The notes below the pieces were generated by a model. It worked only from the letters and a program-made list of their open reading frames with translations. It did not search any database and had not been told where the DNA came from. Source: Collibacillus ludicampi (GTDB taxonomy: Bacteria; Bacillota; Bacilli; Tumebacillales; BOQE01). Taken from it: a stretch of DNA of 64,000 bases. Shown here piece after piece: positions 1 to 64,000 of this stretch; positions within the stretch are counted from its first letter, which is position 1, and every line of letters begins with the position of its first letter. The position numbers and the translations under genes are program-made. The stretch is taken from positions 1,502,501-1,566,500 of the forward strand of contig NZ_BOQE01000001.1 of NCBI RefSeq assembly GCF_023705585.1, read 5' to 3'.

Positions 1-67
1 GTTAAGCTCTCCAGCGCCAATGGTACTTGGGGCGGGAGCCCCCGGGAGAGTAGGTCGCTGCTAGGCA
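1..67 (+). rRNA. rrf: 5S rRNA, 3' end (partial)
   Basis: The first bases match the 3' part of a Bacilli 5S rRNA (GTTAAGCTCTCCAGCGCC, then GAGAGTAGGTCGCTGC). The gene starts upstream of the window. An intrinsic terminator follows directly, so this is the end of an rRNA operon, as expected next to yaaC/guaB near the origin. Confidence 0.9.
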
Positions 68-72
68 ACATA

Positions 73-106
73 AAAGGGTTCTTCCTTCAGGAAGAGCCCT
101 TTTTTC
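73..106 (+). terminator. rRNA operon terminator
   Basis: AAAGGGTTCTTCC and GGAAGAGCCCTTT form a near-perfect hairpin with a TTCA loop, followed by a T run. It lies a few bases after the 5S gene. Confidence 0.9.
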
Positions 107-151
107 ATGATTGGATGTCTCAGAGCTGTTGACTCCATAAAAGAATCCCCA

Positions 152-1087
152 TTACCCGAATCCCATACTCTCCATACCGAACAAGAACACCGTATGCAAC
201 ACGGTGAGCGCGATCATTTTAATTTGATTGAAAGTCACGCTTGCCACATCGCGGGGATTTGTGTTCCATGCGGCGTGAAACCCAAGTAACGCTGTCAAGA
301 TGGAAACGGTAAATACAGAACTGATGCAATAGACCATCAGGAGAGCGACAAATGCTGTAATCAGGAAATAGACAGCAGGCACATAACGCACTTGTTCCAG
401 CCCGAAACGCTTATAAACGTAAGCGACCGTTGTATTTTTGGGAGGCGATTCTTGTAGGTCGGCTGAAAGATCTGTGATATGATGTTGCATTAACCAGGAG
501 GTACATAACAAACCGTGTAAAATACCCGCGCAGAAAACAGTGACACTATAACCGCCGGTAAGGACACAATAAGCCCCCAAACTACTGGCAACCATGGCAG
601 GGAAAGCGGCTAACCATTCTCCCAATAAAGGATAAAAGGCGAATCGCATCGGCGAACAGGTATATGACATCGCGGCCCAAACGCCGACAATGATAAAGAG
701 CCAGATATAAGAACTGGTCACACGATTCAGGTACCAGCCGAGTAAGAAAATCGCTACGATCCCTAAAGAACCGACATAAAACAATCGCTCTTTCGATACC
801 ATTCCTTGTTTGGTTCCAATATTCTCGCCAGAGGGTATTCCCGACGAGTGAATATATGTTCCTGAACGCCAACCGGTAATCTCATGAAATGAATGGGCGA
901 TCAACCCTTGCAACAAAATGCAACAGGCCACCAAAATGAAAAAAAGGAGCCAATCGACTGAAGAGACTCCGTGAAGGTCATGAATGGCAAATCCGAGTGA
1001 AAGCAGGATCGCAGAAAGGCTCCAAGAGAGAACGGGAACAAAACGAACAAGCAGGAAAATCCCTTTAAGCGAACGCAAAATCAGCAT
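152..1087 (-). CDS. UbiA/MenA-like membrane prenyltransferase homologue with a degenerate first motif
   Basis: About 311 residues with roughly eight hydrophobic segments, the size and layout of UbiA-superfamily prenyltransferases. The block YTCSPMRFAFYPLLGEW near residue 142 resembles the MenA YxxGPxxxxYxxLGE region, and TDLSADLQESPPKNT near residue 206 resembles the second Asp-rich motif with its downstream Lys. The first motif, normally NDxxDxxxD, is replaced by HSFHEITGWRSGTY near residue 65, so catalysis with Mg-diphosphate is doubtful. ATG at 1087 is preferred to GTG at 1090 because it sits 7 bases after GGAGGTG. It is the last gene of a minus-strand operon with the prenyl-synthase-like gene and yaaC. 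Family assignment is from motif pattern only. Confidence 0.6.
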   Translation of the reverse strand: MLILRSLKGIFLLVRFVPVLSWSLSAILLSLGFAIHDLHGVSSVDWLLFFILVACCILLQGLIAHSFHEITGWRSGTYIHSSGIPSGENIGTKQGMVSKERLFYVGSLGIVAIFLLGWYLNRVTSSYIWLFIIVGVWAAMSYTCSPMRFAFYPLLGEWLAAFPAMVASSLGAYCVLTGGYSVTVFCAGILHGLLCTSWLMQHHITDLSADLQESPPKNTTVAYVYKRFGLEQVRYVPAVYFLITAFVALLMVYCISSVFTVSILTALLGFHAAWNTNPRDVASVTFNQIKMIALTVLHTVFLFGMESMGFG

Positions 1088-1125
1088 CACGAGTCACCTC
1101 CTGTAGACATACAAATCATGAATAT

Positions 1126-1950
1126 CTATTCGGTGCCAGCAAGCAAGTGATCGGCCATATAGGCGAGTCGATCTCTTGCTTGGCATGGGGGAACTGCGGT
1201 CAGGTATCGTTTCGCTTTATGTATATACTGTTTAATAAGAGAGCTGGAATATGTAACGATACGGACGGATCGATCGGCCATGCTCGACTTGGAGACGGCT
1301 TGTCCTTGACGCGAGGCGATATGCATTTTGATTTGAGTGGCCATTCCGAACGAGAATCCGTAAGAAGAGAGCGAACGAATAAGTTCGGGAGAGGCGCTTC
1401 CGATCTGTGCTCCCAAGCGGCAACAGATCGATGACAAATTCGCCGCATGGTAATAGGTGTTCACCAAGTTATGATGATCGTCGGCTTCTTCTTGGTCGGA
1501 TTGGTTTTGTAAAACGACCCCGGCGATGACGAGACTCTGAATCATCTCCGATATCCCTTTTACAAGCAAAACGGATTCCTGTGCGGCTAAGGATAATGCT
1601 TTTGCATATAAGTAATCCCCGGTTAAAATGATCATTTGATCTTTTCGCAATGGATCGGTCTGCTGCAGAGTGGGTGACGGATCACTGATCTTTCGGTGTA
1701 CGCGTGTAGCCATGAGCAAGATTTCAATAATCGTTGCCGCACGAATCTCGGTCTTGGAGGAAGCTTTGCTGATATCGCTCGAAAGCAGAAGCAGCAATGG
1801 GAACGTTTCTTCATTCAAATGCAAGAAATCATCCATGAGCAAATCGAGCGAAAGGATACTTTCCTGTAAGATCTCCTTTAAATCCTGACGTACAGCGATG
1901 AGCTTCCTTTGATAGCTATCTGTTGGTTGTTGCAGATGCATTGTATTCAT
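1126..1950 (-). CDS. Degenerate trans-polyprenyl diphosphate synthase-like protein
   Basis: A 274-residue, largely helical protein. GDYLYAKALSLAA (residues 111-123) matches the GDYLxARAxxLA signature of polyprenyl diphosphate synthases such as HepT and IspA. The first DDxxD motif expected about 25 residues earlier is absent (VHRKISDP instead), and the second Asp-rich motif is replaced by GFSFGMATQIKMHI. It therefore looks like a non-catalytic paralogue, perhaps a partner subunit. The start has AGGAGCG 6 bases upstream. It lies 16 bases after yaaC and 38 before the UbiA-like gene, all on the minus strand; two degraded isoprenoid-enzyme folds side by side suggests a joint role that is unknown. 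Confidence 0.6.
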   Translation of the reverse strand: MNTMHLQQPTDSYQRKLIAVRQDLKEILQESILSLDLLMDDFLHLNEETFPLLLLLSSDISKASSKTEIRAATIIEILLMATRVHRKISDPSPTLQQTDPLRKDQMIILTGDYLYAKALSLAAQESVLLVKGISEMIQSLVIAGVVLQNQSDQEEADDHHNLVNTYYHAANLSSICCRLGAQIGSASPELIRSLSSYGFSFGMATQIKMHIASRQGQAVSKSSMADRSVRIVTYSSSLIKQYIHKAKRYLTAVPPCQARDRLAYMADHLLAGTE

Positions 1951-1966
1951 TCTTGACGCTCCTGTT

Positions 1967-2986
1967 CTACGGTGTATAAAACAAAAATTTTTCTTCGAAA
2001 AGATGGTTGAGAATCAGATTCGGAAATTTGCGCATCGACACATTCAAGAATTCATTGATGATATACATATCTTGTGACATAAAGGCTAATACGAGTTCCC
2101 CCCACCGTTCCGTTTCATAGCGGCAGAGCATCCCCAGCACAAACATCAACATGAAATGCAGGCTGATTTCAGGGATGATGAGTTCACTTTCATGTGGAAG
2201 GCGAAAATGGAAATTGCCGGAGATATCATCGAGAATCAGCGGATGCTCAAGGCAAACGCTTTTCTGGTGAAGACACAACCACCCTTGTTCATCCAATGGA
2301 TCCGGGTATGTGAAGGAATCTTCTTTTTCGCTATAACGGTTGAGCAATGCGAGGAATTCTGCACGCGTCTTTCCGCTCGCCTGCACGATCGAGCGCGGAA
2401 GTTTCCAACGAAACCCTCCTTCGCACGGTTGAATATCCACTTCACAAACAGAAGGCGGGCCATATACTTGTTCATAACAATGGATGAGCTCCGGGAGAAC
2501 CGATAACAAATCTTGTATCCGAAACCGTTGTCCGCTTTCCAACGGCGGACCATCGAGCGTCTGATGCAAGACAACGAAAAGACCGTCTTTTTGTATGCGT
2601 ATTTCGTCGGTAGCGAACTGATAGTCGGAACGCTTGAGTTTCCGGGTGGATAAACCGTGTTTTAAAACGGATGTGGTAGAAGGATATTCGGGATCGCGTG
2701 TAGTAATCAATGCTCGTGCCAAGCTCATCATACCGTAATACAGGAGTAGCGGTTTGGTTACGATATCACAACAAGCGGCTGCTTTGTAATATTCGCGAGC
2801 TTGTTTGATCGAATACATAAATTTTGGGGTCGCCAAATAACTGTAACGTTTGGCTTCTGGAAGACCCATTTGCTCATATTTGTCACGGAGGAAGCGGCTT
2901 GCTGTTTGTTCATTCTCAAAGAACACGAACATATCCCACAATTTGCGGTAAGGCTCTTCCGTACGGATACGATTCACCTTGTGCAT
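1967..2986 (-). CDS. yaaC: YaaC-like protein
   Basis: About 339 residues resembling the YaaC family, which occurs next to guaB near the origin in many Bacilli; its function is unknown. Recognisable features are the N-terminal WDMFVFFENEQTASRFL stretch and a long helical middle. ATG at 2986 is chosen over an upstream start because AGGAGGGAG lies just before it and the extra N-terminus has no ribosome site. It is divergent from guaB and first in an operon with two degenerate isoprenoid-enzyme homologues. Position relative to guaB and to the rRNA operon supports the name as much as the sequence does. Confidence 0.75.
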   Translation of the reverse strand: MHKVNRIRTEEPYRKLWDMFVFFENEQTASRFLRDKYEQMGLPEAKRYSYLATPKFMYSIKQAREYYKAAACCDIVTKPLLLYYGMMSLARALITTRDPEYPSTTSVLKHGLSTRKLKRSDYQFATDEIRIQKDGLFVVLHQTLDGPPLESGQRFRIQDLLSVLPELIHCYEQVYGPPSVCEVDIQPCEGGFRWKLPRSIVQASGKTRAEFLALLNRYSEKEDSFTYPDPLDEQGWLCLHQKSVCLEHPLILDDISGNFHFRLPHESELIIPEISLHFMLMFVLGMLCRYETERWGELVLAFMSQDMYIINEFLNVSMRKFPNLILNHLFEEKFLFYTP

Positions 2987-3034
2987 CAAGGATCTCCCTC
3001 CTGGTTCAGAATAGAAAGGGATGCATAAGGCGGC

Positions 3035-3062
3035 TTGACACAAAAAATATCGGTGTTAAACT
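3035..3062 (+). promoter_or_regulatory. Candidate sigma-A promoter of guaB
   Basis: TTGACA at 3035-3040 and TAAACT at 3057-3062, 16-bp spacer, about 55 bases before guaB. The -10 match is only 4 of 6. No PurR box is evident by eye. Confidence 0.45.
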
Positions 3063-3070
3063 AGCCATAA

Positions 3071-4573
<1,503 letters not shown>

Positions 4574-4588
4574 AATAAGTGAAAACCG

Positions 4589-4616
4589 GACGAGGGTCAT
4601 CCCCTCGTCTTTTTGT
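4589..4616 (+). terminator. guaB terminator
   Basis: GACGAGGG and CCCCTCGTC form a hairpin with a short TCAT loop, followed by TTTTTG, 16 bases after the guaB stop. Confidence 0.85.
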
Positions 4617-4629
4617 TCTGAAGGTCATA

Positions 4630-4638
4630 TGATATAAT
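4630..4638 (+). promoter_or_regulatory. Candidate extended -10 promoter of dacA
   Basis: TGATATAAT is a perfect extended -10 element. A weak TTTTTG lies 17 bases upstream. It would give a leader of about 200 bases before dacA that contains the hairpin at 4661-4709. Confidence 0.4.
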
Positions 4639-4660
4639 CTACAAGGGATTTTTAAAGACT

Positions 4661-4709
4661 AGGAAACTATAAAATGCGGTATTCTTCTTACCATATTTTA
4701 TAGTTTCCT
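4661..4709 (+). repeat. Long inverted repeat in the dacA leader
   Basis: AGGAAACTATAAAAT (4661-4675) and its exact reverse complement (4695-4709) enclose an inner GGTA/TACC pair and a 7-base loop. There is no T run after it, so it is not a standard terminator. It may be a leader RNA stem or a small repetitive element. The rest of the 4620-4843 gap shows nothing coding. Confidence 0.7.
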
Positions 4710-4843
4710 CACATGTAGAAAGCTTCTTCTGGAAGCTGCTCCAATTCATCCTTGTAGCCACTTTGATGAAAGAGTTTATAACGGCAACGGGCCATGAGGG
4801 TAATAAGGTGATAGAGTACGCAAGATGGAGGTACTGATTAATC

Positions 4844-6034
4844 ATGAAGAAATGGATGAATAAGTGGGCGAGTGTATTCTTGGCGGTCGTTCTCGTAGCG
4901 ACTGTAACGTTTACCTCTTCCGCTCCACAGGCACGTGCCGCTGACGATCTCTCGATCGACGCACCTGCCGCTTATTTGATCGATGCCAAGACAGGACAAG
5001 TTCTCTATGCGAAAAATGAAAACGCGAAACGTTATCCGGCAAGTACGACCAAACTCATGACCTTGCTACTCGTGGAAGAGGCGATCGCACAAGGCAAAGC
5101 GAAATTGACCGATGTGGTGCCCGTTTCGCAAGAGGCTTACAACATCGGAGGATCGAGCGCTTATCTCGATCCGCGAGAAAAATGGACACTCGAAGATATG
5201 ATCAAGTTTATTTGTGTCCCTTCCGCCAATGATGCGGATGTTGCCGTCGCTGATTATTTGGCAGGCAATGAAGCCGAATTTGTTAGAAAAATGAATGAAA
5301 AAGCAAAAGAACTCGGCATGACAAATACCCATTTCACCGATGCGAGCGGTTTGCACAACCCGGATCATTATACGACGGCTCATGATCTGTCGATCGTGGC
5401 GCGCGAATTGGTAACCAAATACCCGCAGATACTGAAATATACGAGTATCCCGAAACTGGTCGTCAGAGACGGTAAAAATATTTTTGAAAACACGAATAAA
5501 CTACTGGGGAACTACGATGGGTTAGATGGTCTGAAAACAGGTTTCACTGACCAAGCCGGTTATAACCTGGTATCTACGGCAGAGCGTAACGGTTTTCGCG
5601 TGATCGGTGTCATTCTCGGCGCGGCCAATGACGATAAGCGCGTAAGTGAAACACGAAAGCTTCTGGATTACGCGTTCAACAATTTCACAGAAAAACAGCT
5701 CTACAAGAAAGATCAACCGCTATCGCAAATGGCTCCCGTTGAAAAAGGAAAAGATAAAGAAGTACCTGTGGCTCCCAATACGGACGTTTATGTCGCTTTA
5801 CCTGCAGGGCAAGCAAACGCGAAAGTCGATCAAAAAATCACGTTTGACTCCGTTACTGCACCCATCAAGAAGGGACAAAAAGTTGGGACGCTCAGTCTGG
5901 TCTATAATGGGAAGGTTTTGAATAACGTTGATCTTGTAGCAACACAGGATGACGATAAAGGTTCGTGGATTCGTCTGTTTTTCCGAGGAATCTTCGAAGG
6001 AATCACGAAAACGGTGAAGGGATGGTTTAAGTAA
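4844..6034 (+). CDS. dacA: D-alanyl-D-alanine carboxypeptidase (PBP5 type)
   Basis: 396 residues. It trims the terminal D-Ala from peptidoglycan pentapeptides outside the membrane. A Sec signal peptide ends near ARA-ADD (about residue 32). Active-site motifs are in order: STTK with Ser67 and Lys70, SAN at Ser127, and KTG at Lys231. The C-terminal PBP5 beta domain ends in a basic amphipathic tail (FFRGIFEGITKTVKGWFK), the usual membrane anchor. ATG 4844 follows GGAGGT. The gene lies between guaB and pdxS as in B. subtilis, with a 42-residue membrane protein just downstream. Confidence 0.97.
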   Translation: MKKWMNKWASVFLAVVLVATVTFTSSAPQARAADDLSIDAPAAYLIDAKTGQVLYAKNENAKRYPASTTKLMTLLLVEEAIAQGKAKLTDVVPVSQEAYNIGGSSAYLDPREKWTLEDMIKFICVPSANDADVAVADYLAGNEAEFVRKMNEKAKELGMTNTHFTDASGLHNPDHYTTAHDLSIVARELVTKYPQILKYTSIPKLVVRDGKNIFENTNKLLGNYDGLDGLKTGFTDQAGYNLVSTAERNGFRVIGVILGAANDDKRVSETRKLLDYAFNNFTEKQLYKKDQPLSQMAPVEKGKDKEVPVAPNTDVYVALPAGQANAKVDQKITFDSVTAPIKKGQKVGTLSLVYNGKVLNNVDLVATQDDDKGSWIRLFFRGIFEGITKTVKGWFK

Positions 6035-6062
6035 GACATAGAGGAAAGCGAGAGGATCTGTG

Positions 6063-6191
6063 ATGATCAATCCGGTGTGGTGGCTTACCTTGAACACAAT
6101 CTTGATTTTCATTATCCTCGTCGGTGGATTTTTCATGTTCCGTGCTTTTCTCAGACGGTTAAAGCCCGATCATAGCAAGAAGTCAACATAA
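6063..6191 (+). CDS. Small single-pass membrane protein, 42 residues
   Basis: Reads MINPVWWLTLNTILIFIILV, then GGFFMFRAFLRRLKPDHSKKST. One hydrophobic span is followed by a strongly basic tail, so the C-terminus is probably cytosolic. AGAGGA lies 8 bases before the ATG, and it starts 28 bases after dacA on the same strand, so co-transcription is likely. I do not recognise a family. The clean TM-plus-basic-tail pattern and ribosome site argue for a real gene. Confidence 0.55.
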   Translation: MINPVWWLTLNTILIFIILVGGFFMFRAFLRRLKPDHSKKST

Positions 6192-6227
6192 GAAGTCGAG
6201 CGGATATAGAAGTTTTTTAGAAATCTG

Positions 6228-6236
6228 TGGTACAAT
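6228..6236 (+). promoter_or_regulatory. Candidate promoter of pdxST
   Basis: TGGTACAAT is an extended -10 element (TGnTACAAT). No good -35 is seen. It would start a transcript with a leader of about 210 bases before pdxS. Confidence 0.5.
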
Positions 6237-6244
6237 AAAAACGA

Positions 6245-6398
6245 TTTGAACTTTCTGCAAAACTTCTTTATAAATAATAAGTTCAAAAAGGGGACAAACA
6301 AGGCCGATTTCGTGTGAGAGCGGAAGTCATGAGTTGCGAAGCGCGGGTGAAACCACGCGAGCGGTGGAATGACTTTGCTTGGAAGGTATGAGACGGCC
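6245..6398 (+). ncRNA. Structured leader upstream of pdxS (candidate cis-regulatory RNA)
   Basis: An inverted repeat TTTGAACTT / AAGTTCAAA spans 6245-6286. After it, nested pairings fold 6302-6398 into a closed element: GGCCG with CGGCC (6302/6394), AAGTCAT with ATGACTT (6324/6369), and a CGCGGGT-GAA-ACC-A-CGCG hairpin inside (6342-6359). The nested layout resembles a riboswitch or protein-binding leader, but I match it to no known class. Folding is by hand. Confidence 0.4.
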
Positions 6399-6450
6399 AA
6401 GTTTCCCGGACTTTTTGAATAATGTCCAAAAAAGGTAGGAGGCTGCTAGG

Positions 6451-7335
6451 ATGGTTGAAGTAGGTACTTCCCGTGTGAAGCGTGGAATGGCAGAAATGCA
6501 AAAAGGCGGCGTCATCATGGATGTAGTGAACGCCGAACAAGCGAAAATCGCTGAACAGGCGGGCGCAGTGGCGGTCATGGCACTCGAACGTGTGCCTGCA
6601 GATATACGTGCTATGGGTGGAGTCGCTCGTATGGCGGATCCGACCATTATTGAAGAAGTGATGAAAGCTGTTTCCATCCCGGTGATGGCGAAGGCACGCA
6701 TTGGACATTTTGTAGAGGCGAAAGTTCTTGAAGCGTTAGGTGTGGATTATATCGACGAATCGGAAGTGCTCACACCGGCTGATGACAAATTTCATATCAA
6801 TAAAAAAGAGTTTACCGTTCCCTTCGTTTGCGGTGCACGCGACTTAGGCGAAGCGCTGCGTCGTATTGCGGAAGGTGCTTCGATGATCCGTACGAAAGGC
6901 GAACCGGGCACAGGTAACATCGTAGAAGCTGTTAAGCATCAACGTACGATGCAGGCACAGATTCGTAAAGTTGCTTCCATGTCGGAAGACGAACTTGTTT
7001 TCGAAGCGAAAAACCTGGGAGCTCCCTATGAATTGTTGCTCGAAGTGAAGAAATTGGGCCGCTTGCCTGTCGTGAATTTTGCCGCAGGTGGCGTGGCGAC
7101 TCCTGCTGATGCCGCACTGATGATGCATCTCGGCTCCGATGGTGTATTCGTAGGTTCCGGTATCTTCAAATCGGAGAATCCTGAAAAATATGCACGTGCC
7201 ATCGTACAAGCAACCACTCATTACGAGGATTACGAACTGATCGCTCACCTGTCCAAAAATCTTGGACTTGCCATGAAAGGGATCGAATTGTCCACCCTCT
7301 CTCAAAATGAACGAATGGCAGAACGCGGTTGGTAA
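6451..7335 (+). CDS. pdxS: Pyridoxal 5'-phosphate synthase, PdxS subunit
   Basis: 294 residues. The (beta/alpha)8 synthase condenses ribose 5-phosphate, glyceraldehyde 3-phosphate and glutamine-derived ammonia into PLP. Asp24, Lys81 ([10 protein letters not shown]) and Lys149 ([11 protein letters not shown]), the residues that hold substrate covalently in the family, are all at their standard numbers. AGGAGG precedes ATG 6451. It pairs with pdxT 15 bases downstream, whose product feeds it ammonia in a 12+12 complex. A structured leader of unknown function precedes it. Confidence 0.98.
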
Positions 7336-7350
7336 TAGGGGGCCGTGTTG

Positions 7351-7941
7351 ATGAAAATCGGTGTACTCGCTCTACAAGGAGCCGTAGCGGAACATGTGAA
7401 GAGTTTGGAAAAAGCGGGCGCCGAAGAAGTTGTGACCGTCAAGCGTCGGCGTGATTTGGAAGGCTTGGATGGGATCGTTCTTCCGGGTGGAGAAAGCACC
7501 ACCATTGGAAAATTAATGAGAGAATATGATTTACTTGAACCGATTCGAGAAATGGGACAACGGGGGGTTCCCTTGTTTGGAACGTGTGCAGGTTTGATCT
7601 TGCTGGCCAGAAGGATTCATGGGCAAGAAGACGTACATCTTGGGCTAATGGATGTTCTGGTTGACCGCAATTCGTTCGGAAGACAAAGGGAAAGCTTTGA
7701 GGCGGATCTTGAGATTCAAGGATTGGAGGGCGGTCCATACCGGTCGGTGTTTATACGTGCTCCGCACATTATGGAAGTGGGCACGGGAGTGGATGTGCTC
7801 TGCAAGTTTCAAGATCGAATCGTAGCCGCGCGACAAGGCAATCTGTTAGGAGCTTCCTTCCATCCGGAATTAACGGATGATATACGTTTCCATCGATATT
7901 TTCTCGAAATGGTTCGTGAAAGTCGTTGCATCGCAAAATAA
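7351..7941 (+). CDS. pdxT: Pyridoxal 5'-phosphate synthase, glutaminase subunit PdxT
   Basis: 196 residues, a class I glutamine amidotransferase that hydrolyses glutamine and channels ammonia to PdxS. The oxyanion motif LPGGEST and nucleophile Cys79 (FGTCAGLILL) are present, with His171 and Glu173 (SFHPEL) completing the triad. ATG 7351 is chosen over GTG 7345 because GGGGG lies 8 bases upstream. It is followed by a strong terminator, so pdxST form a two-gene operon. The serS gene that often follows in Bacillus is missing here. Confidence 0.97.
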   Translation: MKIGVLALQGAVAEHVKSLEKAGAEEVVTVKRRRDLEGLDGIVLPGGESTTIGKLMREYDLLEPIREMGQRGVPLFGTCAGLILLARRIHGQEDVHLGLMDVLVDRNSFGRQRESFEADLEIQGLEGGPYRSVFIRAPHIMEVGTGVDVLCKFQDRIVAARQGNLLGASFHPELTDDIRFHRYFLEMVRESRCIAK

Positions 7942-7959
7942 GAGACTCAAAGGATTCAC

Positions 7960-7983
7960 AGGGGCGCATAGCGCCCCTTTTTC
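7960..7983 (+). terminator. pdxST terminator
   Basis: AGGGGCGC-ATA-GCGCCCCT hairpin followed by TTTTT, 18 bases after the pdxT stop. Confidence 0.9.
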
Positions 7984-8024
7984 ATGCATAGATATCCCAT
8001 ATGAGGGAATAGAGGGGGGATTTC

Positions 8025-8285
8025 ATGCTATTTTTGCTTGGAGTTCTATTCTTTGCAGTTTGTATGATCATCCAATCGATCGCATTACATCGGAGGGCAT
8101 TTGGGAGATCATTATACATTTCCTCGATGATGTTTCTCGTTTCAGGAATCATTGCGCTTTCACCTGAGAGAGTAAGCGGTCTTTTGGCACGGATTTTCCT
8201 TGCGGTCTCATGGGGGTTTTTGCTCTTTATGACCTGGCAATCGTTGCGTCGTTTCGTGTTAGCGCGAAACTCGAGGGCTTCTTGA
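8025..8285 (+). CDS. Small membrane protein, three predicted spans
   Basis: 86 residues with three hydrophobic segments (about 1-18, 30-45, 52-70) and a basic C-terminal tail. GAGGGGGGA lies just before the ATG. It stands alone between the pdxT terminator and the tRNA cluster; the -35 of the tRNA promoter overlaps its last codons. I do not recognise the family. Confidence 0.65.
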   Translation: MLFLLGVLFFAVCMIIQSIALHRRAFGRSLYISSMMFLVSGIIALSPERVSGLLARIFLAVSWGFLLFMTWQSLRRFVLARNSRAS

Positions 8286-8310
8286 CAAACACATCTCGGT
8301 CATGTATAAT
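8282..8310 (+). promoter_or_regulatory. Consensus sigma-A promoter of the tRNA cluster
   Basis: TTGACA (8282-8287), 17-bp spacer, TATAAT (8305-8310): a perfect consensus promoter ending 15 bases before tRNA-Ser. Confidence 0.9.
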
Positions 8311-8325
8311 GAAGCATGCTCGCAC

Positions 8326-8419
8326 GGAGTGATGGCCGAGTAGGTCGAAGGCGCTCGCCTGCTAAGCGAGTATACGGGGATAACCCGTATCGAGGGTTCG
8401 AATCCCTCTCACTCCGCCA
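8326..8419 (+). tRNA. tRNA-Ser(GCT)
   Basis: Class II tRNA: acceptor GGAGTGA/TCACTCC, anticodon loop CTGCTAA with GCT, long variable arm (TACGGGGATAACCCGTA), encoded CCA. It reads AGC/AGU serine codons. Confidence 0.95.
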
Positions 8420-8433
8420 TGTAACTTTTATTT

Positions 8434-8510
8434 GTGCCCGTAGCTCAGCCGGATAGAGCGTTTGACTACGAATCAAAAGGTCGGGAGTTCGAATCTCTCC
8501 GGGCACGCCA
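8434..8510 (+). tRNA. tRNA-Arg(ACG)
   Basis: Cloverleaf with acceptor GTGCCCG/CGGGCAC, anticodon loop CTACGAA (ACG), TTCGAAT T-loop and encoded CCA. A34 is the usual substrate of TadA, which is encoded at 62915. Confidence 0.95.
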
Positions 8511-8513
8511 GAA

Positions 8514-8540
8514 AACACCGTGCTTTTAGGCACGGTGTTT
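8514..8540 (+). terminator. Hairpin between two tRNA-Arg genes
   Basis: ACACCGTGC and GCACGGTGT form a 9-bp stem followed by only a short T run. It may be a weak terminator or processing signal, since tRNA-Arg(CCT) has no clear promoter of its own. Confidence 0.5.
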
Positions 8541-8548
8541 ATACACAT

Positions 8549-8627
8549 GCACCCGTAGCTCAGGCGGATAGAGCGGTGGTTTCCTAAACCGCGTCTTGCG
8601 GGGGTTCGAATCCCTCCGGGTGCACCA
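8549..8627 (+). tRNA. tRNA-Arg(CCT), host of the prophage
   Basis: Acceptor GCACCCG/CGGGTGC, anticodon loop TTCCTAA (CCT), T-loop TTCGAAT, encoded CCA. The 3' part from 8578 lies inside the attL repeat, so its 3' half is supplied by the prophage and the gene remains intact. The displaced 3' half is at 55849-55897. Confidence 0.95.
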
Positions 8628-8648
8628 GGAAAGCCAAGAGTGGCGCGG
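8578..8648 (+). repeat. attL (71-bp attachment repeat)
   Basis: Direct repeat of 55849-55919 with a single difference (A at 8610, G at 55881). It covers the anticodon loop to the CCA end of tRNA-Arg(CCT) plus 21 bases beyond. The integrase gene lies immediately inside. Confidence 0.95.
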
Positions 8649-8686
8649 GTTCGCAGGTTTCTGTGTGACCGCGCCACTTTCGTTTT
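8639..8686 (+). terminator. Terminator just inside attL
   Basis: AGTGGCGCGG (8639-8648, part of the att core) pairs with CCGCGCCACT (8669-8678), then TTTCGTTTT. The 5' arm belongs to the repeated att core and the 3' arm to the prophage, so integration rebuilds a terminator for the tRNA. Confidence 0.75.
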
Positions 8687-8703
8687 GGTCACATTTTGGT
8701 CAC
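8665..8703. promoter_or_regulatory. Candidate integrase arm-type sites, left
   Basis: TGGTCAC at 8686 and 8697 (11 bp apart) and an inverted GTGACC at 8665. The same word occurs as a pair near attR (55714, 55726). Repeats near both att sites fit integrase arm binding. Confidence 0.5.
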
Positions 8704-9857
8704 ACTGATGATTTATCCACAGTTTTTTTGACTTTTTTCTCACCAAACAGTACTTCTCCGAATTGCGTAGCAGCTGCTTCTTGAAGTCCAGGAAGAACGT
8801 GCGAGTAAGTATCCAATGTGATTCCGATATTCGCGTGACCAAGACGTTCACTGACAACCTTCGGATGGATGCCTTGCAGAAGCATAAGAGATGCATGTGT
8901 ATGTCGGAGATCGTGAAAACGAATTTTTGGTACGTCCGCTTCATCTCTTAACTTATACCAAGAGCGATCCAAATTACGTGCGGTCACGGGTGTTCCGACC
9001 TGTGTGGCCACCACGAGGTCATGATCCTGATACAACGGGCCAGCCAATAGTTTTTCTTCTGCCTGCTTTACTTTGTGCTTACGTAGAAACTCTACAACCT
9101 GCGGCGGGATGGCGATAGCTCGTTTACCGTGATCAGTTTTGGGGGCTTGAAACTCTGAACCTTTACCCGTGTACGATAGTGTTTGCCGGACCGATATGAT
9201 ACCTTTTTCGAGGTCAACATCCTGCCAACGCAGGCCCAGAATTTCCCCTTTCCGCATACCGGTTGTAATAGCCAAAAGAAAAGCCACATAGTAACGATCG
9301 TCTTTTGCCACTTCAAGGAATCGTTTGACTTCTTCCTCATTCCATACTTGAAAATCTACTTTTTTCGGGCGGGGTGGATCGATCGCTTTTGCGACGTTCC
9401 TTGCCACCATGCCCCATTTTAGTGCTCTGTCTAATGCTTCTTGGATAATCAGATGTGCGTGTAATATTGATCGGTTGGATAGAGGTTGTTCTTGCTGCTG
9501 AAGTTTTGTATATAGCCGTTGCAGATGGACTGGAGTAAGTTTAGTCAGTTCGATTTGGCCAATGTGAGGAATGATGTGGTTATTCACTAGCCAAGCATAT
9601 GAACGAAACGTACTTTTTCGGACGTTGGCCTGCTTGTCCTTTAGCCATTCTTCTAGATACTCGCCAAGAGTAATTTTTGCATCTTCAACATACATCCCTC
9701 GTTCGACATCGGCTATGAACTTGGCGAGTGCAGCTTCCGCTTCTTTCTTGGTTGCGAAGCCGCCTTTTTTCTTTTGTTTGCGCTTTCCATCCTCGCCGCG
9801 AGGCAAATCCACAACATAAGCCCACGTGCTTCCACGTTTGAAAACAGATCCTTTCAT
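8700..9857 (-). CDS. int: Tyrosine-family site-specific integrase
   Basis: 385 residues. N-terminal arm-binding domain (AP2-like, with GSVFKRGSTWAYVVDLP at the start), a SAM-like core-binding domain at about 60-150, and a catalytic domain at about 165-370. Catalytic residues are visible in TGMRKGEILGLRW (Arg), HDLRHTHAS (His-x-x-Arg-His) and LGHANIGITLDTYSHV (His and the Tyr nucleophile). AGGAGG precedes the ATG. It is adjacent to attL and is last in the minus-strand group immA - S24-like - int, with 41 bases between it and the S24-like gene. Confidence 0.97.
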   Translation of the reverse strand: MKGSVFKRGSTWAYVVDLPRGEDGKRKQKKKGGFATKKEAEAALAKFIADVERGMYVEDAKITLGEYLEEWLKDKQANVRKSTFRSYAWLVNNHIIPHIGQIELTKLTPVHLQRLYTKLQQQEQPLSNRSILHAHLIIQEALDRALKWGMVARNVAKAIDPPRPKKVDFQVWNEEEVKRFLEVAKDDRYYVAFLLAITTGMRKGEILGLRWQDVDLEKGIISVRQTLSYTGKGSEFQAPKTDHGKRAIAIPPQVVEFLRKHKVKQAEEKLLAGPLYQDHDLVVATQVGTPVTARNLDRSWYKLRDEADVPKIRFHDLRHTHASLMLLQGIHPKVVSERLGHANIGITLDTYSHVLPGLQEAAATQFGEVLFGEKKVKKTVDKSSV

Positions 9858-9898
9858 TGTCTTGACCTCCTATACAAACGTGATATCTATATTTCCTA

Positions 9899-10336
9899 TC
9901 AACATCCCCAATCGAAGTCTTCCTCCTCATGATATATAAGTTCAGCGAATTCCTCTTTGATGACACCATTCAACACACCGATTACACAGAAGTCTGTCGG
10001 TGCTAGCTCCAAAGAGGGAATTTTATCGCCAGGAACACGTAACGTGACTTCTGGGTTATAGATGTACTCGAGTATTCGGATCGAGACTTCATCACCAAAA
10101 GTAACGAGACATATTTGACCTTCATTTGTCGGCCATCGCTGTTCCCTGAAAATGAGGAAATCGCCTTGCTCTATACCAAACGAGTCCATCCCGTCATCGG
10201 CGATCTGCACAGCGAATCTACGGTAGGGTGCATAGGATTTCACGACAAGATCAGGCGGGTTTTCGATCTGTTCAAGAAAAGTCGTGGAGAGTGAAGGTAC
10301 ACTCCCCATGAATGCGACATACTGCGGCTTGTCCAT
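9899..10336 (-). CDS. LexA/S24-fold protein without HTH and apparently without catalytic dyad
   Basis: 145 residues. The region DDGMDSFGIEQGDFLIF aligns with the S24 signature GDSMxPxxIxxGDxxxx, but the nucleophilic Ser is Gly. Near GDEVSIRILEYI the family Lys of the Ser-Lys dyad appears to be Arg or Ile. No N-terminal HTH is present. It may be a non-cleaving ligand or partner domain of the phage switch. It follows immA by 11 bases and precedes int, so the three probably share a transcript. The family link rests on this motif alignment by eye. Confidence 0.6.
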   Translation of the reverse strand: MDKPQYVAFMGSVPSLSTTFLEQIENPPDLVVKSYAPYRRFAVQIADDGMDSFGIEQGDFLIFREQRWPTNEGQICLVTFGDEVSIRILEYIYNPEVTLRVPGDKIPSLELAPTDFCVIGVLNGVIKEEFAELIYHEEEDFDWGC

Positions 10337-10347
10337 GACTAAACCTC

Positions 10348-10977
10348 CTATATTTCAGCTCTACGACGCCTGCCAATCACTTGGCCATCGCGGACGAGGT
10401 ACTCAATGCGATGATTTAGCGGATGTCGGAATGAATAGTCGTAAGATGCAGAAGCTTCACGAATCGCTTCCGCTAATTTAGCTTCCGCAGCTAGTGTTCT
10501 AATGCGCTGCTCGAGCAGATCCAGGCGGGTGTCCATAAAGACGTCAGGAACATTAAAGACGTCAGCGAGATGGGAGACTAATTGTTCACGGCTGTACGCG
10601 TAATCCAGGTAGTTTCCGATCATAAATGTCGGAGCCAACGCATACATCGCGAATCGATCGGCTTGCCACTCTTGGAGAGCGCGAAAATCGTCGGTCATAA
10701 ATTCTTGCCGGCCACAATGGAGCAAGATATGTCCAAGCTCATGCGCCAGTTCTACGCGTTGTTGTTTATATGGTAATCGGTTATCGAGGACGATTGTATA
10801 ACCGTGTTTGAAATGATAATTTGTTGAGGGCATTGGTAGTTCGTGAATCCAAATTCCAGCATCGTATGCGAAGACCTCCAAGTTAATGTCACAAGGATTC
10901 GTTATGCCTTTCTTTTTATAAAAGGAAACAACCGCTGATTCGAGAGCAGTAGGTCGGTAATGTTCTAATTCAAGCAT
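10348..10977 (-). CDS. ImmA/IrrE-family metallopeptidase
   Basis: About 209 residues with the zinc motif HELGH (near residue 79) and a downstream hydrophobic helix, typical of the DUF955/ImmA family. In ICEBs1 and related phages ImmA cleaves the ImmR-type repressor after DNA damage. ATG 10977 is preferred to GTG 10986, which overlaps the ribosome site GAGGTG. The likely target is the XRE repressor at 15164, separated here by an accessory insertion. It is co-directional with the S24-like gene and int. Confidence 0.88.
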   Translation of the reverse strand: MLELEHYRPTALESAVVSFYKKKGITNPCDINLEVFAYDAGIWIHELPMPSTNYHFKHGYTIVLDNRLPYKQQRVELAHELGHILLHCGRQEFMTDDFRALQEWQADRFAMYALAPTFMIGNYLDYAYSREQLVSHLADVFNVPDVFMDTRLDLLEQRIRTLAAEAKLAEAIREASASYDYSFRHPLNHRIEYLVRDGQVIGRRRRAEI

Positions 10978-11135
10978 AGACTTCACCTCTATTGATTAGT
11001 GCAATTTATGGGAACATATGTTCTTATTTTAAATCTAATTTACGGAATAGGGAACATCAAAAATTAAGAGATGGTATGAGAAATGAAGTAATGATAATAG
11101 AAAGGATAAGAAAAGACTTATTAAAGGGGGGAGAG

Positions 11136-11161
11136 GAGGTTCTCATGAAAAGGAGAACCTC
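11136..11161. repeat. Perfect 9-bp inverted repeat
   Basis: GAGGTTCTC (11136-11144) and GAGAACCTC (11153-11161) with an 8-base loop, in the gap between the divergent immA and sce7726-type genes. It could be an operator or a weak terminator; no T run follows on either strand. Confidence 0.5.
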
Positions 11162-11181
11162 GATGAAGGGATTAATGAACA

Positions 11182-11272
11182 ACTTCAAACTGCGTCAATG
11201 CACTTGAGGCATTACAACATACTGAAATAGACCAAGCACCGATTGTTGTATCCCCCTTGACTATCGAGGTCC
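11182..11272 (-). pseudogene. Decayed copy of the 3' end of the Ig-like protein gene
   Basis: By hand alignment about 71 of 89 bases match 13504-13594 without gaps, the last coding part of the minus-strand gene at 13494-14231. Only this fragment remains. The two copies bracket the sce7726/sce7725-type pair, suggesting a duplication or insertion event. The rest of 10978-11431 holds the hairpin at 11136 and nothing else I can call. Confidence 0.7.
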
Positions 11273-11431
11273 TTCAACGGTGGGAACCGGTCATTGGTGA
11301 CTCGGAGCTATGATCTGAAGCAAAAGAAAAATAAAGATGGTCGTCCATAGGATAAACACAAAAGGGTGTAGAAATTGTATTTTGGACAGTCTAAAATAAT
11401 CAATGCTTAATCTTGAGAAGGGGAGGTAGTG

Positions 11432-12304
11432 ATGCAAAAGGATTATGTGACCATCATTGAAAACCATTTTACGCCTGAAGAGCTTGGTTCGCTAACAAAA
11501 ATCATTTACAGCGCTTACCAGCCTTTACAGTTAGATGTTCAGGTTTGGGAATTAATCAAAAAGGTATTGCCACCAGATGTATATTACGAAATCGAGCCTT
11601 TAAAAAAATCTGTAGTTGGACATAAGATCGTAAATGACCTGGTTCTCAAATATTATCCTGGGGAATGTACCATCAAGTATTACTTTATAAAAAATTATCT
11701 CAATAGAAAAGACGAGGTTAGTACTTTCGAGATGAACGTTGGAGCAAGTCGTTTAGATATTGGCAGAATAAATGGGAAATCTTACGCCTATGAGATAAAA
11801 ACCGAGTTGGACTCGTTAGATAAACTGGATAAGCAGATACAGGATTACTCTCAGGTATTCGAATATATTTATGTCGTTGTACATACCAAGCATCTTCCCA
11901 AAGTTTCCGAACAAGTTCCGGAGTATTGCGGAATCGTCTCATTCCGGAATGTCGGAGGCGCGTGGAAATTTCATCCTAGGCGGAAGGCGAACAAAAACGA
12001 GAATATCGACCCAGTAGCACAATTAAATTGTCTTACATCTAAGGAGCTTGACCAGATGATGAAGCTCGCTGGTATTAAGGAGTCACTAAAGGGAAGGGAA
12101 ACTAAGGAAGATATTTTGTTGAACTGTTTATCAACTCAAAAAATAAACCACCTTTTCAAAACCATTATCAAAAAGAGGTTTCAAAAAAGGTGGGAACATA
12201 TCGAAAGACACTTTAATTTGATAAACCCAATTGATCTACAGATGTTCTTTAGAACAGAAGCGGATCCATATTGGGTTTATTACAAAAACTCTTCCATGGT
12301 GTAG
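11432..12304 (+). CDS. sce7726-family protein
   Basis: 290 residues. The block ASRLDIGRINGKSYAYEIK near residue 108, with an EIKTELDSLDKLDKQIQDY continuation, matches the sce7726 family, whose D...ExK arrangement resembles PD-(D/E)xK nuclease folds. Function is not established. GGGGAGG precedes ATG 11432. It converges on the sce7725-type gene, overlapping it by 25 bases at the 3' ends. The two families are known to co-occur, so a two-component system is likely; an anti-phage or exclusion role is inference from its place between immunity genes of a prophage. Confidence 0.75.
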   Translation: MQKDYVTIIENHFTPEELGSLTKIIYSAYQPLQLDVQVWELIKKVLPPDVYYEIEPLKKSVVGHKIVNDLVLKYYPGECTIKYYFIKNYLNRKDEVSTFEMNVGASRLDIGRINGKSYAYEIKTELDSLDKLDKQIQDYSQVFEYIYVVVHTKHLPKVSEQVPEYCGIVSFRNVGGAWKFHPRRKANKNENIDPVAQLNCLTSKELDQMMKLAGIKESLKGRETKEDILLNCLSTQKINHLFKTIIKKRFQKRWEHIERHFNLINPIDLQMFFRTEADPYWVYYKNSSMV

Positions 12305-13323
12305 AGGTAGTGCCCGAACGCAATTCCTTTCCACTTGGCCTGATTCTGCCCGCTTTCTATACTGTTATTTATTCTATAAATTTTGTTACAGCCGAAACAA
12401 TTTTCTCGGTGAGTTGCTCCGAATTGGTTCCAAACAGTAGAGTTTACTACGGAAGGTGTAATGACTGTATCAAAAGTTGCAAGTTGTCCAGGGATACCGT
12501 TATATCCGTAATATGCATTTGATTGCCAAGAATAAAAAATAAACCCAGGGCTTATTCGACCACCGTCTGTAAGATCGTCTTTCTTGATTCCAACGTAATC
12601 GCCGAATGCATCAAACCCTAACTGAGAATAATCCGTTAGTAAACCATTATCAGCTTGGGGAACGATAGAACCATGGGAGAGATGTGTATTATAAAGATCC
12701 CGAGGAATCGCTGATCTAATTAAAACAGTTTTTATCGATACGTTGGCTAAAGTCTGATGAATCAACGGATATGTTTGGCGAATAACTGCATTTTGATGAT
12801 GTTGCTCATCAATGTCATATAAAACAATGTCTCCATCTCTAATACAACTAGCAATCTCATTTAATGCTTGTGCGTGATGCTGATGAAATATCCGAAATGC
12901 AATGGTACCATAAGTAGGTCGTAGTTGATTTTCTTGTTGCTGCAGTATGCCTGCCACGTACGGAATTGTTGGATCATATGTGACAACGGGAATTAGGTTT
13001 TCCATTGTCATAAGGCGCTGGTCAAGGTAAAGCTGTACCCTTTGCAAAGGATTGGCCTTCAACATTAGAATAAATTGACTTACGGCTGCCTTGGTGTTGT
13101 TCTGGATCCGTAGGTACAGGGGAAAGTCTAACATGACCTGGGTATTAAGATGTGAAAACTCGTCTCTAAAATCTGAAATTGTGTCTCGATTACGGTTCTG
13201 AGCCTGCATTATTTCCACTAGAGGTAACATTTTGTCACTTATAGCCGTAGCGCCGAATGCTCGTCTTTCTTCGGTCCTAAATCGTAATACTGGGACGTAT
13301 TTTAGGTTCTCTAGCATGTCCAA
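12280..13323 (-). CDS. sce7725-family / phage beta-like protein
   Basis: 347 residues. The N-terminus YVPVLRFRTEERRAF followed by MLPLVEIM matches the sce7725 and beta-protein (T4 beta) group, which begins with a YxPxLRxRxxE segment. The rest looks like a barrel-type alpha/beta protein with no motif I can assign. Partner of the convergent sce7726-type gene. Composition and placement in the accessory block suggest lysogenic cargo. Enzymatic activity unknown. Confidence 0.7.
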   Translation of the reverse strand: MDMLENLKYVPVLRFRTEERRAFGATAISDKMLPLVEIMQAQNRNRDTISDFRDEFSHLNTQVMLDFPLYLRIQNNTKAAVSQFILMLKANPLQRVQLYLDQRLMTMENLIPVVTYDPTIPYVAGILQQQENQLRPTYGTIAFRIFHQHHAQALNEIASCIRDGDIVLYDIDEQHHQNAVIRQTYPLIHQTLANVSIKTVLIRSAIPRDLYNTHLSHGSIVPQADNGLLTDYSQLGFDAFGDYVGIKKDDLTDGGRISPGFIFYSWQSNAYYGYNGIPGQLATFDTVITPSVVNSTVWNQFGATHRENCFGCNKIYRINNSIESGQNQAKWKGIAFGHYLYTMEEFL

Positions 13324-13493
13324 TTCTCCTCTCTTATGATACTTGGCTTATCATTCGTTTAGCCACTTCACATATCCATCCCCCTTCATCTTCGCAACAG
13401 AATCATCCTTCTCTGAGAAGAAAGGGACAACCGATAAAAGAGTAGAAAAGAAAAGTCATGGTAGGCTATTTTACGTAGTGAGCTTTGTGTGAA

Positions 13494-14231
13494 TCAGTGC
13501 ACCACTTCAAACTGTGTAGAAGCACTTGCTCCATTACAACTTACTGTAATGGGCCAAGTACCGATTGTTGTATTCCCGCCGACTTTCCAGGTCCATGAAA
13601 CGATTCCATCCGGACCAGCCTGTTTGGGGCCTAGTCCGGCTGCATGACTCGGGCCGCTTTTGTAATCGACTTCAATTGTTGCCGTAGCTCCAGGGGATAC
13701 TTTTGCTTTTAGAGTGGCGTAACTGTTCCGGGGAGCCGGAGATGTTACACTGATAATTTCTACTGTTGCCTTTTGAGAATCCGGGGCAGTAGACGGTGCA
13801 GGAGCCTGCTGTTCGGATTTCGTTTCTTGTTTTTGTGTGGTTTCAGGTTCAGTTTTGACCTGGTTATTCGTATCTGTTTTAGGCGTACCAGAATCTTTTT
13901 TCTGGTCAGTAGAAGAGGAATTTGCTTTCTGATCCGTGGATTTGTTACTACTATTTGAATCTGAAGTAGAAGTCAAAGTACTTGCGGCTGGAGCAGATAA
14001 TTGTTTTTGTGCCTGCTGGTTCGGATCTCCGCTATTTCCGAGTCCCACGAAGGAAACAATTAAAGCTAAAACACTTAAACCGGAGATTATTTTGGTATGT
14101 TTGTGTTTTTTAAATGCGAGATATCCTCCAGACAGTAGGCCGATTATTGATAAGACGAGAAAGAACACCGGGAAATGATAAATGATAGAAATAACAATAC
14201 CGAGCAAAATTAGCCCAACTACAGTTTTCAA
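13494..14231 (-). CDS. Membrane-anchored protein with disordered linker and Ig-like C-terminal domain
   Basis: 245 residues. Two or three N-terminal hydrophobic segments (to about residue 66), a Ser/Thr/Lys/Gln-rich low-complexity linker (about 70-150), then a beta-rich domain (about 155-245) with SPAPRNSYATLKAKVSPGA and GTWPITVSCNG, typical of bacterial Ig-like folds, probably outside the cell. It follows the 14254 gene by 22 bases and both lie downstream of the repressor, so they are probably expressed in the lysogen. A decayed 3' copy is at 11182. Surface-modifying cargo is inference. Confidence 0.65.
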   Translation of the reverse strand: MKTVVGLILLGIVISIIYHFPVFFLVLSIIGLLSGGYLAFKKHKHTKIISGLSVLALIVSFVGLGNSGDPNQQAQKQLSAPAASTLTSTSDSNSSNKSTDQKANSSSTDQKKDSGTPKTDTNNQVKTEPETTQKQETKSEQQAPAPSTAPDSQKATVEIISVTSPAPRNSYATLKAKVSPGATATIEVDYKSGPSHAAGLGPKQAGPDGIVSWTWKVGGNTTIGTWPITVSCNGASASTQFEVVH

Positions 14232-14253
14232 CTTTCCTTACCCCTTTTCAAAT

Positions 14254-15015
14254 TTATTTCCCTGAATCGTTCGCATTAGAAACACCAAACATAATTCCTA
14301 TGTCTTTCGAACTAGATAAGGTATATTTCAAACCATTTCTTACAGTTGATTTATCAACATTGCTAAGATCTGCACCTTTAGTAATCCCTAGGTCTTTAAG
14401 GATTTGACCACGTTCTTCTGGCGGGAGACTTGGATTAGTTGCGGCAATTAATGCTCCCATTCCACCGAGAATATCTAAGCCTGATTTTAAGGTCCCATCC
14501 CCCTGGCCTAGAAGCATAACATCACGTATACTACCGTCTTTTTTGTTGATTGATCCGACCAATCCCAAATGATCATTGAGCATATATTTGAAAGAGTTTT
14601 GAACAGGACCTTCATCAATTTCTAATGAGTTTATTCGAAAACTTGCTCCAAAAGCTTGAGCTTGTTGGTTGAATGATACCTTAAATTGTTCCGGATTCAT
14701 TCCAATGGAATATGCAGTTTTTTCAGCATCATTTTTCTCGTTTTGAGTGGATTTGTCTTTGATATCTTTTGTCTCGGAATTGGGACCCGCTGCCTGCTGA
14801 GATGGGGAAGAAGTTGACTCAACAGCAGTGGAGCTCGAAGAGGGTATAATGAACCAACCGATGGCAGCGATGACAAGTCCGCCGATGATCGCACTCTTAC
14901 TGTTTGCCTTGTCTTGTTCATTTTTGGGTTTAATCACCGCCATGATAGAGCCAATACTCCCAAGGACTCCAAAAATCAAAAGAACAATTCCTATTACCCA
15001 TCTAAACGTATGCAT
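14254..15015 (-). CDS. Membrane-anchored protein of unknown function
   Basis: 253 residues. Two hydrophobic N-terminal spans (about 5-27 and 43-57), a Ser/Thr-rich linker to about residue 95, then a soluble domain of about 150 residues with DHLGLVGSINKKDGSIRDVML and a glycine-rich LDILGGMGALIA segment. I do not recognise the domain. AAGGGGTAAGG precedes the ATG. It shares orientation and layout with its neighbour at 13494, and both lie on the lysogenic strand after the repressor terminator. Confidence 0.6.
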   Translation of the reverse strand: MHTFRWVIGIVLLIFGVLGSIGSIMAVIKPKNEQDKANSKSAIIGGLVIAAIGWFIIPSSSSTAVESTSSPSQQAAGPNSETKDIKDKSTQNEKNDAEKTAYSIGMNPEQFKVSFNQQAQAFGASFRINSLEIDEGPVQNSFKYMLNDHLGLVGSINKKDGSIRDVMLLGQGDGTLKSGLDILGGMGALIAATNPSLPPEERGQILKDLGITKGADLSNVDKSTVRNGLKYTLSSSKDIGIMFGVSNANDSGK

Positions 15016-15100
15016 TTTCCTTACCCCTTTTAATTATTTTTGTTTTTTAAATAATTCACTTATTGAATCGACATGATTCGACACCTCCTTAAATATGACA

Positions 15101-15136
15101 AAAACGACAACCATCGTGTTAATTGGTGTCGTTTTC
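15101..15136 (-). terminator. Terminator after the repressor gene
   Basis: AAAACGACA and TGTCGTTTT with inner ACCA/TTGG pairing form a hairpin with A/T runs on both sides, able to act in both directions. Confidence 0.65.
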
Positions 15137-15163
15137 TTGGTGGAGAATTGATATATTTTATTT

Positions 15164-15565
15164 TTATTCCCCCTGCTTCTGCCCAGGCTTTCGATGTTTC
15201 TCAAGCTCCCAAATAATACGCAGGCTTTTCATCATGTCCCTCTTTTGCTCCTCAGGTGCACGGGAGAAGTCATAGAAGAAAGTACCCTCGAGGTTGTTTT
15301 TGACCCATTCGAGGAATTCGCGTTCTTCTGGAGGAATTGGATCCTGGACGGTTTCTTTATCAGGATCCGTTCGACCGGTTAGGAGGTAGTCAGTTGTCAC
15401 TTCGAGCAGGTTGGCCAGCTTAGCCAGGTTATCAGCGTCTGGCTCATATACATCTGATTCCCACTTTGAAACAGTTGTGTTATCAATACCTAACTTACGA
15501 GCCACGTCGAGCTGTGTGAGCTTCTTTTCTTTTCTCTTCACTTTTATCCGCTGACCAAGTGACAA
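15164..15565 (-). CDS. XRE-family prophage repressor (CI/ImmR type)
   Basis: About 133 residues. N-terminal helix-turn-helix: KLTQLDVARKLGIDNTTVSKWE, followed by the dimerising segment PDADNLAKLANLLEVTTDYLL and an acidic and basic C-terminal tail. There is no S24 peptidase domain, which fits control by the ImmA protease encoded at 10348. TTG 15565 is preferred; GTG 15574 overlaps the ribosome site GAGGTGAG. It is divergent from the Cro-like gene with shared operators in between. Confidence 0.88.
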   Translation of the reverse strand: MSLGQRIKVKRKEKKLTQLDVARKLGIDNTTVSKWESDVYEPDADNLAKLANLLEVTTDYLLTGRTDPDKETVQDPIPPEEREFLEWVKNNLEGTFFYDFSRAPEEQKRDMMKSLRIIWELEKHRKPGQKQGE

Positions 15566-15593
15566 TATTCTCACCTCAAAATTTTGCTAAATC

Positions 15594-15720
15594 ATCAAAT
15601 AAAAGATAACACGAGAAAGAGGAAGCAGGAAATGAATTTGAGCAAATAGCAAAATGTTGGTTGACATTTGATCAAACATCAAATAATATATGGGTAGAAA
15701 GTTGAGTATTCATCAAAGGT
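15594..15720. promoter_or_regulatory. Lysis-lysogeny switch region
   Basis: Rightward promoter TTGACA (15661) - 17 bp - TAATAT (15684). ATCAAA-type words occur at 15594, 15671, 15678 and 15712, and TTTGATCAAACATCAAA spans the spacer as a palindromic pair. The repeats lie between divergent repressor and Cro-like genes, so they are probable operators. Confidence 0.7.
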
Positions 15721-15724
15721 GGTG

Positions 15725-15988
15725 ATGGAATTGAAGTATGAACGGTTAAGACTGCTTAGGATCAGCAGAAATATCTCGCTTCAAGATATGGCGGATGCCT
15801 TAGGCTTAAAGACAGCAGGCGGTTATTTACGGATAGAGAGCGGTGAAAACAAACTAAAAGCAGAACATTTACCGATTATCGCGAAAAAATTTGAAGTGTC
15901 TTTAGAGGAGTTGATCGCATTTCTTTTTGAAGATCAACTTGATGAATGCTCAACTTCATCTAACGAACAAGCCGTTACATCGGCGTAG
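15725..15988 (+). CDS. Cro-like XRE regulator
   Basis: 87 residues, nearly all a helix-turn-helix fold: ISLQDMADALGLKTAGGYLRIESGE, then a second conserved stretch LKAEHLPIIAKKFEVSLEEL. It is the first gene of the rightward early operon, directly under the operator region. AAAGGTGG is very close to ATG 15725; TTG 15731 would have better spacing, so the exact start is unsure. Confidence 0.85.
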   Translation: MELKYERLRLLRISRNISLQDMADALGLKTAGGYLRIESGENKLKAEHLPIIAKKFEVSLEELIAFLFEDQLDECSTSSNEQAVTSA

Positions 15989-16009
15989 GGGGTGAGGGGA
16001 GAGATCTCC

Positions 16010-16279
16010 ATGAACATTCATCAATCGCTTCTGTTGGCTGATCTCAATAAGCAGGTGCTGTATGTGGCCGTAGATTTAGCAAGTAATCCGAATTACTCGA
16101 AGGAGGACTCGATTGCCGAGCTGGCTAAGATCGCGGAATACATCAGTGAGAATGAGAGGGGGATTGAGTATGACACCAACAATTGTATCGCCGGAGAATC
16201 TTCCGCTGTCACTAACGATAAACGATGTGGCGAGGGTCTTGGGGATTTCGAGAGGGAGTGCTTACGAGCTAGCCCGTAG
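16010..16279 (+). CDS. Small early protein of unknown function
   Basis: 89 residues from ATG 16010 after GGGGAGAGA. The N-terminal 50 residues look genuine (helical, ADLNKQVLYVAVDLASN). The last 37 codons overlap the excisionase-like gene by 110 bases in another frame, which is unusual; a shorter ancestral product is possible. I do not recognise the family. Confidence 0.45.
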   Translation: MNIHQSLLLADLNKQVLYVAVDLASNPNYSKEDSIAELAKIAEYISENERGIEYDTNNCIAGESSAVTNDKRCGEGLGDFERECLRASP

Positions 16280-16373
16280 AACAGATTTTCCGAAACTCAG
16301 GGTGGGCCGGCGGATCGTCATTCCACGCGACGCTTTTTTGAATTGGATGAATAACCAATGTTACGTGGGATAG
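16170..16373 (+). CDS. Excisionase-like HTH protein
   Basis: 67 residues. LTINDVARVLGISRGSAYEL followed by VGRRIVIPRDAFLNWMN is the MerR/Xis-type winged helix found in excisionases and phage regulators. ATG 16170 is chosen because GAGGGGG precedes it. Could direct excision with the integrase at the left end, or regulate early genes. Confidence 0.75.
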   Translation: MTPTIVSPENLPLSLTINDVARVLGISRGSAYELARRTDFPKLRVGRRIVIPRDAFLNWMNNQCYVG

Positions 16374-16376
16374 GGG

Positions 16377-16571
16377 GTGAGTGATTTGGTTACGAAAAGG
16401 GTGTTTGAAGTATCCGGCGATCAACTTGATAGATTAACTCAAATCGCAGTTGAGCATTCGCGTCTGGCCGCTGAGTACGGCCGCAAGGATACATCTGTTG
16501 AGAGGCGGGAAGAAATCATCATTCGAATCAAAGAGCTTCGTGCGGAACGCGCCAGTTTATTGCAGAACTAG
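16377..16571 (+). CDS. Small helical protein
   Basis: 64 residues, strongly helical with heptad-like spacing (EEIIIRIKELRAERASLLQN), perhaps a short coiled coil. GTG 16377 nearly touches GGGGG; TTG 16386 has better spacing. It follows the excisionase-like gene by 3 bases. Function unknown. Confidence 0.5.
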   Translation: MSDLVTKRVFEVSGDQLDRLTQIAVEHSRLAAEYGRKDTSVERREEIIIRIKELRAERASLLQN

Positions 16572-16792
16572 AAGGGCGGCTCGGTGGGAGGGCATTGACA
16601 GAGGCTGGTCCCGCTCGCCGGGTGGTGGCCGACGAGCGGCAGTGTGAGGGGATCAATTCAAGAGGAGATCTGTAAGAAGGGATTTTGAATCGAGGGGTTT
16701 GTTTAGAGGAGACATCTTGATAATAACAGCGAAAATCATCACAAAATAGCCCCTTAGGTGTGAGAAATACGCACAAAAAGGGGGTGAAAAAG

Positions 16793-17077
16793 GTGAGCTC
16801 GCAAGAGATCGGTGCGCTTTTGCGCATGTGTCGTGAAAGAAAAGGGTTCAGCCAAAGTGCAATTGCAAGTCAACTTTATATCAACCGTTCGACAGTTTCT
16901 CGGATAGAAAATGGTCACGAAATTCCATCCATCGATCTAGTGATGAGGTGGGCAGAAATAACAGATTCACGAGAGTTCATAGCTATGGCTCTCGTAGGAA
17001 ATGAAGCGTGGAAACGAATGATCGCTTTCGAAACAGTCTTCACTCAAATGAAAGCAATGTTCACAAGCATCGCATAA
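16793..17077 (+). CDS. XRE-family HTH regulator
   Basis: About 94 residues. HTH in KGFSQSAIASQLYINRSTVS followed by RIENGHEIPSIDLVMRWAEI. GTG 16793 follows GGGGGTG by 6 bases. A third phage HTH regulator after the repressor and Cro-like gene; probably sets early gene timing. The 220 bases before it hold a possible 26-codon TTG reading frame at 16596 but nothing firm. Confidence 0.75.
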   Translation: MSSQEIGALLRMCRERKGFSQSAIASQLYINRSTVSRIENGHEIPSIDLVMRWAEITDSREFIAMALVGNEAWKRMIAFETVFTQMKAMFTSIA

Positions 17078-17100
17078 ATGCAAGGGGGATAGAGAGGTAC

Positions 17101-17265
17101 ATGGTGAGATTGGAAACTGTGGAGGAAATCCAAAGACATATCATGCAGCTGGAGGAGTTTTTGCGGACTCCGAACTTGCCTTACGACATCGCACAAGATG
17201 CGCGTGCTGAGCTTTCCGATTATAAGGTTCAACTCTATCGCATGATTCGGGGATTGGCCTCATGA
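17101..17265 (+). CDS. Small helical early protein
   Basis: 54 residues starting MVRLETVEEIQRHIMQLEEF, wholly helical. GAGAGG lies before ATG 17101. It overlaps the next gene by 4 bases (ATGA). Function unknown. Confidence 0.6.
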   Translation: MVRLETVEEIQRHIMQLEEFLRTPNLPYDIAQDARAELSDYKVQLYRMIRGLAS

Positions 17266-17465
17266 ACGCTGCAGAAGCAGTTGGCTATTACGAGAAGCAA
17301 ATATGCGAATGGTGTTCATTTCGACAGGCAGAACGCTTTATCGAATGCGTAACGTGTCCGATCGAGCGGTGGAAACAGGAGATTATCGCGGAAGAAGCGA
17401 GGTTATCAATGCAAAAACGATGGCCCGATGGGCGAACATCGGGCCAATGGGGATCACTACCTTAG
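17262..17465 (+). CDS. Small Cys-rich protein
   Basis: 67 residues with CEWC near residue 16 and CVTC near residue 30, a likely zinc-binding knuckle. Starts in an ATGA overlap with the gene before, so translation is coupled. Its last codons lie within the terminator hairpins at 17421-17484. Confidence 0.55.
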   Translation: MNAAEAVGYYEKQICEWCSFRQAERFIECVTCPIERWKQEIIAEEARLSMQKRWPDGRTSGQWGSLP

Positions 17466-17484
17466 TAGATAGTTCATCCCCATT
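17421..17484 (+). terminator. Tandem hairpins before gam
   Basis: TGGCCCGAT/ATCGGGCCA (17421-17446) and AATGGGGAT/ATCCCCATT (17446-17484) are perfect 9-bp stems side by side. There is no long T run, so this may be attenuation or RNA processing rather than a strict terminator. Confidence 0.5.
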
Positions 17485-17524
17485 GTAACACGGATAAATC
17501 TATCAAACAATGGAGGGTTTAAAT

Positions 17525-18055
17525 ATGAGCGTGCTAGAAAACCAGCTTGATACACATGAGGCTCGTGAGAATTTCGTGGTTGATACCAAGGAGAAGGCCG
17601 TTTGGGCTTTGCGTAAACTGGCCAAAATCCGCCGGGAGATGGCTGAGAATCAAGCCATCGCGGAGGAAGAAATCCGGAAGTTCCAAGTATGGCTGGAAGA
17701 CGTCAACGGGGCTCTTCAAAAAGACGCGGAATACTTTGAGGGATTGCTCCAAGCGTATCATCGCATGGTACTTGAAGAGAACCCGAAAGCCAAGAGCATT
17801 AAATTACCATATGGAACATTGAAGGCCCGAATTCAAGAGCCGGAATATATCCGGGACGAAGAAAAGCTTCTGACTTGGACAAAAGCGAATCGGCCAGAAT
17901 CGATCAAGGTCAAGGAGAGCGTCGATTGGTCATCGTTAAAGAAAACGATTATTTCAACAGCAAACGGAGTAGCGATCGACGAGAACGGACAAGTCGTAGA
18001 GGGTGTCACGGTCGTAGAACGCGGTATCAAATTCTCAGTGGAGGTGGCTGAGTAA
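17525..18055 (+). CDS. Gam-family host-nuclease inhibitor
   Basis: 176 residues resembling Mu Gam: a long N-terminal helical hairpin (WALRKLAKIRREMAENQAIA and EEEIRKFQVWLEDVNGALQ) followed by LPYGTLKARIQEPEY. Mu Gam binds double-stranded ends and blocks RecBCD/AddAB-type nucleases. ATG 17525 follows GGAGGG. Its stop overlaps the start of the annealing-protein candidate, as expected of a phage recombination module. Confidence 0.8.
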   Translation: MSVLENQLDTHEARENFVVDTKEKAVWALRKLAKIRREMAENQAIAEEEIRKFQVWLEDVNGALQKDAEYFEGLLQAYHRMVLEENPKAKSIKLPYGTLKARIQEPEYIRDEEKLLTWTKANRPESIKVKESVDWSSLKKTIISTANGVAIDENGQVVEGVTVVERGIKFSVEVAE

Positions 18056-18873
18056 TGGTGATGCCGGTGAAAGTGATCGAAGGTCAGCAGCAAACAGCGA
18101 ATGCTTTGACTCTCATCGAGAACATAAATATCTCGACGATTCAATCTACCATGGACAAAATCGCCCAATTTCAAGGGGTTGTGAAAAAAACCCTCAAGGA
18201 AGGGCACGACTACGGCGTTATTCCTGGGACGCATAAGCCAACGATGTTGAAACCGGGCGCTGAGAAAATCCTTATGCTGATGGGTCTGACAAGTGAATAC
18301 GAGATCTTGGATAAAGTACAGGACTATGATGGCGGTTTTTTTGCCTTCACGGTCCGTTGCAAGCTCAGCAGAAACGGAATGCTCATCACAGAGGGTGTCG
18401 GGCACGCCAACACACGAGAAAAAAGGTACGTTTCTCACAAAGAAGGCAAGGAACCTCCGGACCCGTACACACTTGCCAACACAGTCCTGAAGATGTCGAA
18501 GAAGAGGGCGTTGGTGGATGCGGCCCTTACGGTCGCAAGTTTGTCGGATGTCTTCACCCAAGATGTCGAAGACATGGAAATCGAATATGAGCAGCCGCAG
18601 CAACATAGGCCGCAACGTCAATCATCGGCATCAACCGGGAACGTATCTGAGGCTCAGATTCGATACATTCACAAGCTCAAGAACGACAAGAAGATCAGTG
18701 ATGAGGATTTCAAACGGATCGTCGCCGAACTGGCCGAAGGGAAAACAAGCACCAAGGATCTCACAAAGAAAGAAGCAAGCGAGATCATCAATTTCTTAAA
18801 TAACTATCCGGTTCAGCAGGAACAGCATGAACAGCAAACAATCGAAATCGACGATAGCGATTTACCATTCTGA
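18055..18873 (+). CDS. Phage recombination protein candidate (annealase-like) with SSB-type C-terminal tail
   Basis: 272 residues. The N-terminal domain (to about 180) contains GHDYGVIPGTHKPTMLKPGA and TVLKMSKKRALVDAAL, patterns common in phage proteins beside Gam or exonucleases and suggestive of Rad52/RecT-type single-strand annealing proteins. A helical module follows (SEAQIRYIHKLKNDKK ... LTKKEASEIINFL), then a Gln-rich linker and an acidic tail ending DDSDLPF, which is the SSB tip that recruits SSB-binding proteins. Annealing activity is inference; the tail is seen directly. Translationally coupled to gam. Confidence 0.65.
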   Translation: MVMPVKVIEGQQQTANALTLIENINISTIQSTMDKIAQFQGVVKKTLKEGHDYGVIPGTHKPTMLKPGAEKILMLMGLTSEYEILDKVQDYDGGFFAFTVRCKLSRNGMLITEGVGHANTREKRYVSHKEGKEPPDPYTLANTVLKMSKKRALVDAALTVASLSDVFTQDVEDMEIEYEQPQQHRPQRQSSASTGNVSEAQIRYIHKLKNDKKISDEDFKRIVAELAEGKTSTKDLTKKEASEIINFLNNYPVQQEQHEQQTIEIDDSDLPF

Positions 18874-18937
18874 TACGGGCGGCTCGTCCGCCCTATGAAT
18901 TGAAACGACTAGATTATTGATGAAGGAGGCTATCTTC

Positions 18938-19270
18938 ATGATTAAACAAACCGTTGAGGAATGGCGTGAAGAAGCTATGAAACGATTCGGGAAAAATATT
19001 CGGGATTGGAAATTCAAATGTCCAGCTTGTGGTCATATTAGCTCTGTTCAAGACTTTATTGATGCAGAGGGAGAAGCAAATGAAGCTTATGTGAATTGTA
19101 TTGGACGTGTCAATGGTAAAGGCTCGGATGGAATGAAAGGTAGGGACGAAGGTTACGGATGCAATTGGGCCGCTTATGGACTTTTTGGCACTTTAGGCAA
19201 AGGAAGAATAGTTGTAACCGATGACGGTGATGAAGTAGAAGTTTTTGATTTTGCCGAGGAGGCTGTTTAA
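18938..19270 (+). CDS. VVA0879-family protein
   Basis: 110 residues. CPACGHISSVQDF near residue 24, a second Cys in YVNCIGRV and a C in GYGCNWAAYGLFGTLGKG match the VVA0879 family found in phages and genomic islands; a small zinc-ribbon is likely. Function unknown. AAGGAGG precedes ATG 18938. Confidence 0.7.
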   Translation: MIKQTVEEWREEAMKRFGKNIRDWKFKCPACGHISSVQDFIDAEGEANEAYVNCIGRVNGKGSDGMKGRDEGYGCNWAAYGLFGTLGKGRIVVTDDGDEVEVFDFAEEAV

Positions 19271-19303
19271 ATCCTTTTGTACGAAACTAATGGGGGAATG
19301 AAC

Positions 19304-19381
19304 GTGAATGACCGTGTAATGATAGCCGCCGGCGTCCGGATCGGCGGAGAGTGGAAGAAAGTCGTGTTCGTGAAGAAGTGA
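19304..19381 (+). CDS. Tiny basic peptide, 25 residues
   Basis: VNDRVMIAAGVRIGGEWKKVVFVKK, starting GTG 19304 after GGGGGAA. Too short to judge; the basic, strand-like pattern and ribosome site make translation possible. Confidence 0.3.
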   Translation: MNDRVMIAAGVRIGGEWKKVVFVKK

Positions 19382-19430
19382 TTGTGAACCTATTATCTAG
19401 CAGATTATTTGCACGAAAGGAGGGATTCCC

Positions 19431-20372
19431 TTGGACAAGCCATCACTTGAAGCCCTGTTAGATCAGCTTGAGGATATTGGTGGACTCGAACTGTTCGGGC
19501 CTGAGGGCCTAGCCCTGCTTTTGGCGCTGTGGCGCAAAAGTATGAAATTGGCCTGGGCTAGAACATTCGTGATGACCAATACCGAACTGATCTACAAAGC
19601 GGGTTTTAAGAACCGGGAATCCCTTAATAAGTGCCGCCATAAATTGACGCAGGCGGGACTCATACACTATAAACCTCCAGCAAGAGGAAAAGCAGATGGT
19701 ACATACACCTTAGAGTTCGACCTCATATCTGCGATACAGAAACGAGTTGTCAAGGAACCTGTCAGCCAGACTGACAACTCTCCTGACAACATCAAAGTGG
19801 TCAAGGAAGTTGTCAGCCACACTGACAACTTTGCCGACAACTTCCCTGACAGGTTTGCCGACAACTTTGCCGACAACTCTCCTGACAACTTCCCTGACAC
19901 TATAGAAAGAAAGAAGGAAGGAATGCAGGAAGGATGGATAGACGCGCGCGCGTGTATACAAAACCCCTGGGATACGCTTAAACAAGAATTCGAACAAATG
20001 TTCCGTGTCACCATGAAGCAGCATCACTATGACATGGTCAATAGCTACATCGATGACGGTATGGACATCGAGGTCATTCTCCTAGCGCTTGAGGATGCTC
20101 GCAACAATGCAGCTGAGTATCCCAAATATCTCTGGACCGTTTTGAACAATTGGATCGACAGGGGGATACGTACAATCGACGACTACAGGCGACATATGCA
20201 GGCCCAGTCGGAAATAGCAGCCGGGAAAGAACAGGTTTCACCTGCCAAACAGGGAGGGAGACAAAATGCAAGGAATTCAAGCCATTCTCCAACGACTTCG
20301 CGAAAAAACAATGTCGTGTCCATCACCGGGAATCAAGTCGGTTGGATCGGGCGACCCGCAGAGGATATATGA
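19431..20372 (+). CDS. DnaD-type phage replication initiator
   Basis: 313 residues. N-terminal winged-helix-like region (to about 110), a repetitive linker TDNFADNFPDRFADNF and on (about 120-158), then a DnaD/DnaB_2 domain (about 180-265) with KQHHYDMVNSYIDDGM and YPKYLWTVLNNWIDRGI. TTG 19431 follows AAAGGAGGG. The linker codons are a 12-bp iteron array, so the gene probably holds the phage origin and its product binds there, as with lambda O. It overlaps the helicase-loader gene by 107 bases. Confidence 0.85.
   Translation: MDKPSLEALLDQLEDIGGLELFGPEGLALLLALWRKSMKLAWARTFVMTNTELIYKAGFKNRESLNKCRHKLTQAGLIHYKPPARGKADGTYTLEFDLISAIQKRVVKEPVSQTDNSPDNIKVVKEVVSHTDNFADNFPDRFADNFADNSPDNFPDTIERKKEGMQEGWIDARACIQNPWDTLKQEFEQMFRVTMKQHHYDMVNSYIDDGMDIEVILLALEDARNNAAEYPKYLWTVLNNWIDRGIRTIDDYRRHMQAQSEIAAGKEQVSPAKQGGRQNARNSSHSPTTSRKNNVVSITGNQVGWIGRPAEDI
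19744..19900. repeat. Iterons, putative phage replication origin inside the initiator gene
   Basis: At least seven copies of GACAAC-type words, the later ones at exact 12-bp spacing (19822-19900). Inverted pairs are also present: AAGTTGTCAG/CTGACAACTT (19807-19831) and GAGTTGTCA/TGACAACTC (19744/19772). Such arrays inside an initiator gene are typical phage origins. Confidence 0.7.
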
Positions 20373-21078
20373 CTGCGAGGTTTGCAAAGACCAAGGGGGA
20401 CTTCTTGTTCGCGGGGATGATGGACGTGAATATTGGCGTTTGTGCGGATGCCTGGAACGAAAAAAAGCACAGCGCTTGATGAGATCCTCGCAAATGACCG
20501 ACGAGCTTCGTAGTCTCGGATTCCGAAACTTCGCAACGGAAGGACGGCCGTTATGCGTCAAATCTGCATACGAATGCGCTCGGGATTACCTGAAGCGATT
20601 TGAGGAGATCCGCGCTACAAGGAGAAACAGCATTGCGCTTCTTGGTGTTCCAGGAACGGGGAAAACTCATCTTCTCGTTGCAATTGCAAACAACTTGATC
20701 GCAAAAGGCGTCTCTGTACTGTACTTTCCGCACGTCGAGGGGTTCGGGGACATCAAAGACAACCTTGACCTCATGGAGGAAAAGCTTCAGGTCATGAAAT
20801 CGGTCGATGTCCTTCTGTGGGATGACCTTTACAAAGGCCGCAAAGAGCCGACTCCCTTTCAACTGGAGTGCATCTTCAACGTGATCAACTACCGGTACCT
20901 GAACAATAAGCCGATCATGGTGTCATCAGAGAAGGACGTGGATGAATTGGTCGCTATCGACGAGGGGATCGGAAGCCGGATTTACGAGATGTGTAAGGAT
21001 TACACGGTGATTATGCAGCTTACAGACTTAGAAAGAGTGAACGGCCAGGAACTCAATTACCGATTGCAAGGAGCGTGA
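20266..21078 (+). CDS. DnaC/DnaI-type helicase loader, AAA+ ATPase
   Basis: 270 residues. A Cys-rich N-terminal region (CEVCKDQGG ... RLCGCLERK) suggests a zinc site as in DnaI. The AAA+ core has Walker A GVPGTGKTHLL near 128 and Walker B VDVLLWDDLYKG near 182. It would load the replicative helicase at the origin in the preceding initiator gene. GGGAGGGAG precedes ATG 20266, and the 107-base overlap with the initiator couples the two. Confidence 0.88.
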   Translation: MQGIQAILQRLREKTMSCPSPGIKSVGSGDPQRIYDCEVCKDQGGLLVRGDDGREYWRLCGCLERKKAQRLMRSSQMTDELRSLGFRNFATEGRPLCVKSAYECARDYLKRFEEIRATRRNSIALLGVPGTGKTHLLVAIANNLIAKGVSVLYFPHVEGFGDIKDNLDLMEEKLQVMKSVDVLLWDDLYKGRKEPTPFQLECIFNVINYRYLNNKPIMVSSEKDVDELVAIDEGIGSRIYEMCKDYTVIMQLTDLERVNGQELNYRLQGA

Positions 21079-21082
21079 GATT

Positions 21083-21310
21083 ATGGGCGCGGTTGTTTCT
21101 ACGCTGACACCTCAAAAGTCGCTGCAACTCAAGTTGATAATCGCGTTTAGCATGCTTCAATGCGGACGGACGATGCAGTTGGATATCATCGAGTATGCTC
21201 TTGGGGAGAGAAAGAACATCACGGATCTGAGTGCTGACGAGTCGAGAAGGGTACTAAACGAGTTGATGGGAGGGGAGGTTGAAATTGATGAACCTACAGA
21301 AGCTGTTTGA
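21083..21310 (+). CDS. Small phage protein of unknown function
   Basis: 75 residues, helical (QLKLIIAFSMLQCGRTMQLD), with an acidic end. AAGGAG lies before the ATG. Overlaps the dUTPase start by 23 bases. No family recognised. Confidence 0.6.
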   Translation: MGAVVSTLTPQKSLQLKLIIAFSMLQCGRTMQLDIIEYALGERKNITDLSADESRRVLNELMGGEVEIDEPTEAV

Positions 21311-21845
21311 AGCACAACGCAAACTGGACGAGCACATCATCCGCGAAAAGGGACTTGAGGGGCAGGATTTGTTGCCGCAAAAGATATTGGCTCTGCAAGT
21401 GGAACTCGGGGAATTGGCCAATTGTTGGAGAGGTTTCAAGTTTTGGAGCAATGATCGGGAGCCGAGGACTAGGGAAACTATAAACCAAAATAAGTTCGGG
21501 AAATATGGATGTTCACTCGAGTTTAGAAACCCGCTCCTCGAAGAGTACGTCGATTGCCTGCATTTTACGTTGTCGATTGGAATTGAGCTTCATGTGCCGG
21601 ATTTATACGAGATAGAAATCATACACATGGAATCAGATACAAGCAAAAACATAACCGAGCATTTTATCTACACTTTGGACAAAGCGAGGATGGATTTTCC
21701 ATTTGTAACAGCCGGTGACTGGTTCGAATTCACAAGATTATTCCTCGGGCTTGGCGAAATGCTCGGTTTCACCTGGGAGCAGATCGAGGAAGGTTACTTC
21801 CGCAAGAATGCTATCAATCACGAGAGACAGGAGAGAGGATATTGA
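21288..21845 (+). CDS. Dimeric dUTPase-like all-alpha pyrophosphatase
   Basis: 185 residues. LQVELGELANCWRGFKFW near residue 35 carries the first ExxE metal motif and EEYVDCLHFTLSIG near 85 the second (ExxD), as in dimeric dUTPases of the MazG-like superfamily. It hydrolyses dUTP to dUMP, keeping uracil out of phage DNA. GGAGGGGAGG precedes ATG 21288. Sits in the replication block. Confidence 0.82.
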   Translation: MNLQKLFEAQRKLDEHIIREKGLEGQDLLPQKILALQVELGELANCWRGFKFWSNDREPRTRETINQNKFGKYGCSLEFRNPLLEEYVDCLHFTLSIGIELHVPDLYEIEIIHMESDTSKNITEHFIYTLDKARMDFPFVTAGDWFEFTRLFLGLGEMLGFTWEQIEEGYFRKNAINHERQERGY

Positions 21846-22003
21846 TGAACCTGTTCACGCAAAAGTTGATCGCTGATATTTGCGATGCGGATTTGCGAGT
21901 GCGTAGTCGAGTAGCACGAAAATATTCTCTTGTGATCCGAGTTCAAGATTTGCAGAAATTGTTGAGAGAGGAGAAACGGGCGGATGAGAGCGAGCGTGAG
22001 TAA
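21845..22003 (+). CDS. Small phage protein, 52 residues
   Basis: MNLFTQKLIADICDADLRVR then a basic and acidic helical tail. The ATG directly follows the dUTPase stop (TTGATG), so translation is likely coupled. No family recognised. Confidence 0.5.
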   Translation: MNLFTQKLIADICDADLRVRSRVARKYSLVIRVQDLQKLLREEKRADESERE

Positions 22004-22391
22004 ATACAAACATGGCTTACCACGCTTCGGTGCAGCGGGTCAAACATACGTGAGCGAGTGTACGGTTCGGAAATTGACGGACGAGGAGCGTGAACGGCTG
22101 GACAAGCTCCTGGGGCCGCCAAAAAAGCCTCTGACAAAGTCAAAGATCAAGGAATCAACTAAGCCGGTGGCTCCGCAGTTTGTAGATGAGAACAAGTTAG
22201 AGTTGCCAGACACCGTGTATGTTGCACAATTCGAGAATCGAAGAACGCAAGTCTACCATCTCTATCAGGACTGTGGAAGCGGAAAGAGCGCGGAACCACG
22301 GGAACTAAGAGAGGCAAAGGGTATCGGGTTAAGGCTCTGTGCGTTCTGCAAAATCCGATATGCGAGGGAGAGAAGGGAGGGGGCCAAATGA
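21984..22391 (+). CDS. Phage protein with C-terminal Cys/His motif
   Basis: 135 residues. A basic linker (about 45-60) precedes a C-terminal module with YHLYQDC and LRLCAFCKIRYARE, possibly a zinc site. ATG 21984 lies within the preceding gene after GAGAGGAG; overlap 20 bases. Function unknown. Confidence 0.6.
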   Translation: MRASVSKYKHGLPRFGAAGQTYVSECTVRKLTDEERERLDKLLGPPKKPLTKSKIKESTKPVAPQFVDENKLELPDTVYVAQFENRRTQVYHLYQDCGSGKSAEPRELREAKGIGLRLCAFCKIRYARERREGAK

Positions 22392-22594
22392 AGCAGAGCG
22401 CATATAGAAAGCCGGTTGACGTAGAAGAGTTGGGATGGCTTACAACGTTCCCTTTTCCCCAGCGAGAGACGGCAAAGATGGTGGCCGATGGACTGCGAGG
22501 GAGATATCAAGAAGTTCGGATTGAGCCAGAGCAAACAGGTTTTGTTGTCAAGTATCGTGGGCCGAGGGGGAGAGGAAAGAATGCAAGGTCTTGA
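22388..22594 (+). CDS. Small basic phage protein
   Basis: 68 residues, ending in a Gly/Arg-rich tail (RGPRGRGKNARS). Starts in an ATGA overlap with the gene before. No family recognised. Confidence 0.55.
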   Translation: MKQSAYRKPVDVEELGWLTTFPFPQRETAKMVADGLRGRYQEVRIEPEQTGFVVKYRGPRGRGKNARS

Positions 22595-22763
22595 GATGCA
22601 TCTGTACTGTTGCGAAGATTGCAACGTTTTGTTCGGGGTAGAAACAGCTTTTGAAGACCAATCTGTGATTGTTTGTCCAGTTTGTCAGTCTGATGAAAAC
22701 TTGCTGGATGGTGGTACTGGATCGGTAGAAATCACACGTCAACCGGGGGTGTGGGATGAATGA
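22581..22763 (+). CDS. Zinc-ribbon-like small protein
   Basis: 60 residues. CCEDC near residue 10 and CPVC near residue 32 form a probable zinc ribbon. ATG 22581 follows GAGGAAAG; overlaps its neighbours by 14 and 4 bases. Confidence 0.6.
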   Translation: MQGLEMHLYCCEDCNVLFGVETAFEDQSVIVCPVCQSDENLLDGGTGSVEITRQPGVWDE

Positions 22764-23586
22764 GCCATGTAAGAATCAGATCTCCTCTCTTGTGGTATGG
22801 CGGCAAATGCAAACTAGCTCAGATAATTATAAACCTTATTCCACAACATCGGTGTTATGTTGAACCATTTGCTGGAGGAGCGCATGTTCTGACCCAAAAG
22901 CCACCGGCAGAATTCGAGGTATACAATGACATCGATGGAGAAGTTGTAAATTTTCTGCTTGAACTGAGGAAAGATCCGGACCGAATGGCAGCCGCATTAG
23001 AAACATTGCCATACAGCCGAGCACTTTATGAACGATGGAAATGGGAAGAGTGGCCGGCAGAACCCTTTGAAAGAGCGGTTCGATGGTTTTATATCAATCG
23101 ATCAGCTGTTGCAGCAGGAAATAATCATCGTTCTGGATGGCGCCATGGTAACACAAGAAACCCGGCTAAAGATTTTCATACGAGCATATCTCTTCTCAAA
23201 GCATTTGCTGAGCGTTTCAAATATGTACAAATCGAATGCCGAGATTTTCGTGAGGTCATCCAAGTCTACGATTCACCATATACAGTATTCTAAGTGGATC
23301 CGCCGTACGTGGGAAACGAGAACCGCTATAAGGGAGGATTCAAGAAAACAGATCACATTGAATTGGCGGATCTTCTTGAAACGATCAAAGGGAAAGCTTT
23401 TCGTATTACGAACATGATATGATCAATCAATTATATAAAGGATGGCGTCGTATAGAGATTGATTCATTTACAAGTTCACAAGTGGTTAAAAAAGGAACAT
23501 GTCGTCCAAAGAGAACTGAATTACTCTTTATGAACTATGAAGATAATCAATTGACCATATTCGACGCGGAGGTGAATGCTAGGTGA
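22760..23586 (+). pseudogene. DNA adenine methylase (Dam type), broken
   Basis: The N-terminal part has WYGGK, VEPFAGGAHV and YNDIDGEVVNF, typical of D12-class N6-adenine methyltransferases. A TAA at 23291-23293 interrupts the frame just before the catalytic DPPY (VDPPYVGNENRY). Farther on, near 23390-23405, a one-base loss shifts the frame; the continuation YEHDMINQLYKGWRRIE runs in another frame to 23586. Both defects make an active enzyme unlikely. Confidence 0.9.
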
Positions 23587-24113
23587 CACATGCCAACCGG
23601 GGAATGGGATTCGAGGCGCTCATCAACATGACAAACGATATCTATAACCGGCGCGGGCTGGCGCTGATAACAAAGCGTCCCACACCTATGAAAGTCATAT
23701 CTCACACGAAAGTTCGAGGACATCACATAGCGGTGTTTGAGAAGCAAAGCACGGTTGATTACACAGGTGTTTACCGAGGCCGGGCGATTGAGTTCGAGGC
23801 AAAGTCCACACATTCGCTGACCGCTTGGCCGATAAAGGACATTCACGAGCACCAGGTGGAGCACTTGCGGAAAGTCGATCAGCATGGTGGGATCGCATTT
23901 GTACTCGTCGAGTTCGTGAAGCAACATGCCGTTTATCTACTGACAGTGAAGCACCTGTTGTATGCGTGGACAGCGGCGCAAACGGGAGGAAGAAAAAGCA
24001 TACCGCTTGATGAGTTTGATCGGTTGTGCCTGCAAGTGGGGTCAGGACGCGGGGTGCCGGTTGATTATCTTGCGGCAGTTGACCAGCTGATAGCGGAGGT
24101 GGAAAGTGCGTGA
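23583..24113 (+). CDS. recU: RecU-type Holliday junction resolvase
   Basis: 176 residues. NRGMGFEALINMTNDIY at the start, TKRPTPMKV, STVDYTGVYRG and IEFEAK form the RecU nuclease core (a PD-(D/E)xK-type fold); IHEHQVEHLRKVDQHGGIAF follows as in the family. It cuts Holliday junctions to resolve phage recombination or packaging intermediates. GGAGGTG precedes GTG 23583. Overlaps the ruined dam end by 4 bases. Confidence 0.92.
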   Translation: MTHANRGMGFEALINMTNDIYNRRGLALITKRPTPMKVISHTKVRGHHIAVFEKQSTVDYTGVYRGRAIEFEAKSTHSLTAWPIKDIHEHQVEHLRKVDQHGGIAFVLVEFVKQHAVYLLTVKHLLYAWTAAQTGGRKSIPLDEFDRLCLQVGSGRGVPVDYLAAVDQLIAEVESA

Positions 24114-24490
24114 ACAAAGAGCAACTGCAAGCGATTCGTGAGCGAGTGAACCGCGCGACGCCGGGGCCGTGGTCTATTCACCGCGAGGACGTTGGAGACG
24201 ATGTAGTTTTTTACGTACCGACGATGATTAAATCTGAGAAACGGACAATTGTTGACAGTGATGGAGGGTTAATCTCGTGGAGCGAACCTTGTACATCCGA
24301 GCAAGTGGAAGCAGACGCCGAATTCATCGCCCACGCCAGAGAAGATGTGCCGGCGCTTCTGAATGAGGTGGAGCGATTGGAGGAAGAAAACAGACGCTTC
24401 AGGGAAGCGTTGGAGGAGATATCAAAGGAGGATAGCCTTTATTTCGCTGTTAAAGCCCGCCAAGCACTCAAAGGTGGTGACTCAAAATGA
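24110..24490 (+). CDS. Ead/Ea22-like phage protein
   Basis: 126 residues. The stretch ADAEFIAHAREDVPALLNEV followed by a coiled-coil ERLEEENRRFREALEE is common in small early phage proteins. Function unknown. GGAGGTGG precedes GTG 24110; overlaps recU by 4 bases. Confidence 0.6.
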   Translation: MNKEQLQAIRERVNRATPGPWSIHREDVGDDVVFYVPTMIKSEKRTIVDSDGGLISWSEPCTSEQVEADAEFIAHAREDVPALLNEVERLEEENRRFREALEEISKEDSLYFAVKARQALKGGDSK

Positions 24491-24837
24491 ACTGGTCAGA
24501 AATGAGCAATCGCGAACGGGATGCGTTGGTGGCCTTATACGTGGAGAACTGGACGGAGGAAGAGGTCGAACTTGCGCTTAGCGCATGGGAATCTGGTGTA
24601 CCTAGTTGCGGTCATAGAGATTTGCCTGAATATACCACAAACATAGCCGATGCATGGAGAGTCGTAGAATCACTCAAAGAACGTGGCTACAACGTGGCTG
24701 TAGACATTCGGGAAGACGGCGTATGGTGTTACGTCTGGAAAAGAGAATGCGTTGGAAATTTATATAGCGCCAAAGAATCAACCGCGCCAGAGGCGATCGC
24801 GAAGGCGGCGTTGAGAGCGTGTGGAGTGGAGGTGTGA
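24487..24837 (+). CDS. Phage ABA-sandwich domain protein
   Basis: 116 residues. NIADAWRVVESLKERGYNV and a C-terminal APEAIAKAALRACG fit the alpha/beta/alpha sandwich domain frequent in phage early regions. No known function. ATGA overlap with the gene before. Confidence 0.6.
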   Translation: MNWSEMSNRERDALVALYVENWTEEEVELALSAWESGVPSCGHRDLPEYTTNIADAWRVVESLKERGYNVAVDIREDGVWCYVWKRECVGNLYSAKESTAPEAIAKAALRACGVEV

Positions 24838-24856
24838 GGAATGCGAGGTGAGATGA

Positions 24857-24985
24857 ATGAGCTGGAAAGAATACTATGAAGCTTGCTCTATCTGCGGCAA
24901 GGAAGGCGACTGGGTGTATATAGATGAAGACGGATCGCCAATTTGTGATGAATGTAATGACGAAGAAAGTAAAGAGAGGGCTTAG
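24857..24985 (+). CDS. Zinc-ribbon peptide, 42 residues
   Basis: Carries CSIC near residue 10 and CDEC near residue 31 with an acidic middle, a compact zinc ribbon. GAGGTGAGATGA lies before the ATG. Its end overlaps the terminator at 24973. Confidence 0.55.
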   Translation: MSWKEYYEACSICGKEGDWVYIDEDGSPICDECNDEESKERA

Positions 24986-24998
24986 TCCCTCTTTTAGG
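24973..24998 (+). terminator. Terminator before the late regulator
   Basis: AGAGAGGG-CTTAGT-CCCTCT followed by TTTTA closes the early gene run. Confidence 0.65.
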
Positions 24999-25029
24999 CG
25001 TTTCTAATTAAGACAAGGGGGAGAGAGAC

Positions 25030-25665
25030 ATGGAACAGTTGGCTTTCGTGGAGGTGCTTCCAAAGATGACCTATGAGCAAGTAGAGAAACAAGTGGTTGC
25101 TATGTTGAAGCGGTATCCGAAGTTAACTGCACTCATTCGATCCGCGGAACGGAAAGCACAAGGGATTGGGTTGGTCACTTCGATCCGTGTTCCGCAAGCA
25201 AAGATCGAGCATCTTGCAACCGTTGGCCGCGCATACACAACCGATGTCAAGGAACACATTCATGTCCAGAAAGCTGAGACGCTGTTCCATGCGATCCGGG
25301 GGGATGATGAGGAGGACGAGAAGGCTCTGGATGAAATCCGAGGACTTATGATCGGTACACGTCCTTTTGGGGTCGAGGCGAGTGTGGACGTGGAGGGGCA
25401 TGTTACTACGGATGAGATCGCTATGCGGAGATGGAGAGTAGAAGCCGAACGCTTGAAATCAGAAAAAGAAGCAATTGAGCAGGCGTTGGAGGAGTTGAGG
25501 TCGTATGCGCCTCATTTGGAGCAGCTGTTGCGGATGCGGTACATCGAGAAGAGAAGTGTATTTGAAGTTGCACGGAAGCTCGGTATTTCAGAGCGAACTC
25601 ATGACTATTGGAAGCGAGAGGCCATCTGCGAGTTTGCAATGCTTTCAGGGATCACAGAAGGGTGA
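25030..25665 (+). CDS. ArpU/RinA-like late transcription regulator
   Basis: 211 residues. An acidic helical middle (about 145-160) precedes a C-terminal sigma-region-4-like HTH: LEQLLRMRYIEKRSVFEVAR and KLGISERTHDYWKREAI. Size, domain order and position at the end of the early region match ArpU/RinA-type activators of late genes. GGGGGAGAGAG precedes the ATG. Its likely target is the repeat-bearing promoter at 27066. Confidence 0.75.
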   Translation: MEQLAFVEVLPKMTYEQVEKQVVAMLKRYPKLTALIRSAERKAQGIGLVTSIRVPQAKIEHLATVGRAYTTDVKEHIHVQKAETLFHAIRGDDEEDEKALDEIRGLMIGTRPFGVEASVDVEGHVTTDEIAMRRWRVEAERLKSEKEAIEQALEELRSYAPHLEQLLRMRYIEKRSVFEVARKLGISERTHDYWKREAICEFAMLSGITEG

Positions 25666-25749
25666 TCCTTTTCAAATATTAGTTTTTAATAGTGCTATTA
25701 TACGTGTAGGAATATGTTTCTTTTCTCGAAGACAAGAATAAGGAGGCGA

Positions 25750-26088
25750 ATGAAGATGAATCTTCTAATGAAAGAAGTGATTAAATTTAGAGATGATCGT
25801 AATTGGAAGCAATTTCACAATCCTAAAGATCTTGCAATATCATTAACCTTGGAAGCTAGTGAACTGCTGGAGAATTTTCAGTGGAGAAGCAGTGAAGAAG
25901 CTATAAAGGAAAATTATCAAAATTTGAAGGATGAGCTTGCAGATGTTGCTATTTATACTCTCCTATTAGCTCATGAGTTAGATATTGATATTGAGCAAGC
26001 CATACTCGATAAACTTAAAAAGAATGCTGAGAAATATCCGATTGAGAAAGCGTATGGCTCTAATAAAAAATATAACGAATTAGAGTGA
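25750..26088 (+). CDS. MazG-like nucleotide pyrophosphohydrolase
   Basis: About 113 residues. SLTLEASELLENFQW carries the ExxE motif and LKDELADVAIYTLLL the ExxD motif of the MazG/RS21-C6 group, which hydrolyses non-canonical or regulatory NTPs. AAGGAGG lies before ATG 25750 (ATG 25756 has better spacing). AT-rich relative to its left neighbours, like the next gene. Confidence 0.85.
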   Translation: MKMNLLMKEVIKFRDDRNWKQFHNPKDLAISLTLEASELLENFQWRSSEEAIKENYQNLKDELADVAIYTLLLAHELDIDIEQAILDKLKKNAEKYPIEKAYGSNKKYNELE

Positions 26089-26169
26089 AAAATTTATAAA
26101 CTTATTTTACTTTGCTGCTGGAAATACGAAAAGCAATCGAAGATATTCAAGCTACAATGGGGTGATTGA

Positions 26170-27009
26170 ATGTCATTTAATCACGGACTTAAGCGTGGAG
26201 AAGTAATCACCAATGAAAAACTCATGAGGATCTTTAAATGTGGTATATCCGGAGGGATGCGACGTTCAAACGAAACAAATACTCTAGTCTTAATTTCAGA
26301 TCATACTAAATCATTATATGACGATCGATGGGATGGGGAGATTATCCATTATACCGGAATGGGGAAGATAGGGGATCAAAGCCTAACTTTTATGCAAAAC
26401 AAAACTCTTTACGAATCAAATGAAAATGGGATAGAAGTTTATTTCTTTGAAGTCTTTGAACCCAATAATTATATATTCTGGGGACAGGTTAAACTCCATG
26501 GGGAACCTTATCAGGAATACCAGCTTGATGAAGAAGGAAATAAGCGAAAGGTGTGGATTTTCCCTCTTGAATTTGTGAATGACACGTCTATAAACGCTTT
26601 ACCGGAATCAGTAATAAAAAATGGACATGAGCAAAACGAGAAGAAAGTAAGAAAGTTGGACGATAAAGAACTTTTAAAGAGAGCAAGCCTTCCAAAGTCT
26701 AAAGCTGGAATCAGGAAGATAATTTCTCAAACCTATGATAGGGATCCATTTGTTTCTGAGTATGCAAAGAGAAGAGCAAGAGGCTATTGTCAATTATGTG
26801 AAAAGCCTGCTCCTTTTACGGACAAAAAAGGACAACCTTATTTAGAAACACACCATATTGTTTGGTTATCAAAAGGTGGACCAGATACAATTGAAAATAC
26901 GGTCGCTCTCTGTCCTAATTGTCATAGAAAGATGCATTCACTTAATTTGGATGAAGATATCGAGAAGTTAATGAAAAAGGCAAATGAATACATAAAAGTG
27001 GATTTATAA
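26170..27009 (+). CDS. SRA-HNH protein, type IV restriction endonuclease candidate
   Basis: 279 residues. The N-terminal half (about 1-140), with GGMRRSNETNTLVLISDH and HYTGMGKIGDQ, resembles the SRA/YDG-like domain of ScoMcrA-type enzymes that flip modified cytosine. The C-terminal half is an HNH nuclease: CQLCEKPAP, ETHHIVWLSKGG and CPNCHRKMH. Such fusions cut DNA carrying modified bases. AT-rich and placed between the late regulator and the late promoter, so it is probably cargo protecting the lysogen from modified phages. Confidence 0.8.
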   Translation: MSFNHGLKRGEVITNEKLMRIFKCGISGGMRRSNETNTLVLISDHTKSLYDDRWDGEIIHYTGMGKIGDQSLTFMQNKTLYESNENGIEVYFFEVFEPNNYIFWGQVKLHGEPYQEYQLDEEGNKRKVWIFPLEFVNDTSINALPESVIKNGHEQNEKKVRKLDDKELLKRASLPKSKAGIRKIISQTYDRDPFVSEYAKRRARGYCQLCEKPAPFTDKKGQPYLETHHIVWLSKGGPDTIENTVALCPNCHRKMHSLNLDEDIEKLMKKANEYIKVDL

Positions 27010-27065
27010 TTTCTGAATACTAAAAAGATAAAAATCTGAAATATAAGATTGGAAAAATCGGTTCA

Positions 27066-27139
27066 TTGCGCTTCTGTTGCGGTTTCATTGCGGTAACTTT
27101 GCGGTTTTTAGCAATCTTGACATGCTAGTATGGTATTGT
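27066..27139 (+). promoter_or_regulatory. Putative activator-dependent late promoter with four 11-bp repeats
   Basis: TTGCGCT/TTGCGGT begins at 27066, 27077, 27088 and 27099, an exact 11-bp period, so all copies face the same side of the helix. An extended -10 TGGTATTGT follows at 27131-27139 without a well-placed -35. Position fits the late operon and ArpU-like control. A packaging site is the alternative. Confidence 0.55.
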
Positions 27140-27223
27140 AGCGAATGGTACAACAGCAACGAGGAAGTAGGCGGAATCTTTCTATACCATCGCAATTTCT
27201 CCATCACTTTTTTGCCGATTTTT

Positions 27224-27250
27224 GGCCGTCTGGAAACAGGCGGTCTTTTT
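27224..27250 (+). terminator. Intrinsic terminator
   Basis: GGCCGTCTG-GAAA-CAGGCGGTC followed by TTTTTA, downstream of the putative late promoter; might be bypassed by antitermination or end a short transcript. The remaining bases 27251-27385 hold only a 21-codon frame that I do not trust. Confidence 0.65.
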
Positions 27251-27385
27251 ATGAATAAAAAAGAGCCACCTGATTGGTGGCATATGAAAATGGAAGGGGT
27301 CAAGTGCAAGCATTAAATAGTATCTCTAATCTACAGAAAAATATACTAGAGTAAATCGCGTTTTTGACAAAAGAGGTGATCAACT

Positions 27386-27565
27386 ATGAAAAAATACGGT
27401 GTTATCTTAACCAACAACTACAAACCAGTAGACCTTTTGCGTTTTGAAACGGAAAAAGAAGCAGAAAAAGTATATGAGGAGCACAAATAGCATGGGTATG
27501 GCGTCGTGAAGGTCAATATCGAAAAGGCGTATGAGCCGATTGTCATGAGGGTTCCTGAACCATAA
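27386..27565 (+). pseudogene. Small gene interrupted by an in-frame TAG
   Basis: MKKYGVILTNNYKPVDLLRF continues to EEHK, then TAG at 27488-27490, and the same frame goes on as HGYGVVKVNIEKAYEPIVM to TAA. The two halves read as one 59-residue protein. AGAGGTGA precedes the ATG. Either a recent nonsense mutation or an amber that is read through. Confidence 0.65.
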
Positions 27566-28007
27566 TAGAACAAAAATGCGTCAGGTTCATCTTGGCGTCG
27601 GGATTGCAAGATATCCGACACTCCCCTCACGGAGCGAAGGAATAAAACAAACTCCTAGCGAGAATATCCCACTAGGAGAAACGGCGAAATTTACCCGGCG
27701 TGCGGAGAGCGGCCCTGCTATTCGAGCAGGACAATATACTCTATGTAAAAGGATGTGTTCATATTCTTCAGAGTGAGTATCAAAGAAGACAGAAAAGAAA
27801 CTCCTAGCGAGGGCACAACGCTAGGAGTTAGGGTAAAGAAATGCAAGTAGATGGAGAATATACTCTCATTTTGAGGGGGATAATAAATTTTATGCAGAAG
27901 AATTAGTTCCTGTTTGATACAAGCAACTATTGGTGTGTCGGAATTTGACGAAAAGTGTTTGTAGGAAATTGTATCCTCTTGCCGAATTTTGAGGTGGGAG
28001 GGATAAA
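27566..28007 (+). other. Gap with two related hairpins and relics of tiny genes
   Basis: CTCCTAG...CTAGGAG at 27651-27678 and ACTCCTAGC...GCTAGGAGT at 27800-27829 share the same 5' arm. Between and after them lie fragments that look formerly coding: a frame reading FEQDNILYVKGCVHILQSEY (27711-27770), and MQVDGEYTL at 27841 which continues, after a one-base shift, as DNKFYAEELVPV. No intact gene is seen. Confidence 0.4.
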
Positions 28008-28538
28008 ATGAGCTTTGATAATACAATTTTGGCAGCAATAATTGGCTTCATAGGATCTATTATTGGGGGAGCAATAACGTTATTGGGAGTAAGGATAACT
28101 TTACAGAAACAGGATGAAGATCATTTCATGAGCACGTTTATGCGAAAAATGATAGCGATTGAAAGAGTTAAAGACATTCTTGAAGAATTTCGCGAATATG
28201 ATTGTCCAGAGAATGAGGGAGAAGAGCTATGGCAGATAGTTTTGGCAAAAGCGGATTTTTTTGCTGAAGCAGAACGGAGAATAAATTATGAAATTGGCGG
28301 GATTACTGCATACGAATTATTGGAATATACTTCTTTTCTAAGTTATTCAAGTACACTTGAATTTGAAAAATGGTTAAACACTGATTTTTGGCCAAGGATT
28401 TCTGGAAGGGATCATATACTGGAACAACAATTATCAAAAATTATATCTGCCATAGATATTATCATTGATCGAATAGATAAAGAGAAAACATTACTGAAAA
28501 ATAAATATAAAAAAATAATCAAAAAACGTGGATTATAA
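28008..28538 (+). CDS. Membrane-anchored cargo protein
   Basis: 176 residues. One N-terminal span (ILAAIIGFIGSIIGGAITLL) then a soluble, acidic, helical domain, probably cytosolic. AT-rich. GGTGGGAGG precedes the ATG; own terminator at 28540. Layout recalls superinfection-exclusion proteins, but no family is recognised. Confidence 0.6.
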   Translation: MSFDNTILAAIIGFIGSIIGGAITLLGVRITLQKQDEDHFMSTFMRKMIAIERVKDILEEFREYDCPENEGEELWQIVLAKADFFAEAERRINYEIGGITAYELLEYTSFLSYSSTLEFEKWLNTDFWPRISGRDHILEQQLSKIISAIDIIIDRIDKEKTLLKNKYKKIIKKRGL

Positions 28539-28539
28539 G

Positions 28540-28562
28540 AGCACCTTCGGGTGCTTTTTCTT
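28540..28562 (+). terminator. Terminator after the 28008 gene
   Basis: GAGCACC-TTCG-GGTGCTTTTTC: a stable tetraloop hairpin with T run, 2 bases after the stop codon. Confidence 0.85.
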
Positions 28563-28608
28563 TTGAAAAAAGAACCATCGATAACAGATGGTTGTGGAAG
28601 TTAAGCAA

Positions 28609-29091
28609 TTAATTCTTTTTTGTTATCTCATTGTTTTCCCTTTCGACCAGTATTTCTTTAATAACAAGGTATCTTTTTCGCAAAATAGCCCTTATCATAA
28701 TAAGTATGAGACTTACTAATATATAGCTAACAATAAGATATAAGATAGTTGGAAAGAAAGCTTCAGAAATACCATTTTTTAAATCTTGAATCATGCTTAT
28801 TAAAAAAGACCTAATTTTCGCTTTGTCGTCTGTCAAATTATTTGCTTGGCTGATAATAGCAATTATCAAAGAGAATATAGAGGTAAGTATTAGTGTAATA
28901 AAGGGAATAAGAATGCTACCGAACGAGAAGTTGGTTGCTTTTGGGAATTCATCAAAAAAAATATCGCTTATTTCGTAACTAATAGATAGTAATTTTAATT
29001 CTTCTAGAGAGTATTTCTCATAATGTTTTCTTAACTTCTTGTTTGACTTTAACATCTTTGATTCAAAAAAAGTTAATACTTTATAAATCAT
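28609..29091 (-). CDS. Membrane protein, two spans
   Basis: 160 residues with hydrophobic segments near 60-82 and 120-145, separated by a short polar loop and ending in a Lys/Glu-rich tail. AGGAGGTG supports ATG 29091 over the upstream in-frame ATG. AT-rich and opposite to all late genes, convergent with the 28008 gene: independent lysogenic cargo. Function unknown. Confidence 0.6.
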   Translation of the reverse strand: MIYKVLTFFESKMLKSNKKLRKHYEKYSLEELKLLSISYEISDIFFDEFPKATNFSFGSILIPFITLILTSIFSLIIAIISQANNLTDDKAKIRSFLISMIQDLKNGISEAFFPTILYLIVSYILVSLILIMIRAILRKRYLVIKEILVERENNEITKKN

Positions 29092-29185
29092 AGTGAACAC
29101 CTCCTTGTCATTGATATATTCGTCCGAAAACAAGCTTTTTCCTTCGCAAAATCAACACAAACAAACCGGAGGTGGGTGAGATGTA

Positions 29186-30025
29186 GTGGCACGAGCAAGG
29201 AGTCCTGATCGTGATAAAGCATTTGAACTCTGGAAAGCAAGCGGCGGGACGATGAAACTAAAAGAGATCGCTGATGAGCTTGGCGTATCGGAGGGGACTG
29301 TCCGCGGATGGAAAGCTAAGGATGTGTGGGATTCTCAATTATATGAAACGCTCCAATTGGAACGGAGCGCTCCGAACGAAGCGGAACGTTCCGGATCGGT
29401 GCTACAAAGTGAGAAGAGTATTTCGTGGCTCGAGATCGAGACGGAATATGTGACCGATATCCGCAAAAAGCCTTGTACTTTGAAAGAACTCTCAACAAAG
29501 TATGGGGTTCCCTTCGACACAATCAAGAAGTATGCCGCTGAGAACGATTGGACGGGGAAGAGGCACAAACACCGCACTTCCGTGGCACAAAAAACCGCCG
29601 AAAAAACAGCAGAAATTATAAGTGACGACATCGCCAAAGCGACTGCTCGTCATTTTTTATTGTCCTCGAAGTTGCTGGACGTGATTGAACGGGCGCTTGC
29701 GGATCCCAACGAGTTCTATCGTATCGTTGAGAAACTTCGTACCGGTTATGGCCCGGGAGAGTTCGATGAGAAGATCGTTACTGAAGTGGTTGATGCGTTG
29801 AACGATTCCAAGCTACTGAATGTTGTCAACGCTTTAGAGAAAGTGCAAAAAATGCAGCGGCAAACCCTGGGTATCCTCGATGAAAAAGATAGGCAGAAAC
29901 TTGATATCGAGATGTACAAGATTATGCCTCAGGAGGAGGATGAGGAAACTGAGGATGATGGTTTCCTAGAGGCCTTGAAGGGCAATGCAAAGGAGGTATG
30001 GAAGCATGATACCTCTGAGGAATGA
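29186..30025 (+). CDS. Terminase small subunit, PBSX/XtmA type
   Basis: 279 residues. N-terminal HTH (LKEIADELGVSEGTVRGWKA) followed by a second HTH-like repeat (LKELSTKYGVPFDTIKKYA), then a helical oligomerisation region and an acidic tail. It recognises the packaging site and regulates the large subunit. GGAGGTGGGTGAG precedes GTG 29186. Overlaps terL by 20 bases. Confidence 0.85.
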   Translation: MARARSPDRDKAFELWKASGGTMKLKEIADELGVSEGTVRGWKAKDVWDSQLYETLQLERSAPNEAERSGSVLQSEKSISWLEIETEYVTDIRKKPCTLKELSTKYGVPFDTIKKYAAENDWTGKRHKHRTSVAQKTAEKTAEIISDDIAKATARHFLLSSKLLDVIERALADPNEFYRIVEKLRTGYGPGEFDEKIVTEVVDALNDSKLLNVVNALEKVQKMQRQTLGILDEKDRQKLDIEMYKIMPQEEDEETEDDGFLEALKGNAKEVWKHDTSEE

Positions 30026-31433
30026 ACAGGCTTTTCACGAGCGCTTCATGCGGCTGAAAAACTGGAAGCCAAGAGATCCCGGCAAAGCTTCAGCAAAGCT
30101 GAAAGTTGCACCTTTCAAGTTCAAGCCGTTTTCTCATAAGCAAAAGCAAGTCCTGACCTGGTGGATCCCCGGTGTGAGTCCACACGCCAATAAAAATGCC
30201 ATCATCTGTGATGGATCGGTGCGTGCCGGGAAAACGGTCGTCATGTCTCAGTCCTTTGTCATGTGGGCCATGGAGATGTTCAGTGACGAGAACTTCGGCA
30301 TGGCGGGGAAGACGATTGGCGCCCTTCGACGGAACGTGATCGGGCCGCTGAAACGGATGCTCAAGGCGAGAAAATACAAGGTCAGGGATCATCGGGCTGA
30401 TAACTACCTGACCATAACGAAAAACGGTAGGAGTAATTATTTCTACCTCTTCGGAGGTAAGGATGAAAGCTCACAGGATCTTATTCAGGGGATCACGTTG
30501 GCCGGTATGTTCTTTGATGAAGTGGCGCTCATGCCCAAGTCCTTTGTCGATCAGGCCACTGCGCGTTGTTCGGTCAAGGGGGCAAAGTTCTGGTTCAACT
30601 GTAACCCGGCGGGACCGTATCACTGGTTCAAAACGGAATGGCTTGATCAGTTGGAGCGCAAGAATGCGTTGAACTTACACTTCACCATGCGGGATAACCT
30701 CTCGTTGGATGAGGAAACCATCAAGCGCTATGAGAATATGTACTCCGGCGTGTTCTACAAGCGCTATATTTTGGGCCTCTGGGTACTTGCAGAGGGTGTG
30801 ATCTATGACATGTTCAATGAGGAGCTCCATAAAATCCCGGCTTCCCAATTGCCTGATCGCTTTGAGAGATACTATGTCGGCGTTGACTACGGCCATACAA
30901 ATGCGACGGTATTTCTTCTCATCGGGGAATTGCATGGGAAGCTCTATGTGGTTAAGGAGTATTACCACTCCGGAGGAGCCTCTTCGGGGGAAGAAGAAGC
31001 GACGGAAATGAGTAAATCACCGTCCGAGTACGCAGAAGACTTCATCGAATTCATCAAAGGGTATACCATCAGTCGGATTCTGATCGATCCAGCGGCCAAA
31101 GGGTTCATTACAGAACTCAAAAAGAGAGGGATCCGCAACATCGTGGCGGCGGATAATGATGTACTACCGGGCATTTCGGCGGTAGCTGTAGCGCTTACGG
31201 AGAACATCCTCAAGGTTTCAAGTGCCTGCGTGAACACGCTGCGAGAGTTTGGAAGTTACGTGTGGGATATCAAAGCCCAAGAACGCGGAGAGGACAAACC
31301 AATCAAAAAGTTCGATCACTGCATGGATGCTTTGCGATACGTTGTGTACATGTTGTTAGGCAAGAACAAACAGAAAACCTTCGGTCGTGTCGTGGGTACC
31401 ACTGCGGCCGATCGGATTGGCGCTTTGACGTAA
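30006..31433 (+). CDS. Terminase large subunit
   Basis: 475 residues. ATPase half with Walker A GSVRAGKTVVMSQ and Walker B MFFDEVALM; nuclease half with GVDYGHTNATVF and later acidic residues (ILIDPAAKGF; FDHCMDALRY). It drives DNA into the procapsid and cuts at the end. PBSX/Terminase_3-6 style. AGGAGG precedes ATG 30006, 9 bases away. Confidence 0.93.
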   Translation: MIPLRNEQAFHERFMRLKNWKPRDPGKASAKLKVAPFKFKPFSHKQKQVLTWWIPGVSPHANKNAIICDGSVRAGKTVVMSQSFVMWAMEMFSDENFGMAGKTIGALRRNVIGPLKRMLKARKYKVRDHRADNYLTITKNGRSNYFYLFGGKDESSQDLIQGITLAGMFFDEVALMPKSFVDQATARCSVKGAKFWFNCNPAGPYHWFKTEWLDQLERKNALNLHFTMRDNLSLDEETIKRYENMYSGVFYKRYILGLWVLAEGVIYDMFNEELHKIPASQLPDRFERYYVGVDYGHTNATVFLLIGELHGKLYVVKEYYHSGGASSGEEEATEMSKSPSEYAEDFIEFIKGYTISRILIDPAAKGFITELKKRGIRNIVAADNDVLPGISAVAVALTENILKVSSACVNTLREFGSYVWDIKAQERGEDKPIKKFDHCMDALRYVVYMLLGKNKQKTFGRVVGTTAADRIGALT

Positions 31434-31448
31434 AGGGGGTGAAGAGGC

Positions 31449-32804
31449 TTGGGAGACAACGAAATAAAACAAGCCAAAGGACGTGTTGTCGGGCAGATCG
31501 GAAGTCAGCTCTATACCACGTTCTTTTTGTTTGACAATGCGATCAGTAACCCCGATTGGTACCGCGTCTATGATTACGAGCAAATGGTACTCACGGACGA
31601 AACGATTGCTGCCGGGTTAGACTTCATGATCATGTCGGTGTTGAATAAGCTCGATCGATACGTAAACGAGACGGATAAAAAGCTGGAGATCTTCGTGAAT
31701 GATGCCTTAGAGCAGATGCAAGATTCCCTTCCGCTTTATGTCCGAGACATCTTGTCTGCCCTGTGGGCAGGATACAGCGCGACCGAGATCGTTTGGAAAA
31801 CTTCCGGGGCGTACATTTTGCCGGAATATCTCGCTACGTATCATCCGAGGACAATTCTATTCAATGTAGATCGAGAGACAGGCCGATTACTCAAAGATGG
31901 GGTGACCCAATTCCGTTGGTTCGCGGGTTCACCTGTAATAATCCCAACCGAGAAAGTGATTATCTACACGCACAACAAGAAATTCGGGAACCCGTATGGA
32001 GAAAGTCAGTTGAAGCGAATACGCAAGAATTGGGTGCTGAAAGATCCGCTTTTGAAAATGTGGATTAACGCCATGGACAAATACGGAACCCCGCTCCTGG
32101 CCGCGTTGATCAATGACCCGGATGCCGAGTTCCCGGATCCGGAAAATCCCGAGCAATTGATCAGTAACCTAGTGTACTCTGCTCGCCTGCTCTCTAATGT
32201 GCAAAATGGTACGGGAATTGTCCTTGCTCATGGGGAAGCCGGAGAGAAGCCGACAGACATCAAAGCGTTGGCCGGCGGGGGGCAAGGGATGGCTGAAGGC
32301 TTTTTCAACACGGTCACGTATCTCAACAAGATGATGCTGCGCGGCCTACTCGTACCGTCACTGATTTTCGATGAGGGACAGCGTTCCGGTTCCTATGCGC
32401 TTGGGCAGGCTCATTTCGACATCTACCAGATGATGCTCGATAGCATCTATAAGCAGTTAACAGAAGCCCTGCTTGAACAGTTCATAAGGCGCATGATCGA
32501 ACTGAATTTTGGTCCTCAGAAAGACTACGGTTCGTTTCCAGAGAAGGAAATGAACGAAACAGATCGCAAGTTGTTGTCCGATATCTTTTTTCAGATGACT
32601 AATGCGGGATATCTTGACCCGACGACGCAAGAGGATTTCGATCATGTAAGAGAAAGCATGGGGATTCCTCCCCGAAAAGTAGAATCACCTCCGGATCCGA
32701 GTCAAGCCGCTAAGCTAATGGGGAGATATAACCACTATGTTCGTTGGGAAGGGAATCAACCCGATGAATCACAAAATATGCTGCCGGAGAATGGGCCAGT
32801 ATGA
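31449..32804 (+). CDS. Portal protein, DUF935/Mu gp29-like
   Basis: 451 residues. Typical features of DUF935 portals: ILSALWAGYSATEIVW, YGESQLKRIRKNWVLKD and the helical GFFNTVTYLNKMMLRGLL followed by GSYALGQAHFDIYQ. Forms the dodecameric DNA gate at the capsid vertex. TTG 31449 after GGGGGTGAAGAGG. Overlaps the next gene by 4 bases. Confidence 0.85.
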   Translation: MGDNEIKQAKGRVVGQIGSQLYTTFFLFDNAISNPDWYRVYDYEQMVLTDETIAAGLDFMIMSVLNKLDRYVNETDKKLEIFVNDALEQMQDSLPLYVRDILSALWAGYSATEIVWKTSGAYILPEYLATYHPRTILFNVDRETGRLLKDGVTQFRWFAGSPVIIPTEKVIIYTHNKKFGNPYGESQLKRIRKNWVLKDPLLKMWINAMDKYGTPLLAALINDPDAEFPDPENPEQLISNLVYSARLLSNVQNGTGIVLAHGEAGEKPTDIKALAGGGQGMAEGFFNTVTYLNKMMLRGLLVPSLIFDEGQRSGSYALGQAHFDIYQMMLDSIYKQLTEALLEQFIRRMIELNFGPQKDYGSFPEKEMNETDRKLLSDIFFQMTNAGYLDPTTQEDFDHVRESMGIPPRKVESPPDPSQAAKLMGRYNHYVRWEGNQPDESQNMLPENGPV

Positions 32805-33598
32805 ACAAATGGGAGAGGCAAGTCACACGTTATCTCAATGACTCTGAACATCAACTGTTGGTCGAGTACGATCGATGGCTTAAAGCCGCATTCTCTCATA
32901 TCCCACTGGGGGCGAATGAACATGCGATCCATGGATTTCATCTCACGCATCATCAACGCTTATCGTCGATTTTGTTTAAGCATTCGGCGGCTGTTTTTAC
33001 GGCTGGTCAAGCCCATGGTGAAGAGGATTGCCAGGCCGTCCTCAAAAAGAAAAAACGGAGACTCGCGAAATACCCAGGAATCGATTTGGAACAAGCAGAT
33101 GACGACGATTCATTTACTCCGCATGACGCGATTAAAGTATTGCAGCAAAGATCGATTGTACTTGCAGGAGAAGTGGAGAACGATATCACTTCCGGTATCA
33201 AGGAGATTTTGCTGAGGCATTTGGCCGGATTACCCCGGCAACGGGCGGAGGAACAGATAGCGGAGCTGCTGGAACATAACATGAACCGGGCCAGCTTAAT
33301 CGTGACGACAGAGACGACGTATGCGTATAATCGCGGTCGTCTTTTTTCGTATCGCGAGTATGGAGCGGATTATGTTCGGTATATGGCCATCATGGATGCT
33401 CGAACTTGCCAGATTTGCGGGAGCCGAAACGGCAAGATCCTGTCTATGGATGATTTGGGTTCCAATATTCCACCTGTTCATGGCCGCTGCCGTTGCGTGC
33501 TATCACCGGTTTTCAGTGATGTGCAACCCGATCTGATCTCGAAGCAGGCTCTCGATTGGTCATCTGTAAAGCCTTTGCCAAAGGGATGGGTAAGTTAG
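32801..33598 (+). CDS. Head morphogenesis protein, Mu gpF/SPP1 gp7-like
   Basis: 265 residues. The C-terminal signature DARTCQICGSRNGKIL followed by IPPVHGRCRCVLSP, with its Cys/His set, is the phage Mu F-like domain. Minor capsid protein that acts with the portal. Coupled to the portal gene by a 4-base overlap. Confidence 0.88.
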   Translation: MNKWERQVTRYLNDSEHQLLVEYDRWLKAAFSHIPLGANEHAIHGFHLTHHQRLSSILFKHSAAVFTAGQAHGEEDCQAVLKKKKRRLAKYPGIDLEQADDDDSFTPHDAIKVLQQRSIVLAGEVENDITSGIKEILLRHLAGLPRQRAEEQIAELLEHNMNRASLIVTTETTYAYNRGRLFSYREYGADYVRYMAIMDARTCQICGSRNGKILSMDDLGSNIPPVHGRCRCVLSPVFSDVQPDLISKQALDWSSVKPLPKGWVS

Positions 33599-33610
33599 GA
33601 GGTGTGAGAT

Positions 33611-34645
33611 TTGCTGAAGATACCTGTCGGACGTCTCGGGGAATGGATTCATCCTCGATACGGTCGGATCAAGATGACACAACAGATGTTTAGTGAGATG
33701 ATCGATAACTTTAAAAAGCAAACGATCGGCCGCGATCCCTTCATACGAATTGGTCACGACAAAGCAGATGACCCCACCTTCGGAAGCGCGAAGGCAGAGG
33801 GATGGATTAAGGAACTCGTCCAAGAAGGGGAGTTCTTATTTGCACTAGCTGAACCCACTAATGACGAAGTGGCCAAGATGGTTCAGACCAAGCAGTACCG
33901 ATATGCAAGTCCAGAGTATCAAGAAAACTATCGAGATAAAGAAACCGGCTCGTTAAAAGGGGCAGTGCTTGAAGCACTCGCACTTACAAACGAGCCTTTT
34001 CTTACGCGCTTACCGGAAGCGCGTGTACTGGCGGATCCGCCAGATACATTTTATCTCGATTTTGAGGAGGTAGGTTATATGGAAAAAGAGATTCTGGAAC
34101 AGGTCAAACAAACGAATAGTTTGCTCAGTAGCTTTACTGCCAAACTTTCTGAGTGGTTTGGCAGAAAGGAGGGCAAAGACAGAGAGTCTGAGGATGGGAA
34201 CCCTGGTAAGGGAAGCGACGAAGGCAAAAAACTGGCTGAGTACGAAGCTCGTATGAAGCAACTGGAAGAGGAAAACCGACAAATTAAACGGGCACAACGA
34301 GAAGCGGAGATTGATCGAAAACTCTCTGAGTATACTGCCAAAGGGATTCCGCCGGCCATTCTTCAGCAAGTGCGTCCCATTTTACTTGCAGATACCGGGA
34401 CAGAAGTCATTAAACTGGCGGATGGAAAGTCATTGACTCAATCGGATCAAATCTTTGCTATGTTGGATGCCTTCCCAGAAGAATCTCGCGTCAAGTTGGG
34501 GCAAGTTGGTACGCAGGTAGAACCGCCGGAACCAGACAGCCCGGAAGCTGTCAAAAAACTGGCTGACGAGGATATGAAGGCGCTCGGTTTTACCGTTACT
34601 TCTGATGGCAAATACGTGTTGTCTGACACGAGAAAGGAGGCCTAA
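33611..34645 (+). CDS. Prohead protease with C-terminal scaffold, Mu gpI-like
   Basis: 344 residues. N-terminal half resembles Mu gpI (RIGHDKADDPTFGSAKAEGW; YASPEYQENY; LEALALTNEPFL), the capsid maturation protease. The C-terminal half is a charged coiled coil (ARMKQLEEENRQIKRAQREA), i.e. scaffold. TTG 33611 follows GGAGGTG. An internal ATG at 34079 with its own ribosome site probably makes the scaffold alone. Confidence 0.85.
   Translation: MLKIPVGRLGEWIHPRYGRIKMTQQMFSEMIDNFKKQTIGRDPFIRIGHDKADDPTFGSAKAEGWIKELVQEGEFLFALAEPTNDEVAKMVQTKQYRYASPEYQENYRDKETGSLKGAVLEALALTNEPFLTRLPEARVLADPPDTFYLDFEEVGYMEKEILEQVKQTNSLLSSFTAKLSEWFGRKEGKDRESEDGNPGKGSDEGKKLAEYEARMKQLEEENRQIKRAQREAEIDRKLSEYTAKGIPPAILQQVRPILLADTGTEVIKLADGKSLTQSDQIFAMLDAFPEESRVKLGQVGTQVEPPEPDSPEAVKKLADEDMKALGFTVTSDGKYVLSDTRKEA
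34079..34645 (+). CDS. Nested scaffold protein, in-frame internal start
   Basis: ATG 34079 is preceded by GAGGAGG (34064-34070) at 8 bases, inside the protease gene and in the same frame. The product (188 residues, MEKEILEQVKQTNSLLSSF onward) is only the coiled-coil scaffold part, as with Mu gpZ and lambda Nu3. Confidence 0.65.
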   Translation: MEKEILEQVKQTNSLLSSFTAKLSEWFGRKEGKDRESEDGNPGKGSDEGKKLAEYEARMKQLEEENRQIKRAQREAEIDRKLSEYTAKGIPPAILQQVRPILLADTGTEVIKLADGKSLTQSDQIFAMLDAFPEESRVKLGQVGTQVEPPEPDSPEAVKKLADEDMKALGFTVTSDGKYVLSDTRKEA

Positions 34646-34648
34646 TTC

Positions 34649-35248
34649 ATGGTCTATGTTGACAACTTTAATCCCAATGTCCCCGGCATGACCGAGGGAA
34701 GAACATTTGCTGACAAGCAAATCCATGTACATCCATCACGTCATACAATCCCTATAACGATCGCCCCGAACACGGGGGATTTGGACAAAGGAACCATTCT
34801 TGGTGTGAGTACAGCCGATGGTCTTTACCGTCCCGTTATTCGTACGACGGTAAAAGCGACACAGCCTGGGAATCCGCAGGTGATAAACGTGTCTCCCGAT
34901 ACCGGAATCAAGTTTTCTGTCGGACAAACCGTTTCTGTTATGCGTTCGGATGGGAGCGGGGTGCAACAGCTTGGAACCATTCAGGCTATCAACGGTGATG
35001 CGATCACGGTGCAAACCAGTCTTCAAGCGGCACTCAATGATGGAGATTACCTATACGTTGCTGATGGTAGCCAAAAAGCGCTCGTTGTTCTGGTTTATCC
35101 CGTTATGGATTCCACGCAACCGAAGATTGCTCAAGCGGATCTCGGGGGTGTCTACTGGAAAGATCAACTTGTCGGCTTAGATCCGATTGCTATTCGCGAC
35201 CTGGGTGCCCGGGAAATTCCCGATAACATTCTGGTAATCCCGGTATAA
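34649..35248 (+). CDS. Probable head decoration protein
   Basis: 199 residues, beta-rich, between scaffold and major capsid, the usual place for decoration or DUF2190-like proteins. TIAPNTGDLDKGTILGVS and VLVYPVMDSTQPKIA recall head decoration proteins of the lambda D-like group. AAGGAGG precedes the ATG. Assignment is partly positional. Confidence 0.6.
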   Translation: MVYVDNFNPNVPGMTEGRTFADKQIHVHPSRHTIPITIAPNTGDLDKGTILGVSTADGLYRPVIRTTVKATQPGNPQVINVSPDTGIKFSVGQTVSVMRSDGSGVQQLGTIQAINGDAITVQTSLQAALNDGDYLYVADGSQKALVVLVYPVMDSTQPKIAQADLGGVYWKDQLVGLDPIAIRDLGAREIPDNILVIPV

Positions 35249-35270
35249 CAGTAAAAGGAGGCGATGAAGA

Positions 35271-36290
35271 ATGCCATTTGCGCTTAATTTTCCGACTACG
35301 CAAGAGATCACACATATCGTTCGAAACGTGATTGTTGACCCCACGAAGTTTATCGGTAACGAGTTTGCGCCGGTTGTGGGTGTGTACTCTGAAAAAGTAG
35401 AGGTTGATGTCATCGAAGCGGTGCAGGGGATGACTTCCGCGCATAGTTTAAATGCGGATCCGAGCATCGTGACTCTTCCAGGTCAAAGCACACGAACCTA
35501 TGCAACTGCATATTGGAAAGAAACATACCGGATGAATGAAGAGGAGCTGCTGTTTGCACGTCGTGAAGGCACGTACAATCAGCGTGCCGGGCGTGACCGG
35601 GTGATCCGCCGAGCGATGGAAATGAACACGCGTCTTGAAACGCGGATTGAATGGCTCCGTTGGCAGATGCTTGTGAATGGAAAGATTCAAGTTAATGAGA
35701 ATAATGTCAAGTTTACGGTTCCTGCGAACATTCCGAATACTAATATGCCGAGCTTTGACTGGACGGATCCAAGCCATAACATCATTGGAGACATTGAAAA
35801 CATGTTGGAACTGTTCTTGGGGACGGGTGCCAAACCTAAAAAGGCATATTTCAACTACGGAGCAGCCAAATTGATGGCTCAAAATGAGGGGATTCGTGAT
35901 CTCTTGAAGCAAAGTATTTTTGCTACGACGCTTTCCCCGAGGAATATCACGAAAGCATTGCCCCTTCTGTTCCCGGAACTGGAGTTTGAACTCTATGCAG
36001 AAGGGTACGGCGATGGAAAAGGGAACTTTGTACCGTTCATCCCATCCAACAAGTTTATCATTCGAGGCGAGGGTATGCCTGGAGAAGTCCCGATGGACTT
36101 TGCTTCAACCATTACCCTCCATAACGGTGGCTTAGATCAGCCTCAACCTGGGAAATTCTCGTTTATTGAGGACGAAAGTCAAAGGAAAAACCCGCACGTG
36201 GATATCACGGTGGGAATATACGGATTGCCCCGTATTTTCCACCCGAATTGGTTTGTATCCGCGACGATTGCGCCGACAACAAATATCTAG
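35271..36290 (+). CDS. Major capsid protein, lambda gpE-like
   Basis: 339 residues. TKFIGNEFAPVVGVYSEKV, YWKETYRMNEEELLFARRE and a C-terminal YGLPRIFHPNWFVSA fit the PF03864-type major capsid proteins. The HK97-type shell subunit. AAAGGAGGCGATG lies before the ATG. Confidence 0.85.
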   Translation: MPFALNFPTTQEITHIVRNVIVDPTKFIGNEFAPVVGVYSEKVEVDVIEAVQGMTSAHSLNADPSIVTLPGQSTRTYATAYWKETYRMNEEELLFARREGTYNQRAGRDRVIRRAMEMNTRLETRIEWLRWQMLVNGKIQVNENNVKFTVPANIPNTNMPSFDWTDPSHNIIGDIENMLELFLGTGAKPKKAYFNYGAAKLMAQNEGIRDLLKQSIFATTLSPRNITKALPLLFPELEFELYAEGYGDGKGNFVPFIPSNKFIIRGEGMPGEVPMDFASTITLHNGGLDQPQPGKFSFIEDESQRKNPHVDITVGIYGLPRIFHPNWFVSATIAPTTNI

Positions 36291-36301
36291 GGGTGAGGCT
36301 T

Positions 36302-36766
36302 GTGTATTGCTCGCCTCAGGATGTTTTAAGTACGCATGAACTGTTGAACAGCGAAGATTTCAGTGATGAGATGGTTGAGCAGTTCATCCGAGATGCCCAA
36401 ACGATGATCGATAGTGTTTTAAAAGAGCAGTACGTCGTACCTCTGCAGGATCCCGTACCTGACATCATACGGGTCATCTGCAAGTACAAGGCGGCTGCTC
36501 TTTTGCTTACGCTTCATTTTAGCGGGGTGAACTATCGTGAGGACACCCCGCTGTCCGTTCATTATGAGCGATTAGCTGATCGGCAACTCGAGCGTGTTAT
36601 TGAGAAGGATTTGCTGAACGGGGAGCCCGGTGTCACTCGACAGCAACCGCCTGTGCGTGAATCTCGTCCGAGAATGGCCAGTACGACACCTAATAAAAGT
36701 GCAGTACAGAGGGCTTTGCATCAATTTGATCGCGCATCACGCGATCCTTGGGGGCTGATTCCATGA
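36302..36766 (+). CDS. gp36-like head-tail connector, DUF1320
   Basis: About 154 residues. YCSPQDVLSTHELLNSEDF and IRDAQTMIDSVLKEQYVVPL, then DIIRVICKYKAAALLLT, match the Mu gp36/DUF1320 family of connectors. GTG 36302 follows GGGGTGA; GTG 36293 is possible. Four-base overlap with the next gene. Confidence 0.75.
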   Translation: MYCSPQDVLSTHELLNSEDFSDEMVEQFIRDAQTMIDSVLKEQYVVPLQDPVPDIIRVICKYKAAALLLTLHFSGVNYREDTPLSVHYERLADRQLERVIEKDLLNGEPGVTRQQPPVRESRPRMASTTPNKSAVQRALHQFDRASRDPWGLIP

Positions 36767-37416
36767 AGGTCTATATCCGAGCTGAAGCTTCCGGCCCCGG
36801 AGTCGAAAACGGAGCGAATGGAATCGAAGCGATCGGTAATGTACTGGCGAGTATGGCGGCACGTGGTGAACGATTACGGCCGATCATGGGGAAGATCGGT
36901 ACGATTTTGATAGGTTCCGTCCATGAGAACTTTGCAGTCGAAGGACGCCCGAAGTGGAAACCACGTAGCGAAAAAACCATCCGTTCGATGGAGCAAGAAG
37001 CGGTTCAGAGATTGAGACAAACGAAAAGGTGGCAGAACGCGAAAAGGACGGCGACTCGAGCGAAATATGAAGATGCCGCTATGGAGAAGGCCCGTGGTAA
37101 CAAGTTGCTTCAACGTACGGGTGATTTAAGGAAAAGCATTATGTTGGGAAGTGTCACGGATCAATCCGTAGAGATCGGTTCCTCGCTGAAATACGCACGG
37201 ATTCATCAACTTGGTGGAACCATTCCCCGCATGACCATCAAACCGAAAAACAAAAAGGCGTTACTGATTCCGACCAGTGACGGAGTCATCCTTCGTCGAT
37301 CGGCCAATGTACCGGAACGAAGAATCCCGGCGCGTCCTTATCTAGGGGTTCAGCCGGAAGATGTTCCGGTTATCGCTGAAGCTGTGCGCTTGTTCGTGAT
37401 TGGTGGTGAACATTGA
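36763..37416 (+). CDS. Virion morphogenesis protein, Mu gpG/HK97 gp10-like
   Basis: 217 residues. NFAVEGRPKWKPRSEKTI, LLQRTGDLRKSI and YARIHQLGGTIPRM are hallmarks of tail completion proteins of the phage virion morphogenesis family. GGGGG precedes ATG 36763; ATGA overlap couples it to the connector. Confidence 0.85.
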   Translation: MKVYIRAEASGPGVENGANGIEAIGNVLASMAARGERLRPIMGKIGTILIGSVHENFAVEGRPKWKPRSEKTIRSMEQEAVQRLRQTKRWQNAKRTATRAKYEDAAMEKARGNKLLQRTGDLRKSIMLGSVTDQSVEIGSSLKYARIHQLGGTIPRMTIKPKNKKALLIPTSDGVILRRSANVPERRIPARPYLGVQPEDVPVIAEAVRLFVIGGEH

Positions 37417-37904
37417 TGCTGGATGAAATCTTGGATGCGATCATCGCCGCGATGAAGTCCGATCCAAAGCTGAACGAGGTTAAGACCTATCATAAGGTTG
37501 AGGGAATGTTAGCCGGGATCTCCACGTCCGTAAGTGTCTGGGTGCCCAAGCAACGGTTTAAGGAATACGATGGCAGTTACGACGAAGTAGACGCGGAAGT
37601 GCATATAGGTATTAGCGTTCATGATGCGGATATCGAACGGGGCGAACAGAAAGTAAGAGCATTGGCCGAGGAAATTCGGTTACTGTTGGTTGCGGATCAA
37701 CGAACCCTCGGAGGCCTGATTGACAACAGTTTCCTGAGTGATTGGGAGTACGCGAGTACGGCCGCTGACAAAGGACTCATGCTTCACTTGGCCGAGGCCA
37801 TTTGGCAAGTGACCTATTATGCACCGCGATTCCGTATCAATACTGCGGAACCGGTAGACGAGATCGAGTTTGAAGAAGACATTATTTCAGATTCTCTTGA
37901 ATGA
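37416..37904 (+). CDS. Probable tail terminator or neck protein
   Basis: 162 residues, alpha/beta, located between gpG-like and sheath genes, where tail terminators lie in Mu- and PBSX-like phages. Acidic C-terminus. ATG 37416 in TGATG overlap. Function assigned from position; no motif is decisive. Confidence 0.55.
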   Translation: MLDEILDAIIAAMKSDPKLNEVKTYHKVEGMLAGISTSVSVWVPKQRFKEYDGSYDEVDAEVHIGISVHDADIERGEQKVRALAEEIRLLLVADQRTLGGLIDNSFLSDWEYASTAADKGLMLHLAEAIWQVTYYAPRFRINTAEPVDEIEFEEDIISDSLE

Positions 37905-37921
37905 ATAAGGGAGGGGATTCC

Positions 37922-39322
37922 ATGCAGGAGCCGCAATATGTGGTGCCCCGGGTGGATATTCTGGAGCAACCATCAGACCCGCATCCCAAAACGACGGTGC
38001 AACTCAACCGTATCGGTATCGTTGGCACGTTTAGTTGGGGGCCTGTGAATACTCCTGTACGAGTGTATACAATGAAATCTGCGGAGAGGCTGTTTGGCGG
38101 ATACAAGCAAGGATTAACCGGTTGGCCGTCCGTTAACGGTGCCTTCCGGCAAGGAAATATGGATATCACGATTGTAAGGAGTGCGGGTCCTTCCGCAAAG
38201 AAAGCTTCACTGACTCTGGTGGATGCTTCAAATAATCCATCAGTGGTGGTGACCGGGAAGTATCCCGGAACGAAACCGATTCAAGTCTCCTGGCAAAACG
38301 GGACGAGCACAAATACCGGTAAGCTCATCGTCATCGCAGACGGTGTAGCAATGACCTATGACAATCTGACATTGGATACGCTCAATACGGTGAACGATCC
38401 GAATGTGGATGTAGCGAAAGCCAATGGAGCTACCGCGTTACCTGTGCCGATCAATGTGACTCCATTAACCGGCGGTGACGATGGGGCACAGACGCAGGAT
38501 TCGGATTATATAGGCACCGTAGATTCGCAGACCGGCGCAAGAACGGGACTCAAGATCTTTGAGGCAATCCCCGTGAATATTGTGCTTTGCGCACAGCAAA
38601 CGAGTGCTGCCGTTCAAGCGGCCCTTCTGGCACACGCGGCGAATGCTCCTGTCTCTCAGGGATTAAGAGTCGCGGTGATGTCCATGCCTTCCGGACAAAA
38701 CGTTGACCAATCGGCATCCAAGATGGCTACCTTGACGGGAATGCGCGGGATTATGGCATACAACTGGGTGGAACCTGAGGAGCTGCCGGGCACATACGTT
38801 TCTCCAGATGGTTACTACGCAGGGGTGTTGGCAAGTATCCAGTCCCATTGGAGCCCATCCAATAAAACCGTGCAAGGAATTCTAAGCACGCAATTCCAGC
38901 TATCAGATGATGATGTATACGAGGCCACGATGGCTCGAATGAGCCCGATTACGCAGGATATTGACGGAAGCTTTAAGATCCGGAACGGAGTGAATATGTT
39001 TGTGATGCCACCTGCCGGAGGGGATGATTGGTCGCAAATCAACGTGCGTCGGGAGTTTGATAAGCTTGAGACCGAAATCTACCTGGGAACGCAATGGGCA
39101 AAGTCCAATACTGATCCCAAGTTACCCGATCAGTTAGCAACCTGGATCGATGAGTTGTTGCGCCAACGTAAGGTCGAGACGCAGGAGATCGCAGACTTTA
39201 AAGCGACAACAGCTTATCGCGACCCTTCGAATCCACGTCGAGTGGTCACGACGATCCGTGTGAAACCGGATTGGGCTGCCGACTTTATCGATCATGAAAT
39301 CTCCCAGTGGAACGGTGCGTGA
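37922..39322 (+). CDS. Contractile tail sheath protein
   Basis: 466 residues. IVGTFSWGPVNTPVRVYT and FRQGNMDITIVRSAG at the start, GIMAYNWVEPEELPG in the middle and a C-terminal TIRVKPDWAADFIDHEI are typical of PBSX XkdK-like sheath proteins. It shows the phage is myovirus-like. GGGAGGGG precedes ATG 37922. Its stop overlaps the ferredoxin-like gene. Confidence 0.92.
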   Translation: MQEPQYVVPRVDILEQPSDPHPKTTVQLNRIGIVGTFSWGPVNTPVRVYTMKSAERLFGGYKQGLTGWPSVNGAFRQGNMDITIVRSAGPSAKKASLTLVDASNNPSVVVTGKYPGTKPIQVSWQNGTSTNTGKLIVIADGVAMTYDNLTLDTLNTVNDPNVDVAKANGATALPVPINVTPLTGGDDGAQTQDSDYIGTVDSQTGARTGLKIFEAIPVNIVLCAQQTSAAVQAALLAHAANAPVSQGLRVAVMSMPSGQNVDQSASKMATLTGMRGIMAYNWVEPEELPGTYVSPDGYYAGVLASIQSHWSPSNKTVQGILSTQFQLSDDDVYEATMARMSPITQDIDGSFKIRNGVNMFVMPPAGGDDWSQINVRREFDKLETEIYLGTQWAKSNTDPKLPDQLATWIDELLRQRKVETQEIADFKATTAYRDPSNPRRVVTTIRVKPDWAADFIDHEISQWNGA

Positions 39323-39558
39323 TCCACTTGGTAGAGATTCTTGATATCTGCCCCGGGTGCGGAAAATGCGTACGAAAGGGCGTATGCCCTACCGATGCAA
39401 TAACCATTCAAAAAGGAAAAGCGGTTATTGGACAGGGGTGTATAGACTGTGGTCTGTGCATCCCTGTTTGTCCAATAGGCGTGATTGTAAAAACGGAGCC
39501 CGAAGCAAAATCGATCGTTCAAGTAGAAAGAAAGGAGGAAGAACATGCCGCAGAATAG
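39319..39558 (+). CDS. Ferredoxin-like 2[4Fe-4S] protein within the tail operon
   Basis: 79 residues from GTG 39319, which overlaps the sheath stop (GTGA). Eight cysteines form two cluster motifs: CPGCGKCVRKGVCP (CX2CX2CX5CP) and CIDCGLCIPVCP (CX2CX2CX3CP), separated by a beta hairpin (AITIQKGKAVIGQG), the bacterial ferredoxin fold. The first motif has two extra residues. A Glu-rich tail follows. Its 3' end overlaps the tail tube gene by 14 bases, so it is woven into the tail operon rather than dropped beside it. Electron transfer, a structural Fe-S role in tail assembly or a redox sensor are all possible. Confidence 0.85.
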   Translation: MIHLVEILDICPGCGKCVRKGVCPTDAITIQKGKAVIGQGCIDCGLCIPVCPIGVIVKTEPEAKSIVQVERKEEEHAAE

Positions 39559-39985
39559 ACCGATACAAGGGTATGATGTTTCGGTTAGTGTCATGGGACC
39601 GAATGGCCCCGAGCTCGTTGGCGAGTGGCAGGAATGCGACATCAACATTACTAGCGAGACGGAAGAGTATCACGAAACCAATAGCCGATCCCCGATTCTT
39701 CTGGATGGTGACATTAAGTTTGACGGTAAGTTGAAGCGTGGGTATTTGAACACAAACATCGTGGCGACAACACTCGGAACGAATACCATCCAACCCGGCG
39801 TTGCCATTCCTGCTACGCCGCGATTTACGATAAGTTGCTACATCAACGCGCCTGATAAGGGCCTTGTGGGGCGTTACCGGCTAACAGGTGTGAAATTTGA
39901 AAAATTAGCGATCGCCATCAAGGCGGGTAAAACCGTTGTCGATAACGATCTCAGCTTCAAAGCTGAAGGTATCATTGAAGATTAA
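39545..39985 (+). CDS. Tail tube protein, XkdM-like
   Basis: 146 residues. GYDVSVSVMGPNGPELVGEW, EYHETNSRSPILLDGDIKF and KGLVGRYRLTGVKF fit XkdM-type tube proteins; stacks of hexamers line the tail. AAAGGAGGAAG precedes the ATG, inside the ferredoxin-like gene. Confidence 0.88.
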   Translation: MPQNRPIQGYDVSVSVMGPNGPELVGEWQECDINITSETEEYHETNSRSPILLDGDIKFDGKLKRGYLNTNIVATTLGTNTIQPGVAIPATPRFTISCYINAPDKGLVGRYRLTGVKFEKLAIAIKAGKTVVDNDLSFKAEGIIED

Positions 39986-40003
39986 ACAAGGAGGAGATCA
40001 TAT

Positions 40004-40423
40004 ATGGCACAACCAATTGTATATGGACCGCTTGAATTACCGTCCGGGAAGAAGATCAAGTTCCGTCGTCCTACTGGTCTTGACCGATTGAATATCTTGC
40101 AGGCAATGTCCATCTCACAAGAGGACGCTGTTAAGGCAGGAATTCTCATGCAAACCTACCTGAACGCGAAAGTCGTCACGGAAGTGGACGGGGTACCGAC
40201 AGATGGGAACTATCTTAGACTGTTTAATGACTGGGATGATGCGGATATCACTTATTATCAAGCCGTGTTCAACGAAATGTTCGGTCTCACAGAAGATAAA
40301 TTGGCCAAAGCGAAAGACGCAGCGGCTTTTTTGCTCAAGAGCTCGACCTTTACCGATGGGTCCAACTCGCAAAACAATGCAACTGTTCCCTCGACACCTG
40401 GCTCGGTTACAGTGATGAACTAA
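40004..40423 (+). CDS. Tail assembly chaperone, short form
   Basis: 139 residues. LPSGKKIKFRRPTGLDRL and a helical body are typical of tail chaperones encoded between tube and tape measure. After about residue 108 the reading frame contains a slippery T-TTT-TTG; the -1 frame encodes a far more natural C-terminus than the Ser/Thr-rich 0-frame end. AAGGAGGAG precedes the ATG. Confidence 0.82.
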   Translation: MAQPIVYGPLELPSGKKIKFRRPTGLDRLNILQAMSISQEDAVKAGILMQTYLNAKVVTEVDGVPTDGNYLRLFNDWDDADITYYQAVFNEMFGLTEDKLAKAKDAAAFLLKSSTFTDGSNSQNNATVPSTPGSVTVMN

Positions 40424-40479
40424 AAGAGGCGGTTTGGCATTCGTTTGAATGGTTGCAGGAACAATTGAATCGTGATTAG
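40004..40479 (+). CDS. Tail assembly chaperone, -1 frameshift product
   Basis: Slippage at TTTTTTG (40327-40333) joins the first 109 codons to a -1 frame reading FAQELDLYRWVQLAKQCNC, then LDTWLGYSDELKEAVWHSF, ending at TAG 40477-40479, about 158 residues. It corresponds to the gpGT-type long form that bridges tube and tape measure. Overlapping reading with good coding character on both sides of the slip makes this likely. Confidence 0.75.
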
Positions 40480-40505
40480 GGCGTACCTTTGGTGCGCCTT
40501 TTCTT
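40479..40505 (+). terminator. Hairpin after the chaperone
   Basis: GGCGTACC-TTT-GGTGCGCC followed by TTTTC directly after the -1 frame stop; probably reduces expression of the large tape measure gene. Confidence 0.6.
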
Positions 40506-40529
40506 ATGAAATCGAGAGGAGGTGAATGA

Positions 40530-42989
40530 ATGGCGGGAACAACGAGCTTTGTCATTTCCATGATCCTGACGGCTGTGAACCAAATGAGCCCGGCGATTAC
40601 GCAGGCCGTCCGGAACATGCGTATGTACCAGAACGTAATCAATGAGGTGAATCGTTCCTCCAATAAGGAGTCCTGGTTCAACACGGCGATTCAAAGAGCG
40701 GAGCAATTCGGCAAGAAGTTGAAAGATGCGCAAGACTCCATGGAGAAGCTTGTGAAGTCCGGGGAGAAGAATATATTTGCGGGTACAGCCATGGCACTTC
40801 CGTTGGTAGGGGCGATCAAGTCTGCGTCAAACGTGGAGAATATACAAACCTCTTTACGCTTGACTGGTATGTCGCAAACAGAAGTAGATAATCTCACAAA
40901 GCAAGCACAAGAGACCATGAGGAGAACGATGTTTAACACGGCGCAAGTTCTTGGGATTGATCGTTCGCTTGCTCAAGTGGGAATGGATTATAAAAAGATT
41001 CAAAGCGTGGGCACAACAGCAACATATTTAGCTGAACTCGAGGCCAATCGAAACGGCGCTGATCCGAACGAGACAGCGAAGCAGTTTGCGCAGATTACGG
41101 AACAACTAGGTATCAGCTTGAATCCTCAAAAGGTCAATGAGATGGCGGATATAGTTAATAGGATTGCAACCGTTACGAGCGCAAGTGTGGCAACGTTATC
41201 GGATAGCTCTCGTTATTTCAACCTTGTTGGCAAAATCCAAGGTCTGAAGCCCGAAGATATTGTAATGACACAGGGGTTGGCAGCCCGATTTGGATTGGAA
41301 GGATCTATCGGAGGTACACACTTGAAGGACTTTTTTGAAAGGTTGAATCCCTATACGCATATGGGACCGCACGGGTCGGCACAACTAGAAGCTTTCGCTC
41401 AATTAGGATGGTTAAATGGTGTAAAGAGAGACAAGAAAGGAAAAATCGTGGGCTTCTCAGGTGATGTGTTCCATGATGCTCAAGGTAACCTTGTTAGTGC
41501 GGCAAAAATCTTCAGCATTTTGGGAGAAACATATAAAAAATCGGGAAATAGAGAGCAGTTTACAGCACTTCTAACTCGAGTATTAGGGCAACAGGGTCAA
41601 GATATAGCGGCTGCTATTGCTCAAAATCCCGAAGCTTTCGCAATGTTGGTAGAACAGTTATCAAAAGTCCTTCCAGTGGAAGAGAGTATTAGTGAATATC
41701 AAAAGACGTTTAATCAACAATTTCATGCTTTCACTTCTACTCTTGCAGACTTTGGCAGGCAAATTGGAACTCTTGTTCTCCCAGGATTAACCTCATTCAT
41801 TACTCGTTTGAATGCTTCCTTACCAGCGGTACAAGGTTTCATAGATAAACATAAAGTTCTGATTAAAGACTTTGTATATGCTTGGGGAGCACTTGCGGGA
41901 TTCAAAATTGGAAAAGGCATTTTTAAGATCGCTATTGGCGCTCCATTAAAAGATCTTATCGGTTTTGGTAGATTCCTCACTGGGATCGGTAAAACAAGCC
42001 TAAAAGTTGCTCGTGATGTCAAAGGTTTTATCGATGCATTCCGTTATTTCAAACAAGGTTCCGGCTTCGTAAGTGCTTTGTGGAAGGCAATTGCTTTTGG
42101 TCGGCCAATTCTAAATCGATTAACTGTGTTGATGACCCAGTTAGGATTACGAGGTGGTTTAGCATTACTAAAGCTTCAACTTGCTGCAGGTAGAGCTCTT
42201 ACGTTATTAGGCTCTGGTATGCGTGCGACACTTTTGATTGCAAAAGGAATCGGTATGGGGTTAGCAGCTCCCTTCTACACTCTAGGAAGAGGAATTATAA
42301 AAGTCGTGCCTCAGGTTGTGATGTTTGGCGGCAGACTTCTTTGGCTCGGCGCGCAAGCCATGGCGATGGGAATTCGCATGGCGACAGCATGGCTCATCGG
42401 TCTTGGTCCAGTTGGTTGGATTATCGCCGGAGTAATCGCTCTTGTCGTAGCATTCATAGCCGCATGGAAAACGAATTTCTTGGGATTACGTACATGGCTC
42501 ATTGGATTCTGGAACGGTGTTAAAACCGTGTTCTGGAACTTCGTCATATGGGTGAAAACGGTGGGAACCAACATCGTGCAAGGGATCTGGGAAGGGATTA
42601 GGTCAATGGGATCCTGGTTGGCAAGCAACCTGAAATCATTTGTCAGCAATTACATCACGGGGCCAATCAAGTCGCTTCTTGGCATTCATTCACCTTCTCG
42701 CGTATTTGCTGGATATGGACTCAACATCGTACAGGGTTTGAGCAACGGTATCAATGATAACGCCCGTCGGGCTGAAATGGCTTCACGTAATCTGGCCAAA
42801 CGGGTTGCAATTGCTCCTGGTATTAGTGGGGGAACTCGAGGGGGATCCAGCTCTCGAATCCATGTCGAGCAACATTTTCATATTCAGTCCATTGATCCGA
42901 AGAAGGCGGCTCGCGAAGCCAGTCGGTTGAACGATAAGTACTGGCGCTCTCGGGATCCGCGATTAATGCGTGCATTGGGGAGGGTGTGA
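40530..42989 (+). CDS. Tail tape measure protein
   Basis: 819 residues. Coiled N-terminal region, ENIQTSLRLTGMSQTEVDNL typical of tape measures, hydrophobic segments from about 430 and at 628-645 (GWIIAGVIALVVAFIAAW), and a C-terminal GIHSPSRVFAGYGLNIVQGL signature. Sets tail length and probably aids DNA entry. GAGGAGGTG precedes the ATG. Confidence 0.93.
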   Translation: MAGTTSFVISMILTAVNQMSPAITQAVRNMRMYQNVINEVNRSSNKESWFNTAIQRAEQFGKKLKDAQDSMEKLVKSGEKNIFAGTAMALPLVGAIKSASNVENIQTSLRLTGMSQTEVDNLTKQAQETMRRTMFNTAQVLGIDRSLAQVGMDYKKIQSVGTTATYLAELEANRNGADPNETAKQFAQITEQLGISLNPQKVNEMADIVNRIATVTSASVATLSDSSRYFNLVGKIQGLKPEDIVMTQGLAARFGLEGSIGGTHLKDFFERLNPYTHMGPHGSAQLEAFAQLGWLNGVKRDKKGKIVGFSGDVFHDAQGNLVSAAKIFSILGETYKKSGNREQFTALLTRVLGQQGQDIAAAIAQNPEAFAMLVEQLSKVLPVEESISEYQKTFNQQFHAFTSTLADFGRQIGTLVLPGLTSFITRLNASLPAVQGFIDKHKVLIKDFVYAWGALAGFKIGKGIFKIAIGAPLKDLIGFGRFLTGIGKTSLKVARDVKGFIDAFRYFKQGSGFVSALWKAIAFGRPILNRLTVLMTQLGLRGGLALLKLQLAAGRALTLLGSGMRATLLIAKGIGMGLAAPFYTLGRGIIKVVPQVVMFGGRLLWLGAQAMAMGIRMATAWLIGLGPVGWIIAGVIALVVAFIAAWKTNFLGLRTWLIGFWNGVKTVFWNFVIWVKTVGTNIVQGIWEGIRSMGSWLASNLKSFVSNYITGPIKSLLGIHSPSRVFAGYGLNIVQGLSNGINDNARRAEMASRNLAKRVAIAPGISGGTRGGSSSRIHVEQHFHIQSIDPKKAAREASRLNDKYWRSRDPRLMRALGRV

Positions 42990-42990
42990 A

Positions 42991-43692
42991 GTGGATCAGG
43001 TTAAGCTTCGCATCGGTAACTTCACGTTTCAACTCTCACCCAGAGAAGAGTTAGATTTCGACTTCACACGAGCCATTGCCAAATTAGATTCGGTGGGATC
43101 CCCGACCTATCAGGATATTGGGATCGATGAAAAAACACTCAAACTGCAAGGGGCTTTGATTGGCACGGATGCCTGGACGCAAGCGGAACTCTTGGAAACC
43201 ATGATGGATAACGGGGTTCCACTGACACTACTTTTTGGCCCGATTCAGCGAACGGTTCGAATCTCGGCACTAAATCCTAAGCTAAAGCGGTTTGATTATG
43301 TCACCTATGACATGGATTTGATCATCATCCCCACTAAGAGTTCATATCAGGGGGATGCGTCACCGCAATCATCTTCTACTCTACAGACAAATACTCCTGC
43401 AGCGACGAGCACGGAGTCGATCCGTCAGTATGCAGATAAGACGGTAACGATCAAACAAGGGGATACCCTCTGGGGACTTGCTCAGAAGGAATATGGCCGA
43501 GGGGATTTATGGCCAGTCTTAGCAAAAATCAATGGGGTGAAGAATGAAAGAGCGTTGCAGATCGGACAAACACTTAAAATTCCGTCCAACTCTTTGATCC
43601 AGAAGGCTTTGGACGCTTATAACAATAGGATAAGCGCCATCATCACTGACGAAGGGATCGCTTATCTACAGACTCTGGAGGCTAAGGGCTAA
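42991..43692 (+). CDS. LysM tail protein, XkdP-like
   Basis: 233 residues. N-terminal baseplate-type domain, a Ser/Thr/Gln-rich linker (about 120-140), then a LysM domain (about 145-195: VTIKQGDTLWGLAQKEYGR ... IGQTLKIP) that binds peptidoglycan. GGGGAGGGTG precedes GTG 42991. Located between tape measure and hub as xkdP in PBSX. Confidence 0.85.
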   Translation: MDQVKLRIGNFTFQLSPREELDFDFTRAIAKLDSVGSPTYQDIGIDEKTLKLQGALIGTDAWTQAELLETMMDNGVPLTLLFGPIQRTVRISALNPKLKRFDYVTYDMDLIIIPTKSSYQGDASPQSSSTLQTNTPAATSTESIRQYADKTVTIKQGDTLWGLAQKEYGRGDLWPVLAKINGVKNERALQIGQTLKIPSNSLIQKALDAYNNRISAIITDEGIAYLQTLEAKG

Positions 43693-44792
43693 TGGGAGAA
43701 CCGCGGTGTATTGTACAGGTGGATGGGAAAACCGTTTTGCCTGAAGATGTGACTGAATGTGATATCGAAAACACTCTTTACATGGCGGCAGATAGCTTTG
43801 AAATCACACTTACAAATGATGATTTGAAAAGTGATTGGTTCCGGAAGAAGCAACAAGTCAAAGTGTATCTCGGCTATGTAGAAAACCCGTCACATTGGTA
43901 TTTGCATGAACTAGACCATGTGTTTACCGGCATGATTGATGGAGTAAAGCCGAAGTGGAACTCACAAGATGGACAAGTCGTTCAACTGATTGGCCGTGAT
44001 TACTCGGCCCCCATGATCGACACACAGTTCAGCATTGCCTATGCGAATAGAACTTCTAGCCAAATTGCACGAATGATGGCTGTAAAATACGGCCTGAAAC
44101 CAATTATTACAGAGACAACAGAAATTCTTCCTAAAGACGTGTACCAGGACAAAAAGGAATGGGAAATCTTGCAAACTCTCGCGGCTCGCGAGGGTTTTGT
44201 TTGTTATGTGACCAAAGATCTTGAATTGTATTTTGGTCCTCGTCAGGAAGCGGACGAAACGGTTGTTGCAACGATCTCAGCAAAAGGATCGGGTCTTTCA
44301 GGTAGCAGTATCGAGTTTGATGATAGCTCGGTGGGGGTCTATAACAAAGTAACTGTGTTGCATTGGCACAAAAAACAGTTGATCGAGGGCAGTGCACAAA
44401 ATGATGATCTGATTAAGGCCATGAACGGGCAGGTCGTCGAGAAAGTGGTCACTGATTCGAAAGCTACTAGCGTTGACCTTGCAAACAAAATTGCGGCAAA
44501 CTACTTGCACGAATACTCACGACAAGCAATCACAGGAATCATTGAGGATCTACCGGGTAACACCGTGTTTGTTGCTGAGAAGAAAGTCAAGATTACGGAT
44601 GCCGGCCGGTTCTCAGGTATCTATTACATTGAGAAGGTGAGACATAAGTTTGGCAAACAAAGTGGCTTCACGTCATCTTTGGATCTAACTAACATCCGTC
44701 CCGATGACGCGGAGCAATACAAAGAAGACTTATACCCGAAAGATCGATACTCTATGAGCAAAAGCGGCTATGTAGCAAAGGGGTCGATTTGA
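43692..44792 (+). CDS. Baseplate hub protein, XkdQ/gpD-like
   Basis: 366 residues. VKVYLGYVENPSHWYLHEL, VQLIGRDYSAPMIDTQF and YCV-type late control D features place it with XkdQ-like hub proteins that connect tube and spike. Start overlaps the LysM gene stop (TAATG). Confidence 0.82.
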   Translation: MGEPRCIVQVDGKTVLPEDVTECDIENTLYMAADSFEITLTNDDLKSDWFRKKQQVKVYLGYVENPSHWYLHELDHVFTGMIDGVKPKWNSQDGQVVQLIGRDYSAPMIDTQFSIAYANRTSSQIARMMAVKYGLKPIITETTEILPKDVYQDKKEWEILQTLAAREGFVCYVTKDLELYFGPRQEADETVVATISAKGSGLSGSSIEFDDSSVGVYNKVTVLHWHKKQLIEGSAQNDDLIKAMNGQVVEKVVTDSKATSVDLANKIAANYLHEYSRQAITGIIEDLPGNTVFVAEKKVKITDAGRFSGIYYIEKVRHKFGKQSGFTSSLDLTNIRPDDAEQYKEDLYPKDRYSMSKSGYVAKGSI

Positions 44793-45160
44793 TGAACGGA
44801 TTTGCCTATCATCCGCAACGTGGGATCGTCATGAGCCTCGAAGGTCATTACCGGGCAACGGTGCACCTACCAGAAGCGCGATTTGAAACGGATTGGGCAG
44901 ACTCCTGTGTTTGGTTACCACAAACGGGTATTGAAGTACTCGTTGTTTTCATCAATGGAGATCAAAATAGACCGGTCATTGTAGGAAGGTTTCCAACCGA
45001 AAATGAGGAAGGAACACCTCTTATTGAGTTAGCTGGGGGAGGGGCACCGATCGCTCGTGTCGGAGATATGGTTCAGGTAACTGGAGTAGATTCGAATGGA
45101 GATACATTTACTGCAACCGGAACAATAACTACCGGTTCAACAAAGGTTACGTCAGGTTAG
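44792..45160 (+). CDS. Baseplate spike protein, gpV-like
   Basis: 122 residues. An OB-fold domain (GIVMSLEGHYRATVHLPE; VWLPQTGIEVLVVFINGDQN; PVIVGRFP) as in gpV, then a short beta-rich C-terminus that may form the spike tip. Unusually short spike. ATGA overlap with the hub. Confidence 0.8.
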   Translation: MNGFAYHPQRGIVMSLEGHYRATVHLPEARFETDWADSCVWLPQTGIEVLVVFINGDQNRPVIVGRFPTENEEGTPLIELAGGGAPIARVGDMVQVTGVDSNGDTFTATGTITTGSTKVTSG

Positions 45161-45172
45161 AGGTGGTGAAAC

Positions 45173-45562
45173 ATGGCGGATATTTTCGGGGTGGATATAG
45201 CGCAAACCGATGTACAGGATTGGGGCACTACGTCCCAAGGTGATCTCGCATTGGTAGCGGGAGTCGATAACCTACATCAAGCTTTAGAGCGCCGATGGGC
45301 TACGCCATACGGGGCTCTTTTTTATGCGCCGGATTACGGAAATACCATCTTTGATATGCTCTCTGAACCTATTACCCCGGACTGGATCGAACGAGCGATT
45401 GTAGCAGCGCGTTCATGTATCCTGGCTGATCCGCGAGTCGCTGATGTTCAGGTAACAGTGACTCCTTTTCCGGAGAAGAGAATTGTGCACTTCCTCAATA
45501 AATGGGTTGCTGTCGATGGATCCAGTGGTCAATTTACAGGGCAGGTGACGGTCGGTGTATAA
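45173..45562 (+). CDS. Baseplate wedge protein, gp25/gpW-like
   Basis: 129 residues. LHQALERRWATPYGALFYAP and ERAIVAARSCILADPRV are typical of gp25-like wedge proteins. GAGGTGGTG precedes the ATG; overlaps gpJ by 8 bases. Confidence 0.88.
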   Translation: MADIFGVDIAQTDVQDWGTTSQGDLALVAGVDNLHQALERRWATPYGALFYAPDYGNTIFDMLSEPITPDWIERAIVAARSCILADPRVADVQVTVTPFPEKRIVHFLNKWVAVDGSSGQFTGQVTVGV

Positions 45563-46625
45563 GACGTTTGACCAAATTGTTTCTGAGATGCAAGCGGATA
45601 TGATCGCAGCGGGATCACAGGCAACGGACTTTACGGATGGTTCGCAGATTCAAACGCTGATCGCCGTTACAGCCCGTGCTTTGCAGAATCAATGGTACAT
45701 GCTTGAACAACTGGTGGAGCTCTTTTTCGTCATCTCGAGTGAAGGGCCATTCCTTAATTTACGAGTACAAGAGCGAGGGATTTCAAGGAAACAAGGGATT
45801 GCATCGACAGGAAATGTTGTTTTTACGCGAACAACTCCCAGTCCGATCGGATCACTGGTGCCGGCAGGAACCGTCTTCTCTACATTAGATGGTTCTGTGG
45901 AGGTAAGAGTCACTCAGGACGTAAACCTAGCGAGTGGATGGACAACAGGTTCGGCTCCGGTGCAATGCACAGTGGTTGGTAAGATCGGCAACCTTCCTGA
46001 AGGGACTCCCTTGCAAATTGCAGGCCCTGCGATTAGTGGTCTTCAAACGATTGCTGTAGGACCTGGAGGGCTCACTGGGGGTGTAGATACGGAGACTGAT
46101 GATGAGTTACGAGCTCGTTATCTTGAATTGATTCGGAATCCTGTTGACGGCGGAACGCCAGCAGATTATCTCATATGGGCTAAAGGGGTTACTGGGGTCA
46201 CAAACGCGTCGGTCTTTCCACTTGCACGCGGAAATGGGACCGTGGATATTCTCGTATCTGACGGCGGAATTCCATCGCAAGACCTTATTAACAACGTACA
46301 AAATGTGATCAACGAGAATCGTCCAGTGGGGGCGGATGCTCGGGTGATTCCGCCGACGGCTCATACAATTGATGTTGTAATTTCTGTCACACTAGCTCCT
46401 GGTTATACCCTTGCCAGTGTGCAAACACCAGTTATGCAGGCAATTCAAAACTATATATCATCTATACCGATCGGTGGAGTTGTGAGAGTTATGGGTATGG
46501 CCGATGCGGTGTTCAAAGTACCAGGAGTCATCGATTGCAGCATCAATACACCATCGTCAAACATTGCTCTCGGGAATCAGGAACTAGCCGTAGCTGGTAC
46601 CATTACCGTTCAACAGTCCTCATAG
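45555..46625 (+). CDS. Baseplate assembly protein gpJ-like
   Basis: 356 residues. TDFTDGSQIQTLIAVTARAL, GGVDTETDDELRARYLELIR and ADYLIWAKGVTGVTNASVFP are the Baseplate_J signature regions. GTG 45555. Forms the wedge ring with the gp25-like protein. Confidence 0.92.
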   Translation: MYKTFDQIVSEMQADMIAAGSQATDFTDGSQIQTLIAVTARALQNQWYMLEQLVELFFVISSEGPFLNLRVQERGISRKQGIASTGNVVFTRTTPSPIGSLVPAGTVFSTLDGSVEVRVTQDVNLASGWTTGSAPVQCTVVGKIGNLPEGTPLQIAGPAISGLQTIAVGPGGLTGGVDTETDDELRARYLELIRNPVDGGTPADYLIWAKGVTGVTNASVFPLARGNGTVDILVSDGGIPSQDLINNVQNVINENRPVGADARVIPPTAHTIDVVISVTLAPGYTLASVQTPVMQAIQNYISSIPIGGVVRVMGMADAVFKVPGVIDCSINTPSSNIALGNQELAVAGTITVQQSS

Positions 46626-46635
46626 GAGGTGCAAA

Positions 46636-47193
46636 ATGGCTTACTATGATGACTTTGTCAGCTGGTTGCCTCCTTCTTTTTTAGGGGAGGATGCTAAAAC
46701 ATTGAAAGCTTTCTTAAAAGCCTTGGGCAGACAGTTCGATGATCTTGAGGCGGCCACCGATGACGTGAGGAATCAATTTTTCGTTCCAACGGCCACATGG
46801 GCATTGGATCAATATGAAGCTGAATATGCGATCAAATTGGTGGATGGTGGAACATATCCGGAACGAAGAAACAATGTTATGGCCAAAATGCGGGGAGGGA
46901 TCGGTGCTACACCGGCGGCTATCATGAATGTACTTGCGGCATATGGGTACCAGACGCAGATCATCGAGGACTTCCCAAACTATCAATTCACTATCAAGTT
47001 CACAGATTTCAAGGGAATCCCGAGTAATATGGGCGATCTCAAGTTGCTTCTTAACTCCATGATACCCGCTCATTTGAAGGTTCTTTATCAGTATCTCTAT
47101 AACGTGTACGCAGACTTCAACGGTAAGTACACCTATGGGCAAATGAATAGTAGCGGATTAACCTACCAAGATCTCCAGACGAAAACGCCATAA
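46636..47193 (+). CDS. Tail protein, DUF2313/XkdT-downstream type (gp48-like)
   Basis: 185 residues. YEAEYAIKLVDGGTYPERRN and MRGGIGATPAAIMNVLAAYG match the DUF2313 (YmfQ) family of baseplate periphery proteins, which bridge gpJ and fibres. GGAGGTG precedes the ATG. Confidence 0.85.
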   Translation: MAYYDDFVSWLPPSFLGEDAKTLKAFLKALGRQFDDLEAATDDVRNQFFVPTATWALDQYEAEYAIKLVDGGTYPERRNNVMAKMRGGIGATPAAIMNVLAAYGYQTQIIEDFPNYQFTIKFTDFKGIPSNMGDLKLLLNSMIPAHLKVLYQYLYNVYADFNGKYTYGQMNSSGLTYQDLQTKTP

Positions 47194-47208
47194 GTGAGGT
47201 GGTGACAA

Positions 47209-47745
47209 GTGCAATACACTCAAAATTACAACCTCAAGAAACCGGATCCGAACGATACGTACGATAAGCAACACGATAATGACAACATGGATATCATTGA
47301 TGCTCAATTGCACGCAAACGCCCAATCTGCATCTAATGCATTGGCTGTTGCGAATGCTGCAGTACCACAATCGACTGTCGGTCAACCTGGCGGTGTTGCT
47401 TCATTAGATCAATCTGGGAAGGTACCGGTGAATCAGCTTCCTGTCGCCAACATAGCTTCCCTTGGTTCAAAAAATACCGATGTTGACTTTTTTACTGCCG
47501 TCATTCAAAGGGCTGACACACGTGGAAACACTTTCACTTACGATACAGTAACAGGAAATTTGTTGCAAGTGTTAGAGAGAGATCCGGCAACCAACACCAC
47601 TATAAAAACAATCAATTACACGTATGATTCGTCCGGAAATCTCACTCAAATGCAGGAGATCGTAGGGGGAAAGACGATCACCACCACTTATTCTTATGAT
47701 CCTACGACGGGCAATCTAACAGGGACAGGAAGGAGCGTGCAGTAG
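47209..47745 (+). CDS. Tail fibre protein with YD-type repeats
   Basis: 178 residues. N-terminal LKKPDPNDTYDKQHDNDNMD attaches fibres in many Bacillus-like phages; GGVASLDQSGKVPVNQLP is a common fibre motif. The C-terminal third has three repeats of the YD/RHS kind (FTYDTVTGNL, YTYDSSGNLT, YSYDPTTGNL). GTG 47209 follows GTGAGGTGGTGA. Confidence 0.75.
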   Translation: MQYTQNYNLKKPDPNDTYDKQHDNDNMDIIDAQLHANAQSASNALAVANAAVPQSTVGQPGGVASLDQSGKVPVNQLPVANIASLGSKNTDVDFFTAVIQRADTRGNTFTYDTVTGNLLQVLERDPATNTTIKTINYTYDSSGNLTQMQEIVGGKTITTTYSYDPTTGNLTGTGRSVQ

Positions 47746-48654
47746 GTGTCCGATATATTTGCTAAATTGGTTCAAATATGGAATCAGATCGGCAGAAAAA
47801 CAGATTCTGCGGATCCGAATGGAAGCTTGCATGCTAAAGTTTCAGATGCCAAAAACTCAATTGGAAGTTCAACGGATGTAGCGAGTTCAACCGGGAGTGT
47901 GCACGCCAAGATCACGGATGTGAAAAATTCTGTAGGGACTTCCAATGATTCAGCAAATGCTACGGGTTCATTACATGCGAAGGTTGCGGATGTTAAGGGG
48001 TCTATCGGGAATACAAACGATACCGGAAATCCAACGGGAAGTGTTCATGCAAAGATCGTGGATGTTAAGTCATCCTTAGGAAATACAGGGGACGCAGCTA
48101 ATGCGTCAGGAACCGTTCATGCAAAAATCGTAGATCTAAAAAGTTCTCTCGGAAACACAGGGGATGCCGCCAGTTCCACAGGAACCGCTCACGCCAAACT
48201 GAAGGACATCAAAACGTCCATCGGGAACATTGGCGATCCCGCCAGCGCAACAGGAAACCTACATCAAAAGGTGTCACAGCTGCAAAATAGCGTGAACGCG
48301 ATTCCGACCGTGACCCCGCAACGTCCTAGAAAAACGCTACCGATCAATGTGACGGTGGGCGCAAACCAAACGAACTATACCATCTTGAACGTATCGGGTA
48401 CAGGCAGGCTTTTAGCCATAGGGTTAAGTGTTCCGGCAAATGTAACGAATGTGACCATTGTTGCGGATGGTACAACGATCACGAATGCCGCACCACTTGG
48501 TCCCGCTTTTACACCAAGTATATTAGCTTTCAATAACGTGTCAGGTGCTACTACCGCATTAGCCATGATTCCCTTTAAAAACTCACTATCCATTACCCTA
48601 TCCACCAATGGTAATGGAAGCTGTACCGTTACAGGTGCTTATGAACTTGAATAG
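47746..48654 (+). CDS. Tail fibre protein with seven 24-residue repeats
   Basis: 302 residues. After a 20-residue lead, seven tandem units of the form GSxHAKxxDxKxSxGxxxD fill residues 21-188, probably a long helical or coiled stalk; a beta-rich tip (about 200-302) may bind the host. GTG 47746 directly after the preceding stop. Confidence 0.75.
   Translation: MSDIFAKLVQIWNQIGRKTDSADPNGSLHAKVSDAKNSIGSSTDVASSTGSVHAKITDVKNSVGTSNDSANATGSLHAKVADVKGSIGNTNDTGNPTGSVHAKIVDVKSSLGNTGDAANASGTVHAKIVDLKSSLGNTGDAASSTGTAHAKLKDIKTSIGNIGDPASATGNLHQKVSQLQNSVNAIPTVTPQRPRKTLPINVTVGANQTNYTILNVSGTGRLLAIGLSVPANVTNVTIVADGTTITNAAPLGPAFTPSILAFNNVSGATTALAMIPFKNSLSITLSTNGNGSCTVTGAYELE
47806..48309 (+). repeat. Seven 72-bp tandem coding repeats in the fibre gene
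   Basis: Each unit encodes 24 residues with near-constant G-S/T-x-HAK core. Copy number could vary by slippage or recombination, altering stalk length. Confidence 0.8.
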
Positions 48655-48665
48655 GGGGAATGAAT

Positions 48666-48986
48666 GTGTACAAAATCGTGCCTTTGGTAAATGGTGTTCT
48701 TGATCTTGATTACAGTGACATCATACAAGCAATAGACAATGGTGATGGTACAGCGATTGTTCATGTACAAGATACCACAGAACCCCGTCAATCATGGCGG
48801 GATGCCACTGAACAGGATTGGCAGAATGCGCTTTCGAAAGTCCCACAACCAATCCAGCCTCCCGACCCAAGCCAACTCCTTGGTCAATTCCTAGTGGAAC
48901 AGGCCCTAAAGAACGCCGAGCTTGAGCAAGCGCTAAACGCCATCGGGGCAGGTATCGTACAGTTGCAATTGAAAGGAGGTGCGTGA
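48666..48986 (+). CDS. Small tail-associated protein, XkdW-like position
   Basis: About 106 residues; N-terminal VYKIVPLVNGVLDLDYSD, a proline-rich stretch (VPQPIQPPDPSQ) and a helical end. Lies between fibre and XkdX as small tail or chaperone genes do. GTG 48666 has proper spacing to AGGGGG; ATG 48660 is too close. Confidence 0.6.
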   Translation: MYKIVPLVNGVLDLDYSDIIQAIDNGDGTAIVHVQDTTEPRQSWRDATEQDWQNALSKVPQPIQPPDPSQLLGQFLVEQALKNAELEQALNAIGAGIVQLQLKGGA

Positions 48987-48987
48987 G

Positions 48988-49122
48988 ATGACCCCGTTCG
49001 ATTTCTGGAAGATGGCTTATCAATTCAAATGGGCAACGTTGGGGCAACTTCAAAAAGCCGTCTCACTTGGATTGATCACGCAAGACGAATACAATCAGAT
49101 CACCGGAACCGCACAACAGTGA
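48988..49122 (+). CDS. XkdX-family protein, 44 residues
   Basis: MTPFDFWKMAYQFKWATLGQ then LQKAVSLGLITQDEYNQITG: the classic XkdX pattern of W...L..AV..G.IT..EY..ITG. Found between fibre and lysis genes in many Bacilli phages. AAAGGAGG precedes the ATG. Confidence 0.88.
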   Translation: MTPFDFWKMAYQFKWATLGQLQKAVSLGLITQDEYNQITGTAQQ

Positions 49123-49133
49123 GCGGTTTTTTA
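49107..49133 (+). terminator. Terminator after xkdX
   Basis: AACCGC-ACAACAGTGA-GCGGTT followed by TTTT; overlaps the last codons of XkdX. Confidence 0.65.
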
Positions 49134-49158
49134 ATTTGTCGCAAAGCGGGGTGATGCA

Positions 49159-49566
49159 GTGAAACTGCAAGATGTTTATATGTTTTTTGGTTTATTGGGA
49201 GCGGCAATCGCTCCCTTTTTTGGCGGCTGGGACGTTACGCTCAAGACGCTCATCCTTTTTTTCATCGTGGATTACATCTCAGGAATGATCGCGGCCGGGA
49301 AAGCCGGAGAATTGAGCAGCCGTCGAGGATTGGAAGGAATCAAACGCAAAACGGCCATGATGGTCGCTGTCGTGTTCGCAAACGCGCTGGATGGGCTGAT
49401 CAGCCCGAATGTGCCGGTGTGTCGCCAAGCAGTGATTTTTGCCTGTCTTGGAAATGAAGGAATCAGCATCATTGAGAACCTGGGGAGGTGCGGGGTGCCT
49501 GTTCCAAAAGTGATAATACGTTTCATATACCAATTGAAGGATAATTCGAAAGGAGAAGAGAACTGA
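49159..49566 (+). CDS. Phage holin, TcdE/holin-4 family
   Basis: 135 residues with three hydrophobic spans (about 8-25, 29-47, 68-88). IDYISGMIAAGKAGELSSRR-type segment (here FFIVDYISGMIAAGKAGELS) and GLEGIKRKTAMM are signature features. Forms membrane holes to release the amidase. GTG 49159 after GGGGTGA. Stop overlaps the amidase start. Confidence 0.9.
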   Translation: MKLQDVYMFFGLLGAAIAPFFGGWDVTLKTLILFFIVDYISGMIAAGKAGELSSRRGLEGIKRKTAMMVAVVFANALDGLISPNVPVCRQAVIFACLGNEGISIIENLGRCGVPVPKVIIRFIYQLKDNSKGEEN

Positions 49567-50252
49567 TGGGGTATCCAATCAACGTTAAATTGATTCCTGG
49601 TCTCCCGCAGATCCCCTTTGCGAAAGGCGTTGGCCAGTATGAAGGTGTCGTGATGCATGCTACTGCGGTCTATAACGACTCAGCAGAGGGAGAGCGTAAT
49701 TACGAGACACAACACTGGCAGGATGCATTTGTACATGCATTCGTAGATGACACACAGATTCTGCAAGTTGCGGACTTTAACTACATCGCATGGCATGCAG
49801 CACACACCGCGAATCAACACTACCTTGGGTTTGAACTTTGCCAGACATACGATCCAGCGAAGTTTCAGGCAGCATATGACCGCTGGACATGGCTTGCCGC
49901 GAAGGTACTCTTTGACCGGAAGCTTGATGTGATCGATGGGGTAACCATACTGAGCCACGCTCAGGTTTCTGCAAAATGGCATGAAACAGATCATACGGAT
50001 CCTATCGAGTACCTGGCAAGCCACGGGATGACGTGGGCTGATGTGGTTCGGGATGTTACAAATAAATACAATCAAATGGTTGCCGAATCGCAACCGAAAA
50101 AGGAGGAACCGAAATTGGATAAGGAAGCAGCACAAAAAGTGATCGCTGTACTTGGAGCGTTGTATAACGCAACGAATGACAAAAACGTACAAGACGCGGC
50201 TCATTTCGCAGCAGATGCACTGCGGGATGCAGCCGGAATTCCTAAGCAATAA
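49566..50252 (+). CDS. N-acetylmuramoyl-L-alanine amidase, endolysin
   Basis: 228 residues. An Amidase_2/PGRP domain (about 1-165): GVVMHATAVYND with zinc His, FVHAFVDDTQILQV, IAWHAAHTANQHYLGFELC, and KWHETDHTDP with the last ligands. The C-terminal 50 residues form a small helical wall-binding module. Cuts the bond between MurNAc and the peptide. ATG overlaps the holin stop. Confidence 0.93.
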   Translation: MGYPINVKLIPGLPQIPFAKGVGQYEGVVMHATAVYNDSAEGERNYETQHWQDAFVHAFVDDTQILQVADFNYIAWHAAHTANQHYLGFELCQTYDPAKFQAAYDRWTWLAAKVLFDRKLDVIDGVTILSHAQVSAKWHETDHTDPIEYLASHGMTWADVVRDVTNKYNQMVAESQPKKEEPKLDKEAAQKVIAVLGALYNATNDKNVQDAAHFAADALRDAAGIPKQ

Positions 50253-50256
50253 GGTC

Positions 50257-50280
50257 CTCACCATTTGAGGAGTTTTTATT
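50257..50280 (+). terminator. Terminator after endolysin
   Basis: CCTCA-CCATT-TGAGG followed by AGTTTTTATTTTT. Confidence 0.75.
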
Positions 50281-50311
50281 TTTCCAAAATATTTCCTGAA
50301 AGGGGTAATAC

Positions 50312-50842
50312 ATGATGGATATGAATGCTGTAATCACAGGTGTTGCGGGAGTTGTAGCAGGATTGAGTGGGGCGATCGCTTATGCGAAGCGAATTGAATC
50401 AAAGGTAGTGCCGCTGTTGCATGGTACGAGGGAATTATTTGAACACATCAAGGAAAATCACGAGGCTAAACAGGCACTGGAAGATGTGAAGCAGGCATTT
50501 GAAACGGAGAGCGCCATTGAGAGGGATGCATTGATCAAGGCTGCCGCCTATTGTGCAGTACAAGCGTTGGGTGTAGAAGTTAGTCAACTCAATGACATCC
50601 AGAAGGCCGCTGTGGCAAAGTACATCAGCGAAGTTCTTCCGGATCGGTTCGAGCAGGATGTTACGCCTCAAAGGATTCAGGATACTTTGAATCTGATTCA
50701 AGCGGAACTGGCTGCCGCAAGGTCGCATGACGGCGTGAAAGCAGCACTTGCTTTTACGGACTGGATCGCGAATGCAAAATTGAGCCAGGACACAGAAGTA
50801 TTTATGAATGTTCAAGCCCAAACACAACAAACCCCGGCTTAA
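50312..50842 (+). CDS. Second holin-like protein, possible LL-H type
   Basis: 176 residues. One N-terminal span (VITGVAGVVAGLSGAIAY), then a helical soluble domain with charged repeats. Position behind the endolysin and single-span layout recall LL-H-type holins, but the body is longer than usual. AAAGGGG precedes the ATG. Confidence 0.5.
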   Translation: MMDMNAVITGVAGVVAGLSGAIAYAKRIESKVVPLLHGTRELFEHIKENHEAKQALEDVKQAFETESAIERDALIKAAAYCAVQALGVEVSQLNDIQKAAVAKYISEVLPDRFEQDVTPQRIQDTLNLIQAELAAARSHDGVKAALAFTDWIANAKLSQDTEVFMNVQAQTQQTPA

Positions 50843-50856
50843 CTCCGGGGTTCTTT
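50828..50856 (+). terminator. End of the late operon
   Basis: AACCCCGG-CTTAA-CTCCGGGGTT followed by CTTTAG. Confidence 0.7.
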
Positions 50857-50879
50857 AGTAAATTGTTGCCGAAATAAAC

Positions 50880-51169
50880 CAATGCATCGTGTCTGGCCTG
50901 AATGCGCAAAGTCTGTTCAATCCGGAAGTAGCGGCCAACGTGAATCAGGTGGCGGTGTAGGATGTACTCGCCAACCTGGGCCCGATCAAAGAGAAGCAGC
51001 CAAGATGTTCGAGGCGTGGCCGCTGGATTCCATCGTCGGGCTGGGATCGAGAAATGCGTTGTCGGAAGACGGAGTGATGCTAGGGAATGAATTCAAACTT
51101 AAAAATATACTTAATTTTAAGGAGGGATTAGTATCTCAACCAAGTGGAGAAAGAGGATTTATGAACTAG
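50880..51169 (+). pseudogene. Decayed coding remnant
   Basis: One frame reads GLNAQSLFNPEVAANVNQVA, TAG, DVLANLGPIKEK; another continues MFEAWPLDSIVGLGSRNALS and EDGVMLGNEFKLK. The two look like pieces of one protein broken by a stop and a frameshift. No family is recognised. GC-richer than the AT-rich cargo around it. 51170-51390 shows nothing else. Confidence 0.5.
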
Positions 51170-51390
51170 CAGGACTTGAATAACAGAAAAAAGCTAGCTT
51201 TTGAATTTATTATAGTTAAATTCTTTAAATGAAAAATTATCTTGAGCACCATTATTAACCCGGGGTTATTGATCTCTCTAACGCATAACACCTATTCAAA
51301 AAAATGATCACGATAGATGAGGCAGGAATTTTTTATCGGGTGTTGAATAGGTTGAATGTTATTTTTAAATATCCTTTAAGGGGAGAAAAA

Positions 51391-52212
51391 ATGCCGACTC
51401 CGAACTTTTTTGTATTGATAGGAAACGCATTACTGCAATTAGCTGGTGGAGATCCCTCGGTATTTCTTTTTTGGATCTCTCTATTAGTAGTTACACTTTG
51501 GCTATTCAAAGAGATAAAGAAAACAATTACCGATGATAAAAGTCTTCAAGTTTCGAGAATAGACCATAAATTGGAAATATACGGACGCTTAGAATGTAAT
51601 ATTTTATTATACCTAAGGTTAAAAAACGAGGATTCTCAAAAATTAATATATGAGAAACTCGGGGAATCATACTCAGCTTTATCTAAACCAATTTATGATA
51701 AATTATTTGAAAGTCTGAAGAGTAGTGATGATGATAAATTGGAAGAATGCGTAAAAGACATACATGAAGAAGTTTTGAATTTGAAAAATCGCCGTGAACA
51801 AATTTACCCAATGATTTATTCTAACGGTGTTTTTGAAAGTTTTTACTACTATATGAATATAATAGAAAGGATATTTTTGCCTATAATTTTCACTTATTTT
51901 GCCTTTTTATTCATTTTTATAATTATCGCTGTTGTTTATGTAATAATTCATCTTCCTACAATTAGTGATAAAGCAACATCACTTATTTCTTTATTTTCTG
52001 GATTTTTATTACTTCTTTTAGTATTGAAAGCATTGTCAGAACTATTTAATAGGGACTACAAAAATATAAGGTGGAGGGAAGTAGGCCCAATACTTATATT
52101 TAGTATTATTAACATAGTACTTATAGGTCATTTGTATTATCAAATTCTAGTATTCATATTACTTTTTGGATACCAATTGTTGATTAAAAAAATATCATTT
52201 AATAGGAAATAA
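51391..52212 (+). CDS. AT-rich cargo membrane protein, about four spans
   Basis: 273 residues. One hydrophobic segment near the N-terminus (VFLFWISLLVVTLWLF), a soluble charged helical middle (about 50-155), then three spans in the C-terminal half. ATG 51391 is preferred for its AAGGGGAG. Low GC, outside the late operon, between terminators. Layout resembles membrane effectors of abortive-infection loci, but no family is recognised. Confidence 0.6.
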   Translation: MPTPNFFVLIGNALLQLAGGDPSVFLFWISLLVVTLWLFKEIKKTITDDKSLQVSRIDHKLEIYGRLECNILLYLRLKNEDSQKLIYEKLGESYSALSKPIYDKLFESLKSSDDDKLEECVKDIHEEVLNLKNRREQIYPMIYSNGVFESFYYYMNIIERIFLPIIFTYFAFLFIFIIIAVVYVIIHLPTISDKATSLISLFSGFLLLLLVLKALSELFNRDYKNIRWREVGPILIFSIINIVLIGHLYYQILVFILLFGYQLLIKKISFNRK

Positions 52213-52562
52213 TTAATTAATACATTGTATGCGCCACAAGTTGAATGGTGTTAGGCAAAATAAAAGGGTGTTCCGTTCGATGCGGAGTGCTAGGATTGCA
52301 ATTGGAAGGCGTGGCTCGTAGTAAAAGGTATGAAGACAAGAGAGAATAACCCGGCCTAGTGCCGGGGTTCCAACATATTTCCTCAGAATCAAGTGTCACC
52401 ATCGTGTAATGGCATCCTTAACAATCCCATTCCTTTAATACTGCACAATCACACCCACTTAACTCACATAGATTTGAATAGGAGTGTAGCTGAATGGTAT
52501 ATAACAATATATGTAGTTATTAAATATAGAAATGGAAAAAATTACGAGTGGAGTGATCATAT
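52213..52562 (+). other. Gap with a terminator, no firm gene
   Basis: AACCCGGC-CTAGT-GCCGGGGTT (about 52348-52370) is a stable hairpin. A 34-codon frame ending at 52349 (VLGKIKGCSVRCGVLGLQLE at its start) may be a relic. The remainder shows nothing. Confidence 0.4.
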
Positions 52563-53300
52563 ATGGATTACCTAACTTTTCTAATAGACCAGAAATATAT
52601 TGAGAAAGCTGAAGCTGAACTAGATATTTATGACTTTCCATCATGGATAGATTTAAGAGAAAAATTAGATTCAGCTATCGGTCAAGATGCTTTAAAGTCC
52701 AATAAAATGCTTGAGACTAAACAATGGATATCTTTGTTAGAGAGAAAGTATAAAGAGTTAAGTACATCTCTTGTTTATTGCTTAGCCTACCATTACTACA
52801 GTGTTGATAACAGTCTATATTGTAAAAATCCCTCAGATCCATTTTATGAACCACATTTATCCTTCTTTTTAGACACAGCGGCAGGTCGTGCTTTTTCATT
52901 GATTGAAAAATTGGGCCAAATGTTAAATGTATATTTAGAATTGGGTTTATCAGAAGGTAAGGGAATGGGAGCAAAACAAGTATCGTTTAAGGAAGTTATT
53001 AAAAAACTAGATATTTCATATAAAGAAAAACTCGCTGAACTGGAAAAAGCAGTAGAAGATTTCGAAGAACTAAGACATAAACATACTCATCGTTTCAATC
53101 CGGAACATAGTAGATGGAAGGTAAATCAATCAGACCAAGGAAAACTAAATAATGAAGAGAAATTGGTTGTATTTTTTGGGTTAGATGAAAATAAATTACC
53201 TATAGTTCCGTATAAGCAGATTCAGGTGTATAAAAATTTTCAAGTTAAATTGTACAAAGCGTTGAAAAACATATTTTCCAAAATGAAAGCAGAGTTATAG
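52563..53300 (+). CDS. HEPN-like cargo protein (Cthe_2314 type?)
   Basis: 245 residues, mostly helical. AAGRAFSLIEKLGQMLNVYL and, near residue 172, EELRHKHTHRFN, which contains an R-x4-H motif like that of HEPN ribonucleases. The layout recalls the Cthe_2314-like HEPN family. AT-rich, alone between terminators. If active it might act as an RNase in phage exclusion; this is inference. Confidence 0.5.
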   Translation: MDYLTFLIDQKYIEKAEAELDIYDFPSWIDLREKLDSAIGQDALKSNKMLETKQWISLLERKYKELSTSLVYCLAYHYYSVDNSLYCKNPSDPFYEPHLSFFLDTAAGRAFSLIEKLGQMLNVYLELGLSEGKGMGAKQVSFKEVIKKLDISYKEKLAELEKAVEDFEELRHKHTHRFNPEHSRWKVNQSDQGKLNNEEKLVVFFGLDENKLPIVPYKQIQVYKNFQVKLYKALKNIFSKMKAEL

Positions 53301-53349
53301 TAAGTAAATAATTAATAGTTATTTGTACTTGATAAGGTGTGTTCTTGGG

Positions 53350-53377
53350 CCTCACTGTTCACTCAGTGGGGTTTTTC
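53350..53377 (+). terminator. Terminator after the HEPN-like gene
   Basis: CCTCACTG-TTCACT-CAGTGGGG then TTTTTCG. Confidence 0.7.
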
Positions 53378-53391
53378 GTTTGGTATAAAAA

Positions 53392-53848
53392 ATGCAAAAG
53401 GACTGGATTGAGTGGAACGGATGCCGACTGAGAGTGACGCCGCAGAACCTCGTTGTGTTCGAGTGGCATCTGGCGTCCGGCCATGCGGAGGCCGTAATCG
53501 GCCCACCCCATAACCGAACCATCGTTTAACAGCAAATCCGCTGGCTGTAGAAACACGGAAATGGCGTCTTGGGCTGGTTTGGCTCTTTCACTGCTGGGAG
53601 CAGATCCCGCGGGATCTGGACAAGATCATCAAAGTGGCCGGGCCTCACTATCACTTGTACACCAGCAGTAAAAAGACCTACCGCGATCTGGCTGGGGAGA
53701 TGCACCGTTTGAGGTGGAGGAAGCGCTGCGCACACCACGTTTTCACGCCATCAAGGTGTTACGCGTCGGCCAGACGATGACACAATTTATAAACTGGTTA
53801 TGTTTCCAAGTACGTGGGATTGAACAATTATCATATAAGGAAAAGTAA
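53392..53848 (+). pseudogene. GC-rich remnant of one or more genes
   Basis: An intact frame from ATG 53392 (MQKDWIEWNGCRLRVTPQNL ... VIGPPHNRTIV) stops at 53529. Other frames then carry HCWEQIPRDLDKIIKVAGPH, YRDLAGEMHRLRW, and FEVEEALRTPRFHAIKVLR, each plausible coding fragments in different frames. Probably one decayed gene. GC-richer than its neighbours. Confidence 0.5.
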
Positions 53849-53902
53849 AGGAAAAAATGTCTTGTCCAATTTTAATTAATGATGTTACAATAATATAAGC
53901 GT

Positions 53903-53979
53903 GCTCCCGTAGCTCAACTGGATAGAGCAAACTACCGCTAATAGTAAGGTTGTGGGTTCAAATCCCACCGGGAGTACCA
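53903..53979 (+). tRNA. tRNA with Arg-type body and GCT anticodon
   Basis: A full 77-base cloverleaf: acceptor GCTCCCG/CGGGAGT, TA, D arm GCTC-AACTGGATA-GAGC, anticodon arm AACTA-CCGCTAA-TAGTA, variable AGGTT, T arm GTGGG-TTCAAAT-CCCAC, A73 and CCA. The body, short variable loop and A20 look like tRNA-Arg(TCT), but positions 34-36 read GCT, the serine AGC/AGU anticodon. U33 is C and the first anticodon-stem pair is A-A. It may be a decayed tRNA or one that misreads. Confidence 0.8.
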
Positions 53980-54103
53980 CCAAAAATTCTTTATTTTTCT
54001 GTTGACTAATACAAGGTGTTTTGGTTAAAATAAAATCAGCGGTAGTTAATGCTCGGTGACACTATGGCGCTATGTAGTGCACCAGTTGGGCAAGACCTTA
54101 CGG

Positions 54104-54133
54104 AAAAAGACATCCATAATTGGATGTCTTTTT
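54104..54133 (+). terminator. Bidirectional-looking terminator
   Basis: AAAAAGACATCC-ATAATT-GGATGTCTTTTTC. Follows the tRNA by about 125 bases. From 54134 to 54324 I see a CCTCC...GGAGG inverted pair and no gene. Confidence 0.75.
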
Positions 54134-54324
54134 CTTTTCTTTGAAACAAAAAAATAAAAAACCTCCCTCTTAAAAAAGGAGGCGACTGGTTAAAATGTGG
54201 ATGGCCGCTGATTCGCCGGTTCAGCGGACCGAAACCTATGCGGATCCCACTACTTTAAGTAGAGGACAATATTATTTTATGATGAGATTGGTGAATTGTC
54301 AAATTACCACTAGAACATTAGTTC

Positions 54325-54777
54325 TTAATTTATTATAAAAGGATGAGACCACAATGGTTTGGATATTAGGTTTTGCAAAATCTCTTTGTCATGTATCATG
54401 AATGCAGTGATAAAGAACCCTTTTGTAAGTTTTCTATTGAATTCAATAATCACGGCGTACATATCATCTGTAAGAACCGATACTCTTCTCAAAGGATCGA
54501 TTCGATATTTAATATTATCGAAACCTTGGTAAGTAATTACATGTGGATCTTGCAATACTTTTTTAATCCAATCCATTCGTTGGGCTCGATCCCAGTCGAA
54601 CTCGCTTTTATCCCGCAATCTTCGATCTTGACTCTTGAAGAAAGCATGATCAAAACGATCCTGGCGGAAGACAATATTAAAGCCATCATGTGTAATGATT
54701 GGTCGGGTACAAAAATTTTTAATATAGTACTGACGAAACTGTGTTTCATTTTTTAGTTGCAACAAGGGAGCATACAT
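54325..54777 (-). CDS. Possible phage RelE/barnase-like nuclease (PBECR type)
   Basis: 150 residues. Segments DWDRAQRMDWIKKVLQDP, RRVSVLTDDMYAVIIEFN and KGFFITAFMIHDKEIL follow the pattern of small RNase-fold proteins grouped as PBECR (barnase-EndoU-colicin-RelE-like). Catalytic residues cannot be named. It starts 4 bases after the DUF3800 gene, with GAGGGGG overlapping that stop, so the two are coupled. Toxin or defence effector is inference. Confidence 0.45.
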   Translation of the reverse strand: MYAPLLQLKNETQFRQYYIKNFCTRPIITHDGFNIVFRQDRFDHAFFKSQDRRLRDKSEFDWDRAQRMDWIKKVLQDPHVITYQGFDNIKYRIDPLRRVSVLTDDMYAVIIEFNRKLTKGFFITAFMIHDKEILQNLISKPLWSHPFIIN

Positions 54778-54781
54778 AGGA

Positions 54782-55480
54782 TTACCCCCTCAGTGCAATT
54801 TTAAACACATTGAACTTTCGTTCGGATTTTGGGGTAGGCCAAATCGGGTGTTCCAAATAACTTTCAATTCGTTCTATTACTTGTAACTTAGCCTGACTTC
54901 CGTTCAAACGATGCATTCGGTACCCAACGGCTCCGATTAAAATATCTGTTAACTGGATAAGAAGGGATTGTTTTGACTCTATTGCCTGCACGTCTCCTAT
55001 TTTGTTTAATTGTCCTGTATCTCGAATAATGGCTTTGTCGAGAACTTCTTCTAATTTATGGAGTCGGTTACGTAACTTATTTTTTCTGTGATCTAAATAT
55101 ATCCAGTAAGTTTCTCGAGAATCAATCCAGTGATAAAGCAACTGATAATAAAACTTATAGAAACCAAGCTCGCTGTCAGATTCATGATAAGTGTCGATGT
55201 CAACAAAATGGCTATCCACCACAATACATCTGAAACGAATGGAATTCTTGAAGAAAAGATCAATAAGTTTCAGATAAAATTCAAGCCTAGATGGAGAGAC
55301 TCTGTTCCATTTAAACTCCCCATAAACATCATATTTCGTTTTTAAATTTTTAATTTGATTTTTTACATCTTCCCGGATATCATATGGAACCCAAAGTCCT
55401 CCCAATACCATAAATCTATCTGGACTGTTTACTCCATATATTGTCTCAGGACGACTCTCGTCGCAATATACCTCAATCAT
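54782..55480 (-). CDS. DUF3800 protein
   Basis: 232 residues. Starts IEVYCDESRPETIYG and has VLGGLWVPYD, YGEFKWNRVS, the IYLDHRKNKLRNRL strand and KQSLLIQLTDILIGAVGYRM, the DUF3800 pattern with RNase H-like D/E residues. ATG 55480 follows GGAGGG. DUF3800 genes are common in phage and defence loci; activity is not established. First gene of a two-gene minus-strand operon just inside attR. Confidence 0.8.
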   Translation of the reverse strand: MIEVYCDESRPETIYGVNSPDRFMVLGGLWVPYDIREDVKNQIKNLKTKYDVYGEFKWNRVSPSRLEFYLKLIDLFFKNSIRFRCIVVDSHFVDIDTYHESDSELGFYKFYYQLLYHWIDSRETYWIYLDHRKNKLRNRLHKLEEVLDKAIIRDTGQLNKIGDVQAIESKQSLLIQLTDILIGAVGYRMHRLNGSQAKLQVIERIESYLEHPIWPTPKSERKFNVFKIALRG

Positions 55481-55848
55481 AAACCGACGTCCCTCCGCTT
55501 TCTTCCATACTATTCTAGTATAGTAGATAAAGAATGATTGTTGCAAAAAATTCTCGAAGGGACAATAAAATAAATACACCTTGAAAATAAAGGGAGATGA
55601 TTGTTTTAATAAACGAGAAACTTAAATTCATGGAGGTTCACGAGGTTGTATAAAAATCATAAGACGTATATGATACTTGGACATAATAATACTAAGAAGG
55701 TATGTTTCGTACTTGGTCACATGAGTGGTCACAAACTACTTATAACTAGATATCACATGTGTCGTAGAAGATGATCGAAAAACCTTGTTCTATCGAGGGT
55801 TTTTGGACGTAGTATCATTCGGTGATATCATAAATCACATACTGTTTG
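55481..55848. other. Right-end non-coding region of the prophage
   Basis: Contains the TGGTCAC pair at 55714, a hairpin AAAACCTT...GAGGGTTTT near 55779-55804, and a GATATCA-rich stretch before attR. No gene is seen. Confidence 0.5.
55714..55732. promoter_or_regulatory. Candidate integrase arm-type sites, right
   Basis: TGGTCAC at 55714 and 55726, 12 bp apart, about 120 bp inside attR. Same word and similar spacing as the left pair near 8686. Confidence 0.5.
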
Positions 55849-55919
55849 GGTTTCCTAAACCGCGTCTTGCGGGGGTTCGAGTCCCTCCGGGTGCACCAGG
55901 AAAGCCAAGAGTGGCGCGG
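55849..55919 (+). repeat. attR (71-bp attachment repeat)
   Basis: Second copy of the att core; holds the displaced 3' half of tRNA-Arg(CCT) (to 55897) plus 22 bases. One difference from attL, in the T-loop (G at 55881). Confidence 0.95.
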
Positions 55920-55948
55920 ATTCCAAGGAATTTGGAATCCGCTTTTTT
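55916..55948 (+). terminator. Original terminator of tRNA-Arg(CCT)
   Basis: GCGGATTCC-AAGGAATTT-GGAATCCGC followed by TTTTTT. Its first bases lie in the att core; before integration it would have followed the tRNA directly. Confidence 0.85.
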
Positions 55949-55971
55949 ATGCCCTTTTCTCTGATTGCGAA

Positions 55972-56523
55972 TCAATTGCAATTCTTCGTCATCGGAACGA
56001 GTCTCTTGCCTAACCAGTGTCCAAATATCACAATGGGCAATAATAGAAAACCAACGTGTAAACTCCAGAAAACCGAACTACAACTTACGATCCCATTCGT
56101 TAGAAATCGATATAGCACATAAACGGAGTAAGGGGCAGTTATAAGCAAAGCACTCCCTACACCTGGGGTATACATTTTACACCAAATCATTGATTGAATA
56201 TGTCCTAATACATGCAAAAGAATCGCCATGTTAAATCCGAGAAAGAATAAATACATATGTTTCTCTGCCGCCAAAAAAGTGGTCGGAATAAATAAAATAA
56301 ATTCTACCAAAACAGCAACGGCAAATTGTGAAGATGTGACCTTGGCATATTTTTCGATGAATTTTCTATATGTTCCGGGGACTATATGGATAACCTTGGT
56401 GTAATTTTTCTTTAACCACGGTTCAATCCAGATGATTTCTTCAAAATCGTGTAACATAAACGCAATAGGAAATAACCAGATTAAAGTGTTAAGGCTTACT
56501 GCCGAGTTAAGATATTCAAGCAT
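55972..56523 (-). CDS. HXXEE-domain membrane protein
   Basis: 183 residues with about five spans. FMLHDFEEIIW at residue 22 contains the HxxEE motif, and NMAILLHVLGHI the later His pair, of the HXXEE family. Function unknown; the motif suggests metal binding inside the membrane. First backbone gene right of the prophage. Confidence 0.8.
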   Translation of the reverse strand: MLEYLNSAVSLNTLIWLFPIAFMLHDFEEIIWIEPWLKKNYTKVIHIVPGTYRKFIEKYAKVTSSQFAVAVLVEFILFIPTTFLAAEKHMYLFFLGFNMAILLHVLGHIQSMIWCKMYTPGVGSALLITAPYSVYVLYRFLTNGIVSCSSVFWSLHVGFLLLPIVIFGHWLGKRLVPMTKNCN

Positions 56524-56754
56524 CTTTATCCCATCCTTTTTCTCTTTTCGGAAAGTTCAAATAATACTTTCTGCCATACAGTCAAAAAATAGGGTACCGC
56601 ATTGTATTGAAATTTTCATACACGAAGACAATCGAATTGAGCCATTTAAATATCTCATCTCCTGTAATGCAGCGCCACCTCCATTTTAACCGAGAGATTT
56701 TGAAAATGGGTGACCAGAGGGCGATTTCTTTTTGTTTTCAAATGTAAAAATAAT

Positions 56755-56793
56755 AGAGGGAGCCCCTGGGACTTACACTTTGGGACACCCTCT
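56755..56793 (-). terminator. Probable terminator of the lipoprotein gene
   Basis: AGAGGG (56755) pairs with CCCTCT (56788), extended by GCCCC/GGGAC, and is followed on the minus strand by ATTATTTTTA. Confidence 0.45.
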
Positions 56794-56817
56794 TTCTCGT
56801 TATGGCTTTCAGCCGTG

Positions 56818-57297
56818 TTAATTCGAATTGGAACCCGATCCACCAGCAGTTGTGGAAGATTGGCTTGAATGATTATCACTTTGATTGTGTTGTGCATCGG
56901 AATGTGGTTGGTGATTTCCGTTCCATTGTCTCTTCGGAGCTTTTCCATTATTGATCTCGCTAGTAATGTCACTGACGGACACTTTATTTTTCAATTGTTC
57001 CATGACCCATTTTGGATCTGTATTCGTTTGCTGTATCAGTTTCGCTAGAGATTGTGCATCGCTTTGGGAAACTCCGGCATTTACAAGTGCCTGTACAAAT
57101 CCTTGCCCATTATGATGTTGTCCAGCATGTTGTTGACCGGATGGATTGTTATCTGATCCATTGGATGTAGTTGCCGTATTTGAAGCAGAAGTTGAGGATT
57201 GACCGTTTGATGTGCTTTGGCTTCCACACCCCGAAAGAAGACCTGTAAGCACGAACCCGGCAATTACGACACTCAATGATTTTTTGGTAAATTTCAC
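56818..57297 (-). CDS. Lipoprotein of unknown function
   Basis: 159 residues. Lipobox LLSGC (Cys near residue 24) after a basic signal segment. A Ser/Asn/Gln/His-rich stretch, then a helical region VQALVNAGVSQSDAQSLAKL and a Gln/His/Ser-rich tail. Displayed on the outer face of the membrane. GTG 57297 with AAGGATG upstream. No partner is obvious. Confidence 0.8.
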   Translation of the reverse strand: MKFTKKSLSVVIAGFVLTGLLSGCGSQSTSNGQSSTSASNTATTSNGSDNNPSGQQHAGQHHNGQGFVQALVNAGVSQSDAQSLAKLIQQTNTDPKWVMEQLKNKVSVSDITSEINNGKAPKRQWNGNHQPHSDAQHNQSDNHSSQSSTTAGGSGSNSN

Positions 57298-57563
57298 TTA
57301 CTTTCATCCTTTCTACAAGATCTGTACTTGAATGAGTTTCTAAGTGGAAAATATACCATTGAATCGTGGAATAAATATGTAAAGTGGTAATCGTAGAAGA
57401 ATGCACCTTTCGTTTGGCCGGATGAGCCAAGTCTCACCGATTTACATGTCCAGAAGTCTCAGAGGATTGATCCGAAATCAAGGAGGGTGTCTTTTCATTC
57501 CTGAGCCATCACAAATCATGTAATATAAAAATACGATTGAAATTGATGAACCTGGAGGGAGCC

Positions 57564-57866
57564 ATGGAACTTTTGGAAGTATTTAAAGCTTTGTCCAATG
57601 AAACGAGATTGCAGATCATCCAGTGGTTAAAAAATCCTGACATTCACTTCCCAAAACCACAAAATGGGGATCTACACGAAGATGGGGTTTGCGTAAGCGA
57701 TATCCATAAAAAAGTTGGACTGTCACAATCCACGGTGTCCCTGTACCTATCCATGCTGCAAAAAGCCGGATTGATAAAAGCAAAAAGGATTGGGCAATGG
57801 ACTTATTATAAAAGGGATGAAGAGAACATCCAAAAAATTAAGGAATTGTTATCTAGGGATTTGTAA
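57564..57866 (+). CDS. ArsR-family transcriptional regulator
   Basis: 100 residues. MELLEVFKALSNETRLQIIQ begins the winged helix; GLSQSTVSLYLSMLQKAG is the recognition helix and RIGQWTYYKRD the wing. There is no CxCxx metal motif of the arsenic type; a His-rich insert (near residues 31-45) precedes VCVSDI. GGAGGGAG precedes ATG 57564. Probably controls the flavin oxidoreductase 130 bases downstream. Confidence 0.85.
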   Translation: MELLEVFKALSNETRLQIIQWLKNPDIHFPKPQNGDLHEDGVCVSDIHKKVGLSQSTVSLYLSMLQKAGLIKAKRIGQWTYYKRDEENIQKIKELLSRDL

Positions 57867-57999
57867 ATCATACGACTAGACTTGTCGAATTTTTCGTAAG
57901 CTCCATTACAATATTTGGCCTTGAAGGTTCGGTGGTTTTTATCTTATTATTATATCGATAATTATAGATATTTATAAATAAAGATATGGGGGAGTGATG

Positions 58000-58965
58000 A
58001 TGAACCGATTCGTTAATCATAAAGGATATTCACGTATGTTTCATGAAAACCATTTGACTCTCGGGTTGTTCTTTCCTTTGGAATCATACGAAGGCAGCAT
58101 TCCGGAGATGAATATTGAAAAGCAAATCAAACTGGCAAAAAGAGCGGAAGAACTCAATTTTGCTGCATTGTTCGTCAGGGATGTTCCGTTGCATGACCCC
58201 TATTTTGGAGATGTGGGCCAAATTTATGATCCTTGGGTCTTTTTAGGGTATTTAGCCGCCCATACAAACAACATCGCTTTGGGAACCGCAAGCATTATTC
58301 TCACATTGCGTCATCCTCTACATGTGGCTAAAGCAGCCGCTTCCGTCGACAAGTTATCCGGTGAACGACTGGTTCTCGGGGTTGCGACCGGGGATCGTCC
58401 TATAGAATTTCCGGCTTTTTCAGTTGACCCCAATGAGCGTAGTCCTTTGTTTCAAGAATCGATCATGGTCATGAAAAAAGCATGGAAGGAAAGCTTTCCT
58501 ATGATCCAATCGCCACGTGTCCATATGTTGAGCGGGGACGTTTTGCCTAAACCGCGTCTGTCGGACATTCCGGTCTTGGTTACCGGCCACAGCTCTCAGT
58601 CGGTTGAATGGATTGCCGAAAACGGTGATGGTTGGATGTACTATCCCCGAAACTTGAAATTCCAAGCGGAACTGATTAAAAATTGGCGCTCTCTTACCGA
58701 TGAGTTTAAACCATTCAGTCAGTCCCTCTATGTAGATCTAACGGAGGATCCGAATCATGCACCAATCCCTATTCATTTAGGATTCCGAATCGGGCGCAAT
58801 CCACTCATCGAATTCATTGAGAGTCTTAAACTTGCGGGTGTCAATCATGTCATTATCAACTTAAAATATGGCCTGCGTCCTGTTGAAGAAGTGATTGAAG
58901 AATTAGGGGAAGAAGTTCTTCCACATTTTCCTACATTAACCGGCAAGCAACAAGGTGTATCGTGA
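58000..58965 (+). CDS. Luciferase-like flavin-dependent oxidoreductase (BA3436 type)
   Basis: About 321 residues. LTLGLFFPLESYEGSIPEM, FAALFVRDVPLHDPYFGDVG and SVDKLSGERLVLGVATGDRP follow the bacterial luciferase/LLM fold, and the sequence looks like the BA3436-type subgroup. Uses FMN or F420-like flavin; substrate unknown. GGGGGAG lies before the ATGs at 57997/58000. Downstream of an ArsR-type regulator, with which it may form a regulated unit. Confidence 0.88.
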   Translation: MNRFVNHKGYSRMFHENHLTLGLFFPLESYEGSIPEMNIEKQIKLAKRAEELNFAALFVRDVPLHDPYFGDVGQIYDPWVFLGYLAAHTNNIALGTASIILTLRHPLHVAKAAASVDKLSGERLVLGVATGDRPIEFPAFSVDPNERSPLFQESIMVMKKAWKESFPMIQSPRVHMLSGDVLPKPRLSDIPVLVTGHSSQSVEWIAENGDGWMYYPRNLKFQAELIKNWRSLTDEFKPFSQSLYVDLTEDPNHAPIPIHLGFRIGRNPLIEFIESLKLAGVNHVIINLKYGLRPVEEVIEELGEEVLPHFPTLTGKQQGVS

Positions 58966-59209
58966 AAAAAGTCACGAAAAATTGAAAGGTCGCGCAAACA
59001 ACCCTGAGTTCGGACATGTCGGACTTAGGGTTGTATTATGCGAGCGCATGGTGAATATCCTGTCATATGAAGAAGATCTCTCGGCTGATGAGCGGACAAT
59101 CATCCTTATATCGACTATGTTTCACCTGATGTAAATGAAATCAGAAGGCATTCAACTTGAAAATGTACGAATTCACTGGTAATTTTTTAAGGAAAGGGGG
59201 AATTTCATC

Positions 59210-59998
59210 ATGGACCTTGGTTTGAAAGGGAAGTCTGTTTTGGTCACCGCCGCAAGCAAGGGTCTTGGAAAGGCGAGTGCGCTGGAATTTGCCCGCGAAG
59301 GAGCACTTGTGACGATCGCAAGCCGAAACCTTCAAGAGTTGCAGAAGGCGGCCGCCGATATTGAAGAGGCTACGGGGCAGAAGGTGCATATCGCGCAGAT
59401 GGACGTTACACGTGCGGAAGATATTCATCATGCGGTTCGGGAAGCTGCTGTTTTTGGAAACGGTTTGGACGTCCTGGTTACCAATGCGGGTGGCCCTCCC
59501 GGAGGTACATTCGATGATTTTACTGACGAAACGTGGGTCAACGCGTTTGAATTGAACTTGTTGAGTGCCGTACGTTTAATCCGGGCCAGCCTTCCATACA
59601 TGCGGGAAAAAGGGGCAGGAAGGATCGTGACCATCACTTCTTCATCCATAAAACAGCCGATCCCTGGACTGATTTTATCCAATACATTCCGTGCGGGAAT
59701 CAACGGATTGACAAAAAGTTTATCGATGGAACTCGCGGAAGACAATATTCTCATCAATACGGTGGCTCCCGGACGGATTGCGACAGACAGGGTGGCCGAA
59801 TTGGATCACCTGAAAGCAGAACAAAAAGGGGTTCCGGTGGAAGAAGTGAAAGCGGAAGCCATCGCCCAGATTCCACTCGGTCGATACGGTTCACCGGAGG
59901 AATTCGGGCGTGCGGTCGTTTTTCTCGGTTCGTTCGCCAATTCCTACATTACGGGCCAGGCGGTACTAGTAGATGGCGGCATGGTGAAAGCTTTCTAA
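59210..59998 (+). CDS. SDR-family oxidoreductase with atypical active site
   Basis: 262 residues. NAD(P)-binding TAASKGLGKASALEFA and NAG (VTNAGGPPGG) motifs and the C-terminal GQAVLVDGG are classical. The usual YxxxK is replaced by SNTFRAGINGLTK, i.e. S...R, as in some YvrD-like SDRs, so ordinary catalysis is uncertain. AAAGGGGG precedes the ATG. It has its own terminator. Confidence 0.88.
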   Translation: MDLGLKGKSVLVTAASKGLGKASALEFAREGALVTIASRNLQELQKAAADIEEATGQKVHIAQMDVTRAEDIHHAVREAAVFGNGLDVLVTNAGGPPGGTFDDFTDETWVNAFELNLLSAVRLIRASLPYMREKGAGRIVTITSSSIKQPIPGLILSNTFRAGINGLTKSLSMELAEDNILINTVAPGRIATDRVAELDHLKAEQKGVPVEEVKAEAIAQIPLGRYGSPEEFGRAVVFLGSFANSYITGQAVLVDGGMVKAF

Positions 59999-60028
59999 AG
60001 AGGGAAAACCCTCGAAGTGAAACAAAAT

Positions 60029-60086
60029 GGGCCGAAACTACTCTTACGTGTTTTCGTTGCGTGTGAGAGTAGTCTTGGCCTTTTTT
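60029..60086 (+). terminator. Terminator after the SDR gene
   Basis: GGCCGAAACTACTCT pairs with AGAGTAGTCTTGGCC around a 26-base inner region, followed by TTTTTTCG. Confidence 0.8.
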
Positions 60087-60113
60087 CGTTTCTAGAAAGG
60101 GATACACATCTGA

Positions 60114-60130
60114 TGTTAGATAATATAACA
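60114..60130. promoter_or_regulatory. TnrA/GlnR binding site upstream of amt
   Basis: TGTTAGATAATATAACA matches TGTNAN7TNACA exactly. Its centre lies near -50 relative to the expected start of transcription, the activating position in B. subtilis nrgAB. Confidence 0.8.
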
Positions 60131-60137
60131 TCAAGTG

Positions 60138-60166
60138 TTGACTTTTATCCGCTTTACCCTAATAAT
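60138..60166 (+). promoter_or_regulatory. Candidate amt promoter
   Basis: TTGACT (60138-60143) and AATAAT (60161-60166), or TAATAA at 60160, spacer 16-17 bp. Directly downstream of the TnrA-type site. Confidence 0.6.
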
Positions 60167-60200
60167 AGGTGTATGATTTCAATGCGGGGGAGAAGAGATC

Positions 60201-61490
60201 ATGACTACGCAATCACTTTCATTGGGATTGAATACCATCTGGGTGGTTCTAACCGCGTCAATGATTTTTTTTATGGAGGGCGGTTTTGCTCTTCTTGAGG
60301 CTGGATTTGTTCGTGCAAAAAATAACGTTTCGATTTTGATGAAAGTGTTCGTTGATTTAATCTTTGGTGTCCTCATGTTCTACAGTATCGGGTTCGGCAT
60401 CATGTTCGGGGTGGATCATTTCGGACTTTTTGGCGGAAACGGCTTCTTTCTCAAAGGGGATATGGCTCATTTGGGACTGTCGATTCCTACGGATGTTTTC
60501 TGGCTGTTTCAGGCGGCTTTTGCGGTAGCGGCTATCAGCATTGTGAGTGGAGCGGTCGCGGAACGGACAAATTTTAAGGCGTATATCCTTTATACACTTT
60601 GTATGACGGCCGTGATCTACCCTCTTTCAGGTCACTGGATTTGGGGAAGCAACGGTTGGCTTGAAAATCTGGGAATGAAAGACTTCGCGGGTTCGGCGGC
60701 GATCCATGCGATGGCCGGATTTGCCGCGCTTGCGGCGGCTCGTATCGTCGGGGCGCGTATCGGCAAATTTAATGAGGATGGTTCGGTGAATCCAATCGCT
60801 CCGAGCAATCTTCCTCTTGCTGCGATCGGCACGTTCGTTCTCTGGTTTGGCTGGTTTGGTTTTAATGCGGGAAGCACGCTCAATGCGACTTCCGCCAACA
60901 TCGGTATGATCGCTGCGTCTACTCTGCTGGCATCAGCGTCCGGTGGTGCGTCGGCCATGCTTTATACCCTCTTGAAAACTGGAAAAGCAGATCCAGGACA
61001 CACGATGAACGGAGTTCTCGCTGGACTTGTGGCGATAACGGCTGGATGTGCGTTTGTAAGCCTGGAAAGTTCGTTATTGATCGGTGCGTTCGCAGGCGTT
61101 CTTATGATTTGGGCGACCGGTTGGGTGGAACGGAAAAAGGTCGACGACCCGGTCGGCGCGGTTGCTGTTCATGGATTCACCGGGGCATTTGGCGCGATCG
61201 CAGTAGGACTCTTTGCGACGGATGGCGGACTTTTGACTACAGGGGAATGGAAACTGCTAGGGGTACAAGTTTTGGGAACCGTTGTCGTATGTACCTGGGG
61301 CTATCTGTCCACAACAGTTGCTCTCCGCTTGATCGAGAAACTCGTTCCTGTTCGAGTAACGATGGAAGAAGAGCTTGTCGGATTGGATCTCAGTTATCAT
61401 GGAATGGCTGCATATGGCGGTATAGGTACGGAGTTTGAATCGCCCTCATTGGAGGAGCCTCAGGTTCAACGGGAAGCGGGTGTCCTCTAA
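60201..61490 (+). CDS. amt: Ammonium transporter Amt
   Basis: 429 residues with eleven spans. FFMEGGFALLEAGFVRAKN at the start, the GHWIWGSNGWLENLGMKDFA and GSAAIHAMAGFAAL region with the twin-His pore, and FGFNAGSTLNATSA are Amt signatures. Takes up ammonium at low nitrogen. GGGGAGAAGAG precedes the ATG. No glnK follows, unlike B. subtilis nrgAB; a strong terminator comes next. Confidence 0.96.
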   Translation: MTTQSLSLGLNTIWVVLTASMIFFMEGGFALLEAGFVRAKNNVSILMKVFVDLIFGVLMFYSIGFGIMFGVDHFGLFGGNGFFLKGDMAHLGLSIPTDVFWLFQAAFAVAAISIVSGAVAERTNFKAYILYTLCMTAVIYPLSGHWIWGSNGWLENLGMKDFAGSAAIHAMAGFAALAAARIVGARIGKFNEDGSVNPIAPSNLPLAAIGTFVLWFGWFGFNAGSTLNATSANIGMIAASTLLASASGGASAMLYTLLKTGKADPGHTMNGVLAGLVAITAGCAFVSLESSLLIGAFAGVLMIWATGWVERKKVDDPVGAVAVHGFTGAFGAIAVGLFATDGGLLTTGEWKLLGVQVLGTVVVCTWGYLSTTVALRLIEKLVPVRVTMEEELVGLDLSYHGMAAYGGIGTEFESPSLEEPQVQREAGVL

Positions 61491-61548
61491 CCACCTCCCA
61501 CGCCAACGTTTCGATTCCAATGCAAAGCAAATTGCGTGAGATAAATAA

Positions 61549-61605
61549 CTCCTTATTTATGAGAAATCATCAAAAGCTGTGTTTCTCATGAATAAGGAGA
61601 TTTTT
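61549..61605 (+). terminator. amt terminator
   Basis: 18-base arms (CTCCTTATTTATGAGAAA with TTTCTCATGAATAAGGAG, one mismatch) and ATTTTTG tail. Confidence 0.9.
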
Positions 61606-61614
61606 GTATCCATT

Positions 61615-61974
61615 TTATAATCCAAGCACTTGGAGTTCATGATTGAGCCATTGATGAAGTTTTTGTCCCGCGTGTTCAGGTAATTTTTTGTCGTGAATCG
61701 TCATGATCGGTCCTACCGGGCTTGCGGTCACACAGAAGAGATTGTTCAGGACATGCCGATACCTTGCAGATGTACGAAGGGTAAACAGCATATGGGGCGT
61801 CTTGGGCTGGAAAAACAGGAGGATCTGATGCCCCTCTTTCAAAGAGACGACTTTGGAACGAGAAGGAGCTTTCTTATCTTGATTGATGTAACCTGCGTGG
61901 ATGGTAAGATTTGTATCTGCATATAACTCTTTCAAAAAAATGATTTCGTACAACGGGAACCAGCCTTTCGTCAT
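61615..61974 (-). CDS. Hypothetical protein
   Basis: 119 residues. Beta-rich N-terminal half, no membrane segment, and an LHQWLNHELQVLGL end. No ribosome site is evident at the ATG. Convergent with amt across the terminator. Family unknown. Confidence 0.55.
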   Translation of the reverse strand: MTKGWFPLYEIIFLKELYADTNLTIHAGYINQDKKAPSRSKVVSLKEGHQILLFFQPKTPHMLFTLRTSARYRHVLNNLFCVTASPVGPIMTIHDKKLPEHAGQKLHQWLNHELQVLGL

Positions 61975-62168
61975 AACGTTGAGACGTTTTTATGATATTG
62001 TACTAGGAAACGATGTTCTTCGTACAGCTTGCAACTGATGTTTTGAAGTTTCGACAGGAAGGAGAGTTGTTCAAAACGTTTATTGAAAGCGTTGGATGCT
62101 CATCTTGCAGTATGCTGGGTATATTTTTTGTATCAGGGCGATAGAATCAAAAGAGGGAGGAGGTAACA

Positions 62169-62834
62169 TTGAGTAACTTTAACGATTATATTGGGAAACA
62201 AGTGGACATTGAGGTTTCGGGAAAAAACCCTTTTACGGGAATTCTTATCAATTGCGGATTGGATATTGTCGTTATCTATTATGAACAACGGTTTTTATAT
62301 ATCCCGCTTGTTCATATACAACAGCTTAAATTGAGTACATTGCTTCAAGATGAGGTTGTAGATATTCCGGAAGAACCCGTGGACTATCAAGCGGAAACGG
62401 TCTCTTATCGAAAAGGGTTAAATCATGTACGGGGGCGTTTCATCGAGATCTATGTAACAGGCAACCGATCGATTCATGGGTATCTTACAAGTATTATGAA
62501 TGATTATTTTGTCTTTTATTCCCCGGTTTACAAAACGATGTTTGTTTCTCTGAATCATTTAAAATGGTTCATTCCATATCATCAGAATGTAACTCCTTAT
62601 TCTCTGAGCGATCAATCTCTCCCGTTTCAACCGGCGCCTATCACTCTTTCTCGAACATTCAAGGAACAATGCAAAAAATTTGAAGGTAAGCTCGTCGTGT
62701 TTGATCTTGGAGATCATCCCAATAAAATTGGCTTATTACAAAAAGTTGACGATAACATGATTGAATTGATCGTAGCTAATGGAGAAAAAGTTTATAGGAA
62801 TTTACAACATTTGAAAACAGTTTGTGTCGTCTGA
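62169..62834 (+). CDS. DUF2642/spore-coat-like protein with repeated LSm-like domains
   Basis: 221 residues. Three similar beta modules begin IGKQVDIEVSGKNPFTGILI, RGRFIEIYVTGNRSIHGYL and EGKLVVFDLGDHPNKIGLL, of the LSm-like DUF2642 kind often linked with spore coats. GGAGGAGG precedes TTG 62169. Spore role is inference. Alone between amt and tadA. Confidence 0.65.
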   Translation: MSNFNDYIGKQVDIEVSGKNPFTGILINCGLDIVVIYYEQRFLYIPLVHIQQLKLSTLLQDEVVDIPEEPVDYQAETVSYRKGLNHVRGRFIEIYVTGNRSIHGYLTSIMNDYFVFYSPVYKTMFVSLNHLKWFIPYHQNVTPYSLSDQSLPFQPAPITLSRTFKEQCKKFEGKLVVFDLGDHPNKIGLLQKVDDNMIELIVANGEKVYRNLQHLKTVCVV

Positions 62835-62914
62835 TATCGGTGTTACCATCAAGATCGTTCCTTTCGTGAACACCTTCATCCCCTTATGGTATACTACGTC
62901 TGAGGTGGACGGAG

Positions 62915-63373
62915 ATGGATCACGAACGGTTTATGCGGGAAGCGATCGTTGAAGCGCGAAAAGCGATGGAGTGGGGCGAGGTACCCATCGGTGCCGTGAT
63001 TGTTCATGGTGAGGAAATCGTGGCACGAGGGCACAACATGCGCGAGACATGGAAGGATCCGACGGCGCATGCGGAAATGATCGCTTTAAGAGAGGCGTCC
63101 CGAGTATTGAAAGGATGGCGCTTGACAGGATGCAGGCTCTATGTTACACTAGAGCCCTGTCCGATGTGTGCAGGATCGTTGATCCTATCACGCGTGGATG
63201 AGGTGATCTTCGGCGCCTATGAGCCGAAATTTGGCGCTGCGGGTTCCATTGTGAATCTGTTCGCTGTTGATCGGTTTACCCATCAACCACAATATACCGG
63301 TGGAATTCTGGCGGACGAGTGTGCTATACTATTGAAGGATTTCTTCCGTAATCTTCGCAAAGCAAAAGGATGA
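62915..63373 (+). CDS. tadA: tRNA-specific adenosine deaminase
   Basis: 152 residues. Zinc deaminase motifs HAEMIAL (with catalytic Glu) and PCPMCAGSL; PIGAVIV is typical of TadA. Converts A34 to inosine in tRNA-Arg(ACG), which is encoded at 8434. TGGTATACT at about 62887 may be its -10. Lies just before the tRNA-Ser pair and SRP RNA, the usual Bacillus order. Confidence 0.96.
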   Translation: MDHERFMREAIVEARKAMEWGEVPIGAVIVHGEEIVARGHNMRETWKDPTAHAEMIALREASRVLKGWRLTGCRLYVTLEPCPMCAGSLILSRVDEVIFGAYEPKFGAAGSIVNLFAVDRFTHQPQYTGGILADECAILLKDFFRNLRKAKG

Positions 63374-63377
63374 ACAC

Positions 63378-63467
63378 GGAGAGGTGTCCGAGTGGCCGAA
63401 GGAGCTCGACTCGAAATCGAGTAGGCGTGAAAGCGTCTCGTGGGTTCAAATCCCACCCTCTCCGCCA
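63378..63467 (+). tRNA. tRNA-Ser(CGA)
   Basis: Class II: acceptor GGAGAGG/CCTCTCC, anticodon loop CTCGAAA (CGA), variable arm TAGGCGTGAAAGCGTCT, encoded CCA. Starts 5 bases after tadA. Confidence 0.95.
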
Positions 63468-63493
63468 TCTCATCATATATATCACGCATAAAC

Positions 63494-63584
63494 GGAGAGA
63501 TGTCCGAGTTGGTCGAAGGAGCACGATTGGAAATCGTGTAGGCGCGAAAGCGTCTCGAGGGTTCGAATCCCTCTCTCTCCGCCA
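63494..63584 (+). tRNA. tRNA-Ser(GGA)
   Basis: Class II: acceptor GGAGAGA/TCTCTCC, anticodon loop TTGGAAA (GGA), long variable arm, encoded CCA. Confidence 0.95.
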
Positions 63585-63598
63585 TGGATATAAAATTT

Positions 63599-63868
63599 TG
63601 CCGTGCTAGACGGGGAGGTAGCGGTGCCCTGTACCCGCAATCCGCTATAGCGGGGTCGAATGCCTGACTGAGGTGCGTGAGGTGGAAGGTCTGGCATATG
63701 CAAGTGGCGTAGAAGATTGGGTCCTGCGCAACGGGAACTCCTGAACCGTGTCAGGTCCTGGCGGAAGCAGCACTAAGGGAATCTTCCTGTGTGCCGCAGG
63801 GGCGCCTGATCCGAGTTAACTGCATATGTAACGCTTTCGTCTGCGCATCGAAGTTTGGATGCACGGCA
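63599..63868 (+). ncRNA. ffs: SRP RNA, long Bacillus type
   Basis: TGCCGTGC at the start pairs with GCACGGCA at 63861. The S domain has GTCAGGTCCTGGCGGAAGC and the loop AGCAGCACTAAGGGAAT near 63770, and the Alu-like end has GGGGAGGTAGCGG. About 270 bases, the size of Bacillus scRNA. It guides membrane proteins with Ffh. Follows tRNA-Ser as in B. subtilis. Confidence 0.95.
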
Positions 63869-63879
63869 TTCCATTTTGA

Positions 63880-63909
63880 AAGACCTAACGTTTCGTTGGG
63901 TCTTTTTTA
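63880..63909 (+). terminator. SRP RNA terminator
   Basis: AAGACCTAAC-GTTTC-GTTGGGTCTT then TTTT. Confidence 0.9.
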
Positions 63910-64000
63910 ACATTTAGAGAAGCATATAATATGATGGAATTTTCAAATACATGTAATGTTTTACGGGAGCAAAGAATCTTCCGCTGATGATCGATTTTTC

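Follow-up and report, generated by a model that had tools for sequence, protein, structure and literature searches.

A ferredoxin gene of the 2[4Fe-4S] type as a probable tail-dedicated part of a contractile phage tail family in Bacillota

Why a gene for a small ferredoxin should lie between the sheath and tube genes of a contractile phage tail is the question raised by a prophage of Collibacillus ludicampi, contained in the 64,000-nucleotide stretch of genomic DNA analysed here (the window). A first, sequence-only reading of this DNA had described, at the sheath-tube junction, a frame with eight Cys in two [4Fe-4S]-type motifs that overlaps both the sheath stop and the tube start, and had regarded this tail-junction ferredoxin (Fd) as built into the tail operon, with three possible roles: an Fe-S tail component, a redox-gated step of assembly, or a late-made electron donor to a host enzyme. 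In the open-licence literature, no account of a ferredoxin gene in this position was found, and one may exist elsewhere.

In the window, a head module accompanies the sheath-to-baseplate module, which indicates a complete temperate contractile-tail phage (Table 1); integrase, repressor-type, replication and lysis genes are present as well, several of these names being read from the sequence. With a sheath followed by a tube, a tape measure and a baseplate J protein, recognized through PF04984, PF10145 and PF04865, the module is of the XkdK/XkdM type, and it shares with PBSX/XkdK-XkdM modules the order neck, sheath, tube, chaperone, tape measure, LysM, hub, gp25, J and I, a synteny seen in 25 loci. 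Since the predicted structure of the tube reached a pLDDT of only 41, the identity of this protein relies on weak family matches, phrog_365 ('tail protein') being matched by 8 of 15 members and PF09393 (phage tail tube) weakly by 5 of 15, together with synteny. We know of no XkdK-XkdM module with a ferredoxin gene between sheath and tube, whereas the window lineage has Fd at this place. Besides, the window genome contains a second sheath of a different family (L054, G000:C1:2643963-2645282), with a tube directly after it and no Fd.

Table 1. Prophage features around the sheath-tube junction, in window coordinates
Feature	Position	Strand	Basis
Head module: terminase, portal, minor head protein, scaffold/protease, capsid, connectors	29186..37416	+	Same prophage
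Neck/tail-completion-type protein, directly upstream of sheath	37413..37904	+	Syntenic in relatives
Contractile tail sheath, 473 aa	37901..39322	+	Pfam PF04984 2.4e-10, PHROG 23 tail sheath 1.4e-30
Tail-junction ferredoxin (Fd), 2[4Fe-4S] type, 8 Cys	39319..39558	+	ORF, Pfam, synteny, selection, predicted fold
Tube-gene ribosome-binding site aaaggagga, within Fd coding sequence	39531..39539	+	Sequence
Tail tube, 146 aa, distant XkdM/DUF2001 type; ATG 39545	39545..39985	+	Position, weak family matches
Probable tail assembly chaperone (XkdN position)	40004..40423	+	Position, synteny
Tape measure protein	40530..42989	+	PF10145 2.9e-16
LysM tail protein	42970..43692	+	PF01476
YqbQ-like hub protein	43692..44792	+	PF24032
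Probable baseplate spike-type protein	44789..45160	+	Syntenic cluster; name from position
gp25-like baseplate protein	45173..45562	+	Syntenic cluster; name from position
Baseplate J-like protein	45555..46625	+	PF04865 1.6e-59
Baseplate I / XkdT-like protein	46636..47193	+	Position, synteny

The ferredoxin frame and both of its overlaps were confirmed. Counted from GTG 39319, which overlaps the TGA stop of the sheath gene (39320-39322), the frame encodes 79 residues, and the mechanically called ORF, from GTG 39307, encodes 83; the real start is most likely TTG 39328 rather than GTG 39319, because the former aligns with the ATG of the closest relative, L021, and is preceded by a Shine-Dalgarno-like GGAACGG. 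At the other end, the tube gene overlaps Fd by 14 nt, its ATG lying inside the ferredoxin frame. The first Cys motif, CPGCGKCVRKGVCP, reads C-x2-C-x2-C-x5-CP and is two residues longer than the canonical form, while the second, CIDCGLCIPVCP, is the canonical C-x2-C-x2-C-x3-CP. Pfam Fer4 families match the window Fd with E-values down to 3e-9, and all the Pfam families matched are Fe-S binding and of the 4Fe-4S type; PHROGs gave no match to the window Fd at E 0.001, and weak matches to some other family members (phrog_16249, ferredoxin; phrog_8732). The family is made of free proteins of roughly 60-110 residues, in which a Fer4 core is followed by a C-terminal tail of variable length and charge. 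The conservation of a C-terminal 'TSTG' was set aside, since it results from the overlap of Fd with the start of the tube gene. A frameshift fusion of Fd with the tube, or of the sheath with Fd, was discarded as well, inspection of the junctions by eye revealing no obvious slippery site and a strong ribosome-binding site instead.

AlphaFold2 (11 sequences) predicts an Fd core with a pLDDT of about 90 in the best model, two of the five models being of high confidence, and a disordered C-terminal tail from about residue 61 to 79. The predicted structure displays the pseudo-symmetric ferredoxin fold, and Foldseek aligns it with the 2[4Fe-4S] ferredoxin of C. acidurici (1fca, TM 0.85 by target, rmsd 1.5) as well as with ferredoxin domains of larger complexes. 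Motifs and model together suggest that Fd folds around two [4Fe-4S] clusters. With the clostridial-type 2[4Fe-4S] ferredoxins (C. acidurici, PDB 1fca/1fdn; Fer4_7/Fer4_9/Fer4_10), Fd has in common the Cys motifs with their Pro, the predicted fold and the core size, but it differs from them by its neutral core, its added disordered C-terminal tail and its phage tail location, to which the window clade adds the two-residue insertion in motif I. The search of BFVD gave no viral fold match to the Fd model, and no homologue of Fd fused or structure-solved in a virion was found.

How widespread this arrangement is was addressed from several sides. The order sheath-Fd-tube is shared by all the relatives that were found first, by way of the sheath or of Fd: a metagenomic phage (L021), a prophage of an IMG genome (L027) and Desulfosporosinus acididurans M1 (L028/L029). 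Searches of whole Bacillota genomes with a tube profile added Fd loci in further families and classes, and the order is found in 21 non-identical loci of several Bacillota classes; the sequence-only reading, which was open to refutation by a lack of homologues in any related tail operon, has therefore withstood that test. Among the 16 searched Bacillota genomes having this tube family, Fd is present in 14 and absent from two (G001 and G009), and the Fd-bearing genomes include G387, G400, G191 (two prophages), G729, G607, G764, G583, G744, G805, G875, G819 and G846. In a sample of the phylum, the tube occurs in 7 of 398 genomes, and Fd in all seven of those. Viral contigs occur both with Fd (L121-L126, L129, L132) and without it (L036-L040, L133, L135, L137).

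As a position-blind control, a DNA pattern for CP[GA]CGxCxxxCP was scanned over 2.9 million viral contigs. It returned 18 stretches, of which all those with a ferredoxin frame (L163, L164, L165, L173) lie directly 3' of a sheath, as does a match at a contig end (L169); the other matches encode no ferredoxin frame. With a tail-Fd profile, tail Fds score 107-125 bits, while no other ferredoxin encoded in these examined genomes exceeds 44; those tail Fds are largely part of the profile itself, and those outside it still reach 63-78 bits. In a search of annotated phage records, P0001 matches only unannotated human-fecal contigs, with less than 50% identity, and the other tail Fds have no match; nor was Fd found at the junction in annotated phages with a related sheath or tube, namely Microcystis phage LMM01, a Microcoleus phage and Alicyclobacillus phage MMB025. 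In LMM01, the unnamed protein following the sheath (gp92, L138) is a distant homologue of the Fd-associated tube family and is therefore probably the tail tube. A different ferredoxin, 7Fe-type and FdxA-like, holds a fixed place directly after a RecA/UvsX-like gene in three IMG/VR phage contigs (L024:4917-5270, L025:4980-5303, L026:4055-4378) and is unrelated to the tail.

Across the 21 non-identical Fds, whose mean identity is 39%, the only columns without variation are those of the eight Cys and of two Pro, each directly following the last Cys of its motif. Motif II is canonical in all 21 and motif I in 15, the C-x5 variant being confined to the six-member window clade. Pairwise dN/dS of the core ranges from 0.09 to 0.21, reflecting purifying selection, with saturation in the case of the window/L021 pair. 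Fd is thus inherited with the tail module, selected for its eight Cys and translated from its own site between sheath and tube. Its distance matrix correlates with those of the tube (r = 0.76) and the sheath (0.58) over 21 loci, none of 5000 permutations reaching either value; over the 15 loci with long flanks, the correlations are 0.83 for baseplate I, 0.80 for baseplate J and 0.78 for the tube, and the lowest is that of the capsid (0.49). Once the other genes are taken into account, partial correlations are clearly positive for baseplate I, the chaperone, baseplate J and the tube, and close to zero or below it for the sheath, the capsid and the portal. These values are suggestive of a divergence of Fd that follows the tail genes and not the capsid, the 15 loci being related by descent, so that shared phylogeny may contribute.

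On a sheath+tube tree of 30 loci, the presence of Fd needs three changes, compared to a mean of 7.9 after shuffling, and the starred branches force three. The pattern is best explained by an ancestor of this tail family that already had Fd and by about three losses, one each in the L110/L111/L133/L135 clade, the L037-L040 clade and L036; independent gains are possible, as the root of the tree is not fixed. L036 is nested with full support in an Fd-bearing clade and has 74% tube identity, its loss being read from one fragment, a contig of 4 kb. Because L036 and two whole clades are devoid of the gene, contractile tails of this family are able to function in the absence of Fd. In some Fd-less relatives (L037:3935-4441, L039:3953-4432), the tube carries an N-terminal extension, LQLFAEQ or DLQRFN, before the conserved start. 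The L037/L039 clade also has its baseplate I gene replaced by another cluster, and one extra gene.

The strongest single argument that Fd serves the tail comes from a head-less tail cluster in G744. This cluster consists of neck, sheath, Fd, tube, chaperone, tape measure, LysM, hub and baseplate genes, plus an amidase and a holin-like gene, and about 19 kb on either side yielded no gene for a portal, capsid, terminase or integrase; inspected by eye, these flanks contain housekeeping genes (metK, guanylate kinase, 2-hydroxyacyl-CoA dehydratase activase type). The retention of Fd in this cluster, as a protein of 62 residues with all eight Cys, argues for a function in the tail, as opposed to one in replication or packaging of the phage or in the metabolism of the infected cell. 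By the distal end of the same cluster, radical-SAM/SPASM-like genes (L141:18195-19175, minus strand, and neighbours) stand with a 326-residue protein of Cys-rich CNCxSRT repeats, which may form a RiPP (modified-peptide) pair associated with this tail cluster.

Conserved position, selection, tail-tracking divergence and ancestral presence, as well as occurrence in the head-less cluster and in hosts regardless of whether they have haem-copper oxidases, thus favour a component or an assembly factor dedicated to the tail over a metabolic accessory gene. The early views of Fd as built into the tail operon and as an Fe-S tail component are both supported by its fixed position, its translational linkage to the tube gene, purifying selection, tail-tracking divergence and its retention in the head-less cluster. 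It is quite probable that Fd is dedicated to the tail, and somewhat more probable than its opposite that it is a two-cluster component of ferredoxin fold dedicated to a family of contractile phage tails. Whether Fd is physically present in finished particles, rather than acting only as an assembly factor, comes close to an even question, with the balance slightly against its presence.

The clusters could also do redox work in the tail. It is unlikely that the dicluster Fd is a redox-active working part, the redox state of its clusters deciding on tail assembly, on the locking or firing of the sheath, or on an event inside the cell that is struck, and equally doubtful that tail assembly or firing is gated by redox or oxygen, polymerisation or contraction being licensed only with intact (reduced/anoxic) clusters. 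Such gating would fit the conserved residues, which are exactly the cluster-binding ones, the usual oxygen sensitivity of low-potential dicluster folds, the lack of COX1 in many hosts and the loss of Fd in some lineages. However, full-length haem-copper oxidase subunit I is found in several genomes keeping Fd (the window genome G000, with four matches, G387, G400 and G191), no haem-copper oxidase (COX1) is found in others (G729, G607, G764, G583, G819, G846 and G875), and the Fd-less G001 and G009 also have haem-copper oxidases. As Fd-bearing hosts occur on both sides, there is no simple link of Fd to anaerobic metabolism and no clear one to lifestyle; in addition, no partner sensor is visible.

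That Fd would be an auxiliary metabolic gene, namely a late electron carrier for a host or phage enzyme, is improbable. Its fold and motifs are those of the electron-carrier type, and cyanophages offer a precedent with PetF, a plant-type [2Fe-2S] ferredoxin. Fd matches 4Fe-4S families only, and not the plant-type Fer2 of PetF. Present in 44 of 153 cyanophage genomes (PMC10452541), PetF is a phage-encoded ferredoxin like Fd, but a metabolic one. Its gene does not lie in a tail module. While auxiliary metabolic genes are placed outside structural modules, patchy and tied to host metabolism, Fd lies between sheath and tube with overlapping frames, persists in a head-less cluster, diverges along with tail genes and shows no tie to the respiration type of the host; no oxidoreductase that could be its partner was seen within the tail module. 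Besides, the net charge of the Fd core is -0.1 on average (range -3 to +3) versus -8 for the C. acidurici ferredoxin, whose sequence was checked against its PDB copy. Compared with this one soluble ferredoxin, the only reference for the strongly acidic core of electron carriers, the core of Fd is neutral, which is evidence against a free electron shuttle. Among solved structures, the best sequence-profile matches are the MvhB polyferredoxin and the ferredoxin domains of CarE/EtfA, which belong to cellular electron-transfer complexes, unlike the tail Fd. The early proposal of a late protein feeding electrons to a host enzyme is therefore not supported.

Very improbable is a cis-acting role, in which the main effect of the ORF would be to link translation of the sheath to that of the tube, its own product being of no importance. 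Most Fd ORFs do overlap the tube start, and the tube ribosome-binding site is inside the 3' end of Fd; nevertheless, purifying selection and the invariance of precisely eight Cys and two Pro are at odds with a mere spacer, and most Fd-less relatives manage with a short sheath-tube gap, mostly 14-18 nt, and a ribosome-binding site. Small Cys-rich phage proteins often are zinc proteins, but a structural mini-domain with two Zn sites is just as hard to sustain, given that the doubled C-x2-C-x2-C-x3-C-P is the defining 2[4Fe-4S] signature, that nearly all matches in Pfam, NCBIfam and PDB are to Fe-S proteins and that the predicted fold is that of a ferredoxin.

Coming back to the dedicated tail part, Fd would be a small low-copy tail subunit, or an assembly factor, working with the tube and the baseplate. 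Its predicted ribosome-binding site is weaker than that of the tube in 19 of 21 loci (mean of -11.8 versus -15.7 kcal/mol), which suggests that it is made in fewer copies. The clusters would act as a rigid core that holds the short polypeptide together and presents a docking surface, and not as a metabolic electron shuttle, a role modelled on an earlier hypothesis about the siphophage tip protein lambda gpL and its single [4Fe-4S]. According to PMC10721106, which cites Tam et al. 2013, lambda gpL-type tail-tip proteins have a C-terminal [4Fe-4S] whose role is still open, with Cys173, 182, 205 and 212 as cluster ligands in lambda gpL; RcGTA gp13 is another tail-tip protein of this type. gpL and Fd are alike in having an Fe-S cluster, predicted in the case of Fd, in a phage tail part, but gpL belongs to a siphophage tip and holds one cluster in its own C-terminal domain, whereas Fd is a free dicluster gene of a contractile tail. 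The Fe-S domain of Fd does not form the C-terminal end of a tail-tip protein.

Accordingly, part of the small genes called 'ferredoxin' in Bacillota genomes are tail genes, and annotation as well as counts of viral metabolic genes need correcting. Finally, Fd in contractile modules would provide a second, genetically simple system for the function of Fe-S clusters in phage tails, in which the gene can be deleted or its Cys mutated with the tube ribosome-binding site kept, both in prophages and in a natural head-less cluster.
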